DNA of 64,000 bases from Taiwanofungus camphoratus (taxonomy: Eukaryota; Basidiomycota; Agaricomycetes; Polyporales; Taiwanofungaceae). A program made the position numbers and the translations under genes. Location: positions 1,550,001 to 1,614,000 of the forward strand of contig CP021228.1 of NCBI GenBank assembly GCA_003999685.1, written 5' to 3'. The notes under the pieces were generated by a model. It was given only the letters and a program-made list of their open reading frames with translations. It was not told the DNA's origin and made no database searches. Of the stretch, positions 1 to 64,000 are shown one piece after another. Numbering within the stretch: the stretch's first letter is position 1; the number at the start of each line of letters is the position of its first letter.

Positions 1-1485
1 CCAGGATGTAACTGTCCTACCAGACAAGGTTTGGGCAGTGGCAATCGACACGAGTCTTAGGGCTTCCATCGTGGAAGCATGTGTAAATGACTCAGTGTAT
101 ACGAAAGGGATGCGTAACGCACAAAACGGCTCAAATGACCACTGGACGATTCGAGACGGCAACCTTCTCTACGACAATCAGGTGTATATTCCCCTGGACG
201 AGGACCTCATATGACAAACAGTCTCGAATTACCATGACCTCCCCTCCGCCGGCCACCCCGGAATTCAGAAGACCCTCTCGTCCATCCGACGAGACTACTG
301 GTGGCCTGGAATGGCTGATTTTGTCACACGATACGTCAAAGGTTGCGGCACTTGCCAGCAAATGAAAGTTAATATGCACCCCACCCGACCGGCCCTACTC
401 CCGATCAAATTCACGCAGCACGCCACTTCGTTCAGTACCTTCTACTGCGACTTCATTACGGATTTGCCAACTTCAGAGGGCTATGACTCAATTTTGGTCG
501 TTGTGGACCACGACCTTACGAAGGGGGTAATTTTCATTCCATGCAACAAAACGATTGACGCATCAGGAACAGCCGAGGCATTATATCAAGAGGTTTACAA
601 GTGGTTTGGTCTTCCGGACAAGATCATTAGCGATTGAGGACCACAATTCGCATCAAAGGTATTCCAGGAGCTCTGCTGTATGACCGGAGTCAAATCGGCC
701 ATGAGCACAGTGTTCCACCCTCAAACGGATGGAGAAACGGAACGAGTCAACCAGGAACTGGAGATCTACCTGCGATGTTTCACAAGCAACAACCCAGACA
801 ATTGGTCATCGCTGCTGGGCTTAGCACAATTCGCTCACAACTCGCGTGAGCATTCTACGATCAAGGCGTCACCCTTCAAGGTCATGATGGGCTATGAACC
901 TCAAGGGATTCCCATCGTACACCCCGGATTGGACACACCGGGCGCCGCTTATCGACTGCGGAACTTGCAGGAGATTTGAGAAGACGCACATTCGACAATG
1001 GAGCTAGCACAGGCAGTGTTAGCAAGACGCATGAAACCCAAAGGAATGGGTTTCTGCAAAGGACAAAAGCTATGGCTAGACTTACAGAATCTAAAGCTGT
1101 CATACCCGATGAGGAAGTTGGCTCCCAAGCGCGAGGGACCCTTCAAAATCACAGACGTTCTAGGACCGGTGTCTTACAAGCTGAAACTCCTGACAACATG
1201 GCGAGTGCACCCCATTTTCCACGCTGCACTTCTTTCGCCCTACACAGAGATGGACACGCATGGCCCCAACTACACGGAACCACCACCGGAGCTTATCAGC
1301 GGCAAAGATAACTACGAAGTCAAAGCTCTGGTCGGACATTGTGAGAATCACCGAAGGAATCGCCGAGAATACCGAGTCAGGTGAAAAGGTTACTCATCCG
1401 CCGATGACTCATGGGAACTGGAAGAGAACTTAGCCGGTACTGCAGATGAGCTGCTGGACGCATATAAGCAGCGCAAGAATTTACG

Positions 1486-1782
1486 ATGAGTGCAATAAGT
1501 CGCATTTTCACCCCACTCATCACTCGCATGTCTCAGTCAAACGGTCCTTCGCTGTCGTTCACTCGCTACGGTCCATGTTACCTCTGTGGTAGCACTCGTC
1601 ACTCGCACAGGATGTGCCCCGACTACAAATGCCTCCGCTGTAGTTGCCCATCGCCTGGGCATCTCACGCGTGAATGCACCGCCATCAATTATACATTCGC
1701 CCACGACCCGAAACCGTTGTATCATCCAGAGTGGTTCCTGCATGTCGTTAAACTGCGAGGGAACGACCATGCATGTCGTTAA
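1486..1782 (+). CDS. Zinc-knuckle ORF downstream of chromovirus pol
   Basis: This small frame begins at the end of the chromodomain region and codes for about 98 residues. It holds a perfect retroviral-type zinc knuckle (CYLCGSTRHSHRMC, spacing C-X2-C-X4-H-X4-C) followed by a second, wider one (C-X2-C-X6-H-X4-C). Gag zinc knuckles normally lie upstream of protease, so a knuckle after the chromodomain is out of place. The minus-strand element at 16105-22675 has a matching frame in the same relative position. The product is probably a nucleic-acid-binding accessory protein of the element; its role is unknown. Confidence 0.55.
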   Translation: MSAISRIFTPLITRMSQSNGPSLSFTRYGPCYLCGSTRHSHRMCPDYKCLRCSCPSPGHLTRECTAINYTFAHDPKPLYHPEWFLHVVKLRGNDHACR

Positions 1783-1815
1783 ACTACACCGTACGACCGA
1801 CATGTCGTAAAACTG
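1741..1815 (+). repeat. Short direct repeats, three copies
   Basis: The unit CATGTCGTTAAACT occurs at 1741, 1772 and, with one change, at 1801, so the copies are spaced 29-31 bp apart. It lies between the end of the zinc-knuckle frame and the polypurine tract of the first element. Confidence 0.7.
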
Positions 1816-2043
1816 TGAAGTTCGAGGTGAAACATCCTCACGGTTGGAGGAGTCATCCTCTATGGGTTCAAGGGTCATCCCTTACAGGTCGCAGTGAAAC
1901 ACCCGCTCATTACTTCCGGAAAAGTCTTCAAGTTCATCCTCGGAAGTTCGTCAAGTTCATCGTCAGTCGCAAAAAAGTTCAATTCAAGACTCGACACGTT
2001 CCCCCATTGGAGTTTAGTTGATTGACCAGGCGTTCAATCATAA

Positions 2044-2089
2044 GTAGGGGGGTAATGATACAATTTCTTTATTTTACGTATCTTATCGG
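2044..2089 (+). other. Polypurine tract and start of 3' LTR of the first element
   Basis: The purine run GTAGGGGGGTAA ends at 2055 and is followed by TGATAC, a plausible LTR start at 2056. The young element at 16105-22675 has the same layout (GAGAGGGGGGTAA followed by TGTTAC). Only 34 bp of LTR are present before the next element begins at 2090. Confidence 0.6.
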
Positions 2090-3764
2090 TGATGAGTTCT
2101 GTAGCCTCCTGGGCCCTGAATCGCGATTTTAGGAGCTTTCTAATCCCCCAACCGACCACTCTAAGACTCTTCTACAGCCTACGACAGGAGAGATAGGTTC
2201 CTATAATATTCCTAAAGCCCCCTTTCCTTCCTAAACCCTCTTAACACCCTACGAAGTCTTGCGAAGTCACACGAGGTGCTACGAGGTTTCGAATGCTAGA
2301 CACGAAGTCCCTAACTCCTGCTAAGTCCACTATCGGACACTGCCGACCCTCCCATACTGTTCCATTGAATCTAGGTCCTATCTACTACGTCACTCATCCC
2401 GGGCTTAGCTAAGAAGTCTTAGCTAAGTCTCTCCTAGCTCTTGTGATTGCAGCTACCTCCGATAGGCTCCGAAACGGTCCGAAGTTCTGGAAGTTGGACT
2501 TAGGAAGCCTTGTACACCCCCATGGGTCTCGATCCTATGCCATAAGGTCATCCTAGGGCGTATCCATATGGCCCTCCACCCAGTTAGGACACCTCCTACC
2601 CCGATTAGGCCAAGTCCCGCTGCTAAGAACTTTGTGCGCTCTTAGCCCACTAAGATAGGTGATCACGGCGCATGGCTGCTCTCGGATAGTCATCCCGCCC
2701 TCGTGAATGAACTTGGTCACCTTTCTACCATACGTAGTTCCCCTGTTTCAGTTTCTAATTAGTTCCTATCCTCCTTGTGTTCACTTCGGAGTCCATGCGC
2801 TTTAGTACACATTTCGGACTCGTAAGGGTCACTTCGCGCAAGAATAGTTCACCTCACGCTCCCCTATTTAGTGAGAGGTAGTTTACTATGTAACGGGGAG
2901 ACCCCTCAGTGCACGCTTCTCTCTTTGGAATACCAGTTTCCCTGTAGCTCCGATCTCAGGAAAGCGCTGCGAGTACAACCTTAGGAACGGTCCTAAGGTC
3001 CCTAAGTCTCCACCCCAGCTCCGTTTCAGTACCTTTGAACTACGTCTACGCTCGCGATATATCTACGAACCACGTCTACGCTTCCCGAACTATGCACTAT
3101 GATCTACGAAGTCGCCGTGACTTTGTGCCCTTCAGTACCTCTTATAGCACCTATCCGGTGGATCTCTGCCTTAGTTATACCCTTAGGCTCACGTTGCGTC
3201 ATCCCTACGTCCTACGAATAGCCCTACGACTCTCCCATAGCCTTAGTTTCAGGCTATAGTACATCTCCCTACGCCCTCGAACTCTCTGACCTCTCCTACA
3301 GGTCTCCTACGCTAGCCAAACCTCGCCCACCTCGCTCTAACAAACCTCTAAGCCTTACACCCTTTAGCTAACTCTAGCTAAAAGGACTTCGCAACAGTCT
3401 CGTACCCTCTGCCGCTTAGTAGAAATTATAGTCCATTGGCTTATTGCTCCCTAACTCTATACAGCCTACAAAGTCAGCTCGTGCGACTTAGTTAAAACTT
3501 CGAAGGACTTCGCAGAATCTTGAAGAACTTCGCGTACTTCGGAGGGCCTCGCAAGGCCTTAGAGATAGTATAGCACTTAGGAACAAGATCCTGTTGTGCA
3601 GGACCCTTGACCCCTTACTCCCCTACTTACAAAAACAAGACATACAGGTTTCCCGGTATCATACAGGTTGTAGCTCCTATTCGCACATCCTCACAGTTAT
3701 CACACTACCCCACAGCCACGTCGCGGAGCACTCCCTAGGTACCAGGGTCCCCTAGGTTGTATCA
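2090..3764 (+). repeat. 5' LTR of the 12.1 kb element
   Basis: This 1,675-bp repeat begins TGATGAGT and ends GTATCA, so its ends form a short inverted repeat (TGAT/ATCA). It matches 12627-14233 along its whole length. It is longer by about 68 bp, in a segment near 3390-3470 that the other copy lacks. Small open frames inside it (for example 3035-3259) recur in the other LTR and are not genes. Confidence 0.93.
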
Positions 3765-3768
3765 TTTC

Positions 3769-3786
3769 TGGAGCCCACCGCGAGGG
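3769..3786 (+). other. Likely tRNA primer-binding site
   Basis: TGGAGCCCACCGCGAGGG lies 4 bp after the 5' LTR. It starts with TGG, as expected for pairing with the CCA end of a tRNA. This contrasts with the self-priming site of the element at 16105-22675. The tRNA partner was not identified. Confidence 0.6.
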
Positions 3787-6657
3787 GGAGCAGTCAAGAT
3801 TTCATTGTCTTCAGATCATCCTACATCTAACCAGTCCTCTCCAAGAAACAGCGATCAGTTACTATCCGAGTTCTTTCAGGTCGGCTATCGTTACTATACT
3901 CAAGCAGGCCTTCCACGAAGCACTTCTTCACGAACACCTACGACTATCCCCTCTGATATCATTTCTACACTCGAATCTTCTGAATCGACCCCCGACTTTG
4001 AGGCTCTTTTCGAAGGGTCTCTAGACACGCTTACCACGTCCGAAGACTCACCAATTGAGGACTTCGAACCTCAGTCCACGTCCCCTGAGCTTCCTAACAC
4101 CTCCGAAGAAAGCGGTCCTTCTTCAGCGTCTGACCCTATCTTAGTCCATTTACCAGAATCCCCTCAGCTATCCTCTACGCTCCCATCAGCTTCGCATTCC
4201 CCTCCGATTCCTTCTATTACACTTTCCGACGATTCTACGACCCAATCCTCTTCAGCTAGCGTCAACTCAGCTTTGAACCCATCTCTGACCACATCTATTT
4301 TAGCTAATTTCCTAAATCCTATTTCTGTGTCAACCATGAACGCACCTCCACTCATGCCGCCCCGAGGAGATCGTACATCCCCCACCTTCGATCCTGACCA
4401 GCCTAGGATCATCTGAAGGTATTTCCAGGACTTAGAGTCGCTTTTTGCCTGCTGCCAGATAGCGGATGAGGCGACAAAGAAACACTGGACTACTCGCTAC
4501 CCTCCTATCGATGTTTCGGACCTATGGGAGTCCCTCCCTGAGTGTTCCGATGTCACGAAGACCTACGAAGACTTCAAGAAGGAGATTAGAAGCCTCTACC
4601 CAGACACAGAGGACGATAGAATGTGGTCTATGTCTGACTTGGATCAGTTGATAGGAGAATGTGCTAGAATTGGAATCAACAATGCGGCAGACTTAGGAAG
4701 CTTCTATCGTGAGTTTTATGCCATCACGAAGTATCTAATTTCGAAGAATAGGTTGTCTACTATCGAGCAAAGCCATGCTTTCGCAAGGGCCTTTCAGCCT
4801 TCGCTATGGGCTCGCGTGTCTACTAGGTTACAGCTAAAGTTCCCTGATCACTTACCTGACGATCCCTACACCTTGGACCAGCTACATAGCGCGGCGAAGT
4901 TCGTACTCCTTGGTACTTCTACGACTCTTACCTCTGCTACGACTGTAACTACTTCGACCACTGCCGCACCTGTAGGGGGCTCATCGCTGAAGATAGAGGA
5001 TCTACAGACGTTCGCGGAGATCCTCACGAAGTCCGTAACCAGTGCGCTAGCGCCTGTTCTTGCGAACCAGCGACCCCCTCGATTGGACAGTTCGCGCGGC
5101 GAGCACACCCATGTAGAAGGCCAGTACTGTCACTATTGCGGGGATTTGGACTGCTGCACTAGGTGTTGCAAGCACATTGAGCAAGACATCAAGGATGGCA
5201 AGTGCAAGCGCAACCCAGATGGAAAGATAGTACTGCCAAATGGAAATTTCGTACCCAGAACGATCCCAGGACGTATGATTCGCGATAGGCTTTATGAATA
5301 CCATCAACAAAATGGCACGAATTCCTCCCCACAGCTCCTATTCAAAATCGACAATCACCTAAATGTGCCTGCATTCTCACTATCCGCCGAGGATCGTATA
5401 GCCGCTTTAGAACACAAGATTTACCAACTTCGGAGACGTCGCGAAGTCTTCGATGGTGTGGAAGTACCCCAGCGTAGAAGGCAGGGTGCTCCTAACATGC
5501 AGTCTGATTCTAAAAACCCACCCATAGCCAACGCACCTCCGATAGGACGTGCTCAGCATCCAGTAATGGATCCCCCTGCTAACCAAGATGCCCCAGTGGT
5601 GGAGGCGCAGAACCAGACCCCTCCTACCATTCTAAGGCGATCCAATTATCCTTCTAATTCAGCGCCTTCACCTCCAAAGCCTGCGAATGTGTCCGATCCA
5701 TACACGAACTCATCAGAGCATGCCTCGTCTACACCTAACGTACCAGCCCAACCAGCATCACAGGCAGTCATTCCACCGCCCACTCCACCAGTACATCCTT
5801 TCGCTAATGCTCGAGATGCTACTTACGCACCTCCGAATCTTCGAAATTTCGCAGCAGCTCCGAAGCCTACAGCAGACAAAGGCAAGGACGTGGCCTATAA
5901 GACGATCACACCGGTTCATCAGGAGAAACTTACAGAGGAAATATTTGCGCGATCTATGAGAACACCAGTGGTTACACTAACGCCCGAGGAGCTACTATCT
6001 ATATCCCCGGATGTTCGTGCGCGATATCGTGAAGCTATCACCCCTAAACGTGTGCCTATGGACCCTAAGGCTACTCATATGGCTCAAATTACGGAACTCT
6101 CAGACGATCTCGCTTCTAAAACGACGCTAGCAACCTCCGAACTATCGTGCCACGGTGAACCCCTTGTCCCTGGTTCGACCATCATTCCAGACCCCTACGA
6201 AACGTACTTACGACACGTACCTGGAAAGGAAGAACCCTCCGAAATCATAGTAGCCCGCGACTCGAACTCTATCTGTTCTATCGAAGCCCTAATCGACAAC
6301 AAAGAGCGAATCGAATGCATCGTGGACCCTGGGTCACAAGTGGTTGCGATGTCAGAGCAAGTCTGTCATGCCTTAGGGCTAATCTACGACCCTTCTGTGC
6401 AGCTAAATATGCAGTCTGCTAATGGCAGTATTGACCGTTCCTTAGGACTGGTTCGAAATGTCTCGTTCCAAGTAGGCGACATCGTGTTGTACCTACAGAT
6501 GCACGTCATACGCAATCCCTCCTACGATATCCTTCTAGGCCGTCCCTTCGATGTGGTAACCAAGAGTGTGGTTAAGAACTTCGAAAACGAGGAGCAGACC
6601 ATCACGATTGTATGCCTGAACACGAGCGAAGTCGCGACCATCCCTACGATGCCTTGA
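3787..6657 (+). CDS. Gag and aspartic protease region of the 12.1 kb element
   Basis: The first part (to about 4416) is rich in Ser, Pro and Thr. From 4621 a long frame shows a capsid-like helical region, then a Cys-rich zinc-knuckle-like stretch (CHYCGDLDCCTRCC, about 5131-5172). Next comes the block GKCKRNPDGKIVLP, which recurs in mushroom Ty3 Gag proteins from memory, and then a Pro-rich linker. The C-terminal quarter is a retropepsin-like protease with DPGS as the catalytic Asp motif (about 6310) and ILLGRPF near 6530. The region belongs to a decayed element and is not a host gene. Confidence 0.75.
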
Positions 6658-6692
6658 GGACGTCAAAAGTTCTTACCAGCCCATCATCATAG

Positions 6693-8660
6693 TTGCCCCC
6701 ACGCGAACTCTTCGAATCATTTGCGATCGGGTTTTTAGATTTCGAGGATTTGAGAAATCAAGGAGAGGTCGCCCTGGTCATTGAGTATGAATCCGATACC
6801 CCTAAAATCGTGTCTTTTGCTGCTGTAAATGCAGCAGATAACAATTCTGTTCCTGCGCTCTATCTATCAGTCTCTAACTCTGTGTCTAGCTATCTGCAGT
6901 CTCTCTATTTTAGCGAAACTTCGAAAGTCTCGGAAGGTCCTGCTGATCATACTAGGTGGCTATCTGGCTTTCTAGCAGCAGCAACACCGCCTGAGGCTCC
7001 CTCCCTTTCACACGATAATCTGAATTCTCTCCCTATGCTTTCACTTTCCGCCTCTAGAAACATATCCTCTATCCCCATTCCAGGTCCCAGGAACGCTACG
7101 AAGGTCACGAAGTTAGCCCGAAGACCTTCCCTTGCTCCTAATCCGATGGTATCCCTTCCTAAGTTGTCAGATTCTTCCCCTATTCCTACATTTGCAGCAT
7201 CAAAAAAGAAGTACAAGCCCGTAGCACTGAAGACTCGTCCTATTCTGGGAGCATTGAACGAACGATTCCGAATCATTCGCGAAATTAAAGGTGACCCTTT
7301 AGCGACGATGCCTACCCTATCACCGACTCCACCACCTTTCGAACCTACTTCACGATATACGCAAGAACGGCACGATCTCACGGACAAGCTACACAGCAGA
7401 GACTTCCTACAACCAGCAGAGAGGGACCTTCTACATCACTTTATGACCCTACATGCTGATGCGTTCACTTGGAATGACTCCGAAAGAGGGTGCTTCAAGC
7501 CGGAGTACTTCCCTCCTATCGACTTTCCGGTAGTACCGCACACGCCATGGGTACAAAAGAACATTCCTATCACACCCGGAATCTACAACGAAGTGTGCGC
7601 AATCATCAAAAAGAAGATCGCAGCTGGGGTCTACGAACCTTCGAATTCTTCCTATCGTTCACGATGGTTTTGTGTGGTGAAGAAAGATGGAAAGTCCCTA
7701 CGCCTTGTACATAGTCTGGAACCCCTCAACGCTGTCACGATTCAACACTCAGGCGTTCCCCCAACTCCCGAACACCTCGCAGAACAGTTCGGAGGACGAC
7801 CTTGTGGTGCTATGTTGGATCTATATGTAGGCTATGATGAACGCTTGATAGCGGAGACTTCGCGCGATCTTACGACATTTCAAACACCTTTCGGAGCTAT
7901 GAGATTGGTCACTCTACCTATGGGGTGGACCAACTCGGTCCCTATCTTCCACGATGATGTTATGCACATCCTACAGCCTGAAATTCCTCACCTAACAGTT
8001 CCCTATATTGACGATGTTCCGGTCAAAGGCCCTGAAAGTTCGTACGGTCTCGTACCTATTTCGGAGAATCCAGGCATTCGAAAGTTTGTTTGGGAACATT
8101 TTACGAACCTCAATAGGATAGTCACACACATGCGCTACGCAGGAGGTACCTTTTCTGGAGTTAAAAGCATTCTAATTGCCCGCAAAATCACCGTTGTAGG
8201 GCATCGGTGTACTCCAGAAGGTCGCCTACCGGACGAGTCTCGTGTTGCAGCCATATGCAACTGGGGACCTTGTGCGACCCTATCTGACGTTCGAGCCTTT
8301 TTAGGAACCATTGGAGTGGTCCGTATCTTCATCCGAAACTTCGCGCATCGTGCAAATGCCTTAGTACGCCTAACGCGAAAGGCAGTACCCTTCGAATTTG
8401 GTCCAGCGCAAATCGCAGCGCAGGAGGACCTTAAGGATGCTTTGCTGTCCTCTCCAGCTCTCCGATCCATTAACTATTCGTCAGGTGTGCCCGTGATCTT
8501 AGCGGTTGACACCTCCTATATTGCAGTTGGCTATCACCTTTGCCAATGCGATGAGGACAACCCTAAAGTTCGATTCTACAATCGTTTCGGATCCATCACT
8601 CTAAATGATCGCGAGCGGAGGTTCTCGCAACCGAAGTTAGAGATCTACGGATTGTTTTGA
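6693..8660 (+). CDS. Reverse transcriptase and RNase H region of the 12.1 kb element
   Basis: This is a 655-codon frame. About 250 residues of low-complexity linker precede the reverse transcriptase. Visible RT blocks are RWFCVVKKDGKSLRLV, the LDLYVGYD region, FQTPFGAMRLVTLPMGWTNS and the active-site box PYIDDV. The RNase H start (VILAVDTSYIAVGYHL) and the block FSQPKLEIYGLF follow. This RT differs clearly from that of the chromoviruses in the window, which supports a separate Ty3-type lineage without a chromodomain. The element is decayed. Confidence 0.8.
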   Translation: MPPRELFESFAIGFLDFEDLRNQGEVALVIEYESDTPKIVSFAAVNAADNNSVPALYLSVSNSVSSYLQSLYFSETSKVSEGPADHTRWLSGFLAAATPPEAPSLSHDNLNSLPMLSLSASRNISSIPIPGPRNATKVTKLARRPSLAPNPMVSLPKLSDSSPIPTFAASKKKYKPVALKTRPILGALNERFRIIREIKGDPLATMPTLSPTPPPFEPTSRYTQERHDLTDKLHSRDFLQPAERDLLHHFMTLHADAFTWNDSERGCFKPEYFPPIDFPVVPHTPWVQKNIPITPGIYNEVCAIIKKKIAAGVYEPSNSSYRSRWFCVVKKDGKSLRLVHSLEPLNAVTIQHSGVPPTPEHLAEQFGGRPCGAMLDLYVGYDERLIAETSRDLTTFQTPFGAMRLVTLPMGWTNSVPIFHDDVMHILQPEIPHLTVPYIDDVPVKGPESSYGLVPISENPGIRKFVWEHFTNLNRIVTHMRYAGGTFSGVKSILIARKITVVGHRCTPEGRLPDESRVAAICNWGPCATLSDVRAFLGTIGVVRIFIRNFAHRANALVRLTRKAVPFEFGPAQIAAQEDLKDALLSSPALRSINYSSGVPVILAVDTSYIAVGYHLCQCDEDNPKVRFYNRFGSITLNDRERRFSQPKLEIYGLF

Positions 8661-9075
8661 GCACTTTGCGTACTACGAATCTACCTAATCGGAGTTAGGA
8701 ACCTTATAGTGGAAGTTGACGCACGCTACATCAAAGGGATGTTGCAAAATCCGGACATCGCACCCAGCGCGAGTATAAATCGCTGAATTGTATCGATTCT
8801 AACATTCCATTTCACCCTAGTACATGTACCAGGTACGATGCATGGACCAGATAGACTATCAAGACGAACCCCTCAGCCAGGAGATCAAGAAGAGAGCAGC
8901 GAAGAAGACTTCAAAGACTGGATAGACAAAATGCACTCGTTTCTACATCACATCCAAGCCCCCCCTTCCCATTCTATACCATCGGTTTCTACCCTATTCC
9001 CTTACGAATTCACCTCTAACATTCCTATCACAACCCCCACACCTCCAATAGCTCCAACCTTCGCCTCCAAGTTGG

Positions 9076-9108
9076 CTGAGGACAGCCAAGGTTTCAATAG
9101 GGAGGAGG
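9076..9108 (+). other. Internal copy of the polypurine-tract sequence
   Basis: This 33-bp stretch matches the 33 bp directly before the 3' LTR (12594-12626) at 30 of 33 positions, including the full purine run AATAGGGAGGAGG. It lies in pol, between the RNase H and integrase regions. Its position recalls the central polypurine tracts of Ty1 and lentiviruses. Confidence 0.6.
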
Positions 9109-9277
9109 AGAGCTACAATAGCGTCCCAAGATCCGAAATGGCCAAGGAAGCTGACGCAAGACTTGACTTAGTAGCAAAATTCCTACGAAGCCTCGCGAGA
9201 CCTGCCAACCTATCGGATTCAGAATACGAAGGTTTTGTAAAATACTGTCTTCTATTCTTCCTCGATGAGGACATACT

Positions 9278-10547
9278 ATGGCGCAAAGATCCACAAGGAG
9301 CTCACAAACTAGTTGTAAAGCAGGCAGACCGTCTACAAATCCTCTGAGCATGTCACGACGCAGTCGCGCACCGAGGAATACACGCTACGAAGGTGCTGAT
9401 TTTGGAGCGGTTTTGGTGGCCCTACCATCATATCAACATTGCCTGGTATGTTTGAAGCTGCCACCTATGCCAGATTCGTCAAGTGCGGCAGATTCTAATC
9501 CCTCCTACGGTCGCTACGCCCGCTCCGATCTTCGCAAAGGTTCATATAGATACCATGCATATGCCCCCTTCTAACGGATTTAGGTACTTGGTGCAAGGCC
9601 GGTGTTCTCTAACCCAGTACCCCGAATTTCGGATGCTTCGCAAGGAGACGGCTAAAGCTTTGGCAGAATGGCTCTTCGAAGACTTTGTTTATAGGTGGGG
9701 TGCGCTATCGGAGATAGTCACGGACAACAGTGCTCCCTTCGTAAAAGCTACGAACTACATAGCGAAGAAGTACCAGCTACGACACATCTGAATTAGTGGG
9801 TACAATTCGTGTGCCAATGGACTGGTGGAGAGACCTCACTTCGACGTTAGGCAGGCTCTATTCAAGGCCGTGGATGGCAAAGAGTCTAAATGGTCTCAGG
9901 CAATGTACTCAGTCTTCTGGTCCGAAAGGATCACGACTCGAAAGCGCATGGGATGTTCGCCCTATTTCGCGGTCACTGGCACCCACCCTGTTATCCCTTT
10001 GGACGTCATAGAGGCCACCTATATCCTTCCTCCTCCGTTCTCCATGTTATCCACGACCGATCTTATCGCACGTCGAGCTATCGCATTGCAAAAGCGGATG
10101 ACTCAAGTAGCGGAACTACATTCGAAGGTCTACAAAGTGCAAAGACAAGCTGCTCTGCGATTCGAAGAAAAGCATAAGCACTCCATCCACGATTTCAACT
10201 TCGAAAAGGGTGATTTAGTACTAATTCGCAACACGCAGATAGAAAAGTCTCTAAATCGGAAGATGCGACCTCGCTACCTCGGCCCAGTACTCGTAGTATC
10301 TAGGAACCAAGGTGGTGCTTATATCCTATGCGAATTGGATGGTTCAGTACTCGACAGGCCTATGGCAGCCTTCCGAGTCATCCTCTACTTAGCGCGAAAA
10401 GCTCTCGAACTTTCTACCGAACTCTTGGACGTGTCGACAGAGCGACTTCGCGAATTAGAGCTGACTACCACCCAAGGCGATGACGAAGAACTAGGATCGT
10501 ATCCCTACTCTCCTAAGTCCAGCTCTAGTCCATCCGAAGCTCACTAA
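9278..10547 (+). CDS. Integrase region of the 12.1 kb element
   Basis: Integrase core blocks are visible on the plus strand. One is a stretch with a D..H start (HIDTMHMP near 9550). Another is the block EIVTDNSAPFVKA (about 9715-9750), which carries the second catalytic Asp. A C-terminal domain has the pattern KGDLVLIRNTQIEKSLNRK (about 10205-10260), followed by RPRYLGPVLVVSRN. The region ends with an acidic Ser-rich tail at 10547 and has no chromodomain. The frame is interrupted, and the copy is a relic. Confidence 0.7.
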
Positions 10548-11081
10548 AGAATCAGAGGAGCAATCGACGATACCCCGACTTTAGCTAAGATTACGCTACG
10601 TCCATTTTACTTTTCGCTTACCTTTTGGTCATGTTTTACTTTCTCCAACAAGCCCCCACTCAGTTTTGACAGCTACGAAGTTCCGAATGTCTACGAATTT
10701 TTACTTACAACATCTCCTACTTTTTACTATAGTGATTCAACTCACAAAGTCGCGATATCGTTCTAAAGGCTCCTAAAATGCCAAGCGGAGTGAAGATTGC
10801 GCAAGGGGCCTTAAGCCCTTCAAGGCCATGATGATTTACTGAGCCTAAATGAGCGCATTTCATCCCCCTAAGTCTTCTAATTCATCTCTGTGTTGTTTGG
10901 TTACTTCACGCACTTAGAAACCTTTTCACAAGGACGACGTTTGCGTCCGCTATATTCAGACTATTGTACACATATTGAAGAAGGTCCCTAGCAAAGGGAC
11001 GTGCAACGAGAGAGAATACAGCACATTGGTGCGACGGATACAGAATGGGCGAGACGACGAACTACGAGCCCCCCCCACCTT
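10548..11081 (+). other. Non-coding spacer inside the 12.1 kb element
   Basis: This stretch separates the end of the integrase frame from the stop of the antisense gene. No coding signal is seen in it. Confidence 0.5.
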
Positions 11082-12459
11082 CTAAACCTCGGCCTCGGCA
11101 TCTTCCTCATCCTGCTCAGACTCACCGGAGGGACCAGGATCGGTAGAGGAGGTGGCGACGCGACAGCGAGGAAGAGGGAGAGAGCTCAAGTCGAGCAGCG
11201 CAGGCATACGACCAGTTAGGGCGGTTTCGGCACGATAGAGCCCCGAGATGTAGTCTTCGAGACGCATCGCGTGACTTTCGGCCATCGCGTGATCATACCA
11301 GAGGCCTTTGACAACGGCTTGATGCGCAGGGGTAAGGCCGTCCAAGTATTCGGCGCCGTTAAGGGCCAGCGAGGCCTCGAGCGACATCGTAGGCGCAGGG
11401 GTCGACTTCGCCTTCTTGGGCTCGTGGGCGCGAGGCGGGGACACCTGAGGAGGTTGGCCCGCAGCTAGGGGACGTCCTAACATCAGCAATAACGCGATAA
11501 CGAGGGCACGAGGAGCCCTATCGCGCTTCAAAACGCGCACTCCGCGCTCCTTACCGTCTACAGAGAACCCACCCCAATAACACCCCTGCGACTCTCGCAG
11601 GCACTTACCGCACTTCACAGCACCCACAGGGAGTTCGCACTCGAAGTCGGTGGTGTAGGTGCTGCAGCGATCGCACTAGGTAGCGATGATAAGTCGCGAA
11701 CAGTCACGAAAAAGATGTGCACTCACCTTCGCATGGGTTCACCGATGCTCTGCCGCCTTCGCCATGTTAGCCAGGGCTTCAGGCGTCGGAGGGGCCTTCA
11801 CCTTCGCAGTGTCCTTCCTCTGAGTAGGAGGGACCCCTACAAAGACACCCGAACTCGTGGACGAGGCAAGTTCGCCGACTTGGCCGCTAGAAACGGAGGC
11901 CATGATCGAGCTGGCCTGGGAAGCCGCACAAGTAGAAGCTGCTGCCTTGGCCCGAGCTGAGGGACGACGAGTGCGCGATGAGGTACGGCTAGGGGCCGGC
12001 GAAGGAGCAGAAGACGAAGCCACAAGTTGGGCAGTGCGTTCAAGCGCAGCGCGCTCGGCCGCCTCCACACGAAGTCGTTCGGTCGCGCGGGCGAGTTCGC
12101 GCTGCGCGTCTCGCTCTTGAAGCATAGCGGCGAACTAAGGAAAGCCGGTGCGGGTCCACGAGATCCACGACGAGTCCGCGAGAGGGAGGATCGCCATCAA
12201 ACCTTCGACAATGGCGGCCTCTAAGGTAGGATCAGCGAGAGCGTTCGAAGCCTGGGACAGGACCTGCCAGTTACCCTATAACGCAGTGAAGACGATGTAA
12301 CGAGCAATCGAGGAGGGTACGTACCACACGACGTCCTAAGTTCCTCGCCCACCGCAGGTAATCTTCGGCCTCCGCTACGCCCTCCGGACGAGAATCGAGG
12401 AGCGCCAGGACATCGCTGTGAGCTAGGCCAACACCATCAGAGTCCATATCGTCGAACAT
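11082..12459 (-). CDS. Antisense accessory gene with Zn2Cys6-like cysteine cluster
   Basis: This gene lies on the strand opposite to gag-pol, between integrase and the 3' LTR. Reading blocks run from an ATG at 12459 (MFDDMDSDGVGLAHSD) down to a stop at 11082. They are separated by stretches that look like short GT...AG introns. The middle block (about 12125-11739) has an Ala/Arg/Glu-rich coiled-coil-like start and a Ser/Pro-rich part. The last block opens with a cysteine array (11675-11580) of spacing C-X2-C-X8-C-X8-C-X2-C-X6-C, close to the fungal Zn2Cys6 pattern. An acidic tail ends it (SGESEQDEEDAEAEV). The product may be a DNA- or RNA-binding protein of the element. Its function and exact splicing are unproven. 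Confidence 0.55.
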
Positions 12460-12593
12460 GATGGGGAAGGGAAAGGCAAAAGGGGAAGAGGAGAAAAAGA
12501 TAAGAGGCACCCACGATTAGCTTCTATCAGGATATCGCCCACTTCGCAGATCAGACGCGATAGGCTACAAATTCCCACGGTCACGCACACTGA

Positions 12594-12626
12594 CTGAGGA
12601 CAGTCAGGATTTCAATAGGGAGGAGG
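12594..12626 (+). other. 3' polypurine tract region
   Basis: The purine run GGGAGGAGG ends at 12626, directly before the TGATG start of the 3' LTR. This fixes the LTR boundary. The 33-bp context is repeated inside pol at 9076-9108. Confidence 0.75.
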
Positions 12627-14233
12627 TGATGAGTCCTGTAGCCTCCTGGGCCCTGAATCGCGATTTTAGGAGCTTTCTAATCCCCTAACCGACCACTCTA
12701 AGACTCTTCTACAGCCTACGACAGGAGGGATAGGTTCCTATAATATTCCTAAAGCCCCCTTTCCTTCCTAAACCCTCTTAACACCCTACGAAGTCTTGCG
12801 AAGTCACACGAGGTGCTACGAGGTTTCGAATGCTAGACACGAAGTCCCTAACTCCTGCTAAGTCCACTATCGGACACTGCCGACCCTCCCATACTGTTCC
12901 ATTGGATCTAGGTCCTATCTACTACGTCACTCATCCCGGGCTTAGCTAAGAAGTCTTAGCTAAGTCTCTCCTAGCTCTTGTGATTGCAGCTACCTCCGAT
13001 AGGCTCCGAAACGGTCCGAAGTTCTGGAAGTTGGACTTAGGAAGCCTTGTACACCCCCATGGGTCTCGATCCTATGCCATAAGGTCATCCTAGGGCGTAT
13101 CCATATGGCCCTCCACCCAGTTAGGACACCTCCTACCCCAATTAGGCCAAGTCCCGCTGCTAAGAACTTTGTGCGCTCTTAGCCCACTAAGATAGGTGAT
13201 CACGGCGCATGGCTGCTCTCGGATAGTCATCCCGCCCTCGTGAATGAACTTGGTCACCTTTCTACCATACGTAGTTCCCCTGTTTCAGTTTCTAATTAGT
13301 TCCTATCCTCCTTGTGTTCACTTCGGAGTCCATGCGCTTTAGTACACATTTCGGACTCGTAAGGGTCACTTCGCGCAAGAATAGTTCACCTCACGCTCCC
13401 CTATTTAGTGAGAGGTAGTTTACTATGTAACGGGGAGACCCCTCAGTGCACGCTTCTCTCTTTGGAATACCAGTTTCCCTGTAGCTCCGATCTCAGGAAA
13501 GCGCTGCGAGTACAACCTTAGGAACGGTCCTAAGGTCCCTAAGTCTCCACTCCAGCTCTGTTTCAGTACCTTTGAACTACGTCTACGCTCGCGATATATC
13601 TACGAACCATGTCTATGCTTCCCGAACTACGCACTATGATCTACGAAGTCGCCGTGACTTTGTGCCCTTCAGTACCTCTTATAGCACCTATCCGGTGGGC
13701 CTCCGCCTTAGTTATACCCTTAGGCTCACGTTGCGTCATCCCTACGTCCTACGAATAGCCCTACGACTCTCCCATAGCCTTAGTTTCAGGCTATAGTACA
13801 TCTCCCTACGCCCTCGAACTCTCTGACCTCTCCTACAGGTCTCCTACGCTAGCCAAACCTCGCCCACCTCGCTCTAACAAACCTCTAAGCCTTACGCCCT
13901 TTAGCTAACCCTAGCTAAAAGGACTTCGCAGCACCTACGAAATCAGCTCGTGCGATTTAGCTAAAACTTCGAAGGACTTCGCAGAATCTCGAAGAACTTC
14001 ACGTACTTCAGAGGGCCTCGCAAGGCCTTAGGGATAGTATAGCACTTAGGAACAAGATCCTGTTGTGCAGGACCCTTGACCCCTTACTCTCCTACTTACA
14101 AAAACAAGACATACAGGTTTCCCGGTATCATACAGGTTGTAGCTCCTATCCGCACATCCTCACAGTTATCACACTACCCCACAGCCACGTCGCGGAGCAC
14201 TCCCTAGGTACCAGGGTCCCCTAGGTCGTATCA
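12627..14233 (+). repeat. 3' LTR of the 12.1 kb element
   Basis: This 1,607-bp repeat matches the 5' LTR at 2090-3764. The differences noted by eye (about 26) are all transitions, apart from one 68-bp length difference. Confidence 0.93.
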
Positions 14234-14309
14234 CCGTCTTAGAAGCGAAAGGTCACAGGACCGATCTGAGGTCCGACCGATAAGATACGAGAGAAAAGAA
14301 GTTGTAACA
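14234..14309 (+). repeat. Possible remaining LTR piece of the first element
   Basis: These 76 bp directly follow the 12.1 kb element and end in TTGTAACA. The young chromovirus LTR has the same terminal bases (CTTGTAACA). Together with 2056-2089 the stretch could be the other side of the LTR into which the 12.1 kb element inserted. The combined length (about 110 bp) is short for an LTR, so the call is tentative. Confidence 0.3.
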
Positions 14310-16104
14310 CTCTAAATGGCTGAGGAAGTTGTTAACTTTTTCTCACTTGGGGGCTAAGGCCCATCATTTTGTGTTAAATCTTTGAGTGAACTGAACAAGG
14401 AAGTGCTGGGCATCTTCACACTTCTCAGAGAACTTAGCAATTTCTGGTTCCTTTTCATTGAGTATTCAAGTGATTTCTGATGGGAGGAGTGTTCCTCTGA
14501 GAGGCTGTTCTTCTCCAGGAGGTCCTCCTTCAGGGGGGTCCTCCTCCAGAGGGCCCTTCTTCATCTTCTCCAGAGGGTCCTTCTCTGTCAGGTGGTCCTC
14601 TCCAATCAGGTGATTCTCCTGATGGTCCTCCCCCTCCACTATAGAGTGGTTCTTCTTCATCAGTGGGTTCCTCTCCCTTCAGCCTGCTGTCAGGCAGAGG
14701 CCCTGCTTTTTCTATCCCTGAATGGAAAAGGCTCACACCATAAGATGTTTCTGGAGTGAGAGGGGATGTTTTTTCAGTTTCTTCAGTTTTCATTTGTTGT
14801 TCTGTCTGTTCAGCATCCGGGTTGGTTAACTTTGAGCTGAAGCTTTCATTAAAGGTGGTCTGTTCTCATTAAGGGTTAAAAAGCAGGTGCAGATAAGAGC
14901 ACGGTTGGTTGGAGTACAGGGCTCAAGATTGTTTCCTCTGTAGGACATAAAGGTATAATGGTGAGGGCACAGCTGCATTGAGCAGACTCTTCAGTTAGAA
15001 CTTCTTGTGTAATGTCAGTATATGTCTCAATTGTTCTCTGCTTGATAACGGTGAGCTTTTCAAATACACGTCAGGGTCAATCTCAGCCTTATTCTGAAGA
15101 ATGGATTCAGCTTGCCAATGGTGGTAGAAATCTCAGGTGTTTAAAAGCCTCTGATAGAGGTTCACAATTATAGGTACAGCTAACTGAAATAAGAAATGTG
15201 GATTGGTGAATATCTTCTGTGCTGTAAGGATGCAGTGATTGAGAACTTTGTTAAAATTTTCAGAGAGAGTGGGAGGTAGGGGTCAGCTTCCTTCTCTACT
15301 TATCAGCCTGTCATAGTTCTCTAACACTGCTTGCCAAGTGTCGCTTGTTCTGAAAATATGAGAGCAAATGTATCAAATTAGCTCCCTTTGTTCAGCTTAA
15401 AGAAAGCTGGCTGAGCTGTTGGCATGAGGATGGTTCTGAGGTTGCACTCAGCCCAGTCCAGTCTTTTTTCTAATGTGGGAAAAGTTGGGTCAAATGCTGT
15501 GTGATCCAGCTTTTTCTCTTATTTGTAGTCGATATCAAAGGATTGTTGATAATCTGTGGTGGTCAGTACTAGTCCTATGAGTGTGCTAACCTTCACCCTC
15601 AAGACTGGTATAGGTTTTTAGACACCATTTTCTGTTGCTTCTGAACCTGGATAGGTTCAGGTTTGTGAAGTACTATCCTAGTATTACTGGGGGATGCACC
15701 CTGGTAGTGCTGCAGCAGGCTTAGCATGGTGTGCAGTAAAGGGATGAGAAGAAATGACAGCAATAATGAGTCACGATCCTCAGTGGTCTTCAACTACAAG
15801 CCCTATATAGTCACAATAGTCTTTACGAGCTTCTTGTGAGTGTGAAAAAATGAGTAAAAAGAATTGTATATTTGATACTAAATGCATAGTACACTTGAAA
15901 CGGATGAGTGAAAAGGATAGAACTGAGGAGCTCCCCTTAACGGAAAAATCTACTATATATTGCTACCACTGACCTCTGAGTATAGCTAGGCTGTCCCTCA
16001 GAGATAGCATAAGATGAGAAAAGTCAGTGGTCCAAAATGCATAACTACCATGGCATAAGCAGAGATGGTCAGCTTGTCAGACAGTCTGAATGAGTAAGTA
16101 TGTG
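14310..16104. mobile_element. Old, CpG-poor repeat with a Gag-like fragment
   Basis: This AT-rich stretch has very few CG dinucleotides. On the minus strand around 14340-14800 there are remnants of a Gag-like protein: a Gly/Pro/Glu-rich segment with PPGEE and GPSGE patterns, and a piece reading roughly HFLVQFTQRFN that is typical of Ty3 capsid regions. The rest has no recognisable frame. The young element at 16105 is inserted at its right edge, and similar sequence resumes at 22681. It looks like an old, heavily decayed LTR element. Confidence 0.5.
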
Positions 16105-16675
16105 TGTTACGGGAGGTCTACGCCCGTAGGTGACTACCGTGACGGGGGGTCGTTGAGTAGTCAGGCGTGAAGTGTAAACGAGGAGTCAGCCTGGCTGACG
16201 ACGAGTACACGTCTAAGTCTTCAACTGCTAGCCCAACAGTCTCGAGAGAGTTGCGGGCTAAGTCACAGCCTAAGTCCTAGTGTAGTCACAGGGATATAGA
16301 TGGTCTAAGGCGACCCGTTGAATAGACGAAGGTATAGGGGCCTAAGCCCAGTCGTAAAGTACAAATGGTAACAACGGCACCAAAGTACACAGTGTAACTA
16401 AGGAGGACAAGATTGGGGTGCTCCGCAGTGAGCCAACCCCTTAAGTACTATGGTGGGTTTAGGGCAAGCCAGCCCTCACTCCCACGGGTTCCAGCACCTA
16501 AGCGTCCATAAGTCAGAGGCCCAAGTGGTCCCTTCTGAGGAACAGTCCATAACTAAGCGGGTGACGGTCAGCCCGTCAGGAATAATGGTGATAATTGTAA
16601 GTGTACACGACCCGCTAGTCCGGTATAGTGAAGAGAAATGAAAATGTAAGTTCGCACCATCACCGCCTTGTAACA
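16105..16675 (-). repeat. 3' LTR of the young chromovirus
   Basis: This 571-bp repeat starts TGTTAC and ends TGTAACA, a 7-bp terminal inverted repeat with one mismatch allowed. It is identical to 22105-22675 except for two transitions. It is the downstream LTR with respect to the minus-strand coding frame. Confidence 0.96.
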
Positions 16676-16690
16676 TTACCCCCCTCTCAA
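16676..16690 (-). other. Polypurine tract of the young chromovirus
   Basis: Read on the minus strand, GAGAGGGGGGTAA directly precedes the LTR start TGTTAC. This gives the element its orientation. Confidence 0.75.
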
Positions 16691-17442
16691 GGACTCGTCG
16701 CCCTGACGATCGAACCCTCAGCGTCTGACCCCTCTTGTTCTGATTTGACCCTGGCTCGTGGTCGGAGTGTGTCAGACTGGTCGGAAGAGATATCGTCATC
16801 ACTGGTATGCATGCAGTCATGGCTCCAATGTCCCATTTGTCGGCATCGTATGCAGAAGGGGGAGTTCCCCCCACTGGTCGAGCTAGGGGCACCACCAGTG
16901 ATAGAGTTGGGCGGACCATCACTGACAGAAGGGGCCTGTGTTCTGGCCTGATGTCGTGGCGGTATCAGGTTGTCGATGACGCCCATTAGAGGGGAGCGCA
17001 TGAGGACGGCGAGCAGGTTGCGGGCTGCTCGGCTTGCATCTATGTGGAGAGTGGCCAACTGCCACGTTGTCGGGTTGTTGCCATTTGGCCCAAGGCCTGT
17101 TTGCCTTCGTTCGAGTGTGGCCAAGCTGCCAGCCTCTCGCGCGACAATGACCAGTGTCCGATAAATGTTCGTCAACTCCCACAGGTCTGGCCAAGCCAAC
17201 AGCCGGGTGTCTATTTCTGGCCGTAGATCGGCATCCACCAGGGCCCAGGCCGTGCGGTGCGCAAGTCTCCACTGATCGTACGGATCGTTGGACGCTGCCA
17301 ATGGGGGCACTGTCTCCTGAATGTTTCGGTAGGGGTGTGCGCGTGTGTGTCTTGCTCGTACTCGGGGTGCGAGGTCTCGTACCCTTGCTGCGCTGTGGTT
17401 CAAGTAGACGGATAGCTGTCGGGGGTCTGTATGAGTGGACAT
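16687..17442 (-). CDS. Zinc-knuckle ORF overlapping the end of pol
   Basis: This 251-codon frame starts at an ATG (MSTHTDPRQLSVYLNH) and overlaps the last 524 bp of the pol frame in another register. It has a mostly helical N-terminal two-thirds, a Ser/Gly/Pro-rich linker and then a zinc knuckle, CIRCRQMGHWSHDC (C-X2-C-X4-H-X4-C, about residues 197-210). A Ser/Asp-rich acidic tail follows. The pol protein after its chromodomain (last ~170 residues) has no recognisable domain, so this frame is probably the coding one in the overlap. It corresponds to the zinc-knuckle frame at 1486-1782 in the first element. Function is unknown; RNA or DNA binding is likely. Confidence 0.65.
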   Translation of the reverse strand: MSTHTDPRQLSVYLNHSAARVRDLAPRVRARHTRAHPYRNIQETVPPLAASNDPYDQWRLAHRTAWALVDADLRPEIDTRLLAWPDLWELTNIYRTLVIVAREAGSLATLERRQTGLGPNGNNPTTWQLATLHIDASRAARNLLAVLMRSPLMGVIDNLIPPRHQARTQAPSVSDGPPNSITGGAPSSTSGGNSPFCIRCRQMGHWSHDCMHTSDDDISSDQSDTLRPRARVKSEQEGSDAEGSIVRATSP

Positions 17443-20400
17443 CGTAGTGCCGTGCCTCCACTGAATGTCGGTTGTATGCAGCTTTGCAGATCCGGGTGTA
17501 GCGGGCGTTGACCTGGGGCCTTGCAGGCAACCTGTTGACCTTCTTATATTCCTCCAGAAGGTCGGGCGAGTTCCTTAAGTCCGCCTCGGACTGCCATGTA
17601 TTAGCCAAGTTCGGCCATCCAACCCATTTGATTAGGAACTGCCATTTCCCACGTTGGGCACGATGCCCGTGAATGGCTTCGACTTCATATTCTTCATCGC
17701 CATCGACTAATTCTGGGGGCGGCCTTGTGAAGTTCGGACCATGTTCCTTGGTTTCCCTGTATGGTGTCAACAGCGATGCATGGAATACTGGATGTATCTT
17801 CCATGCCCTTGGTAGCTGAAGCTTGTACGTTAGCGGTCCTAGGACTTCGGCTATCTTGAGTGGTCCCACTCGCTTTGGGGAAAACTTCCTCGGGGTCTTT
17901 AGGCGGAGGTTAGTTGCTTCTAGCCAAACCTGCGTCCCCTTCTCAAATGGCTGCCATGTGGTTCGAGCCCTTTCTGCCATCAACTGCGCAGCTAGATCCT
18001 GTGCTGCCAGTGCTTCCTTTCTGAACTCTCCGATGGCTAAGAGTCGGTCCTTGATTGATGGGTACCTTTCCGATGCCTTTGGTGATCCGATTGCCTTTGG
18101 ATCATATCCCATAATCAGCTTGAATGGTGACTCCCTTCTCCCAGCATGTGGCACCTGATTGTGTGCGAATTCAAATTCCGGGATAAACTTTGCCCAGTTA
18201 TGAGGATTGTTGGCACACAGGATTCTCCATGCGGCTTCGAGTTCCTGATTGACACGCTCAGTGCTTCCATCAGACTGCGGATGGTAGGCAGTGCTCATGG
18301 CCACTTTGACACCTGTCAGCTTGCACCACTCCCGGAACACCGTTGCTGCGAACTGTGGGCCTCGGTCCAATATGATTCTGTCAGGTAGCCCATATCGCCG
18401 GTAAACGTTCTGGTGGAGTGCCTCGGCTGTTCCTACTGCATCGATGGTCTTGTTGCAAGGAACCAGGACTATCCCTTTGGACAGTTCTCGGTCCACCACT
18501 ACCATTAGTGCGTCAGATCCACGCGATTCTGGCAGGTCTGTGATGAAGTCGACTGAGATGTGTGAGAACGGCCTGGAGTTCGGTTCCGTTGGGATGGGTT
18601 GCATTGGTGGTCGTGTTGGATGCGTGTTGACCTTATTCTCCTGGCATTTGGCGCAGCCTTTCACGTATTTTTCGATAAACGTGGTCATGCCATCCCAGAA
18701 CCAGTCCCTTCTAGCAATGGCAAACGTTCCCTGTGCTCCTGGATGGGCCATAGCTGGGGTGTCATGGCAAAGTCGAATGACTTCTCTGCGCAAGTCATCA
18801 CTAGGGGGTACGTAGATTCGATTTTTGTACAGAATCAATCCATCCTGCACATCCCAATCAGCCAATGTTGTGTGCGCAAATCCAGTGCCCTTGAATGGTG
18901 GTACTTTCCCCCGTTTTAAAGCATCAATCGTCTCGATGACCATGCTGTCACGACTTCGGTGTTGCCGGATGCGCTCGATGAGGTCAACATTAACTGCCTT
19001 TGCAAACAGTGTTTCTGGTAAGAGGACAATGTCCTCATTGTCCCTCTCACCCCCTGGGTGTCCTGGTCTACGTGATAGGGCGTCCGCCACTACGAGTCGT
19101 TTACCCTTTCGATTCTCCAGTAGTAAGTCAAACTGCGATAGCAGCAGTTGCCATCGTGCCTGGCGTCGTGTTAGCCGTTGGGCTTCTCTGAAGTATGTCA
19201 GGTTCTTGTGGTCCGTTATAACCGTGACCGGGTGCTTTGCGCCCTCCAGGTGGTGACGCCATTCCTCAAGTGCTCGTACGATTGCCAGTAGTTCTCTATC
19301 ATAGATCTGATAGTTCCGTTCTGCTTCCTTCAGCGATTTTGAAAGGAATGCCACCGGGTGAAGTTTCCCATCAGGGCCCTCCTGTTGCAATACTGCACCT
19401 GTTGCAACCAGTGAGGCATCGGCCTCGATTACAAACGGTTTCTCAGGGTCGGGCATGGTGAGTACTGGGGCCTCACAAAAACGGCGTTTAAGTGCCTCGA
19501 AGGCTGCCTGGCACTTGTTCGACCAGTTCCAAGCTACCCCCTTTTTCTTAAATGCATTCAGGGGGTGGGCGATGTCCGAGAATCCGCGTATAAACCGTCG
19601 ATAGTAATTGGCGAGGCCCAGAAATCGTTCCACATCCTTGACTTTGGTCGGTATGGGCCATTCATCGATGCCCCGCAGCTTGCCAGTGTCCATATGGATG
19701 TGGCCCGGTGTGATGGTCATTCCCAGAAACTCAACTTCTTGTACATCGAAGGCACACTTTTCCGGTTTCACAAAGAGGTCCATCTCCTGCAAGCGTTGCA
19801 GTACCCGGCGTGTCCGTTCTCGGTGGATGGTAGCATCATCGGAGTAGATCAGGATGTCGTCCATATAAATGGCTAACCATCCTTCCGCAAGCATGTCTTG
19901 AAACCCATCATTCATAAGCCGCTGGAAGGTGGCCGGGGCATTGCACATGCCGTAGAACATTACCGTTGGTTCAACTAGCTTCTTGGTTCCGTGGTGATTC
20001 ACCATGAACGCTCCCTTCCACTGGTCGCCCTCCCTGATGCGTACATTGTTGTAGCCATTTCGGAGGTCCAGCTTCGTGAATATGGTTGCCTTTTGCAGGT
20101 TGTCGATGAGCTCTCCAATGAGTGGGAGTGGGTATGCATCTTTTACCGTGCTGTTGTTGAGGTATCGGTAATTCTGACAGGGCCTGAGTGTACCATCCTT
20201 TTTTGCCACAAAAAATGCTGGGGAGGCCATGGGTGACTTTGAGTCCCGTAGATATCCTTTCGCCAGGTTCTCGTCAAGGAACTTGTCCATCTCTGCTTGT
20301 TCAGCCAGGGATAATGCAATTACCCCGCACTTCCTAGGTACAAAGTTAGGCTTTGTCTCCACAGCGTGGTCCCATGGTCTCGAACCAGGGAATCGAGCAG

Positions 20401-21901
20401 CGGCCGCCTTTTCAAAGCGGTCCCGGTAGTCGAGTAAGTACTCAGGCACCAGGTCTTCAATCTGTGGCCCCTCCTCAGGGGGTGTCAGTGGTGCGCTTGT
20501 CTGCCTGGCGGTGGCTATGAACCGTTTTGAGCCCCTTACATGGCTGTTCCGATCTAACGATGGTTGAGACTTCTTGGGTGGCTGCAGCAGGCCCATTTCA
20601 TCGAATAGGGGTTCCGGTTGATCGTTGAACATGCCTAAGACCCCTTCTCCCCTTGTATAAGCACATAGGATGGTTTCTAGCTCATCATCGTCCTCGTGTG
20701 CAGAGGCTCGGCACAATGGGATGCCGTCCGTGGTAGGCTGGTCCATGATCCAAGCATAGTATCCCTGCCATTCCTTAATCCTGTCCGGGTCAACCGTGAG
20801 GGTCCCTTTCGGCCAATCGATCTGCGGGTTGACTTGAATCAACCAAGGGTTGCCCAGCACTACTTCGAGGTCCCCGATGTCTGATACATAGAAGTTTGTG
20901 GGTATGTCATACCCTTCAAGCCGTATGCTCCCTTCAACTCGATGGGTAATCGGTCCACCCCTGTTGGGGGTCCCATCAATGGTCGTACTTCGTACCTTCC
21001 GAGGTAGCGGTCGTGTGGGCAGTCCCCATCGTTCCACAAGGTCAGGGTGTATGAGGTTGGCATCGGCTCCGCTATCGATTAGTGGTCTCACAGCGATGGC
21101 CTTTTTCCCGGCGACAACATAACCTTCTACATACAGAGTGGTTCCTTTCCGATATCCTGTGATTGTGGCCCCCATTGAGATGGTCGGGTCCTTACTGGTC
21201 TTTGGCTTGTCCAAGTTTCTTTGCACAGGTTTCCCTGTGCCTTCAGCCATTGATTCCCCTCCTGGGGCATCAGTGAAGTGTTTAAAATGAGGGAACCGTT
21301 TCTGTTCAATGGACTCTACGGTGGACGTTCCTAAGGATTCCTCCGTTTCTTCACTGCTCCAGTAGTCTGCTGGTGGGACCGGATATGGCTGGGTTTCCTC
21401 CAAGGCGAAGTCATCTGAGTTTGACGAGTGGTGCAGTTCCAGTTCCCTGTCTCTCCCGGCATCATTGGAAGGTTGTGGAAGTCTGGGTTCGCTTTTGTGT
21501 GGATTATCGTGTTCATCGTCAGCTTCCCCTAGGGCCACGTCTCTGTGTCCTTCCTTTCTGATTTTCCTGGGCTCCGGGCATGCCTTGACCAAGTGTCCTG
21601 GCTTCCTGCATCGGTAGCAGCTCCTCTTCTTCCAGTGATGAGGTGTCAGAGCTGTATTGGGGTGGTTGTGTCGGTGTCCTTGCCTGGAGCCTGTGCCTCT
21701 CTGCCCCTGTTCGAGGGCTTCAGTGGAGGGCTGAGAAAGTCTGAGGTCATTGTCGCTTGGGGAAAGCGGTCCATCCCAGGGGATCCCTAGGGCTGCTTCT
21801 TCTGTTGTTTCTGGTCGGGGTATGTGGTCTTCCTCCCTTCCTTCCTTCAATTTTCTTCGCCAGGTGATAGCTCTCCAGACTATCGCCAGGAACTTCTCCA
21901 T
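16919..21901 (-). CDS. Gag-Pol frame of the young chromovirus
   Basis: This single frame has 1,660 codons. From the N-terminus it shows a charged segment, a Gag-type zinc knuckle (CYRCRKPGHLVKAC, about residue 94) and a protease with catalytic DSGA (about 290). Then follow reverse transcriptase (ending in YMDDILIYSDD, about 680), RNase H (VIEADASLVATGAVL) and integrase with its zinc-binding end (CAKCQ) and catalytic core (SVDFITDLPESRGSD; LDRGPQF; HPQSDGSTERVNQELE). The chromodomain (EYEVEAIHGHRAQRG to WVGWPNLANTWQSE, about 1425-1475) would bind modified histone tails to guide insertion. About 95 residues precede the zinc knuckle. Confidence 0.93.
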   Translation of the reverse strand: MEKFLAIVWRAITWRRKLKEGREEDHIPRPETTEEAALGIPWDGPLSPSDNDLRLSQPSTEALEQGQRGTGSRQGHRHNHPNTALTPHHWKKRSCYRCRKPGHLVKACPEPRKIRKEGHRDVALGEADDEHDNPHKSEPRLPQPSNDAGRDRELELHHSSNSDDFALEETQPYPVPPADYWSSEETEESLGTSTVESIEQKRFPHFKHFTDAPGGESMAEGTGKPVQRNLDKPKTSKDPTISMGATITGYRKGTTLYVEGYVVAGKKAIAVRPLIDSGADANLIHPDLVERWGLPTRPLPRKVRSTTIDGTPNRGGPITHRVEGSIRLEGYDIPTNFYVSDIGDLEVVLGNPWLIQVNPQIDWPKGTLTVDPDRIKEWQGYYAWIMDQPTTDGIPLCRASAHEDDDELETILCAYTRGEGVLGMFNDQPEPLFDEMGLLQPPKKSQPSLDRNSHVRGSKRFIATARQTSAPLTPPEEGPQIEDLVPEYLLDYRDRFEKAAAARFPGSRPWDHAVETKPNFVPRKCGVIALSLAEQAEMDKFLDENLAKGYLRDSKSPMASPAFFVAKKDGTLRPCQNYRYLNNSTVKDAYPLPLIGELIDNLQKATIFTKLDLRNGYNNVRIREGDQWKGAFMVNHHGTKKLVEPTVMFYGMCNAPATFQRLMNDGFQDMLAEGWLAIYMDDILIYSDDATIHRERTRRVLQRLQEMDLFVKPEKCAFDVQEVEFLGMTITPGHIHMDTGKLRGIDEWPIPTKVKDVERFLGLANYYRRFIRGFSDIAHPLNAFKKKGVAWNWSNKCQAAFEALKRRFCEAPVLTMPDPEKPFVIEADASLVATGAVLQQEGPDGKLHPVAFLSKSLKEAERNYQIYDRELLAIVRALEEWRHHLEGAKHPVTVITDHKNLTYFREAQRLTRRQARWQLLLSQFDLLLENRKGKRLVVADALSRRPGHPGGERDNEDIVLLPETLFAKAVNVDLIERIRQHRSRDSMVIETIDALKRGKVPPFKGTGFAHTTLADWDVQDGLILYKNRIYVPPSDDLRREVIRLCHDTPAMAHPGAQGTFAIARRDWFWDGMTTFIEKYVKGCAKCQENKVNTHPTRPPMQPIPTEPNSRPFSHISVDFITDLPESRGSDALMVVVDRELSKGIVLVPCNKTIDAVGTAEALHQNVYRRYGLPDRIILDRGPQFAATVFREWCKLTGVKVAMSTAYHPQSDGSTERVNQELEAAWRILCANNPHNWAKFIPEFEFAHNQVPHAGRRESPFKLIMGYDPKAIGSPKASERYPSIKDRLLAIGEFRKEALAAQDLAAQLMAERARTTWQPFEKGTQVWLEATNLRLKTPRKFSPKRVGPLKIAEVLGPLTYKLQLPRAWKIHPVFHASLLTPYRETKEHGPNFTRPPPELVDGDEEYEVEAIHGHRAQRGKWQFLIKWVGWPNLANTWQSEADLRNSPDLLEEYKKVNRLPARPQVNARYTRICKAAYNRHSVEARHYDVHSYRPPTAIRLLEPQRSKGTRPRTPSTSKTHTRTPLPKHSGDSAPIGSVQRSVRSVETCAPHGLGPGGCRSTARNRHPAVGLARPVGVDEHLSDTGHCRARGWQLGHTRTKANRPWAKWQQPDNVAVGHSPHRCKPSSPQPARRPHALPSNGRHRQPDTATTSGQNTGPFCQ

Positions 21902-22091
21902 CTTTCCGGTGTTTCTTATCCTTCAACTCAACACTGATGGTACGCACTTGTAGTCAAGTGATCCTCCTGCCAGTCCCTTCCAATGGGGACACTGGTCTTA
22001 CCCAATCCTTCCTATGAGGACGTTGGTGAGGGTCCGGTTTCGTCCGCTTGTTCGCGTTCTAATTCGCTATCCTGAGATAGAGTTTGTAGGG

Positions 22092-22102
22092 AATCTTGTC
22101 CT
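22092..22102 (-). other. Self-priming primer-binding site
   Basis: On the element's sense (minus) strand this reads AGGACAAGATT and lies 2 bp inside the 5' LTR. It does not start with TGG. It is perfectly complementary over 11 nt to AATCTTGTCCT inside the LTR (plus-strand positions 22404-22414). Tf1 of fission yeast uses an 11-nt self-pairing of this kind instead of a tRNA primer. Confidence 0.7.
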
Positions 22103-22104
22103 AA

Positions 22105-22675
22105 TGTTACGGGAGGTCTACGCCCGTAGGTGACTACCGTGACGGGGGGTCGTTGAGTAGTCAGGCGTGAAGTGTAAACGAGGAGTCAGCCTGGCTGACG
22201 ACGAGTACACGTCTAAGTCTTCAACTGCTAGCCCAACAGTCTCGAGAGAGTTGCGGGCTAAGTCACAGCCTAAGTCCTAGTGTAGTCACAGGGATATAGA
22301 TGGTCTAAGGCGACCCGTTGAATAGACGAAGGTATAGGGGCCTAAGCCCAGTCGTAAAGTACAAATGGTAACAACGGCACCAAAGTACACAGTGTAACTA
22401 AGGAGGACAAGATTGGGGTGCTCCGCGGTGAGCCAACCCCTTAAGTACTATGGTGGGTTTAGGGCAAGCCAGCCCTCACTCCCACGGGTTCCAGCACCTA
22501 AGCGTCCATAAGTCAGAGGCCCAAGTGGTCCCTTCTGAGGAACAGTCCATAACTAAGCGGGTGACGGTCAGCCCGTCAGGAATAATGGTGATAATTGTAA
22601 GTGTACACAACCCGCTAGTCCGGTATAGTGAAGAGAAATGAAAATGTAAGTTCGCACCATCACCGCCTTGTAACA
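22105..22675 (-). repeat. 5' LTR of the young chromovirus
   Basis: This is the 571-bp LTR upstream of the minus-strand coding frame. The sense-strand sequence AATCTTGTCCT (22414 to 22404) pairs with the primer site. If the family follows Tf1, transcription should start at about 22414. A TTAAG box about 30 bp upstream on the sense strand is a possible TATA substitute. Confidence 0.95.
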
Positions 22676-22680
22676 ATGTG

Positions 22681-24900
22681 GAAGTGAAGCCACATGTCCA
22701 TGGTGTGAAAATTAAGTACATGGCCCTATTGGCTGGTAACAGTGGCCATTCCAAGTCCAGCAGCACTCCAACTTGATCAAGAGACTGTGGCAGAGCACAT
22801 TATTGTGACAAGATATGCATGGTGAAATCATTCAATTTCTAATATAAGTGTCATGCCACTCTCCTGAGCATCAGTCTTTTACCCATGACAATGAATTGTT
22901 TCACTTATACTATAGATCATACTCAGTTTAAAGGTTAGGGTTTCATAGATTGTATCAATGTCATTCATGTGCAAGAACAATGACTTGAAGAGCATATTGT
23001 CTGCTGAAATGAAAAGGATCAATCAGAAGCTTATATCAGTTTGTTAGAGTGGCTGTATTGAGTGTTAGTTGACAATATCAGAGAATAGCAAGAGACAATA
23101 TGAGTTATGATTCACAACCACTATATCAAGTGATATCAAAGGCATGGTCAAAGCCTTTAATGTTGAGCTTGAGCACTGGGCAGGGCCTGAAGAGACTTGG
23201 CACCTATCACTGTCTTATATATATACTTGACTTTTTATAAAATGAAGCCTCAGAAAGGTATAAAAGCTTGACAAGCACTCTGGCAGCAACATAGGTTCTC
23301 TTTTTCATACAACATTCCTAAATGACAATTTTATATTTCAAGCACTTTCAGAACATCAAATCTGCTATTAAGACAATTCTAAGGAGAGCTCCATTACTTG
23401 TTTTTCCTTCTGTTTCTTATATTACTCTTAATGTTCATCACTAAGACAATTCTATTAATGATTTTGCCTTGATAAGACAGGTCCATTCTTAGTCAAGATC
23501 ACTATTTCTTGAATTTTTGCTGTCTTATATCATTCTTATGTTCATAGTAGCATTCTCTTGTTATCCTATTATATTAACAGTCTACATACATTTATAGCAC
23601 AAATGGTTACTGCTTGAGTATGTATTCTTGCCTCCTATAATCAATAGCAATGTAACAACAGGAAAACTCAAATTTTCATTGACACACTTGATGATTATCT
23701 GTCTTATATAAGACATCTAGAACAAAATAAGATCAAAAATAAGATCTTTTTAAGTAGACACTTTGCATTAACTGTCTTATTTGCACTTATTTTACTTAAT
23801 TTAGACAATCAAGGCAACTAAGTTAAATTTGAGTTTTACTGATGGGCCTGCCATCAATGGCAACCCTGCAAAATTGTATTTGCATGACTTGACACATGTA
23901 CACATGTTGACAAGGTGCATAGCAGATGTAAGGTCAACACAATCTTTACATGGACAATTGAACCTTGGCTGAGAGTTGATTGAAAGATTTCATCACTACT
24001 CAGTTTGAACTTGGTCTCTTTCTGTCCAATAACCACACACACCCATTGACTTGTCTGTCTTTTCACTTCTACATATACTTGTCAGATTAAATGCCCAGGT
24101 CATCCATCCTCATAAATTCCACTTGATCAAACAAAACAAATTCAAATCTGTATTGGTGAGGCCATTACATGTGTTGATCCATAAACTGCATCAATCAGCT
24201 GCATACTTTAGCAGTGACCACATTGCATGACATTATCAAAGGTCTTTTGCTTCTTTCACTCATATGCTTTAGATTGATGTGTTGTAATAGGTCACCCTTT
24301 TATAGATGGGAACAAGTGGACAGGTGAGTGCATCTGATAGCCATTTGAAATGGTGTTTACTCAATGAACATGCCTGGTAGCTTTTTTTCCTTGTGAACAA
24401 GCACCTGCAAATATAAGGAATCTCAAAACTGGCTGATGAAGAAAAAGTTGAGGCTGTTTACAAGAATATAGCAGCTCCTGCTGACCATCATATAAAAGTA
24501 GCAGCTGGCAAATTTGATGTGAGAGGCTTGGCAAATCTCTCCAACAAGAAATAGGACACATGTGTGCATACCTCCATCAAGTCTCACTTTCTCCAGATAC
24601 TGCAACTTATGACATTACATAGCTGATGACATTTTGTCTCAGCAGGTTTGTTTGTGATCTTCCAAGATGACACTCACCTGAACTGAAAGAGCTTCACCCA
24701 ATAGACAGCTGTGTCTCTGGATTGGATGAAGAACTGCTAGCTTAAAAAATAGACAGATTGCATACATGCACTGATACACAGGTGCAAGAGTACACAAGGC
24801 AGGAGTGGTAAATAGACATGAGACAGAAGAGGTAAGGAGAAAGAGGATGTGAGATGGCAGCATGTTGTGTTTTAATAGTGTTCAAGCATCATCACAGAAG
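22681..24900. repeat. Old CpG-poor repeat, unclassified
   Basis: This AT-rich stretch is almost free of CG dinucleotides and probably continues 14310-16104 across the young insertion. Between 23211 and 23780 the octamer TGTCTTAT or its complement recurs in both directions (see findings). Short coding-like traces appear, for example a Cys-rich piece on the minus strand near 23880-23980 (NCPCKDCVDLT) and an Ala/Lys-rich piece on the plus strand near 24425-24550. No transposase or polymerase could be identified. Confidence 0.5.
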
Positions 24901-25632
24901 CAGTTCGCAGTGTGAACAAAAGACTGCAACAATGTGATTGTATGTATGACTGCTGGACAGTGTATTGTCAGCAAGCATACAGAGTGCCATGAGATGGCAA
25001 GGCAGAACAGTACCTATTCAATGAAGATGCTATGCACAAAGGGGACATCTACAGGGTCATGCACAACTCTCTGACCACAGACTCAAGTGTACAATCACAA
25101 CAGATGGCTTGTGGAGCAAAGTTCCTGCTGCATATATGAGGCACCAAGAGAGCTGGATGGTTGATGGGAGTGGTTTACAGGGAGTGTACTGGGTTTTGAA
25201 GGAGATGGTGGCTGCAAGCCAACAAGGTGGCATGGATGAGAGACAGAGTCAGGTGTACATGGGGTTTGATGTTGCGGCATTGCAAAAATCTCAAAGACGA
25301 GTATTTGTCCATTGCAGGGATGTACTCGTGGAAACTTGGGTGAGGACATTGATGAAGAACGCGGTCTATGGCGACAGTGAGCAGCCAATGGGATTTCATA
25401 ACGCATCGAGGACTCGATCTGAGATTGACAAGGTCAGGGTGCGGCGGAGTTTGACAATGGCTTCGTGGGTCGCTGTCGTCGATTGGCACGTGACACTGGC
25501 CGAGTGGAGATGGTCTGAGCGTGTTCCTGACAGCGGCGACAGCGAGGACGAAGACGATGTGTGACGGCGGTGACATCATCGACGCGGCGGGCATCTCGCG
25601 CGCGCCCGCTCTCTGCGCATACACACGCGCCA
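24901..25632. other. Transition from old repeat to host promoter; unsupported ORF
   Basis: CG content rises again here. A plus-strand frame at 25109-25564 (151 codons) has no recognisable domain and ends just before the promoter of the next gene. It may be repeat-derived or chance. Confidence 0.3.
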
Positions 25633-25668
25633 TGACGTCGCGTCATCCGCACCCCCATCGCCTATAAA
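25633..25668 (+). promoter_or_regulatory. Core promoter of the HAM1-like gene
   Basis: A TATA box (TATAAA, 25663-25668) lies about 100 bp before the ATG at 25766. Just upstream is the palindrome TGACGTCGCGTCA (25633-25645), two TGACG half-sites facing each other over 3 bp, the type of site bound by bZIP/CREB-like factors. A pyrimidine-rich leader follows the TATA box. Confidence 0.6.
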
Positions 25669-25765
25669 AGCAGCACTCCCGTCCACATTCCAACACTTTC
25701 CCTTTCCCCCTCGCTCACTCACGATCCTCTGGCGACCCATACAAGAGCATACCCATACACCCGCC

Positions 25766-28700
25766 ATGTCTCTCCCGCAGGCTCCCAAAGACATAAGCGG
25801 CCACCCCGCCTCCGTATGCTCCTCCCATCTGTTTCCCCCTTCCCCCGCTGACTATTCCCCCACCCACAGAACTCCGTTGTCGAACCCGTCAACAAAGCCG
25901 CTCAGGCCACCGACATCGACCGCAAACTCCGCTTCTACGGCGTCATCGCCGCATTCCGCGAGTCCCGCTTGCCCACAAACGACCAGTGCGATCGTGCCCT
26001 CTCCTACGCCCTCGCACACTCTCCCGTAGACACCACACAACTCTCCCAAGACGGCCAGCGCCTTATCAACGACGCCCGCGACATCATCGAGACCGCTCGC
26101 CTCATCCTCCAGCAGAAAAACGCAGACGAACTCTTCCAGAACTTTGTCTGGCACACCCGCCAGGCCGATCTCTCCTCCGCCAAGAAGGACCCCTCCGACC
26201 TTGTCCCTGTTGACAAGGACAAGGCCAAATCAGACGGCCAGCAGGCCGTCCAGCACCTCCGCACCCTCCTCGCCCTCGTCCTCACAAACGCAGAGGTCCG
26301 CAAGCTTCTCGCAGACTTTGGCGTCATCGGCCGTGACCTCCTCGCCCGTGGCGCCAGTAAGGTCGCCGATGCAGCCCGCCCCGACGAGGAGCGTCTCCGC
26401 ACCGTCGACGACACGGCGCCCAAGGACCAATTTGTCAGCGCAGATGGCCGCACCGTCGGCCCCGACGAGACCCCGGTATGTGCGCCTGCAAGTCTGATAT
26501 TCCACCGCTAACGACAGCCGCAGGTGCTCGAGGCGCGCATACCTGGAACAAGCACAACGATCGCGCAGCATCCCCGTGATGAGCTCGGCACCGGTGCCAC
26601 CGTCAAGCACGGCAACGGTGAGGCCAAGAGCGGCACCAGCGCGCTCAACGATGCGGCGCAGCACGGGGACGAGCTCAAGGCGAGAGTCTTGCCGCTTTCC
26701 TGGTGTCACTGATTAACACGCGCGCACACACACACAGGCCGAGGCACAGAACCAGGCAGAGAATGTCAAGGAGATCGCCACAGACGCTGACGCTAATGGC
26801 ATACCTGAAGACGAGCAGGAGGCGAAGAAGGGCGGCCTCATGGGCAAGCTCCGCGGTGTCAAGGTCGGTTGTTTGTCTACCACTCGTGCTTTCAAAAGTT
26901 TCCCTCTATACTGCCCAGTCCGCTCGACTAAATCCCCACGCATGCCTGGCCTTCAGCTCGACTCTTCCCGCCATCCGTTTGCTCACATACTGACGATTCG
27001 TGTGCGGACAGGACACGCTCGCGGACAAGGTGCCCCAGGAGCACAAGGACAAGGCCAGCGACCAGTTCGACCGCGCGAAGCAATTCCTTAGTGAGGAATA
27101 CTTTCCCGAGGAACGCCGCGACCAGTTCATCTACCGCGGCAAGAAGGTGCGTCAGTGCGACTCTGAGCGGACACGCGAAGAGAGCCCTTTTTTCTGAACG
27201 GCGCTAATGCTGTGAGTTGACGAGCAGGTGATTATCGAGTGCCAAAAGCATAAGGACTATCAAGAGTCAATCCATTGGTTACTCGGCTTCCTCGAGGAGT
27301 ATGCCTCGCACAGCAAAACCGTTGCGGGCGCAGGTGCGGAGCCTTCCCTCTCTCGTCCGCTCACACCGCTAATGTTCCTCCCGTCCGCTCGCGCTCCAGC
27401 ACAAGACTCACACGAGCAAGCGACGGCGGACCCGGCGCTGCAGCAAGCAACGCATGAGCTGCGCACACTGCTCGAGCGCTTCGCGAACGGAACGAGCCTC
27501 AGCGTGATTGGCGATGCGATCCAGGCACTGTACAATGACGCACAGGGGGACGAGGAGCTGAAGGACTGGTTCAAGAGCGTGGACACGTACACGCGCAAGG
27601 TCAGTTTTTTGCTCGTTCGCTTCCCGCGTACTTTTTTTTTGCATGCGAGGACTATCAGCATTCTCCCGTATATTTTTCTCTCCTCGCTCGCGTATTTCCC
27701 CGATGATCGGACTGACGGGTTGACGACAATGCTCAGGTACTCCTAGACACCGGATACGTGCTCGAGCCGCAATGCAATGACGAGGCAAATAAACTGCGTG
27801 AGAGCGGGCGCCGGTTCTACGATGAGAAGTACACGGATCACTTTGACAACCTGTTCGGTAGCATGAAGGAATGGTTCCGCGCTCTTGGGGATGATCCGCT
27901 GAATAAGCGGTAGGTGTGCAAATGAAGATGTGTCCGAGCGTGGGGCTGACAATAGCATGGTCAGGTTTGGCGAAGACTGGGCGCGCCTGACCAAGGACCT
28001 ACTTTTCGATAGTGAGGGCAGTCTGAAGTTCAAGCCTGAGCTTTGGATGGACATCCGCAAAGTCATCTTGCCCAGCATCATCGACAGGGTACGTTTCCCT
28101 TTGCAACGCAATCTGCTCGACCCTCTGATGCTTTGTGCATATAGGTGGGATATATCCCGATCCCACGCATCGAGTACACGGACGATTCGCTCGACCTCGT
28201 CATCGAGAACCTCGCGCTGTCGGGTCGGAACCTCTTCCCGAATGTCATCAGCATGGAGGCACACAACTTCATCAGGTTCAGCCCGTACAATGCTATCACG
28301 TACGTGACTCACTTGTCTCGATTTTGGCGAGAGCGATCTATTCATATTTTCTTGCTAGCGATGAGGGCCGGCACGAATTCATCCTCACCCTTGGGCAGAT
28401 TCAGGCGGACATGCGCGACGTGGCGTTCTATTTCAAGAAGAAGACGGGCTTTCCAAAGCTTTCAGACTCGGGGCTCGCAGACGTGCTGCTCGGCGGGGAG
28501 GGACTCACGGTCACGGCGCACGTCGCGTCGGCCGGCAAGGACAGCTCGAGCGTGTTCAAGGTGAAAAACGTGCACGTGAAGGTCGGAACGCTCAAATTCT
28601 CCATTCGCGACTCGAAGCACGACATGCTGTACAAGACACTCAAGCCACTCGCGACGGGGCTTGTGAAGCGCCAGCTGCAGAAGGCGATCACGGACGCAGT

Positions 28701-29130
28701 GACGACGGGCCTCGAATATGTTGACGGGCAGCTAGTCGGCGTAAGGGACCGCATGGCGGAGGCAAAGGCGAGCGAGGACAAGAGTCGAACGCAAGTCTTG
28801 CAGGAGGTACGTGCCCGTGCCCTGTCATAATTTCCATGGTGACTGACGCCGGCGATGTTCCAGCTGTTCCAGCGCAAGAAGGATGAGGCCAAGTCGGTCA
28901 AGTCGAAGGCGGACGACAAACATGCGCAGTTCAAGGTCGTCTCGAAGCGTGACTCGGCTATCCTGCCGCAGGAGGGTAACCCTGCTGGGTGGGTCAACAG
29001 GACACAGGACCGCGCCGAGAAGGCGGTGCAAGGTGAGGACTGGCGGAGCGAGGCGTAAGTAGCAACGTTTTTGAGCCATTGAGCAGTACATTGACATGCG
29101 ATTCTACCGCGCAGGTTCACGATTGTGTAG
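25766..29130 (+). CDS. HAM1-like / BPI-type lipid-binding-like protein
   Basis: The gene predicts about 827 aa in 13 exons: 25766-25813, 25870-26475, 26524-26679, 26738-26863, 27012-27146, 27228-27333, 27400-27599, 27737-27909, 27965-28088, 28145-28299, 28359-28806, 28864-29054 and 29115-29130. The frame is kept across every junction. The start MSLPQAPKDISGH follows a good TATA promoter. The protein has a long, charged, mainly helical N-terminal part (from RKLRFYGVIAAFRES). From about residue 560 a C-terminal part begins (YIPIPRIEYTDDSLDLVIEN, VKVGTLKFSIRDSKHD, LVKRQLQKAITDAV). I recognise this as the fungal HAM1-like family, often labelled with BPI-like (TULIP) lipid-binding folds. A membrane or lipid-transfer role is inferred. 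Intron 3 has either a GC donor (after 26679) or a weak GT donor 9 bp further on. Confidence 0.85.
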
Positions 29131-32100
29131 GCTCGAGAACATCCGTGAGGCTATCTGGCTGGTGTAGCGGCAGTATATTCTCCTTCTCGGCTTCATTCTT
29201 CCTGAACCGTCGTTCTTTTCCATTTCAGCTTTCCACCATGTACCCGGACTCGTGGAGCATTGCTCATATCTTGCGGACGCTAGTACACACCTGTGCAACC
29301 CGGCATCTGCGCATACCCATAACTCCTTCGACGACACGCATGATCCTTGTAGCCTAGCAAATTCTATGATTTAGTATCTTTTATAATTCCATACCTTTTG
29401 TGCAAGCTTCTCGATTGTTTATCCCATCTCATATTCCACGATGAGGTTTGAGGTAACATCAGAGTCGACAGCCTCTGAGCAGACGTCGTCCTTTCGCAGT
29501 GCGTCGGTACTCTAAATTCGAGGCGTTGACCGACAACATCGGCAAATATCGAACGCTCTCTTCTGCACTTGAGCTGCGCACTTCTGTCTGCGTACAAGCG
29601 TAGGGATATGCTCTTGCATATAATGGGAATTGCATCCTCTCGTCTTGCACCCTGTTCACCAAAGCAGCTCTCGCCTTGTTTTTCTGAGCGTCTCGAAATC
29701 ACGCAAAGCAATGAAGAAAGGTATAAGTGGACAAAAATCAGCAGTACGTCAGTAGTCCAACTGCCGGGCAATATTAACCGATCACATCGGCATTGAATGT
29801 CGTCCCTCTGACATATGTTTTGTACACACTGGCACGCAAACCTATCTGCTTGCTCTACGTCGCTATCAGAGCCAGTGACAGCCGGTCTTGCTCTGCAGGT
29901 AAGGGCAGACGTACATGCATCACCTCCTCGGATAAACACGATCTTGCAGCCGGTACAAGTTATGTCACGGGCATCAACCAGCTCGGGCGCTAGCGCCCGA
30001 GCGTTCTCCGTCGAGAGTCGAGACTGGTAAGCCCGGTGCCTTTTGCGGGTCGAGCCTGCGAAATGATGGGTTGCGCAGGCGTCTGGCCTCCTACTCGACG
30101 TCCATGGCGTGCCGCAAACGGAAACCTGGATCATGTTGTCGACGGTGTGCAAGCGAGGCAGGCTCGTCAAGTCTCCAGGTCGACATATTCCAAAATCAGA
30201 CCGTTTCCGTTGCATTGAATCGTATTGGTTGCTGCGCATCTACCGCTGAGCCTCAAAGTCCGGAGATTCTCAGTGCCGTTACTCATGCTGTTCTATCACG
30301 GATTTTACGTTTGAGACGGTGAGTGCTTACGTTTGGGCAGGCCCGTGCTTACTCCACCGACTGCCAATACTCGATCCAGGGCGCCCCATGCAGTCGCTAA
30401 CGACGGTGTATCTAAGTAAGTAGCCGACGTTATACCAGCATGCCCGAGACTCGGGTACCTACCGCGGCCGGAGGTGCCCTGTGCACAAATCAGATTCCCG
30501 TCGATGACCTGGAAAACCCGGACTCGGACGCGTATCGATCCATGTTCCGATTCGTGGTGCCCAGTCTAGCTCGCGTGGTCCCATGCAGAATCCTCGGTGT
30601 GAATGTACTCACAAGGACCCAGCTCGGCTGTAAGGGCGCTTATGTTGTAGGTTTCAAAGAATCCGTACAAGGTTTCGAAGGTGCGGGGGCGAGACCTTGT
30701 ATTCTCAGCGAACCAGAGCCTTCGCGCAAAGCTCGGACGCCTTCACCGCAAAACTCCCTCACGATCGCTTCATGTCGCATCACTCGCTAGTTGATGTTCG
30801 CATGAGCACTGTGTGCTCACCTTCCGGGCATAGAAGTGGCTGGTCTTCCGCCTATTTATCATTTGTAGGAACCCGATTACGACGGAACGGAGACAATTGC
30901 TGTGCGCTTCGTTTCTCCCCGTCCGAGTGTAGCATGTGTTTGTGTCCCGCGCATTACGGCCGCAGGTTCTCTCGAGACACGTTTTCAATAGAATCCATGG
31001 AGTTGATTTATCCCACTTGTGATTGGCGGTTGTCTTGCAGGGCGTGTCATACGCAAGATATGCGGCCATCCTTCGAATTTGGCGTCTCCTCTTACCTCTG
31101 CTGCCCTCTAGACATGGGATTTCCTGCCCTCCTAATTTTACGGGTTGACAGCGGATCATAGAGCGAATTCGAGATAGCGAGCTTGACAATATTCTAATGT
31201 TGGTGTTCATTCCCACTAGTGACATCCTCCGAGTGAATATCGTCTTCACCGCCGATTCGATGCACCTTAGGACTGCTGAATTTTGGTACATATGTTGCAT
31301 GCCCTTCTACACGTGCCGTCTGATATTCTGGTTCTCCCTTTTGCAGGTAAAAGACGCGATCCGGTCTTCCTAAGGTTCAATGAGTTCTCTCCTCTTGATT
31401 TTACTATGTCGGCGTTTAAGCATTGTGCCAAGAGAATTTCGAGCACCATTATGGACCTAGCTGTCTCTCTTAAAATGTACAAAGAGGAAGCCAGTGTAAA
31501 CACCGTCCTTCCTATTCTCCGAGTCCTTGGTTCTCCCGAAGTTCACAAGTCATAACTTCCAATAAGAACGAACGGCCCCACTTAACAAGGCAGTTCATCC
31601 CGTGCACACCCTAAATGTCGGAATATCGGGCGGAACAGGGTCCGGGTGAAAGACATACATGTTCTCCGTGAGTAACCATATATAGATGCTTCGCCAGTAC
31701 ATATCGAAAAGTCAGACTATTTCGCATGTCTGAACGGATACCTTCGAAAGCTGTCAATCGACTGCTCTGTAATGAATCCAAAGAGTGTCACCCTCGCAGT
31801 TGAGGCTAAGTGTCGCTCCTTTTTCACTCTCGGCAGGACAAAGTCGCAAGCCCATAATTCAGCTCGAAGGGGATAAGCGGCAGTAATGCAGACATTTTGG
31901 GGGAAAACACACCTAAGGTCCAGGTCCAGATATGCACATGTGAGTGATTTGCTGCCTCTTGCTGCGATGCCGGAGGGCTTTAACTTCGCCCGACTGAGGC
32001 ATCAGACCAGTCACTAGAATAAGATGTCTCGGAACGTCCCTCCTTATTTAGCTTTACCCATTCTCTGATTTGCATGATCATACGTAACCTGTGGAAGGGT

Positions 32101-35100
32101 AGTGCATGGCCGAGGGCGGGAACATTCAATCAGTATTTGACGTGCAGGATATTGGTCATTAATACATAACACGGGTTTGACACTGGCTCTAGTTGAGATT
32201 CGAGTCTTCGGCCTTGCTAGCGCATGAACGGCCAGACTCATCACCATCTCGACGTAATTCATATGGATGACTGCAGATGTAACGGCATCGTGGGCATGTT
32301 ACATAGGTTGAGACACCGTCTCCGAGGATCAGTAGTTTCAAAGTACAAGGACATACATACTAGGTACATAGTACGATCGAATGCAGCCGGTGGCCTTCGG
32401 ATCAATCCAGATCATCCGGCAACTAGTTTTCAGCACTTTCCTGGTCTCCGAAACGTTGTGTTTGATTTGCCAGCAGTAGTCATGGTGGTTTGATACGCAA
32501 CTCCATTAACGAGGTGAGTGCTAGACTCAAGGGATGTAGCCCGGTGTCATAAACTATATGTAAGCCACGCTCAGAGGGGAATTCTGGATCATGCACAGAT
32601 ATACTAAGTGACTCTAGCAATATAGGTCAACGTAATGTTCGTAAGCACATAAACACACATTGAAGGAGACGTACAAGTGCTGGCAGTTCGTGTCGTTAAT
32701 TCGAATTAGCGCTTGAAACAGTGAGGTTCGGATCAGCGCGTGAGATAACGTATATTGTCACAGTTCTGGGACTATCACACTTCAAAGTGACAACAAACGT
32801 CAGATAGTATCGCCACGCAGCGCGATCTGAGCTGCAAGATTGTCAAAGGTCGGCCTCGTGAGCATCTCATGGGAGGATCGAAGAGAGTTTGATATATTGA
32901 ATATGAAAAATCTTACGATAACCATATCGCCCTGTTCATTCCAGACCACTCGGTCGCAATGCTCGTGTGATGTGAAGCCGCACCAACCAATGAGGACCAT
33001 TGCAATAGCTATGAACTAGCTGTGATAGTGACTTCTAGATGCAAACAACCGTCGCAATATCGTGGACGGAGCTGCTAGCGAAATCCAGCGTTCTAAATAA
33101 AGACGGGTTGTTCTGGAAATGTTGGAAGACATCGTTGATGGTAAGTAGTCGTGAGATGACCATGAGGAAGCTCGTAAGGGGCCTTGCAGGTGACCTTTTC
33201 TCCATTGGAGAGTTGATGCCAAGACGCGGCTCCGCAATGTTGGTGCGACTTGACATGGAGAAAATCCCGATGACCGACGCCAGAGGAATGGGTGCCTTAC
33301 GGTGGGCCAATCAGCGATATGACTACTGCGGAAGTCGAGCCTGTGTGAGGACAGTAAGGTCGAGTTGATGAAGAGACTAGTATATTATTGCGCGCCACGG
33401 CAACCCGGAGCATACGCAAGCCATTGGGGGCTGATATTGCGAAATCTGTCCAGCAGAAAATCAGCTATAATTGTGACACGGCAACAGCCCGCATTTCCGA
33501 CCACGTACTCAAGAAGACACTACTTGCTGAGCCATGCATGGGTGCTTCTAGGCCCAATGTAAAGCGTGTCAAGCAGTGCAAACGGGAAAATCGATTTGGG
33601 CTCACGGAAACAACGTTTTCTCCACCTACAGTGATGACAGATGCAGCGCGAAGATATGGGAATTGCCGTTGTCTAATAAGTCAGTACGATTAACAGCAAT
33701 CGCAGATATCCACACGTCAGGCTAAACTGTGAGAGTGGTCGGACGAGGTAACATCCATAAATACCAAAATGCAAGTAAGCCACTACAGGCAGGGGCTCGA
33801 CATCGTACTTGCATACCCGTGTTTCAACATTCCACGTGTCTAGAAGTACGCGTGCCCCAATGAACGCAGAAACTGATTTCGCATACTGCATGCAGCAAAC
33901 ACACTCCGCCAGCCATCGCAGAGCCGCCGCCTGGCAGATAACAGTGTCTAGAGTGCACTGTTTGATACATGACTCGAATATTTTGTAGAGGTTGACACGG
34001 AAATGAAGATAAACAGAGAACATGTTGTGCTCGGTCAAAAGGCCACGAGGAGAGATTATACGTATCGAGAAGCCCCTTCCTCGGTTATGCATTCTGATCT
34101 GACTGAAGGGCCTGGCTATGCCGTCTTGTGAGAGAAAATAGCAAGAGGCGCCCTCTGTTCCATCATATACGAAACACCATCCGCATGGTTAGCAGGACAT
34201 TTGTACGTACTCCAAAGGCTAATTGTACCATGAGCGCCGGAGTACCACACGCCGCCGCCCAACATTTGCGCAATGAGGTACATAGCCGAGGAACCAGGAG
34301 ACATCAGGGTACACCGTACAAGGAAATCAGTGAAGAGGATTCCGGCGTGAAACAGAAGGCATTCCGGTAGCAGAGGCACATACAAAAGCACCGAGAGCAA
34401 TAAGCGATAATTCATGTTCCTATTGTAGAAAGTTCTTGACGGATGTAAAATAAGATATGCGAGCATTCAGTCTCGTTAATCGTACGCGATTGGACAAGCA
34501 GGTATTGAGATGGACAGAAATAAGCATCAGAAGCAAAGAGATGAGCCAATTGGGGTAGATACCATGTGCAGGCATGTTCTTCCACCGCGAGGCCCGGCAC
34601 GAGCCTAGAGTCTTGAGATTCTGTTTTGTAGTCTGCTGCTTGCAGCGTTCACCACGCAACGGTGAACACATCTACTTGGCTTTCATGTGTGAGACCAGCT
34701 CAAATGCATCGCCGGTATGTTGACAACGAGGATATGATGTTCCCAGACCGTCTGGCGGCCGCCCGACTGCGATATCATGACGGCGCAGTCCTGGGTTGAT
34801 TTCAATTAAATGAATGTGTAGCCGCGGCCAGCGAGCTATTGGCTGGATCAATACTACACTTCATTTCCAAGTCGAAGGAGACGCTGGGAACGGGCAGGGC
34901 CAGTGCGAGGAGGCGATCTCCGTCTGTCTCCGTTGATGAATCAATTCCGTTGCCGATTTTCTAGGGACGTCGGCGCCGTTTGCCGGCAAATGCCTCACAC
35001 GACCCGATCACGGCTTTTGCCGCCCACTGTGCCCCTTTGCTTAGCCTGCTTCGCCAGGCCTCAAAAATGGGTCCTCTCTCGCGTTTCCCGCACCCCCTCT

Positions 35101-35136
35101 TCCTGATTCCTAACAAGCTGCGAAAGTCTGATAACC
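29131..35136. other. 6 kb with no supported gene
   Basis: After the HAM1-like 3' end (poly-A region likely near 29350-29400), no frame has a recognisable domain or a convincing set of splice sites. The longest open frame (29364-30239, minus, 291 codons) has irregular composition and is probably chance. Hydrophobic frames on the minus strand at 33673-34671 could be remains of a membrane protein but are not supported. Confidence 0.4.
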
Positions 35137-35941
35137 ATGGCTTCGTGCGTCTTCCCCCCTCCCCATACTCGGTCTACCAGTACATCTAACCCCCCCCTTT
35201 GCAGCAGTCCGGATGTATATGTGAGCTGCCTGTTCCGAGTTTATGTCACTCGACACCGCTGACACCCTCCAGTTTGACATTACTATCAACGGCTTGCCAG
35301 CAGGCCGCATCATTTTTCGACTATATGATCATGTCTGTCCTATGACGGCTCGTAATTTCAGAGAGCTCGCAACGGGAGAACATGGATTCGGATACGCGAA
35401 TTCAAACTTCCATCGAATTATGCCAGATGTCCGTGGTTTTTCCGAGACTATGACCGTTGCTTGCATGCAGGGCTGACATCTATTGCTGCCATCGTTTCTG
35501 CAGTTCATGATCCAAGGTGGAGATATACAAGGTGGAGACGGCTCCGGCGGCCGATCCATCTACGGACCCGCCTTTGCAGGCACGTTTGTGGTCGAATGGC
35601 ATCCGCTGTGTTACTGATGTGTCTTTGTGTAGATGAGAACTTCCGCGTCGGTCACGATAAACCTGGGCTTCTATCAATGGCGAATCGAGGGCCAAACACA
35701 AATTCTTCCCAGGTGGGCCGTTGCACTCACTAACAAATTCCATTTTGTTGTTGTGACATCATTCACCCTACAGTTCTTCATAACCACAGCACCAGCGTCC
35801 TGGTGCGATCGTCGCAACGTCGTTTTCGGCGAAGTTATCTCTGGCATGGATGTGGTTCGCAAAATACACTCTTACCAATCGGATGACATTCTACGGCGTC
35901 CATCGGTCCCGGTAACGATCACCCGCTCTGGGATTCTATGA
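35137..35941 (+). CDS. Cyclophilin-type peptidyl-prolyl isomerase
   Basis: The gene predicts about 167 aa in six exons: 35137-35144, 35205-35220, 35273-35428, 35504-35579, 35633-35712 and 35774-35941. It catalyses cis-trans isomerisation of X-Pro bonds, and the length fits a single-domain cyclosporin-binding cyclophilin of the CypA type. Active-site residues by comparison with human CypA: Arg55 in NFHRIMPDF, Phe60 and Gln63 in FMIQGGD, Phe113 in SQFFITTA and Trp121 in ASWCD are all kept. The position of His126 is Asn (RRNVVFGEV). The first exon is only 8 bp, a layout common in basidiomycete genes. Exon 4 must end with a GC donor to keep the frame. No signal peptide is visible, so it is probably cytosolic or nuclear. 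Confidence 0.92.
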
Positions 35942-36331
35942 GCAGCTTGATCCTATGACACAATTTATTTCACATGTACGCAGCTCTCACTAATTCGCAT
36001 CTCAACCGCGGTGGCCTCGTATCTTGTTGACACAACTTGACCAGCACCCATGTCTCGTGACAGCATTTTACAGTAATGCACTATCTCAGTTACTTAATGT
36101 TCGGCCCGTATGTATGTATGTTAAACACGTAGTCGACCTCAAACATAACAGCACTCAGATGAAGTCATGGGTTCCGATAGCAATTGGCAGTGGTCCGTCT
36201 CTAGATCGTCGGCCAGTGACTCAGCGTCTGAACCGGCAAATTCCGAGTGCCGTTGCGGCTTTTGCCTCAGCACCACCATCACGCTCGCAGTGTTGACTCG
36301 CGCACCACTCCAAATCTTGTAAATTACCACT
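35942..36331. other. Intergenic spacer
   Basis: This holds the 3' region of the cyclophilin gene and the promoter of the LENG1-like gene. No TATA box or other clear element was recognised. Confidence 0.4.
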
Positions 36332-37325
36332 ATGGGGAAGTTGAACATTGCCCATCACAAGTCGTATCATCCATATCGCAGAGATAACATCGAGAGAGTC
36401 CGCCGTGATGAGGAGGAAGCACGCCAGCAGGAGGCAGTTCAGGAGGGTAGAATGATGCTTGCAGTGTGTGGTCGCATGTCTTTCAGATTGAGCCTGAGTT
36501 TACGCTATTTCTGTCACGCCCAGGATTCCGAGGCTCGGATTGATCTATTGCGGCAGCGCGCAGGAGCACATAGTGCATATAGCAGACACGACGATGATGA
36601 TCATGGCTTGCCTCAAGCTGGTCCGTCGTCAATCTCACTGGGGGGGCACATCAACCTCTTCGAAGATTTAGAACGAGTAAGTTCCCGAATTCTGCTACCC
36701 CTGTATGGCATTAAAATATGTCTGCTATTCAACAGCATTCAATGCCGATACAGGGACGCTCGAGCAAGAAATCGTCGCCCCCAGAAACGGAAAAAGGTAT
36801 TCCTCTAGCACCCTCAGCCAAAGACCTCAAACCATGGTATTCCGATCGCAACCCCGAGAAGAGTAGAGAACTGGATGAAGACCGCAAGTCAGTCTACCTG
36901 TGCATCCTTCCTATGGTGTACTCAAGTCTTTTCCCAGGCTGCGCGATCTAGCGCGGAAATCCGTCAACGACCCGCTGACTTCTATAAACCACCAGCTTGC
37001 TTCTCGGGCTTCAGGCGCTTCTCGTACACCGCGTGTCCGCCCGGCACTGCCTCCTTCCTCCGGGTCACCAGCCGAACGGGGGCCACCAGAGATGGCACGA
37101 CTCAGCCGCGAGTCTTCTGAAAGGCGGAGAGCACTAGAACTCATTCAACGGAAGCGGAGGGAAGTTGCAGGTAGCGAAACGCCGAGCACTGTGCGTGGAG
37201 ACATGGACGGAGGTTATGGCGATGTTTTCAACCGGAGAGAAGTGGAGGAAGCACGCCGTTACCGGGAGCGAAGGTGGGATAGAGATAGCCGATATGGCGG
37301 CGGAAGTGTCAAGGCGAGATGGTGA
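36332..37325 (+). CDS. LENG1-like protein with Cir_N domain
   Basis: The gene predicts about 274 aa in four exons: 36332-36463, 36524-36676, 36736-36887 and 36938-37325. The N-terminus MGKLNIAHHKSYHPYRRDN followed by ERVRRDEEEARQQE is the Cir_N domain (N-terminal domain of the CBF1-interacting corepressor CIR), also found in LENG1 proteins. A conserved block HINLFEDLE lies near residue 83. KDLKPWYSDRN is near 125. The C-terminal third is rich in Arg, Glu and Ser (RRRALELIQRKRRE, RYRERRWDRDSRY). Family members are nuclear and linked to splicing complexes, so a nuclear RNA-processing role is inferred. It is in tandem with the cyclophilin gene, 390 bp downstream. Confidence 0.85.
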
Positions 37326-40300
37326 GTTATGAGGGCTATGCATGTATTAATCTTGTATTGTTTGACTGTACTGTATACCGGACCTTACTTGTTCCAGAAA
37401 TTTGTCACGGCTGGGTATGTCGTATCAAGCTGTACTTCGGCCACGGGCCGCCGTATCCTCGGTCGACATCGAACTTTATGTCAGATGATTATTCGGATAG
37501 CTGTTCTGTGTCCGTGGTGCGCCGGATAGACCTCCAGGACTTCTCGAACATCGACCACTTTGCGTAGTCCCCTTGGAAGCATAGCAGCGGACGCGCAGCA
37601 TTCGAGGTGTAGTCTTCACGAAACGGGTATGAGCGTGACCACCCGCATCTCCCAAATTTCATGAAAGGGCGATCTCAATCTCAAGTGCTCACATCTTCCA
37701 GTAATTCTCGCTTGCAGTCACTGAAAACGCTAGTCCGTGCACGGCGCTGCAAAGACCTGGTTTCCCTTACAATCTCCTGCGTGCAGTTGCTCGGCAACCT
37801 GCGAGACGCGAATCTCCGACCTTTGAACAGCTTCATATCCATTCTAAACCCGAGAGGGTCAAAATTTTCCATAGCGAGCCAGCGCACAAAAATTGGTTGT
37901 CGGGGTGATGCGCTCGCAACTGCTCGCAACCGGATATAGCTGCTTGTTCCCTCGAGAAGGATGCTAGCCCGTTATCTTGAGGTTTATTATCATGATTGCA
38001 CTCCCTACATCAAAGGCTATGGTACTCATCAGCATTCCTCGGACCTTGCATGTGTCCTCCATTCATCGCTGGCCATTAGCATCGATCAGTCAAGCAATAG
38101 GTCCTGACCCACGCTGCCAGAAAGCAAAGAGCCAATGACGTGTACCATGCACAAGTTCGTTTATCCGCTGAATTCACTCAAGCCTCTGGTCCTTGCAGCG
38201 AACTTCATCAACATTGCGTCTAGAATTTCCCAGGAGGCTTCGACAGTAATGCTAGTACTCTTCTGTACAGTGTTGCGACGCGTGCGGGGTACGGTATGTT
38301 CTTTGCTGAATGGGACGCCGTTCCCGCTGAGAACGACCGACTTCATCTCTTGATCAAGACCCTTCGGTGCCTGCAGTCGTGAGTAATGAGTTTATTTGAC
38401 AGACTCCATCACTGACACCCTTAGAGCTCGCGACCTGAGAGTTACCCTAGTCTAGACTAGCTCTGATGTGAATGGGCATTGAAATATCGACTCGGCAGCT
38501 CGGCATCATGCCATCAGTCCGTGTTCAGTCACAGGAATCGAACACCATGATGAACACAAGCTGGTTGGATCAGGATCGTACTGTCTCTCGCTGCCAATAT
38601 GCTGTGGGAATACAATATTTCTATATCCTGAGCTCGGACTTCAACCAATGCAAAGGATCAGCTGCGGTTGATGTCTCAAGACCATTCTTGGAATTGATTC
38701 CTGGCCTTAATCATCTGATGTAGAGGAATCCGACGCTACAAAATATAGACCCAGGACCCCTCGGTATTCTTATACCGAGATTCTATACACCACATGGTGG
38801 CGTCTTCGAAAGGGGTCGCCTCTTGCACAACCGACTGTATTTAACCCGATTATGTGAATCCACGGCATCGAGGCTTCCATTCGGTTCCCGGCATCAGAAA
38901 AAATCGGGGTAGCTCCCGACGCTACGGCTACTACAACCAAATCTGTAGCACTATATAGTACTATAGATTGGGGACGTAGTACATCTAGCTACATAGTTAC
39001 CTGCATTTTTCCTGGTGGATGATTGATAGAGATATGTACTTCGCATTTATTTTAAGTGCCCGCCGCTATGACATGATGTAACAATTCAACTATGCTTATT
39101 GCATGTGTAAAAAATACTCATGGTGCCTTTCCAGGTTGTCATTGTTTCTATTGCGCAGTTGCTCCTTCCCCCGAACCTTACTACTAGATCAAGAGAAGCA
39201 CGAATCATAACTGCCATCTATGCATGATCACATCTCGCGTTCTACTTTACTGCACGGTATCACGATACCATATTCAAGTGGATGGCCATGGCTGTCACAA
39301 CTACGAGATGTCAGTCCCTGCGATATCCTGACGTGCGCGATTCTTGAGCTCGATTCAAATCAACAACTTGAAACTTGACTGTGCATCTGTTGACCACGGA
39401 TATGCGAACACGAATGCAACATTCTGCCACTCTTGTCTCCAGCTGTTTGACGTGATACTTTGTTACGAACGATGGACATTCCATCCCAATGTTATAGGCC
39501 TCATAAATGTGACAGCGTACGGTCTTATTACTCTATCATGTAACTGTTGCATGAGGCATGACGTTTAGGGCTGCTTTGGCTGTTACCAGCATGCGCGCTC
39601 CCAGGGAGCCTACCGCCGTCCGGACGGAACCGATCGCGAACTTTAGATCATCTCACCATCATCTCGCAAACCCTGCTTACCTAACGTTCTAGCCGTAATG
39701 TCTTCAAGTATTGAACATGAATTATATAACGTTCAGTTCCAAAGTGCCTGTCCCCTTGATGCACGTGAGTACCAATTCTGCAGTGATCAAAGTTTCGCGG
39801 GCGTCGACGCTGTCCATGTTTACTGATCAGTGGTAATCTTGCTCTCATTCTGTCTCTGAGTGAATTTGTCGGCTGATTTCCACCCGAGGCGCCCACCACC
39901 GAATTCAAATTTCCAATGTGCTGATCACGACCACTCAACAGCTCGTACAGTGGTGCAAGGTGAATGTATAAGGCAGTTGGTTCCTTGATGTACAATGCAC
40001 TGTTTCCTGGTATGTGCGTCTAACAACTTAGCGCGCGACTATTGACAGGACGCGCGATCGAAGGTCAATGGACAAATTTATCAAGCAAAGCCAATTCTCG
40101 CGCCTGTTATTTGCTCGAGCTACCCATCGCCTTCAAGTTCACGGGCTCTCTTCAGATAGTGAGTGTTATCGGTTGTACTGATTGGGATCTACAAGCACAG
40201 GAAATCGGCATATGCAATGTCCAGCATGCGCAGTGCCAGTGAATGTACCGAAGTACTCCCGTCAGCGAGATGCGTGTGCAAAACTGATTACTCGCCCGTG

Positions 40301-41385
40301 GGGTCGAAGATCTGGATACAAGCGAGAAGTAAAGGACGGATGGTGCTCCCGAGAAATTCCGTAGATTCATCGGACGATCTTCATCGTAGAAACGGCCTGC
40401 GGAAGACCTATCCGGATCCGGAGCGGACAATGGCATGTTCGACGTGAATGATTCCGGGGTAATCGGAATCCATCTGTGCCATTGAATATCAGTGATCCTC
40501 CCTTTTGAAAGTTATCTCGTGCAATAGCAATGATTGTCATTGACAATTTCGGGATCGTATCTCAGGATTTGTCCTTGTGTTATTAACACACCGTAACGAA
40601 TACACCGCTTTCCTTCGTGGGTGGGTTTGACTTGTACTAGTTACTTTTGTCCAAAGCAACGAGCGGCGTTTCGTCGTCTTCTATTTGGGCACTGCTCGAG
40701 TAGAATAACCCCTGTGCAACACGGCATATTGACCTCGTGCGGGGAAAGAGGGGAGTTAGTTCGAGCTGCATGCATCTGTCATAATCAGGTTAACGTTGTC
40801 CAAGGTGACGGCCAGATAAACCCACTAGCAGCGATCATCGTCACCACCACGGTCGGGGTGATAGTGCAAGCTTTATCTATGCATCGCCCTCTGGACCGAC
40901 TGATTAGTACTAAGGTTTCCACTCTCCTCCGCCTTCCTTGGCACGGCGTTATTGGTGCTTCCCGAAAATCTGGACCAACTAGATACTGATAGCATTTCGT
41001 ATCTAGGAACCGGTTGAGGGATGAAGATCCGCCCTCTCCCCCGTCGAGGAAAACCTACCGAATCACCGAAAGACAGCGGAGATCCCCTTAGAGCAGCGCT
41101 ACCTCGTTCTGGATCCGTCTGGTCTCAGTTATCGTTCCTCTCCAAATTCTGACGGGGGGCGTCTGATCTGCAGGAAGTTGGAAGCTTTCATTAACATAAT
41201 GAATAAGATATAAATTAGGTGCTAATACAGATTATACAAAATGAGCCTAATGATGTCACCGATAATTGTTCGTAGACGAGAGAACGGACAGTAGTCCAGT
41301 CGTGATCCAACGACAGTGCATATGACCAGGGATATTCGTACAGCATGAGGTACTTCCAGCGAACCCATGACCCCTGGACAAACAT
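37326..41385. other. 4 kb with no supported gene
   Basis: Only short frames without recognisable domains are present. The stretch contains a short hairpin (38760-38779) and the word CCGACGCTAC twice (near 38729 and 38926). Nothing else stands out. Confidence 0.4.
38760..38779. repeat. Short perfect inverted repeat
   Basis: CTCGGTAT and ATACCGAG are separated by TCTT and form an 8-bp hairpin. No T-run follows that would suggest a Pol III terminator, and no gene is attached. Confidence 0.5.
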
Positions 41386-42210
41386 TTACCGGACCTTCAA
41401 GGCTCGAAGCTGCTGCTGAACCTCTTTTATATCCTTCCGGTTCCATTCGCCCGTCCATACGTTGTTCCCAGTCACCCACACCCGCGATGTGCGCTTCATT
41501 GATAGCATGTCCTGCTCATGGTTCACAGACATGCTTCTGCGCCTACCCGCCTTAGCAGGCGACGACGAGGGTGCACGAGATCGGGCGGGAGAAGGGAAGA
41601 CAAGATCGAACGGGATATTCTCGCCCAAAGTGTGTTTAAGCTTCGCCATTCTTTTACGTCGCGTCTCGGTCGCGGTGGGAGCGACTGGTGTCGTCGGCGT
41701 CACGGGGATAGACATGCTGGTTGCAGTGGACGGGGTAGGGGGAAGCGCGCGCATGCGTCGGTCCGAAGGGGGCATGGGTACAGCGTTCAGGCGGAGAACG
41801 AGCGGTCTCGGTAGCTCTTTTGAGCGCCTGGGTTTCGCAGAGTATGATTTGGGCTCGGGGAGAGTGTCAGAGCTCGTGCGCGGAGGGGAAAGTGCTAGTG
41901 ACGCGACAGATGAGTTCGTTGATGAAGTGTAGAGTGATTTTGGCGCGGAAGGTGAGGGGGAAAACGAGGATCCCTGTTTTTGCGAAGCAAGGGAGTTAGG
42001 TACGCGAGGTCGGCTGGTACTGCTGCCTATAGGAAGAAGGGTGATGGGTATCGGCGTCACGCTGGACTCGGGCTCGACAAGTTGAGGTGTGCTTCCTAAG
42101 ACTGTGCCCAGTTTCCTAGCAGATCGAATCAGACGGGAACGCTGATGAGCCTCGAGAGTGTTGGACGTAGGAGGAATGGCAGGGTGTAGGATAGTTGTAG
42201 TTACGTTCAT
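41386..42210 (-). CDS. Hypothetical Ser/Pro-rich protein
   Basis: This is an intronless frame of 274 codons from the ATG at 42210 (MNVTTTILHPAIPP). The frame is open further upstream to 42324, but that extension looks like 5' leader. After an N-terminal block (RSRLIRSARKLGTVLGSTPQ) comes a long Ser/Pro/Thr-rich, probably disordered middle. Two ordered-looking blocks near the C-terminus are KRMAKLKHTLGENIPFDLVF (about 205-224) and SRVWVTGNNVWTGEWNRKDI (about 248-267). The first resembles a short motif that recurs in fungal proteins of unknown function. No enzyme signature, signal peptide or membrane segment is visible. The composition and the two blocks make it a real gene, but the function is unknown. 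Confidence 0.75.
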   Translation of the reverse strand: MNVTTTILHPAIPPTSNTLEAHQRSRLIRSARKLGTVLGSTPQLVEPESSVTPIPITLLPIGSSTSRPRVPNSLASQKQGSSFSPSPSAPKSLYTSSTNSSVASLALSPPRTSSDTLPEPKSYSAKPRRSKELPRPLVLRLNAVPMPPSDRRMRALPPTPSTATSMSIPVTPTTPVAPTATETRRKRMAKLKHTLGENIPFDLVFPSPARSRAPSSSPAKAGRRRSMSVNHEQDMLSMKRTSRVWVTGNNVWTGEWNRKDIKEVQQQLRALKVR

Positions 42211-44364
42211 GTCGATAGTATAGTGATAGATGGTGAGAGAGTATGAATATAAAGCGTCTAGGTGATACAGAGGAAGACGAATATCGAGACGCACACACAG
42301 TGTGCGATAGAGAGAACAGCCCAAGGTCGAAGGGGGAGGGCGACGGGCTTGTTATAGGCAGAACAACAAAAGACTGATCATTAAATATTAGCGCTGCATG
42401 TCTAGACCATACTGAGGAGGAGAACAATTGGCACGACAATGCATGTGCGAAGCTGCACTGAGGAGGTAATTATTGTATGCAGTCCGCAACCAGCGCGTTC
42501 GGTTACCATCGAGAGGACAATAGCAGAAATTGCCAAATTGGCGCCTGCCTGACAATGCCTTCCAAATTAGGTAACTCCGAGATGACTGAACTGGTCAAGT
42601 GAGTCTCTGGATTCCGGTCAACGGCATTTGCTATGCTATCACCAACTCTGTTGGATGAAGGAGGTCCACCTGACCGTAAGGCGATGCGAAGGATGAACAG
42701 CATTGACAAGCACTCAAGCCCGTTGTTGTCAGCCGTTGTTCACTTGACTGAGCTTCTTGTCCGTGCAGTTTCTAAACAAAATAACACTGACAGTTCGCGC
42801 TTCGTCGCGAACACAAGCGAACTTCGAATACAGGGCGATGACAGTGCAGCCGCTTCGACTGACCAGTCAACTTGTGCCAGCTACTTTTCGCTGCAGTATA
42901 ATCCTGTCGTACACCCGTGATATTGATCTTGTGCAGTTCATACACTGTGTATACACCGCCATGATGGAAACGCCTGTCGTTGCACACTGGGCTGTATTTC
43001 GAAGACTCAGTGAAGGTGCGTCATTCCTCCAGTCATCCACTGTATCAGATCGATAACCCATTGCTCCAACGAAGGAGAAACAGTCTTCTGTAATGAACAT
43101 TTATACCAAATGTCTTTACATAATATCAAACCGAGTTCGCAATGGTATATTCTTACCTAAACCGTCTCCTTGTTTGACCAACGCAAATATTACAAATTCT
43201 GACACGTAACACCCTCCCCTCTGAGACTTGAAACAACTTCTCGCAACTCAAATACTAATAATTCGACATTGTTACATGTGGATCATGTATAGAGAGGACA
43301 GAGATTCAGGTAGCTTCACCTCCGACCCATGAATCATCGACCAGGACGTAAAATTCGGGTTCTCACGTACTGGATTGCTACTCATGCCCTGCCGCCGTGA
43401 CTACCGAACAGTGCCACTTTTCCTCCTTCAGCCCTTCCCAGCCTACTAGAAGATTCAAATTGACGTGCGTAGGATCCACGTATGCCAGGATTATGCTTCA
43501 TCAAGAAGCTTAAACATTTGACTTGGAAACGATCACCCGGGATTCGGAACGTAGATTCGAGTGTCTTTCAGCGTTCAAGTTCATACGCCATCAGTCGACG
43601 TTCTCCATTTGTTATCAAACTCTGCTTCTCATGACGGATGATTGGATGCACACCTCAGGTGAGCCCTCAATTACTACGTCTGTGTAAACTTTCATGTTGA
43701 GAAAACATACAATAGCCACGAACAATGGAACTCTACACACTGCTGCTCCAGGGTTTGTGCACCAAGGGCTGATTATCCTCAGAAGGCAGAGGAGTTTCGA
43801 CGGGTAGTGGGGAACCACCCCTGGTTCGGCAAGATGACAAAAAGCCTATGAAATCCAATGCCTCACCTTATATAGCGTAACAGGTTTAGTTCTGCCCTCT
43901 GGACTGACTCTCGTATCCTTCACCACGTCTTTCTCTTCTTTTATGACCCCTGCCTACTCAACCAGTACCTACATACCTTAACCTGCTAATCCCTCACACA
44001 CATCATTTGCTATCAGCCCACCCAGGCCTAAGCTGCTGCTGGACTCAATTCCACACCATGGAAGTACACCACCCACTGTGTCTGTCTACCATTAGATCCA
44101 CCCTCACGGTCAATAAACCAAGAGACAGAAAAGGACTGAGTGTAGAATTTTATGTTCGATGCGTATCCGTGAACAGGGAGTCTCTGCTCAAAATGGCAGC
44201 CAAATGCTTCACTTATGATCCAGATCCTGAATATGGATTGATCCCCACTCATGCATTGACTTGTTGTACGCCTTCGTTGTCTTCACCGTTCAGTTTAGCA
44301 TGTCAATCCTTGCAGACAAGGAACAATTGGAGCTGACTCTTACGAGGACTTTATGACCTGCTGA
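42211..44364. other. 2.1 kb with no supported gene
   Basis: This holds the promoter of the minus-strand hypothetical gene and short, unconvincing frames. Nothing else was recognised. Confidence 0.4.
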
Positions 44365-45268
44365 TCAAATACATGACCGCAGCGGTCGGGGACTGGGCTC
44401 GAACTGATTTAGTGTTCCTTCGTAAGTCACATTATTGCTACTGAGCAGATTGAAAAGGTGTGTAAAAACGTATCTATCCGCATCATTTTTGGAGCTGTCA
44501 ATGACCTCTCGTGAGTCGGCCACAACCTTGGAAGGGTGCCTGCTCGAGATGCTGACATACGGCCAGAAATCCATCACTGATGTCTCTAAAGGAAGAGAAG
44601 TAGCATCCGTTGCAACGAGTTCCTGACGTAGGACATATGGTACGCTGATGGGAGTTAAGCATATACGAACCTCACTTTACCTTGAACGGCTTGAGTGGAT
44701 TGTTCAGCAATGACCTGACTTGTTGATGTTGTACATATCCGACATACTGGACAAGTTGTAGGGTCCTCAAGCACGATCGTAACATGTCAGCTAGATACCG
44801 TGCGCGCAATGATATTGGACGAAACACTTTCTCCACAGTTGCATCTGCTGTACATACAATCGATGACTTGACATACTTCTGACCTTGTTCACGGACCTTT
44901 CTCAGCATCCGAACTAGATCCTCCGCCATGGCAAGTTTAGCAGAAAGACTACCACACCGGATGTATGAAAGCTGCTGGAACGTAAACAACGACACCGACA
45001 TTGCGAGTTCAAGCTGGGTGGTTAATGAGGATATGGGCTTCAAATAACGCCGTGGTGCATTGTTTAACGCAGTTTCAATTTTTGGAGAGCCTTTAATGAG
45101 GATCCCGCACGGCCCTTGGCATGTCAAGCCTAACCGGTCCCTTAGATGCATATATCTAAAGACGAACGACGGCAACATAACGTACTTATTCATGAGTGAA
45201 CGCATAATTGACACATCAACAACCGGCAAACACACAAGACTTACAGACGCGTTGCAGAAGCACTCAGT
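44365..45268 (-). CDS. Possible spliced gene, unrecognised
   Basis: A minus-strand frame of 199 codons directly follows the PSF1 stop (45271). It contains a helical, Leu/Arg/Lys-rich stretch (for example KLAMAEDLVRMLRKVREQ). It ends at a good donor (AAG followed by GTAAAGTGAG, near 44680), and an acceptor near 44618 opens a further in-frame block with VMDFWPYVSISSRHPSK. No domain was recognised. The helical block faintly recalls the N-terminal adaptor-like helical domains of mushroom NLR-type proteins, which is only an impression. Alternatives are a PSF1 3' UTR or a decayed gene. The start codon is unclear. Confidence 0.3.
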
Positions 45269-45270
45269 CA

Positions 45271-46002
45271 TTATACCTCTTCCAGGTATCCCTGCACTAT
45301 GAGATGCTCGACATCGACCCTGCGAACCAGGAAGCGGTGGCCGCGTCGGAAGTCAATCGCCCCCTGCTCAGTGTTGATGACGCCACAGTCGCGGATGACG
45401 CGCGCAAGGACGTGGAGATCCTTGGGAGGACGTATGATAGGTGCGAAAAGGTCGACGTCCTCCGTGAGCGCGTGATCGCCGGGAATGCCAGAGGCGGAGG
45501 AAAAGGCGTCATCGCGCAGGGCCTGAAGAGAAGCACTGTATGAGCGAAGAAAATCGACTTCATGTGGTGAAAGCTTGGAGCGGATGTCCGTGGGTGCAGA
45601 GGGCACAGCGCCGTGGGCATTCGGATTCGCGTTAGCGTTTGCAGGAGGCGCGACAGGTGGAACAGAGAGAAGAAGAGGGAGGGCGCCGCCTACAGACCAG
45701 AAGAGGTCCTTTAGGCGTTCCAAGCGGTGGTGATGATAGGCAAGGAGGCAACGCTTGTTGCGGAGAATAGCGGTCTGGTAGAGTAATACAGTGCGGATTG
45801 CGGGACTGTCCGCGGAGGGGTCCTGGTCAGGTTGAGCAGCGAGAACGGCCTGAACGAGGGCCTCTAGTTGTCGCTGTTCACGAATGATGGAGCGTACAAG
45901 CACATCATTATATTTGAGAAGCGTGTCTGTGATGGTAGAGCGCCGAGATTCTGTGAGAAGTTGCGTGGCGAGGTCGCCATATTGATGCATCGTCGAAATC
46001 AT
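45271..46002 (-). CDS. PSF1: DNA replication complex GINS protein PSF1
   Basis: This intronless frame has 243 codons. Together with SLD5, PSF2 and PSF3, PSF1 forms the GINS tetramer. GINS joins MCM2-7 and CDC45 in the replicative helicase in the nucleus. The N-terminal A domain is clear (YGDLATQLLTESRR, then NDVLVRSIIREQRQLEAL), as is the C-terminal B domain (DLHVLARVIRDCGVINTEQG, then HRFLVRRVDVEHLIVQGYLE). Between them lies a Pro/Ala/Asn-rich insert (about residues 117-140) that makes this copy longer than the 196-208 residues of human and yeast PSF1. Most homologues start MYGDLA, so the second ATG (45990, MHQYGDLA) may be the true start. It is divergent from the helicase-AAA gene, with 652 bp between the two start codons. 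Confidence 0.93.
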   Translation of the reverse strand: MISTMHQYGDLATQLLTESRRSTITDTLLKYNDVLVRSIIREQRQLEALVQAVLAAQPDQDPSADSPAIRTVLLYQTAILRNKRCLLAYHHHRLERLKDLFWSVGGALPLLLSVPPVAPPANANANPNAHGAVPSAPTDIRSKLSPHEVDFLRSYSASLQALRDDAFSSASGIPGDHALTEDVDLFAPIIRPPKDLHVLARVIRDCGVINTEQGAIDFRRGHRFLVRRVDVEHLIVQGYLEEV

Positions 46003-46654
46003 CGCAGATATTACAAGAAAGGATTGGATATTGCCGCTGGAGCAACGTAAGGATATCGAATATTTTGAACCTGAGGGTCGATATCAAGTATCAAGACAAC
46101 AAATCGTCATGTGTGGACGTGATAATAAACGTGACTGTGACTGTACGCGTTTGCCTCCGAGTCGTGTTTATACTCCATACTCGTAGGTACATGCAGAGTA
46201 CATAATAATAATAGATGGGCTCCAGGACGGCCTACAGTTTTCAGCGCCCTCGGTATGTGGGTGGGCAGTAAGCCAGCGAGCCTGCACAGGGAGAGGACAG
46301 CTCAACCAGCCTACAAGTCCCCAGCCGCCAGAGAAGCGACGACCCGCGCGCCGCCCGGCCCGGCCCACACAGCTCAAACGCCTCGCGTTTGCTATGTTGA
46401 CTCGTTACACAATTTTTATTCGAGAACATTACTCATGGCTGGCATTGTCCTATGTAGTATCTACCAATTTATGCGTCTCGCGAGCTCCCCGCGAAATAGC
46501 CTGGCCAACAGGCCTGACGCTCAGGTACTCAGGATGGAGTGGGTCCATTGACTTCTAAAGTCGGTTGGGAACGTGGCATCCGCAGCTGTTTCGTTGACGC
46601 CCAGATAAATAGGCATGCAACCGTCTGCTGCTACTAGGCTACTGTATTGATCCC
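46003..46654. promoter_or_regulatory. Divergent intergenic region between PSF1 and the helicase-AAA gene
   Basis: These 652 bp hold both promoters. No TATA box was recognised for either gene. A short GC-rich stretch lies at about 46310-46370. Confidence 0.4.
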
Positions 46655-49600
46655 ATGAAGCAGGGAAGCACTACTGAAAGCCATCTCGGTCCTCGAGCAT
46701 ATAAGCTCAACAAGCTACTAGATTCCATTCTGTACGGAAGGCAGCCCATCAGTCCCGAAAATGGCCTCCTTTTCATCGAGGCAATCTGTGCGCAGCTGGA
46801 TCCAGCAGGCTGCATCAATAAACTTGTTGGGAGCAAGACCGGACTTGCATCTTTGCAGGCTGTCATGCGTTTCGATCTTTCAGTGACTTTCTTCAATGGA
46901 CATGCCACCGATCTTCTCATTTATATGCAGGCGCCACAGTTGCAAACGATTGGTGGGGGCAATTTTTTGCAACAGATCATCCTTGCAATCGTGGAGCCAC
47001 CCATCTTTTGGACGTCTTTCAGCCAGGCATTTCAGGCTGGAACGCTACAAGAGAATGGGCAGCTCTCCTTTGCATGGCTGCTTCTTCAGCTCGTATCATT
47101 GCCCGTAGATAAGGCCAGCCCATATCGTGAGATCGCCCAAGATCCACCTATATCAGATCGACTGTCCACCTCGTCGCATTCTGGAACAAGAGCAATCGGG
47201 AAAAAGATAAAGGAAATTCTTTCCGCGTTCGATGCTACCCTCCCTATCAGTAGCGAGTACAGTCCTGGAGGCCGACATGATAATGATCATGTTGACTTCC
47301 GTGAAATCGCTATTGTTCCTACCGCAGACGAAATCATATCCTCCGAGCGGCCATTCCTTCGTCGAAGCTCAGTGCTAGACGACCCCAGTACAGAGGACAA
47401 CCGCTTGGCAGTTCATCTCGATAATCAGTTTCGGCTTCTGCGAGAGGATATGATTTATGAGATGCGGGAGGAACTGCAGATTGCTCTTGGTGGAAAGAAG
47501 GGAAAGCACAGGGGACTTGTCATTGATGGTCTCGCATTACTTGGACTACACTGTGGGACGGAGAAGAAGAGATCGAAGTGGAGTCTGACCTTCGAATGCA
47601 AACATGACTTACCGCAATTCAAGAAAAATAAACCCAAACAACGGAAGACGTATCTAGAAGAGCACCGTAACGTTTTAAAGCATCAGTCCCTCGCATGTCT
47701 CATTATTGATGGGGAAGTTGCTGCATTTTCATCAATTAACCGAGATGAAGACTTGCTGGCAAGGGATCCGCCAGTCGTTGCCCTTTGGTTTGAGGGCGAG
47801 GCTAGCACCAAAAGGGTCCTTCTTAGGCTCAAAGTTGCGAAACATATCAAGCTCATCCAGATCGACACAGCCATTTTCTCCTATGAGCCGATTCTAAAGG
47901 CTCTTCAGGAGACCACGAGCATGCCATTATCACAAGAATTGCTTCTGTGGAAGGAGGACCATGTCGTGCAATCGCCGTCAGTATCACCGGTTGATATCAT
48001 TGAAGCTCTTCGAACGAATGCACGTCAGGATCTCAGGCAGCTCTTGGGAATCCAAGGCCCTAATCCGATTCAACTGGATGAGTCACAAGCTTCATCGCTT
48101 CTCTCGGGCCTTACGCAGAGAGTTTCCTTGATACAAGGGCCACCAGGTATGACTGTAATATTGGACATGTGAACGGCATATCTGACGGGACCGTATTTGA
48201 CCTTAAGGAACCGGAAAATCATTCATTGGTGCACTTCTAGGAAAGATTATCCATGACTCAAGTCAGCAAATCATTCTTGTGGTGTGCTACACCAACCACG
48301 CCCTCGACCAATTCCTCGAAGACCTTCTCAGGATTGGTATACCGGAGTCGAACATGGTTCGATTAGGTAGTAAGTCTACACCGGGGACGGCATCTCTGAT
48401 GCTCCAAAAGCAGAGCAAGATATCTAGGCTGTGTAAAGCAGACTGGGAAGGAATTGATCGTCTTAAGTTGACCTCTGAGAGGTTTGTCGACCATCTTGAT
48501 TCAGCCTTCAGCAGATACAAAGCGTTACATGCTCAATACGATGATTTGCTCGAGCATCTGGAGTTTGAACATCCTTCATACTACCGGGCTTTCCGTGTTC
48601 CGGAATCGACTAACGGGATGACTCGAGTAGAGAAGAAAGGCCGTGACGTTGGTCCACATTATTTACTAAACCAGTGGGTGCGAGGTTGGAATGCGGGCAT
48701 CTTCAAAAATTCCGCTCATGTTCGCGAAGCATCAGAGGTCTGGGAGATGACGCAGGATGCACGTCAGGTCCAACTCTCGAAATGGAGGTCAGAACTTTTG
48801 AATGAACAGATCTTAGACTTCTATGCTGCTGCCAAGATATACAATGAAGGCCTAGATGATCTTGATCGGATTTTCAACCAGAACACGGCCGCTATTCTCA
48901 AAACCAAACGTATTATCGCTTGTACCACAACTGCAGCAGCAAAATATAGAGAGGATATCCAAGCGGCTTACCCTGGTGTGGTTCTGGTTGAGGAAGCAGG
49001 CGAGATCCTTGAGAGCCATGTCCTCACGGCCCTCGGAAGTAACACTAAACAGCTTATTCTTATTGGCGATCATCAGTATGTCCTGGTTTAGCCAACCTTG
49101 TGTTTTCATCAAATGTGATAGAAATTCTAATCTTTTCTCTTCAGACAGCTTCGTCCAAAGGTGAACAATTACCTATTAACGGTGGAAAAAGGCGAAGGCT
49201 ACGACCTCAACAAATCTCTGTTCGAGCGCCTTGTACTCAAGGGTTATCCTCATGACACTCTTGTTCAACAACATCGTATGCGTCCAGAGATATCTTCTCT
49301 GATCCGTCAGCTCACTTATCCAGACCTGGTCGATGCTGAAAGCACGAAGAACCGTCGAGAACTCCGCGGTGTTCGAGATACTATTGTCTTCATCGATCAT
49401 AGCCACCCAGAAGATGACAATCCGCAGAGCACCAGTGATAACAATCCGAATTCATCATCATCGAAACAAAATACACACGAGGCGGAGATGGTTTTGAAAA
49501 TTGTGCGATATCTCGCACAACAAGGATATGGATCACAAAAGATTGTGATTCTGACACCATACCTCGGACAATTACATAAGCTCCAAACTATCCTCAAGCA

Positions 49601-52600
49601 GGAGAATGATCCAGTCTTGAATGATCTTGATTCGTACGATCTAGTCCGTGCTGGACTGATACCTACAGCGACTGCAAAATTATCGAAGAAGCCAATTCGC
49701 CTTGCAACAATAGGTGTGTGGGCAAGATGGCCATAATTCCATGAAATTGTACTGATAGCTCCGTCTTCGAGACAATTACCAGGGAGAGGAGAGTGATATT
49801 GTGATCGTGTCGCTAACAAGGAGCAACTCCTCCCATGATATTGGCTTCATGCGTTCTCCTGAGCGGCTGAATGTAATGCTTTCAAGGGCGCGTGACGCTC
49901 TCATAATGATCGGAAATGCGGAGACATTCCTCACGGCTCGTGGAGGAAGCGAGCTTTGGTCTCGCGTAATCGACTTGCTGAAAGAGGGGAAACATATCTA
50001 TGATGGACTTCCCATTAAGTGCGAACGGCACCCAGATCGAATGGCGCTCTTGAAGCTGCCAACTGATTTTGACGTCCTAGCTCCCGACGGTGGATGCCAG
50101 GAACCTTGGTTAGCTGCACTTCAGATTACTTGCATTCATTCGCTGTATTGATCTCGATCTCAAACAGCGGAACCATGTTGAAATGCAATCTCCACTACTG
50201 TCCCTCAAAATGCCACCAGCTGTACGATCATTCCAAGATGCCTTGTAAGCAAATCATATTCGACACGTGCTCCAAGGGTCATCAACTGTCCTGGGAATGC
50301 CACGAGGACCGTCCTGCTGTATGCATGAATTGCGAAAGGGCGATCAAACTTGCGGAAAAGCGGCAGCAGGAGGCCTTCGCCCTTCAACAAAAACGGGAAG
50401 CTGAAGAACAAGAGCACGCTCGACAACTAGCCAAAATAGAGGAAGAGATTGCGAAGCAAACACAAGTGCTCCGTGATAGTCAGCTTGCTGAGGAGAGGGC
50501 GAATGTCATCCGACAAAAGAGATTAGATATGGGAATGCTTGCTCAGCTCGCTGCACGAAAGTTGTCTACGGCTACAGACGCGCTCGGAATTGGAACCACA
50601 GAAACCACAGAAAATATACCTCAGGCTGAGGATAGTAAATCTGGAACAATATCCCAAGGAAGCTCGAAGAAGGTGGCGGCAAGGCAGGAGCATGTTCAAT
50701 CTCAAACAAAGGTTACTTTGCCTGGAACTCCCGACGCGACAACGTCTCAGCCTCCCTCCAAAGCGGAGCAGGAATGGGAGCGTCAGAAGTTGATGGAGGG
50801 CGCGTCGAACGATTCAATCGACTCGATCATGAATATGACGGGCCTCGAAGACGTAAAAGCGCAAATTTTACAGGTCAAGAACAAGATTGATGTGGCTAGA
50901 CGGCAAAACATCTCTCTCAAGGAACGTTACAACATTGTTCTCTTGGGAAATCCAGGCACAGGTAAGAGATTAGTTTCTATGATGTTGAGTTCGTGAATGG
51001 GAATTAACCTGTTCCCACCTTATGAGGAAAAACAACGGTAGCAAGACATTATGCAAAACTCTTAGTGTCTCTTCAAATCCTTCCGGGAACTGCTTTTGTA
51101 GAGACCACCGGGTCCCGCCTCGCAATGGATGGAGTCGCTGGCACACAAAAGCACATTGAGAAAGTCATCAATGCCGGAGGAGGAGCAATCTTCATTGACG
51201 AGGCCTATCAGCTGACAGGCTCACACAATTTCCAAGGGAGCCAAGTGTTAGATTTCCTGCTCGCAGAAATGGAGAACAACATCGGATCCATCGTTTTCAT
51301 CCTAGCGGGTTATAATAGGCAGATGGAGAAGTTCTTCGAGCACAACCCTGGTCTGACAAGTCGAGTCCCACACAGGCTACATTTTGCAGACTATACAGAT
51401 GCTGAACTTCTCTTGATGTTTGAACGAATGGCCAAGAAGAAATATTCTGGACGAGCCAAAGTAGAGGATGGTTTCCAAGGCTTGTATGCTCGAATCGCTA
51501 TACGACGTCTAGGCAGAGGGCGCGGGCAAGAAGGCTTTGGTAATGCACGTGCGCTAGAAAATCTACTTGCCAGAGTCTCGGGACGACAGGCAGACCGACT
51601 CACTGAAGAACGTAAGAGAGGACTATGCCCTGACGACCTCTTATTTCTCAAACAGGATCTGATTGGTCCGAATCCTTCGAACGTTCTCCTTAAAAATACA
51701 GCCTGGGAGAAGCTGCAGTCTTTGACCGGTCTCAAGGCGGTCAAGCAGTCTGTTCAAAACCTGTTCGATCTTATCCACACAAATTATCAGCGCGAGCTAT
51801 CTGAAATGTCCCCTGTTCAAATGTCTCTCAATCGTGTATTCTTGGGCTCACCTGGAACGGGAAAGACAACGGTTGCCAAGCTCTATGGTCAAATCTTGTT
51901 GGACCTAGGTCTTCTGAGCAACGGTGAAGGTATGAATAACGGAGCTACCTAGAACTTCTAACTTCATTGTGTCAATGCTAACATCATGCATCTGAAGTGG
52001 TGATGAAGAACCCGGCAGATTTTATTGGTTCAGTTCTTGGAGAATCTGAGAGCAAAACGAAAGCCATATTAGCAGCAACGGTGGGCAAGGTTCTCATTAT
52101 CGATGAGGTCAGTAGCGTGAATGCATTAGTCGTTCCATGATGTGATAGATCCTGTGACACGCAGGCTTATATGTTATATGGAGGTGCGAGTAGCCATGGA
52201 AATCAGGCCGACATGTACAAGACGGCCGTTATCGACACTATTGTCGCAGAAGTTCAAAGCTTACCCGGAGAAGACCGATGTGTTCTATTATTGGGATATA
52301 AGGATCAAATCACCGAGATGTTTCAGGTAATGGTGTTCATCTCCGGCCAAGAGCATGTTGACCAACCCATCTCATTGATTGGAAGAACGTCAACCCTGGC
52401 CTGTCTCGACGTTTCGCTATTGAAGACGCGTTCCACTTCGAGGACTTCACCGATTCGGAATTGTTGGAAATTCTGAACCTCAAGCTGAAAGATCAAGACC
52501 TCGAAGCAACAGATGCTGCGAAAAAAGTTGCAATCGATGTGTTGTGTCGCGCTCGCAACAGACCCAATTTTGGCAATGCAGGTGAAGTTGAGAATCTCCT

Positions 52601-54234
52601 GGCTCAGGCAAAGGCCCGCTACCAGACACGTCAGGCGTCACTTCCTACCGAGGAGAAGACATTTGACATTGTATTCCAACCGCAAGATTTTGACCTGAAT
52701 TTCGATCGCGATGCTCGAGCGTCTGTAAATCTCTCCAAGTTATTCGATGGTGTAGTGGGTTGTGAGGATATCATTACCAAACTGCGAGGGTATCAGGAAA
52801 CTGCGCGTAAAATGAAAGCTCGAGGGATGGACGCGAAGGATCAAATTCCTACCAATTTTGTCATGAAAGGACCCCCAGGTACGTTCCCCCCGATAGTCTC
52901 CAAAGGAGTCCCGTTTAAGCTTAAATACGTTTCATCTCCGTACCGACTGACAAGGTACGGGAAAGACTACCACTGCACGCAAGATGGGACAAGTCTACTA
53001 TGACATGGGTTTTCTGTCTTCTGCAGAAGTCGTCGAACGTTCCGCATCAGATCTCGTAGGACAATACGTGGGCCAGACTGGCCCTAAAACTAAAGCCCTA
53101 TTAGAGAAGGCACTGGGCCGCGTTCTTTTCGTTGACGAAGCATATCGACTTGGCGACGGGCCTTTTGCGAAAGAGGCGGTTGATGAGTTAGTCAGTATCT
53201 TGACGCAACCAAGGTTTCTCCACAAGATTGTCGTTATCCTTGCTGGATATGACCACGAGATGAACCGGCTCATGGCGATCAACACTGGACTTTCGAGCCG
53301 ATTCTCTGAAGAGTTGATATTCACCAATATGAATCCTGGACATTGTTTGGACGTACTCAAAGCAGAGCTGAAGAAGAAAAATATCTATCTGCCTGCCTTG
53401 GATGACCCAGAATGCGACACATACACTGCAATGGCGCGATTACTGGAAGACTTGTCCATTCTGCCGTCCTGGGGAAACGCTAGGGATGTTGGGACCCTGG
53501 CGAAGAAGATGATAAGTCACGTCTTCAGGACCCTGCCGGATGAGGTGGAAGATTCTACCATGCTCAAACTGAACGATGAAGACGCCTTGTCCCTCATGGA
53601 ACGCATGCTTGCCGAGCGCAAGGGGCGTACTACCAACGTCGCTGTCAATACCTCATATTCAGACGGCATGCAGCAAATGCCCAATGCTCCTCCATTGCCC
53701 TCAGGTTCCATACGCGTATCGAAGTCGGTCAAGCCTAAAGAGCAGAACAAAGAGAAGCCGGTGTCTCCGCCGCCTGACGCGCGTGACGCTGGTGTCACAG
53801 ACGATGTCTGGAGACAGCTTCAAGAAGACAAGCGAAATGAGGAACTTGCGTCAGAACGCACTGCAGCCGATATGCAAAGACTGGAGCAAGAGCTTGAACA
53901 CGCTAGGCAACACGAAAAGGCGGGTCGTGCCCTCGCTGAAGAGTTGGCAAGGGCCCAAGCAAAAGATGCTGCCGAACGAGACGAACTGAGACGTCAACAG
54001 GAAGAAGCGCGGATAAGGGAGTGTAAAGCCCAGGCGGAACGAGAGAGAAGGGCAGCCGCACTGAAGGCGGCGAGGGAGGAGGAGGATCGGCGAAGAAAAC
54101 AGGAAGCGAAGGCACAAGCCGCACTCCGCAGAATGGGCGTGTGTGTTGCAGGATTCAAATGGATCAAGCAAGACACGGGGTATCGCTGCGCCGGGGGCTC
54201 TCATTTCGTGAATAATGAGGCATTAGGGATATAG
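46655..54234 (+). CDS. Giant ZNFX1-like SF1 helicase fused to three CbxX-type AAA+ modules
   Basis: The gene predicts about 2,335 aa in ten exons: 46655-48146, 48208-49075, 49145-49713, 49772-50108, 50168-50961, 51027-51929, 51998-52107, 52165-52326, 52386-52878 and 52955-54234. The frame holds at every junction. Residues 1 to about 300 form a helical N-terminal region. About 470-1040 is an SF1 helicase of the ZNFX1/UPF1 type: Q motif, Walker A GPPGTGKS (~495), VLVEEAGE (~760), GDHQQLRP, QQHRMRPE (~828), QGEESDIVIVS (~980) and NVMLSRARD. A Cys/His-rich NFX1-like patch follows (~1080-1150: KCNLHYCPSKCHQ), then a coiled coil. Three AAA+ modules have Walker A at ~1348 (GNPGTGKT), ~1627 (GSPGTGKT) and ~1906 (GPPGTGKT), and Walker B IDEAYQL, IDEAYML and VDEAYRL. 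A Glu/Arg coiled coil (~2215-2300) and a short Cys/Trp/His tail end the protein. A role in RNA surveillance or antiviral defence is inferred from animal ZNFX1. Confidence 0.9.
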
Positions 54235-57002
54235 AGGCTTACCCATTAGGCTACGGCGCATTTTTCCTACTCAGCACCTACGCCTCCTGTCCAGTACTGT
54301 TCGCTTGTTTCCTATAAATTTCGAAGTGTAGGGATCGTACCAGCGATTTTTGTCCTTACAAATGATCACAGCAGGGTGAATTGAAATCCAAGTGCACATT
54401 TTTACAGTTAGCAACCAAATGCTTTATTGATGCTTGAGGGCAATGTGAAATCAGAAAAGCTGGTGCATGAATACTGATAAAAGTGCAGTCATTACTCTTG
54501 AACGCAGCGTCTCACTAGAATTTGAGTCATGGGAAAGCCACGAATTGACGGAAAGGGACTACTGGTCAGCATATTGCATGAGTACCGAAGGTCATGGCTC
54601 GCTAGAGTGCAAGCCTCGCTTTGTCCCCAAGTTTCCTGACTAGTCAGTGAGGTCCATGGACTTCGATACCGCGCAACAAATCGCCGCCAAAAGCAGTGTA
54701 ACCTAGACATAACTCAGATAATATGCCAGGCATTATCGACATGAACGACATCAGTCTACCATCTGTTGTGGCTAGACAAGCGATCGCTGTATGCGAGCTG
54801 AGGTCACAACTAGCGACTTCTGAAGACGCACAAGAATGGTGACTTCTTCCGGTGAATCGAAGATAGCTCTTATGCTCTTCTAACGGAGTTGATTCACGAA
54901 CTGCCCAGCTGGAAAAAAAGCGAATGCAGTATGTGCACATAGAAGATGTCAGATTAATAAAGCGTCAACGACCAGGAAGCTATTGCACACAATACAAAGT
55001 GAGGCTGTCGGGCCAAAACGTTTTCGTCGTCATTCTTTCATATCCTCGAAACCAACGGAAGTTCTAGCTTGCGAAGAGTTGGTCAATTCTACGTCGAATT
55101 ATTCAATTCGTCTGCAGGCTCAGAACTGCGCGGCGGCCGGCATTCTGAGGTGTCGGCATCCGACATGAAAAGAAAGGCACCGCGGTGACACTGTGAAAAA
55201 GCGTAGTCAACGTTTGTGCAAATTTTGCAGGGCGGTCATGCATTAGTCGCACAAGCTGACTACGGGTTGACTGGCGTGCGACTGTCCTGTGACTGACTGC
55301 TTCATATCCAGCCACCGAAAGGCAGGAAATTCGACTAGTTAATCAACTTATGCAAAAAGGCGACTAAGGCCGACTTTCATTTTTTACAGGGGGTGACAGA
55401 TGACCAGAGAGAAGGAGCGTGCAAGGTCAAGTATGGAGAGTAGGTTAAGAGCCGTGTTGATGGCTTACGTTTGCGATGGCCCTAATCGGGCAGTCATCAT
55501 TCAACAGAGCGTTGCAGTATGAATACTTTGATACTACTTCGCTTTGCTTGAGCTCCATCCAGTGTCTGAATAGTGATCCTATTCTTATCAAAGAATTTCA
55601 CACTTGGTGGTATTCTCATCAGAATAACCACTGTCTGAGATGCTTTGTTGATGCATCACTGTTCTCACGACGTTGCATAGTCCACACTGGCCGCGACAAT
55701 GGGTCTTTACTGATGCTGCAGCGCTGCTATATGATCGCATGTTACTTGATTCATCCAAGTTCTTCACTCGCTTTCCTCGCGGTAAAAGTAACACATGTGC
55801 TCGCGTATAATTTCCTGGATGACTTCGCCCTCTGTCTCCAAGATAAGAGCCGTTTGTCTATTGATCAGGATATTCTCTGCTTGACGGCTTCCAAGCAATC
55901 ATGCATAGTGCAAATAGCTACTGTACTACCCCGAACGACATCGGAGCGATCTAAATCAGCCCTTTGCGATAGCATGACTTTCATGCTCGTGTCATTTAAT
56001 AATACAAATACAGCATGTTCGCTTTGGGTGATGAATGGTGCGTGTTTTGTTGTACGAGTTACGCTCTTGCCAGCGATGGTCTTATCAGGGGATTGAATGT
56101 GAGGAATCTCAAATCTCGTGTCTCGAATGGTGATGTATGCCCAAACGTGACAATCCCATTTTTGATGGCCATTCTTGTAGCCTAGGACACTGCATCTAAG
56201 GCAGTCTGCGCGCCCCGGCGATCGGTTTAATCTGTCAATGGCGCCAGTGGGCGCTCCCGATGCTGCATCTCCGCCCTGAAAGTTGAAACAGACCGTCATG
56301 TATCCAAGCTCAATTCCAGTGTCGTTGCCTTAAGGAAATCCTCAGGCTTGAGGGCTACGTTTGCACAGTCCGATGGCTACTGTAACCATCAGGTTTCAGG
56401 TACGTTTTGATCGACTTGACTAGCGACTTGACAGCTGCTTGCAACGCTTATCTGACTTTATGGGGCTGCTTTTCTTTTTCACGGATCTGAAGAAGTTGTA
56501 TTCTCTTCAGCGACATTCCTTCAAGTCCTTGTTATCATTATTCGGCACAATTCTGGCAACACATACATGCTTCATTTATGCCATCTCCCTATTCACGTGC
56601 GGTGACAAACGATCTTGTCATTATTGACAGACAGCGTCGCACTATCGACTCATCTCCTGCTGACCGTCAAATATCCAAGCTGTCCACCTTGCTATAATCG
56701 GTAAGAAGGCCTATTCGGCATCTTCTAGTATGATGGACCATGCATAGCCTTCCGTATGACATGAAAACGGACTAGTCGCAGCGCCGATCCTCGATGGTGT
56801 GCGAGCCGGCAACTTCGGGGGTGCTGTCACCGGCTACTCGGAAACAGTATCCCAAACAATCTGAGGAAAGCACCCTTGCGTAATTTTCACCAGTTTCATT
56901 GTCAATATTTTTGTGGCAGCGTCGTATAAAACTCCATGATAGGCGGTGGCCTATCCTGCAATCCCCTTCAACGTCGTACCGTCCCCAGCAGATCCTACAC
57001 AC
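54235..57002. other. 2.8 kb with no supported gene
   Basis: A plus-strand frame at 55476-56096 (206 codons) and minus-strand frames at 55865-56299 and 54644-54940 have no recognisable domains. The right end holds the promoter of the UbiA gene. Confidence 0.4.
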
Positions 57003-58303
57003 ATGTCTCCGAGTCGTTCTACTGTCAACAAGGCTGAGCCCTGCAAGGATCCACTTTGGTATTCGTACCTCAGGCTCACAAGGCTGCACCACTTCCCTAT
57101 TGGCCCTGACATGGTCTTCTGGCCCTGCAGTAAGCTGTACTGCGCTTGTAGCCTGGGTAACTAACACCGATGACCGACCATTCAGCTTGGGGTCTTACCA
57201 TGAGCGCGTACAACCTGGGGACACAGCCAAAGACACTGGCTTTCCAGTCACTATCCTATTTCATCGGCTGCACAATCGGGCATGCAGCAGGGTGTGTCTG
57301 GGATGACATTTGTGACTACGACTTGGATCGGCGAATTGGTCAGTGTTTCCTTCTTACAAACAGTTCATCTCGCTGCTGCTGTGGCATATTAATTGACCCC
57401 ACTCGCAATAGGGAGAACTACGGATCGACCGTTAGCGTCGGGACATATCTCCCTCACAGGTGCTTATATCTTTCTTCTCGTCCAAGTCGTCGCCTGTCTG
57501 TGGTATCTGTCGTTCGCAGGGGAGGCGGCGTAAGTGCTATATATTTCCGACTAGTTTGTGTATCTCATACTCAGACAGGTTCAAACTCGGCCTCTTCGGT
57601 ATGTTCGTCCTCAATGCTGGCTATCCTTTCATGAAGCGGTGGTCGCCTTTACCTCCAGCTTGGCTTGGTGGGACAGAAACTTGCTTATATGTATGCGGAT
57701 TCTCATCCGTCCTCTAGGCGTCGCTGTGTGTTGGGGCCTTCCTGTCTCTTGGGTCTCAAACAATAACTCGATGGATTGGAAACTTGTTCCTACATTACTG
57801 ATCGGAGGAGCGGGGTGAGCTAAATGATACACTGTGACCATTCTCTTCACTTATAACTGACTTGTGTACGAATAGCTGGATGCTTTACAGCGATACTATA
57901 TACGCAAGCCAAGATCGTCGCGACGACGAGAAGGCAGGCGTCAAGTCCGCACCAGTCTTGTTCGGGGACAACGTTCGCCTAATCCTCTCTGGCATCGCTA
58001 CCTTCTTTATCAGTTCGCTGATTTATGCGGGCATCCATAATGGACAAGGCCCAGCATACTTCATCATCTCAGTCGCCTGTCCTGCGCTTCACATGTTTTG
58101 GCAAATGTGTACCCTTGACTTCGACAATGGCCCTGCGTGCTGGAACATGTTCAGGGTACGTACACGATTCCACAACTGTCATAATCATGCATCACTCATG
58201 CCCATCATTCTTACAGGCTAATTGCTATCTGGGCTGGTTCATGTGGGCAGGATTACTCTGTGACTACATACTCAAGACTGCGCAGCACCCGCAGCTTGCA
58301 TGA
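57003..58303 (+). CDS. UbiA-family prenyltransferase (4-hydroxybenzoate polyprenyltransferase-like)
   Basis: The gene predicts about 316 aa in seven exons: 57003-57129, 57186-57338, 57412-57529, 57579-57667, 57718-57814, 57876-58155 and 58217-58303. UbiA enzymes are multi-pass membrane proteins that join a prenyl diphosphate to an aromatic acceptor, using Mg2+ held by two Asp-rich motifs. Both motifs are present: GCVWDDICDYDLDRRI (about residues 80-93) and DTIYASQDRRDDEKAGVKS (about 200-218). RPLASG, YPFMKRWSPLPPAWLG and AVCWGLPVSW are further family blocks. Hydrophobic helices fill the rest. No clear mitochondrial presequence is seen (start MSPSRSTVNKAE). It could therefore be a COQ2 relative for ubiquinone or, perhaps more likely, a paralogue for meroterpenoid synthesis. 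A decayed transporter lies convergently 541 bp downstream. Confidence 0.9.
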
Positions 58304-58844
58304 TTAATCTTCCAAGTCTCCTGTACCAGTCATACTCTACAACCGGTCTGCGCTCACCTATTTTTACAACTATCTTAGACAGCGACGTGTTTCTTGATGA
58401 ACTGTGCCTTAGATGTCTCACAATCCTCGACTTAACGGCTTCGATCCTCCGTTCCTTATATCACTATAACCTTTAGTTTGCAGTTGTATCTCAGACATCA
58501 TGGTCACTGTACCGCGTATTACGTGGCCAATCAAATTCATCCACTTCTACTGAATTTCTCACCCTCTTATCCATTCAAATGGCTGCCGTTTGTCTGATGG
58601 ATATATATAGTCAACGTTGAACGCAGCTATTACCATTGGGATTGACACGCTTTGCGCCACTGATCCGAAAGATCGGCAGGGGAGGTTTATCAGCTCACGC
58701 TGTCCTATGCCAGGATCCCTGTCCGTAAGCATATGGACTGTAAACGTTGCCAAAGCTCGACGCAAATGGCAAGATAACGGCGTCTCTGTGCTCTCAGAAG
58801 TTGGACCTTAACTAGGCACCTGTGAACGGGGACCTCGGGCATTA
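58304..58844. other. Convergent intergenic spacer
   Basis: This is the 3' region between the UbiA gene (plus) and the transporter pseudogene (minus). No feature was recognised. Confidence 0.4.
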
Positions 58845-61539
58845 CTAGTAGCTTGTCCAGTCTCCTTTCTGTTGCACATCCTCCAGCGACTTCTTCCCAA
58901 TATCTCTTCCGATGCGCCACGCAGTGAATGCGTGTCCCTCCGAAAACACAGCTTCAATTTCTTCGAGCGAGCGCTGCGCAGTCTCTGGGAAACAGAAGAA
59001 GACGTGGATGAACGCCCAGATCATGTCATTATCAATCGATCCGAGTACGAAAGGAGATAACGGATCAAAGGCATATTGCAAAATTGAAGGTCCCAAAGAT
59101 AAAGTACGTCTTATATGCTATTGAAGAGAGCCCTGGAGGCACCGCCCATGCAGGGGCGAAGGTGAAAACCCAATTGACGGCTGTGGAAGTGAGGTTCAGC
59201 GGCTTCGCATTCTGCCAATTAGGTGGACGAACCAAGACACACAAGTGGCGACCGAGACAGCCTTAGCGCGCACGCATTGGGAAAATCTTGGCAGGGCAGG
59301 TCCATGACGCCTGGAGAGAACTTCGGCTTGCTTAAAACGTTCAATCTGAACATAATCAACATTTCATACCGGTCCCATAGTGATAGCAAAACTGAGATCA
59401 TTGGGACTTGATCGGTCTGCCACGGAACAGAAGAATCGGTATCATTATGATACCAAAGACGCACCTGCACACAAACATGTCATGCCCGAGGTGAAATCAG
59501 CGCGGGGCACGGCTCCAGTCTTAGCACCAAACTCGAAGACGAGATAGCGATTAGCACTCATGGGATTTGTCCACGACGCCCCACGCTCCATAGCACCCCC
59601 GCAGGCCACCGACAAGCATAAGCCAGAGGCCCATCAGTAGAGTGCCGGCAAGCAGCACCGGCCGCCTCCTTCATCTGTCAATGTAGAGTATTGCAGGGAC
59701 TGAAGGAGAGAAAGGTAGCGAGCGCTGGCATGTGCCTGGCATAAAGCCAGAAGTCAAGGGGCGCACTGGTAAGAGCGACGCTCAGCACGTACTGTACCGA
59801 GTTTGCAATTAGATTCCCGCGGCACCCGGTTAGCCCGGCACTTTTTTGAAACACGTAGATAATGTAGTACTTGGGTATCCCCATCCGCACAGCGATTAGT
59901 CATGACGAGCGTCCCTCAGTACACTTCGGAGTCCTATGTAAATCGGATCGACGACACGTACATCATGATGGTTATGCCCGATAGCTGACTCCACACCTGC
60001 AATGCGCACCCAAGACCGCACGATGCCTGGCTTGACGAGGTCCCAATAGCTCTTCGCTCCTTCACGTTCAGAAGCAACTTGTTTCTGAATCTCTGCGAAC
60101 TCGAGCTGCACAAGCTGTGCGTCTGCGTCATGTCCGTGCAGATCCGCGAGAACCGTGAGTGCCTCTGCAGAGCTGTGTAGCCACATGGATAACCAGCGAA
60201 AGAGAGATCAGGGTAATCAGGAAACTGCACCGATAGTGATCGATAAGCCACCTTGGGCTCTGGAGGTAAAAGGATCATCAGCCGACCACATAACATCCAC
60301 GAGAACATCAGTGAAGTAAATGGAGGCGAAGGTTGAGATGAACCTCGGGGAAGACCATCATGCCAAGTGAGAGGATGATTGCGGGAATCGTCTGCAGTCC
60401 CTATGGAATACGGAAGCTTGCAATGCCATTGATGTAGCTGCATCTGAACTCAACAAAATATTGCAGGAGGATGCCCCATGTGATCGACCTGCAAAAACAG
60501 TGAGTGAAAGGAGGTAAAAGTCATAGATATCGCATCGAGTCAAAGTTACAACGTATCAAAACCAAAGCGGTCCAGGCGTAGACGTGCAGGAGTACGAAAG
60601 GGAAAGAAAAAGCAAAGGATGACGAGGCTGAAAATCAGTGCCAACAAACTCAAAATTACCATTGTTGTATGGAAATGGGACGACCGCGGATGGCGGGGGC
60701 GGCGAGCTCGGACTGATAGATGGGCACGATGGCGGAGACAATACCAACTGCGAGACCAGAGATGACGCGACCGACGACAAGCATACCGCGATCCTAAGGG
60801 TAAATAGTTAGTAGAACCTCGACATAAGGATAATAAAATAATAACTGTAATTTCGACTGGTCACGGTATGGACATTTCGCACACGGTAAAAAAAGAAGCT
60901 AAATACCCACCACAGCAGCACACTGCAGAATGCTGCCGATCACCCAGACCCATCCACTCAGTATGATGGTATACTTGTGTCCAATTTTTTCAGCGAGCTT
61001 CGTAACGAGGAGCGCACCAGCAAAGGACCCGACGGGCATGGAGGCAATGATTGCACCTTGTGCGTTCGCACCGGGATTGCCGAACGTGTTTTTGTAGGCG
61101 TAATTCTGAGCGCGTGGACAACGTTAGGGCTGTTAGGACAGGACAATCACGAGTGAACACGTCGGGAGAAGCGGGAGGTGAATTGGACGCGAAATGAAAG
61201 GAGCGCAGGAGACGTTCAGAGGTGGGGACATACGCTGAGGACGCCAGACATAGATGATATGTCCAGGCCGGTCAGACCGCCACCAATACATGCAAACGAG
61301 CCTAGAGAGGGAAGTGATCATGCAATTAGGAAGTAGACAATGCAAGCATGTCCATCAGGAACCTACCGACAATATACTTTACCAAGAAAATATGAGCTTC
61401 CCTGCGAATCCAGTTACAGAAAGATGCAGCTCACAGGGTTAGATGGAATGGCAGTATTGTACTATAAAATTTTGTGATTCGAGTGAGTGGCTAGGGAGGA
61501 AAACTTGGAGTAACAAAACACACGTACACTTTTAGCCAT
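58845..61539 (-). pseudogene. MFS sugar-type transporter pseudogene
   Basis: Exon-like blocks on the minus strand match the fungal hexose/quinate-type MFS family in order, starting near an ATG at 61539. They are FACIGGGLTGLDISSMSGVL (~61300), ASMPVGSFAGALLV (~61040), MLVVGRVISGLAVG with IVPIYQSELAAPAIRGRP (60680-60780), ITWGILLQYFVEF (~60470), the cytosolic loop block VLADLHGHDADAQLVQLEF (~60150), GLGCALQVWSQLSGITIMMY (~59985), VFQKSAGLTG (~59850) and the end block FCFPETAQRSLEEIEAVF (~58980). A TAG replaces the usual Trp codon after FRIP (near 60402). The frame shifts after the block GIVR (~60020), and more disruptions follow between 59890 and 59200. It was once a 12-helix proton-linked sugar transporter and is now probably non-functional. 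Confidence 0.75.
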
Positions 61540-63291
61540 AGCTGCACACCCAAGTCACGCAGTGGAGCAAAGAGCCCCAGCCTTGCAGAGGCCCCTCATG
61601 GTTTATAAGTACATCTGCAACAATGATCCCGAGAACTTGAATGACCATGTAGGTCGTTGTCGGTGGGTATGTATTACAGGGAGGGTTCAAGCTGGACTTA
61701 GGTGAGCTCGAGACATGTCAGTAGCTAGTCAGGCGGTTCAGAAGCAAGCAGCAGAAGGAAAGGGAGGGGTCATTTTCGACCATGTTGGGCAGAGGCTGAG
61801 ATTTGTGTCCGTTTCAGTGCTGAAACCAGTCAGGCCGAAGAGGATAATTTGCAATCCTTACGGTATGTACGAGTCAGAAGACCGAGGTACAGAAGAACAC
61901 GCAATAAGCTTTGGTACTACTTGAATTACGACTGAGGCGCAACGGTGGACAAACCAGTTGAGGTAATGGAGAGAGCAGATACAGGGTGGAACGGGACGAG
62001 GAACGGATAAATCGATCGTGGTAAATGTTCGATGGCGCGCCCTTGCAACGCGTATTGGTCTCAGATCCCACATGACTTGATACTTGCCTCGTTGCAGCGC
62101 TTGTTCAACTTCATCGGACTGTCGACTTCTAAGCGAGCGCGAGGCACGAGCGCGAACGTAGAATATAGTCTACGTACGGATTAGGCAGTGTGGCGCGCTC
62201 TCTCTTGTCCAGCGTCGCACACTGCCTAAACACTGCTCGACGACACAGCTCTAAGTCGACAGTGTTGCATTGAATTTCACCCTCCCACCTCTCCCTTTTG
62301 TCAGCAACTTGCATCTTCATCAGACGTATCAGCCTTTAGTTTTCTCCGACTCGACACATCACTCTCGTGACCTACCTGGGGCCGGAGTTGCTGAGGCCCA
62401 CCCGCCCTCACAGCTCATGTTAGCATCTTCTCCCCTTGCTAGGTTCGGGCTCATGTTTCGGGTCAAAAAACCTCCGGTTTTTGCCTATATGCACTACTGT
62501 CACTAACTGATGTATTCACAATCCCTAATCACAAACCACTGTACCTACAGTTCACTCTCTCTTGAATCCACGTACTGGCCGTACATAGATTTTGACATTT
62601 CTCGTCAACTTTTACTGGTTGTTTGTTGCAATTCCTGAACGGGAGAATTGACTGCTGCGGACTATGATCAGGCACAATGGTCAGTTGCTTGCTCACTTTG
62701 TACTAGTCAGACCATGTCCCACATTTTTGGTGTGTTTCATATATCTCAAGAAATCATCAGCATCGAGGTTATTGGCCAGCAAATTCTTGAAGTTCTTCAC
62801 ATCACATGCATGTGAAGAAGTTGATGATCTCTTCAATGAGTAGAACTACAACAGTGATTTATACAAAGTCTTTACTATATCAGATGAGCAGATCAGGATA
62901 TCAAACAGCCTTTGCACAAGGATTTTTGGCTTGATATATTGTAGATCAGGGTTACACTAGTGATGAGAAGTCTACCCTCTCTTGTTCTAAGACTAGCAGA
63001 TCTGTGCCCCTGTAAACTGAGCATCTTGAACATCTGAAGAACAGGGTACTGGCTGCAGTGCATCTTTGGATTTCTGCCAACAAAACTGCATGCTCATGGA
63101 TATAAAATTGAAATTTCACAGCATGTTTATACCTCAATATAAGTATGTAAATAATTAGCATTTGTTGTAGAAAGCTGTAATGGCAAGAGCTGCAGTCTGA
63201 TTCTAAAATGTTGACATCTGTTGATGTTCTGTGAAAGGAGAATCACTGTCTACAAATGGGAACTTGCTGCCCAAAAATGGAGAAAACAACC
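61540..63291. other. 1.75 kb without a gene; CpG-poor block at its right
   Basis: No coding frame with a recognisable domain is present. The part at about 62640-63270 is AT-rich and nearly free of CG, like the old repeats at 14310-16104 and 22681-24900. It is probably a decayed repeat beside the tRNA gene. Confidence 0.4.
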
Positions 63292-63391
63292 GGGCCCAGC
63301 CGGGAATTGAACCCGGGGCCTCGCGCAACTATGATTACGTAAGTAATCGGGAATGCCCGAAGCGCGAATCATACTACTAGACCACTGGGCC
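63292..63391 (-). tRNA. tRNA-Pro (anticodon CGG) with intron
   Basis: Read on the minus strand, the 7-bp acceptor stem is GGCCCAG/CTGGGCC with discriminator C. The A-box region is TGGTCTAGTAGTATG. The anticodon stem is CGCGC/GCGCG with loop TT-CGG-G. A 28-nt intron sits after position 37, and the T arm is CCGGG-TTCAATT-CCCGG. The mature length is 72 nt before CCA addition. The intron contains CCCG, which can pair with the anticodon region as in other eukaryotic pre-tRNAs. CCA is not encoded, as expected for a nuclear tRNA gene. Confidence 0.93.
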
Positions 63392-64000
63392 GACACCAGT
63401 CTGGGCTCATTGAAAACCTATCAATGACATCCTGGTGCTGAGGTTGTCATCCGCCGTTTTTCCGTTTTTAGGTGATACACAACCCAGCAGTAAGCTTGGC
63501 GGAACGTCAAGGTGAGCATTTGTTCGACTTGTAGAGCCTACTACGTGAGCGGGGCGGATGCAGGCAACGTTGTGAGCTACCACCGGTCGTGCAAGCGCAG
63601 TGTTACTTTTCACTCGGTGTCGTGCTTGGGCATCAGTGGTGAACGTCTCAACGTCGATCTGCTCGACCTCAAACCACCACCATCTCCTTGGGCGCTTGTC
63701 GCTCACCGAGGCTTTACTCTACCATCCCTCTCTTAATACCACTCATTCTCGTGTCAAGATCATCCAACTTGACCCCCACATTCTCTTTCTGAGCATCGAT
63801 TAACTCGATCATAGAATCGTCGCTGTCCTACACTGTCTACGGCAACATTCTTCTCTCCCTTATCTGCCACCTGTCACTCGGAAGCGACAGCCTCCAAATC
63901 CTCTTGACCTTAAATGTGGTCAGCCCCAAACTTATCCAATTGTTGATGAACACGGTCGCTTGTAGAAGGGGAGGGGAGCAATCGCTACTCGACAACACTC
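63392..64000. other. Window end, no supported gene
   Basis: Short overlapping frames occur on both strands (63407-63803) without recognisable domains. The pyrimidine-rich plus-strand sequence after about 63700 could be a promoter of a gene beyond the window. Confidence 0.3.

Follow-up and report, generated by a model that had tools for sequence, protein, structure and literature searches.

Does the gene at positions 46655–54234 of this 64,000-nt stretch of the Taiwanofungus camphoratus genome (the window) encode a single protein in which an RNA helicase is joined to an array of AAA+ modules, and what might such a protein do? The gene model was read from genomic DNA alone. Joining the 10 exons gives 7008 bases that translate into 2335 residues, and the only stop is the terminal one. 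The nine introns are all GT–AG, with lengths between 57 and 76 nt. The spliced reading exactly reproduces the coordinates, protein length, nine introns and 50108/50168 junction that had been proposed in an earlier note on this DNA. The features of the gene and of its surroundings are collected in Table 1. Introns 1, 5 and 9 (beginning at 48147, 50962 and 52879) are all in phase 1, and each interrupts a Walker A glycine codon, in the helicase, module 1 and module 3 respectively; introns 1 and 9 split the same glycine of GPPG. It is possible that this reflects chance use of the sequence CAG-G.

Table 1. Features of the helicase–AAA+ gene and of the surrounding window (positions are those of the window)
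Feature	Position	Strand	Basis or remarks
Whole gene, start to stop codon	46655..54234	+	Spliced reading: 10 exons, 2335 aa, single terminal stop
N-terminal region, aa 1–472	46655..48070	+	Aligns with ZNFX1 from about aa 209
SF1 helicase core (AAA_11 + AAA_12), aa 473–1026	48071..49920	+	Pfam, ZNFX1 match, motif positions
NFX1-like Cys/His patch, aa 1060–1147	50020..50342	+	Alignment with ZNFX1
Linker, charged, aa 1148–1302, inside exon 5	50343..50807	+	Open frame, in-frame codon bias
AAA+ module 1, aa 1303–1569	50808..51673	+	Walker A/B, GY, Arg finger and sensor-2 Arg present; pore-loop aromatic absent
AAA+ module 2, aa 1578–1847	51698..52691	+	Walker A/B, GY and Arg finger present; pore-loop Val, sensor-2 Gly
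AAA+ module 3, aa 1860–2133	52728..53625	+	Every checked residue canonical
C-terminal tail, charged, aa 2134–2335, including stop codon	53626..54234	+	Open frame
Introns 1–3	48147–48207, 49076–49144, 49714–49771	+	GT–AG
Introns 4–6	50109–50167, 50962–51026, 51930–51997	+	GT–AG
Intron 4, junction queried by the earlier note	50109..50167	+	GT–AG, 59 nt
Introns 7–9	52108–52164, 52327–52385, 52879–52954	+	GT–AG
Retroelement, 1667-aa open frame	16919–21922	-	Reverse transcriptase, RNase H, integrase and chromodomain matches
Second group of frames resembling a retroelement	3739–10547	+	RT_RNaseH_2 E = 1.7e-7 in 6693–8660; one of two frames given to Pfam matched
HAM1-like family gene	25852–28830	+	HAM1_N E = 2e-82 and 2.4e-24, HAM1_C E = 1.8e-18
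Divergent neighbour, part of GINS subunit PSF1 gene	45271–46083	-	PSF1_C E = 2.6e-9, Sld5 E = 6e-9

The helicase core is recognized by Pfam as AAA_11 (aa 473–793, E = 2.1e-29) followed by AAA_12 (aa 808–1026, E = 1.7e-42), both above the curated cut-offs. Each SF1 motif is found once, as had been claimed for the full set. Among solved structures ZNFX1 is the top match with 273.4 bits, and UPF1 is next with 114.6 bits. Motif II is VEEA in the window protein, in ZNFX1 and in two further genes of this genome (L117 and L118, described below), and our reading from these four proteins is that VEEA may serve as a mark of the ZNFX1 class. The region preceding the helicase also aligns with ZNFX1 (phmmer, E = 4e-8). 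No Pfam family is found in aa 1–472, and a prediction of exon 1 by AlphaFold2 from the single sequence (mean pLDDT 36) is too poor for use. Following the core, the Cys/His patch is assigned because it is covered by the ZNFX1 alignment, which spans about aa 970–1136 in this region. The small NFX1-like patch described earlier thus stands as a stretch aligned with ZNFX1 but not as a recognized domain, since no zinc-finger family is recognized by Pfam in that stretch at E ≤ 1. It is a single patch that aligns, and a series of NFX1-type zinc fingers is not seen in the alignment.

The joint between helicase and AAA+ array is the critical point of the model. The path could in principle have merged two adjacent genes, one for a ZNFX1-like helicase and one for a triple-AAA protein, and helicases of this class can exist without a CbbX-type module because the two other ZNFX1-class genes of the genome have none. 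However, intron 4 sits within the Cys/His patch, and the ZNFX1 alignment crosses it without a gap. Exon 5 (50168–50961, 264 codons) contains the joint and is open from the patch into the Walker A motif of module 1. Given the base composition of the exon, such openness has a chance probability of ~1.4e-6, and the remaining five frames contain 10, 9, 10, 5 and 13 stops. The linker in this exon, judged by eye, is probably coiled. With a codon table trained on other parts of the same gene (aa 1–1088 and 1320–2149), the in-frame score of the linker (aa 1130–1319) is +0.127 bits per codon, and all five other frames fall below zero. The codon score is a rough guide, because the Cys/His patch (aa 1050–1129, part of which was used for training) has −0.066 in frame against +0.072 in one minus frame, and the joined introns reach +0.064 in one of their minus frames. 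Eukaryotic proteins with the same joint are moreover in print, as described in passages of PMC10659427. The two-gene reading was rejected on the open junction exon, the codon bias of the linker and the ZNFX1 homology across intron 4, and is very improbable. A single gene, as read here, can be regarded as secure short of transcripts, and it is close to certain that a ZNFX1-class helicase and a tandem AAA+ array are present in one protein.

The AAA+ part matches Pfam AAA over three stretches (E = 8.4e-41) and AAA_lid_6 over two (E = 4.5e-20). The profiles that the earlier note had named as a check (helicase AAA_11 and AAA_12, and AAA), together with AAA_lid_6, all lie above their curated cut-offs, and its union of a ZNFX1-class helicase with CbxX/SpoVK-type AAA+ modules is upheld by Pfam, by the solved-structure matches and by the coding joint. 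Among those structures the AAA part matches CbbX (E = 6.4e-37 and 1.2e-36) and EccA1 (E = 1.9e-28). Compared with the NCBIfam models for SpoVK, CbbX and EccA each module scores 120–150 bits, and none of the three reaches any of the equivalog cut-offs (423–467). By these scores the modules are assigned to the SpoVK/CbbX/EccA clade, yet to none of those proteins. Module 2 is 29% and module 1 27% identical to module 3.

An alignment of the three was built together with 125 relatives taken from bacterial and viral loci (87 ORFs gave 139 stretches, of which the 14 scoring under 100 bits were discarded). Walker A, Walker B, the GY of sensor 1, an asparagine and the arginine finger are present in all three. 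The GY is given as a feature of the clade in passages of PMC10659427, and the asparagine stands in the column just before the arginine finger, where it is shared by 122 of the 125 relatives. Elsewhere the modules are unequal. At the pore-loop position the relatives have mostly tyrosine (79), histidine (23) or phenylalanine (16), with valine in 3, isoleucine in 2 and a gap in 2; module 3 has tyrosine, module 2 valine and module 1 glycine. The pore loop of module 1 is loosely aligned, but contains no aromatic residue. Sensor 2 (the second arginine finger) is arginine in 121 of the 125 relatives and in modules 1 and 3, while module 2 has a glycine that is found in two of the 125. The earlier description of three complete modules therefore holds for Walker A, Walker B and the arginine finger and fails at the pore loop and sensor 2. 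Because the pore-loop aromatic is absent from two of the three modules, it is doubtful that they act as three equal motors. From these residues we infer that all three should be able to bind ATP, and that module 3 alone appears equipped for gripping a chain in the manner of CbbX. That the three modules have lost motor residues unevenly is new here.

The charged tail ends in a Cys/Cys/His motif, GYRCAGGSH (CVAGFKW...GYRCAGGSHF at 54142–54231). Similar Cys/Cys/His tails may occur in other fungal proteins. No Pfam family exceeds its cut-off in the tail, and there is no second copy in the genome, where the sole match at E ≤ 1 is the gene itself.

The gene is the only one of its kind found in the T. 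camphoratus genome (33.2 Mb, 15 contigs). Searching with the AAA array at E ≤ 0.001 gives five exon-level matches and with AAA_lid_6 at E ≤ 0.1 two, all within this gene; at these thresholds no other CbbX-type AAA gene is found. The helicase gives 14 matches, five in its own gene and nine at five other places. Two of these places, L117 on contig 3 and L118 on contig 4, have the VEEA motif II and match the pre-helicase region, and the core of L118, joined by hand from tblastn pieces, ranks ZNFX1 first (169 bits, against 46 for UPF1). On these grounds both are assigned to the ZNFX1 class, L118 also by the structure ranking, and the genome search with the AAA array finds no CbbX-type module in either. 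A further place (L119) is UPF1 itself, two pieces of which reach 331 and 204 bits with UPF1 but only 30 and 54 with ZNFX1. Three ZNFX1-class genes can thus be told apart in one genome, and only one was found with AAA+ modules. When neighbouring exon hits are grouped by eye, RdRP is matched in 6 places and Piwi in 7; these are RNAi genes that such a helicase could serve. On contig 11 (1595255–1600626; L019, L120 and L122), a match to RdRP and one to an SF1 helicase share a strand and are separated by ~3.7 kb.

Prokaryotic and viral relatives of the array were examined at 86 loci, namely 80 genome loci (the best 80 of at least 470 relatives) and 6 viral loci, which are a sample and not a survey. 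The 87 ORFs carry one module stretch in 47 cases, two in 33, three in 2 and four in 5. Tandem arrays are ordinary in the clade, because 40 of the 87 sampled ORFs have them. None of the 87 ORFs matches the ZNFX1-type helicase. The 86 loci contain 2158 ORFs of 150 aa or more, with a sole helicase match (L089, E = 3e-4); it is weak, on the opposite strand and, as we read it, a different SF1 protein. On the viral contigs no helicase relative was confirmed. One viral contig of 169 kb does encode an AAA+ module of the clade (L031, 5001–5663; 31% identity, E = 1e-27). A search of plasmid records with the array gave 268 records, and many among the 25 listed are annotated as beta-helix proteins of Streptomyces. 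In a tree of 128 modules the three fungal modules lie apart, each at the end of a very long branch, and the output carried a warning that joins may be false, so no line of descent is drawn for them. Module 3 joins the third module of a bacterial protein (L049, 5768–9496, + strand), a join flagged as a possible long-branch error; that protein has three clade modules preceded by ~400 residues without a helicase match.

The architecture itself is already in print and known in outline. According to passages of PMC10659427, eukaryotic members of the clade carry an SF-1 RNA helicase domain N-terminal to the AAA+ domains and are predicted to act in RNA processing, the known SpoVK/CbbX/EccA members are dedicated chaperones with narrow targets, and a figure legend includes a zinc-binding domain among the architectures. 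In the open-licence literature no functional study of such a helicase–AAA fusion was found. The Neurospora crassa gene NCU09357 is probably the same fusion, to judge from how passages of the literature label it: 'stage V sporulation protein K' (PMC6468284), a SAD-3-like helicase elsewhere, and 'ATPase, DNA/RNA helicase, nonsense-mediated mRNA decay protein' (PMC3571971). These labels give good though indirect support to a fusion shared with Ascomycota, and the connection to NCU09357 is likewise a contribution of this analysis. Two other text matches were dismissed as unrelated or too broad, a Botrytis 'sporulation protein kinase' (a word match) and a radiation-raised gene of Exophiala (the broad SpoVK/Ycf46/Vps4 group).

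Overall, the best explanation is a single-copy ZNFX1-class helicase with an AAA+ array, acting in RNAi or RNA surveillance with a dedicated protein remodeller (probability about 0.45). The helicase and Cys/His patch would bind RNA and travel along it in an RNAi-linked or surveillance step, and the AAA+ array would remodel a single protein that is dedicated to it and partners the RNA, for example a polymerase or Argonaute bound there. Gripping would fall to module 3, and modules 1 and 2 would be ATP-binding modules or have a part in assembly or regulation. An RNA-bound helicase with a client-specific remodeller is suggested because its helicase relatives act on small RNAs, the genome has RdRP and Piwi genes, and the chaperones of the clade have narrow targets. 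In passages of PMC9276528, ZNFX-1 and Hrr1 act in small-RNA amplification and RNAi; RnhA and SAD-3 (PMC6468904) are likewise placed in small-RNA pathways in the text available. An RNA substrate is likely on the strength of these relatives, which also suggest the pathway, and a dedicated client is what we infer from the AAA+ clade. For a role in RNAi or RNA surveillance as such the odds are roughly even, and the division of labour among the modules is more tentative. The loose alignment of the module 1 pore loop counts against the main reading.

So does the behaviour of NCU09357, which would also fit a developmental or spore-stage remodeller of RNA and protein without a silencing role. In the part of PMC6468284 available its RPKM rises from 3.8 to 11.2 to 23.3 during 24 h of wild-type conidiation, and a Shiraia gene called stage V sporulation protein K has been studied among sporulation genes. 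However, the identity of NCU09357 with this fusion is only probable, the name 'sporulation protein K' was borrowed from a protein of bacteria and has no fungal evidence behind it, and in the ada-6 mutant the 12 h value of 14.0 is above the wild-type 11.2 (PMC6468284). A developmental role retains some probability because of the late-conidiation expression and because NCU09357 is not named in the available main text on meiotic-silencing suppressors (PMC6468904), and we consider it somewhat unlikely. The protein might instead control viruses or transposons, as the earlier note suggested, sensing or stripping foreign RNA while the array dismantles a bound viral or element protein. Mammalian ZNFX1 homologues take part in the immune response to RNA viruses (passages of PMC9276528), and dN/dS of NCU09357 is raised, on the N. 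intermedia branch only (passages of PMC3571971). Retroelement genes lie in the same 64-kb window, and the 1667-aa frame at 16919–21922 we take to be a Ty3-type element of the chromodomain kind. The helicase core also matches the bacterial Mokosh protein MkoA (E = 1.3e-75, 253.5 bits), but UPF1 of this genome is matched by MkoA too, at 95.6 and 102.7 bits for two pieces, as is the L118 core at 103.7 bits, and this kinship was set aside as non-specific. Mokosh may be linked to ZNFX1; no paper naming both was found in the open-licence literature. An antiviral role for the window protein would be a guess, and control of viruses or transposons is an unlikely account of it.

A bolder extension of the preferred reading is a two-motor machine for fungal RNA silencing, in which the helicase works on RNA and a dedicated protein is pulled off that RNA by an unequal array, where one module grips and the other two have structural or regulatory duties. 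The client may be Argonaute, RdRP, or a viral or element protein. Such a machine is improbable. If true, it would stand beside Hrr1 and SAD-3 as a separate ZNFX1 branch and would be the counterpart, on the RNA side, of CbbX and EccA as dedicated chaperones. The fusion ties a little-studied, narrow-target AAA+ clade to helicases of small-RNA inheritance and antiviral sensing, and if NCU09357 is the same fusion, as the labels in three papers suggest, its function is testable in a model fungus.

Compared with known systems, the window protein resembles CbbX, EccA and SpoVK in its AAA+ fold, in the residues of the clade and in its tandem array, and differs from the sampled clade ORFs in its helicase partner. 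The eukaryotic members of PMC10659427 have the same order of SF1 helicase followed by AAA+, a likeness drawn from passages of text and a legend only, and the labels of NCU09357 cover both halves of the fusion, its architecture being read from those labels only. With ZNFX1 it shares the helicase core, the VEEA motif II, the pre-helicase region and the Cys/His patch. In contrast to ZNFX1, Hrr1, SAD-3 and RnhA, it adds three AAA+ modules and has only one Cys/His patch, and its 2335 aa compare with 1160 for SAD-3, 999 for Hrr1 and 1231 for RnhA, as given in the passages available.
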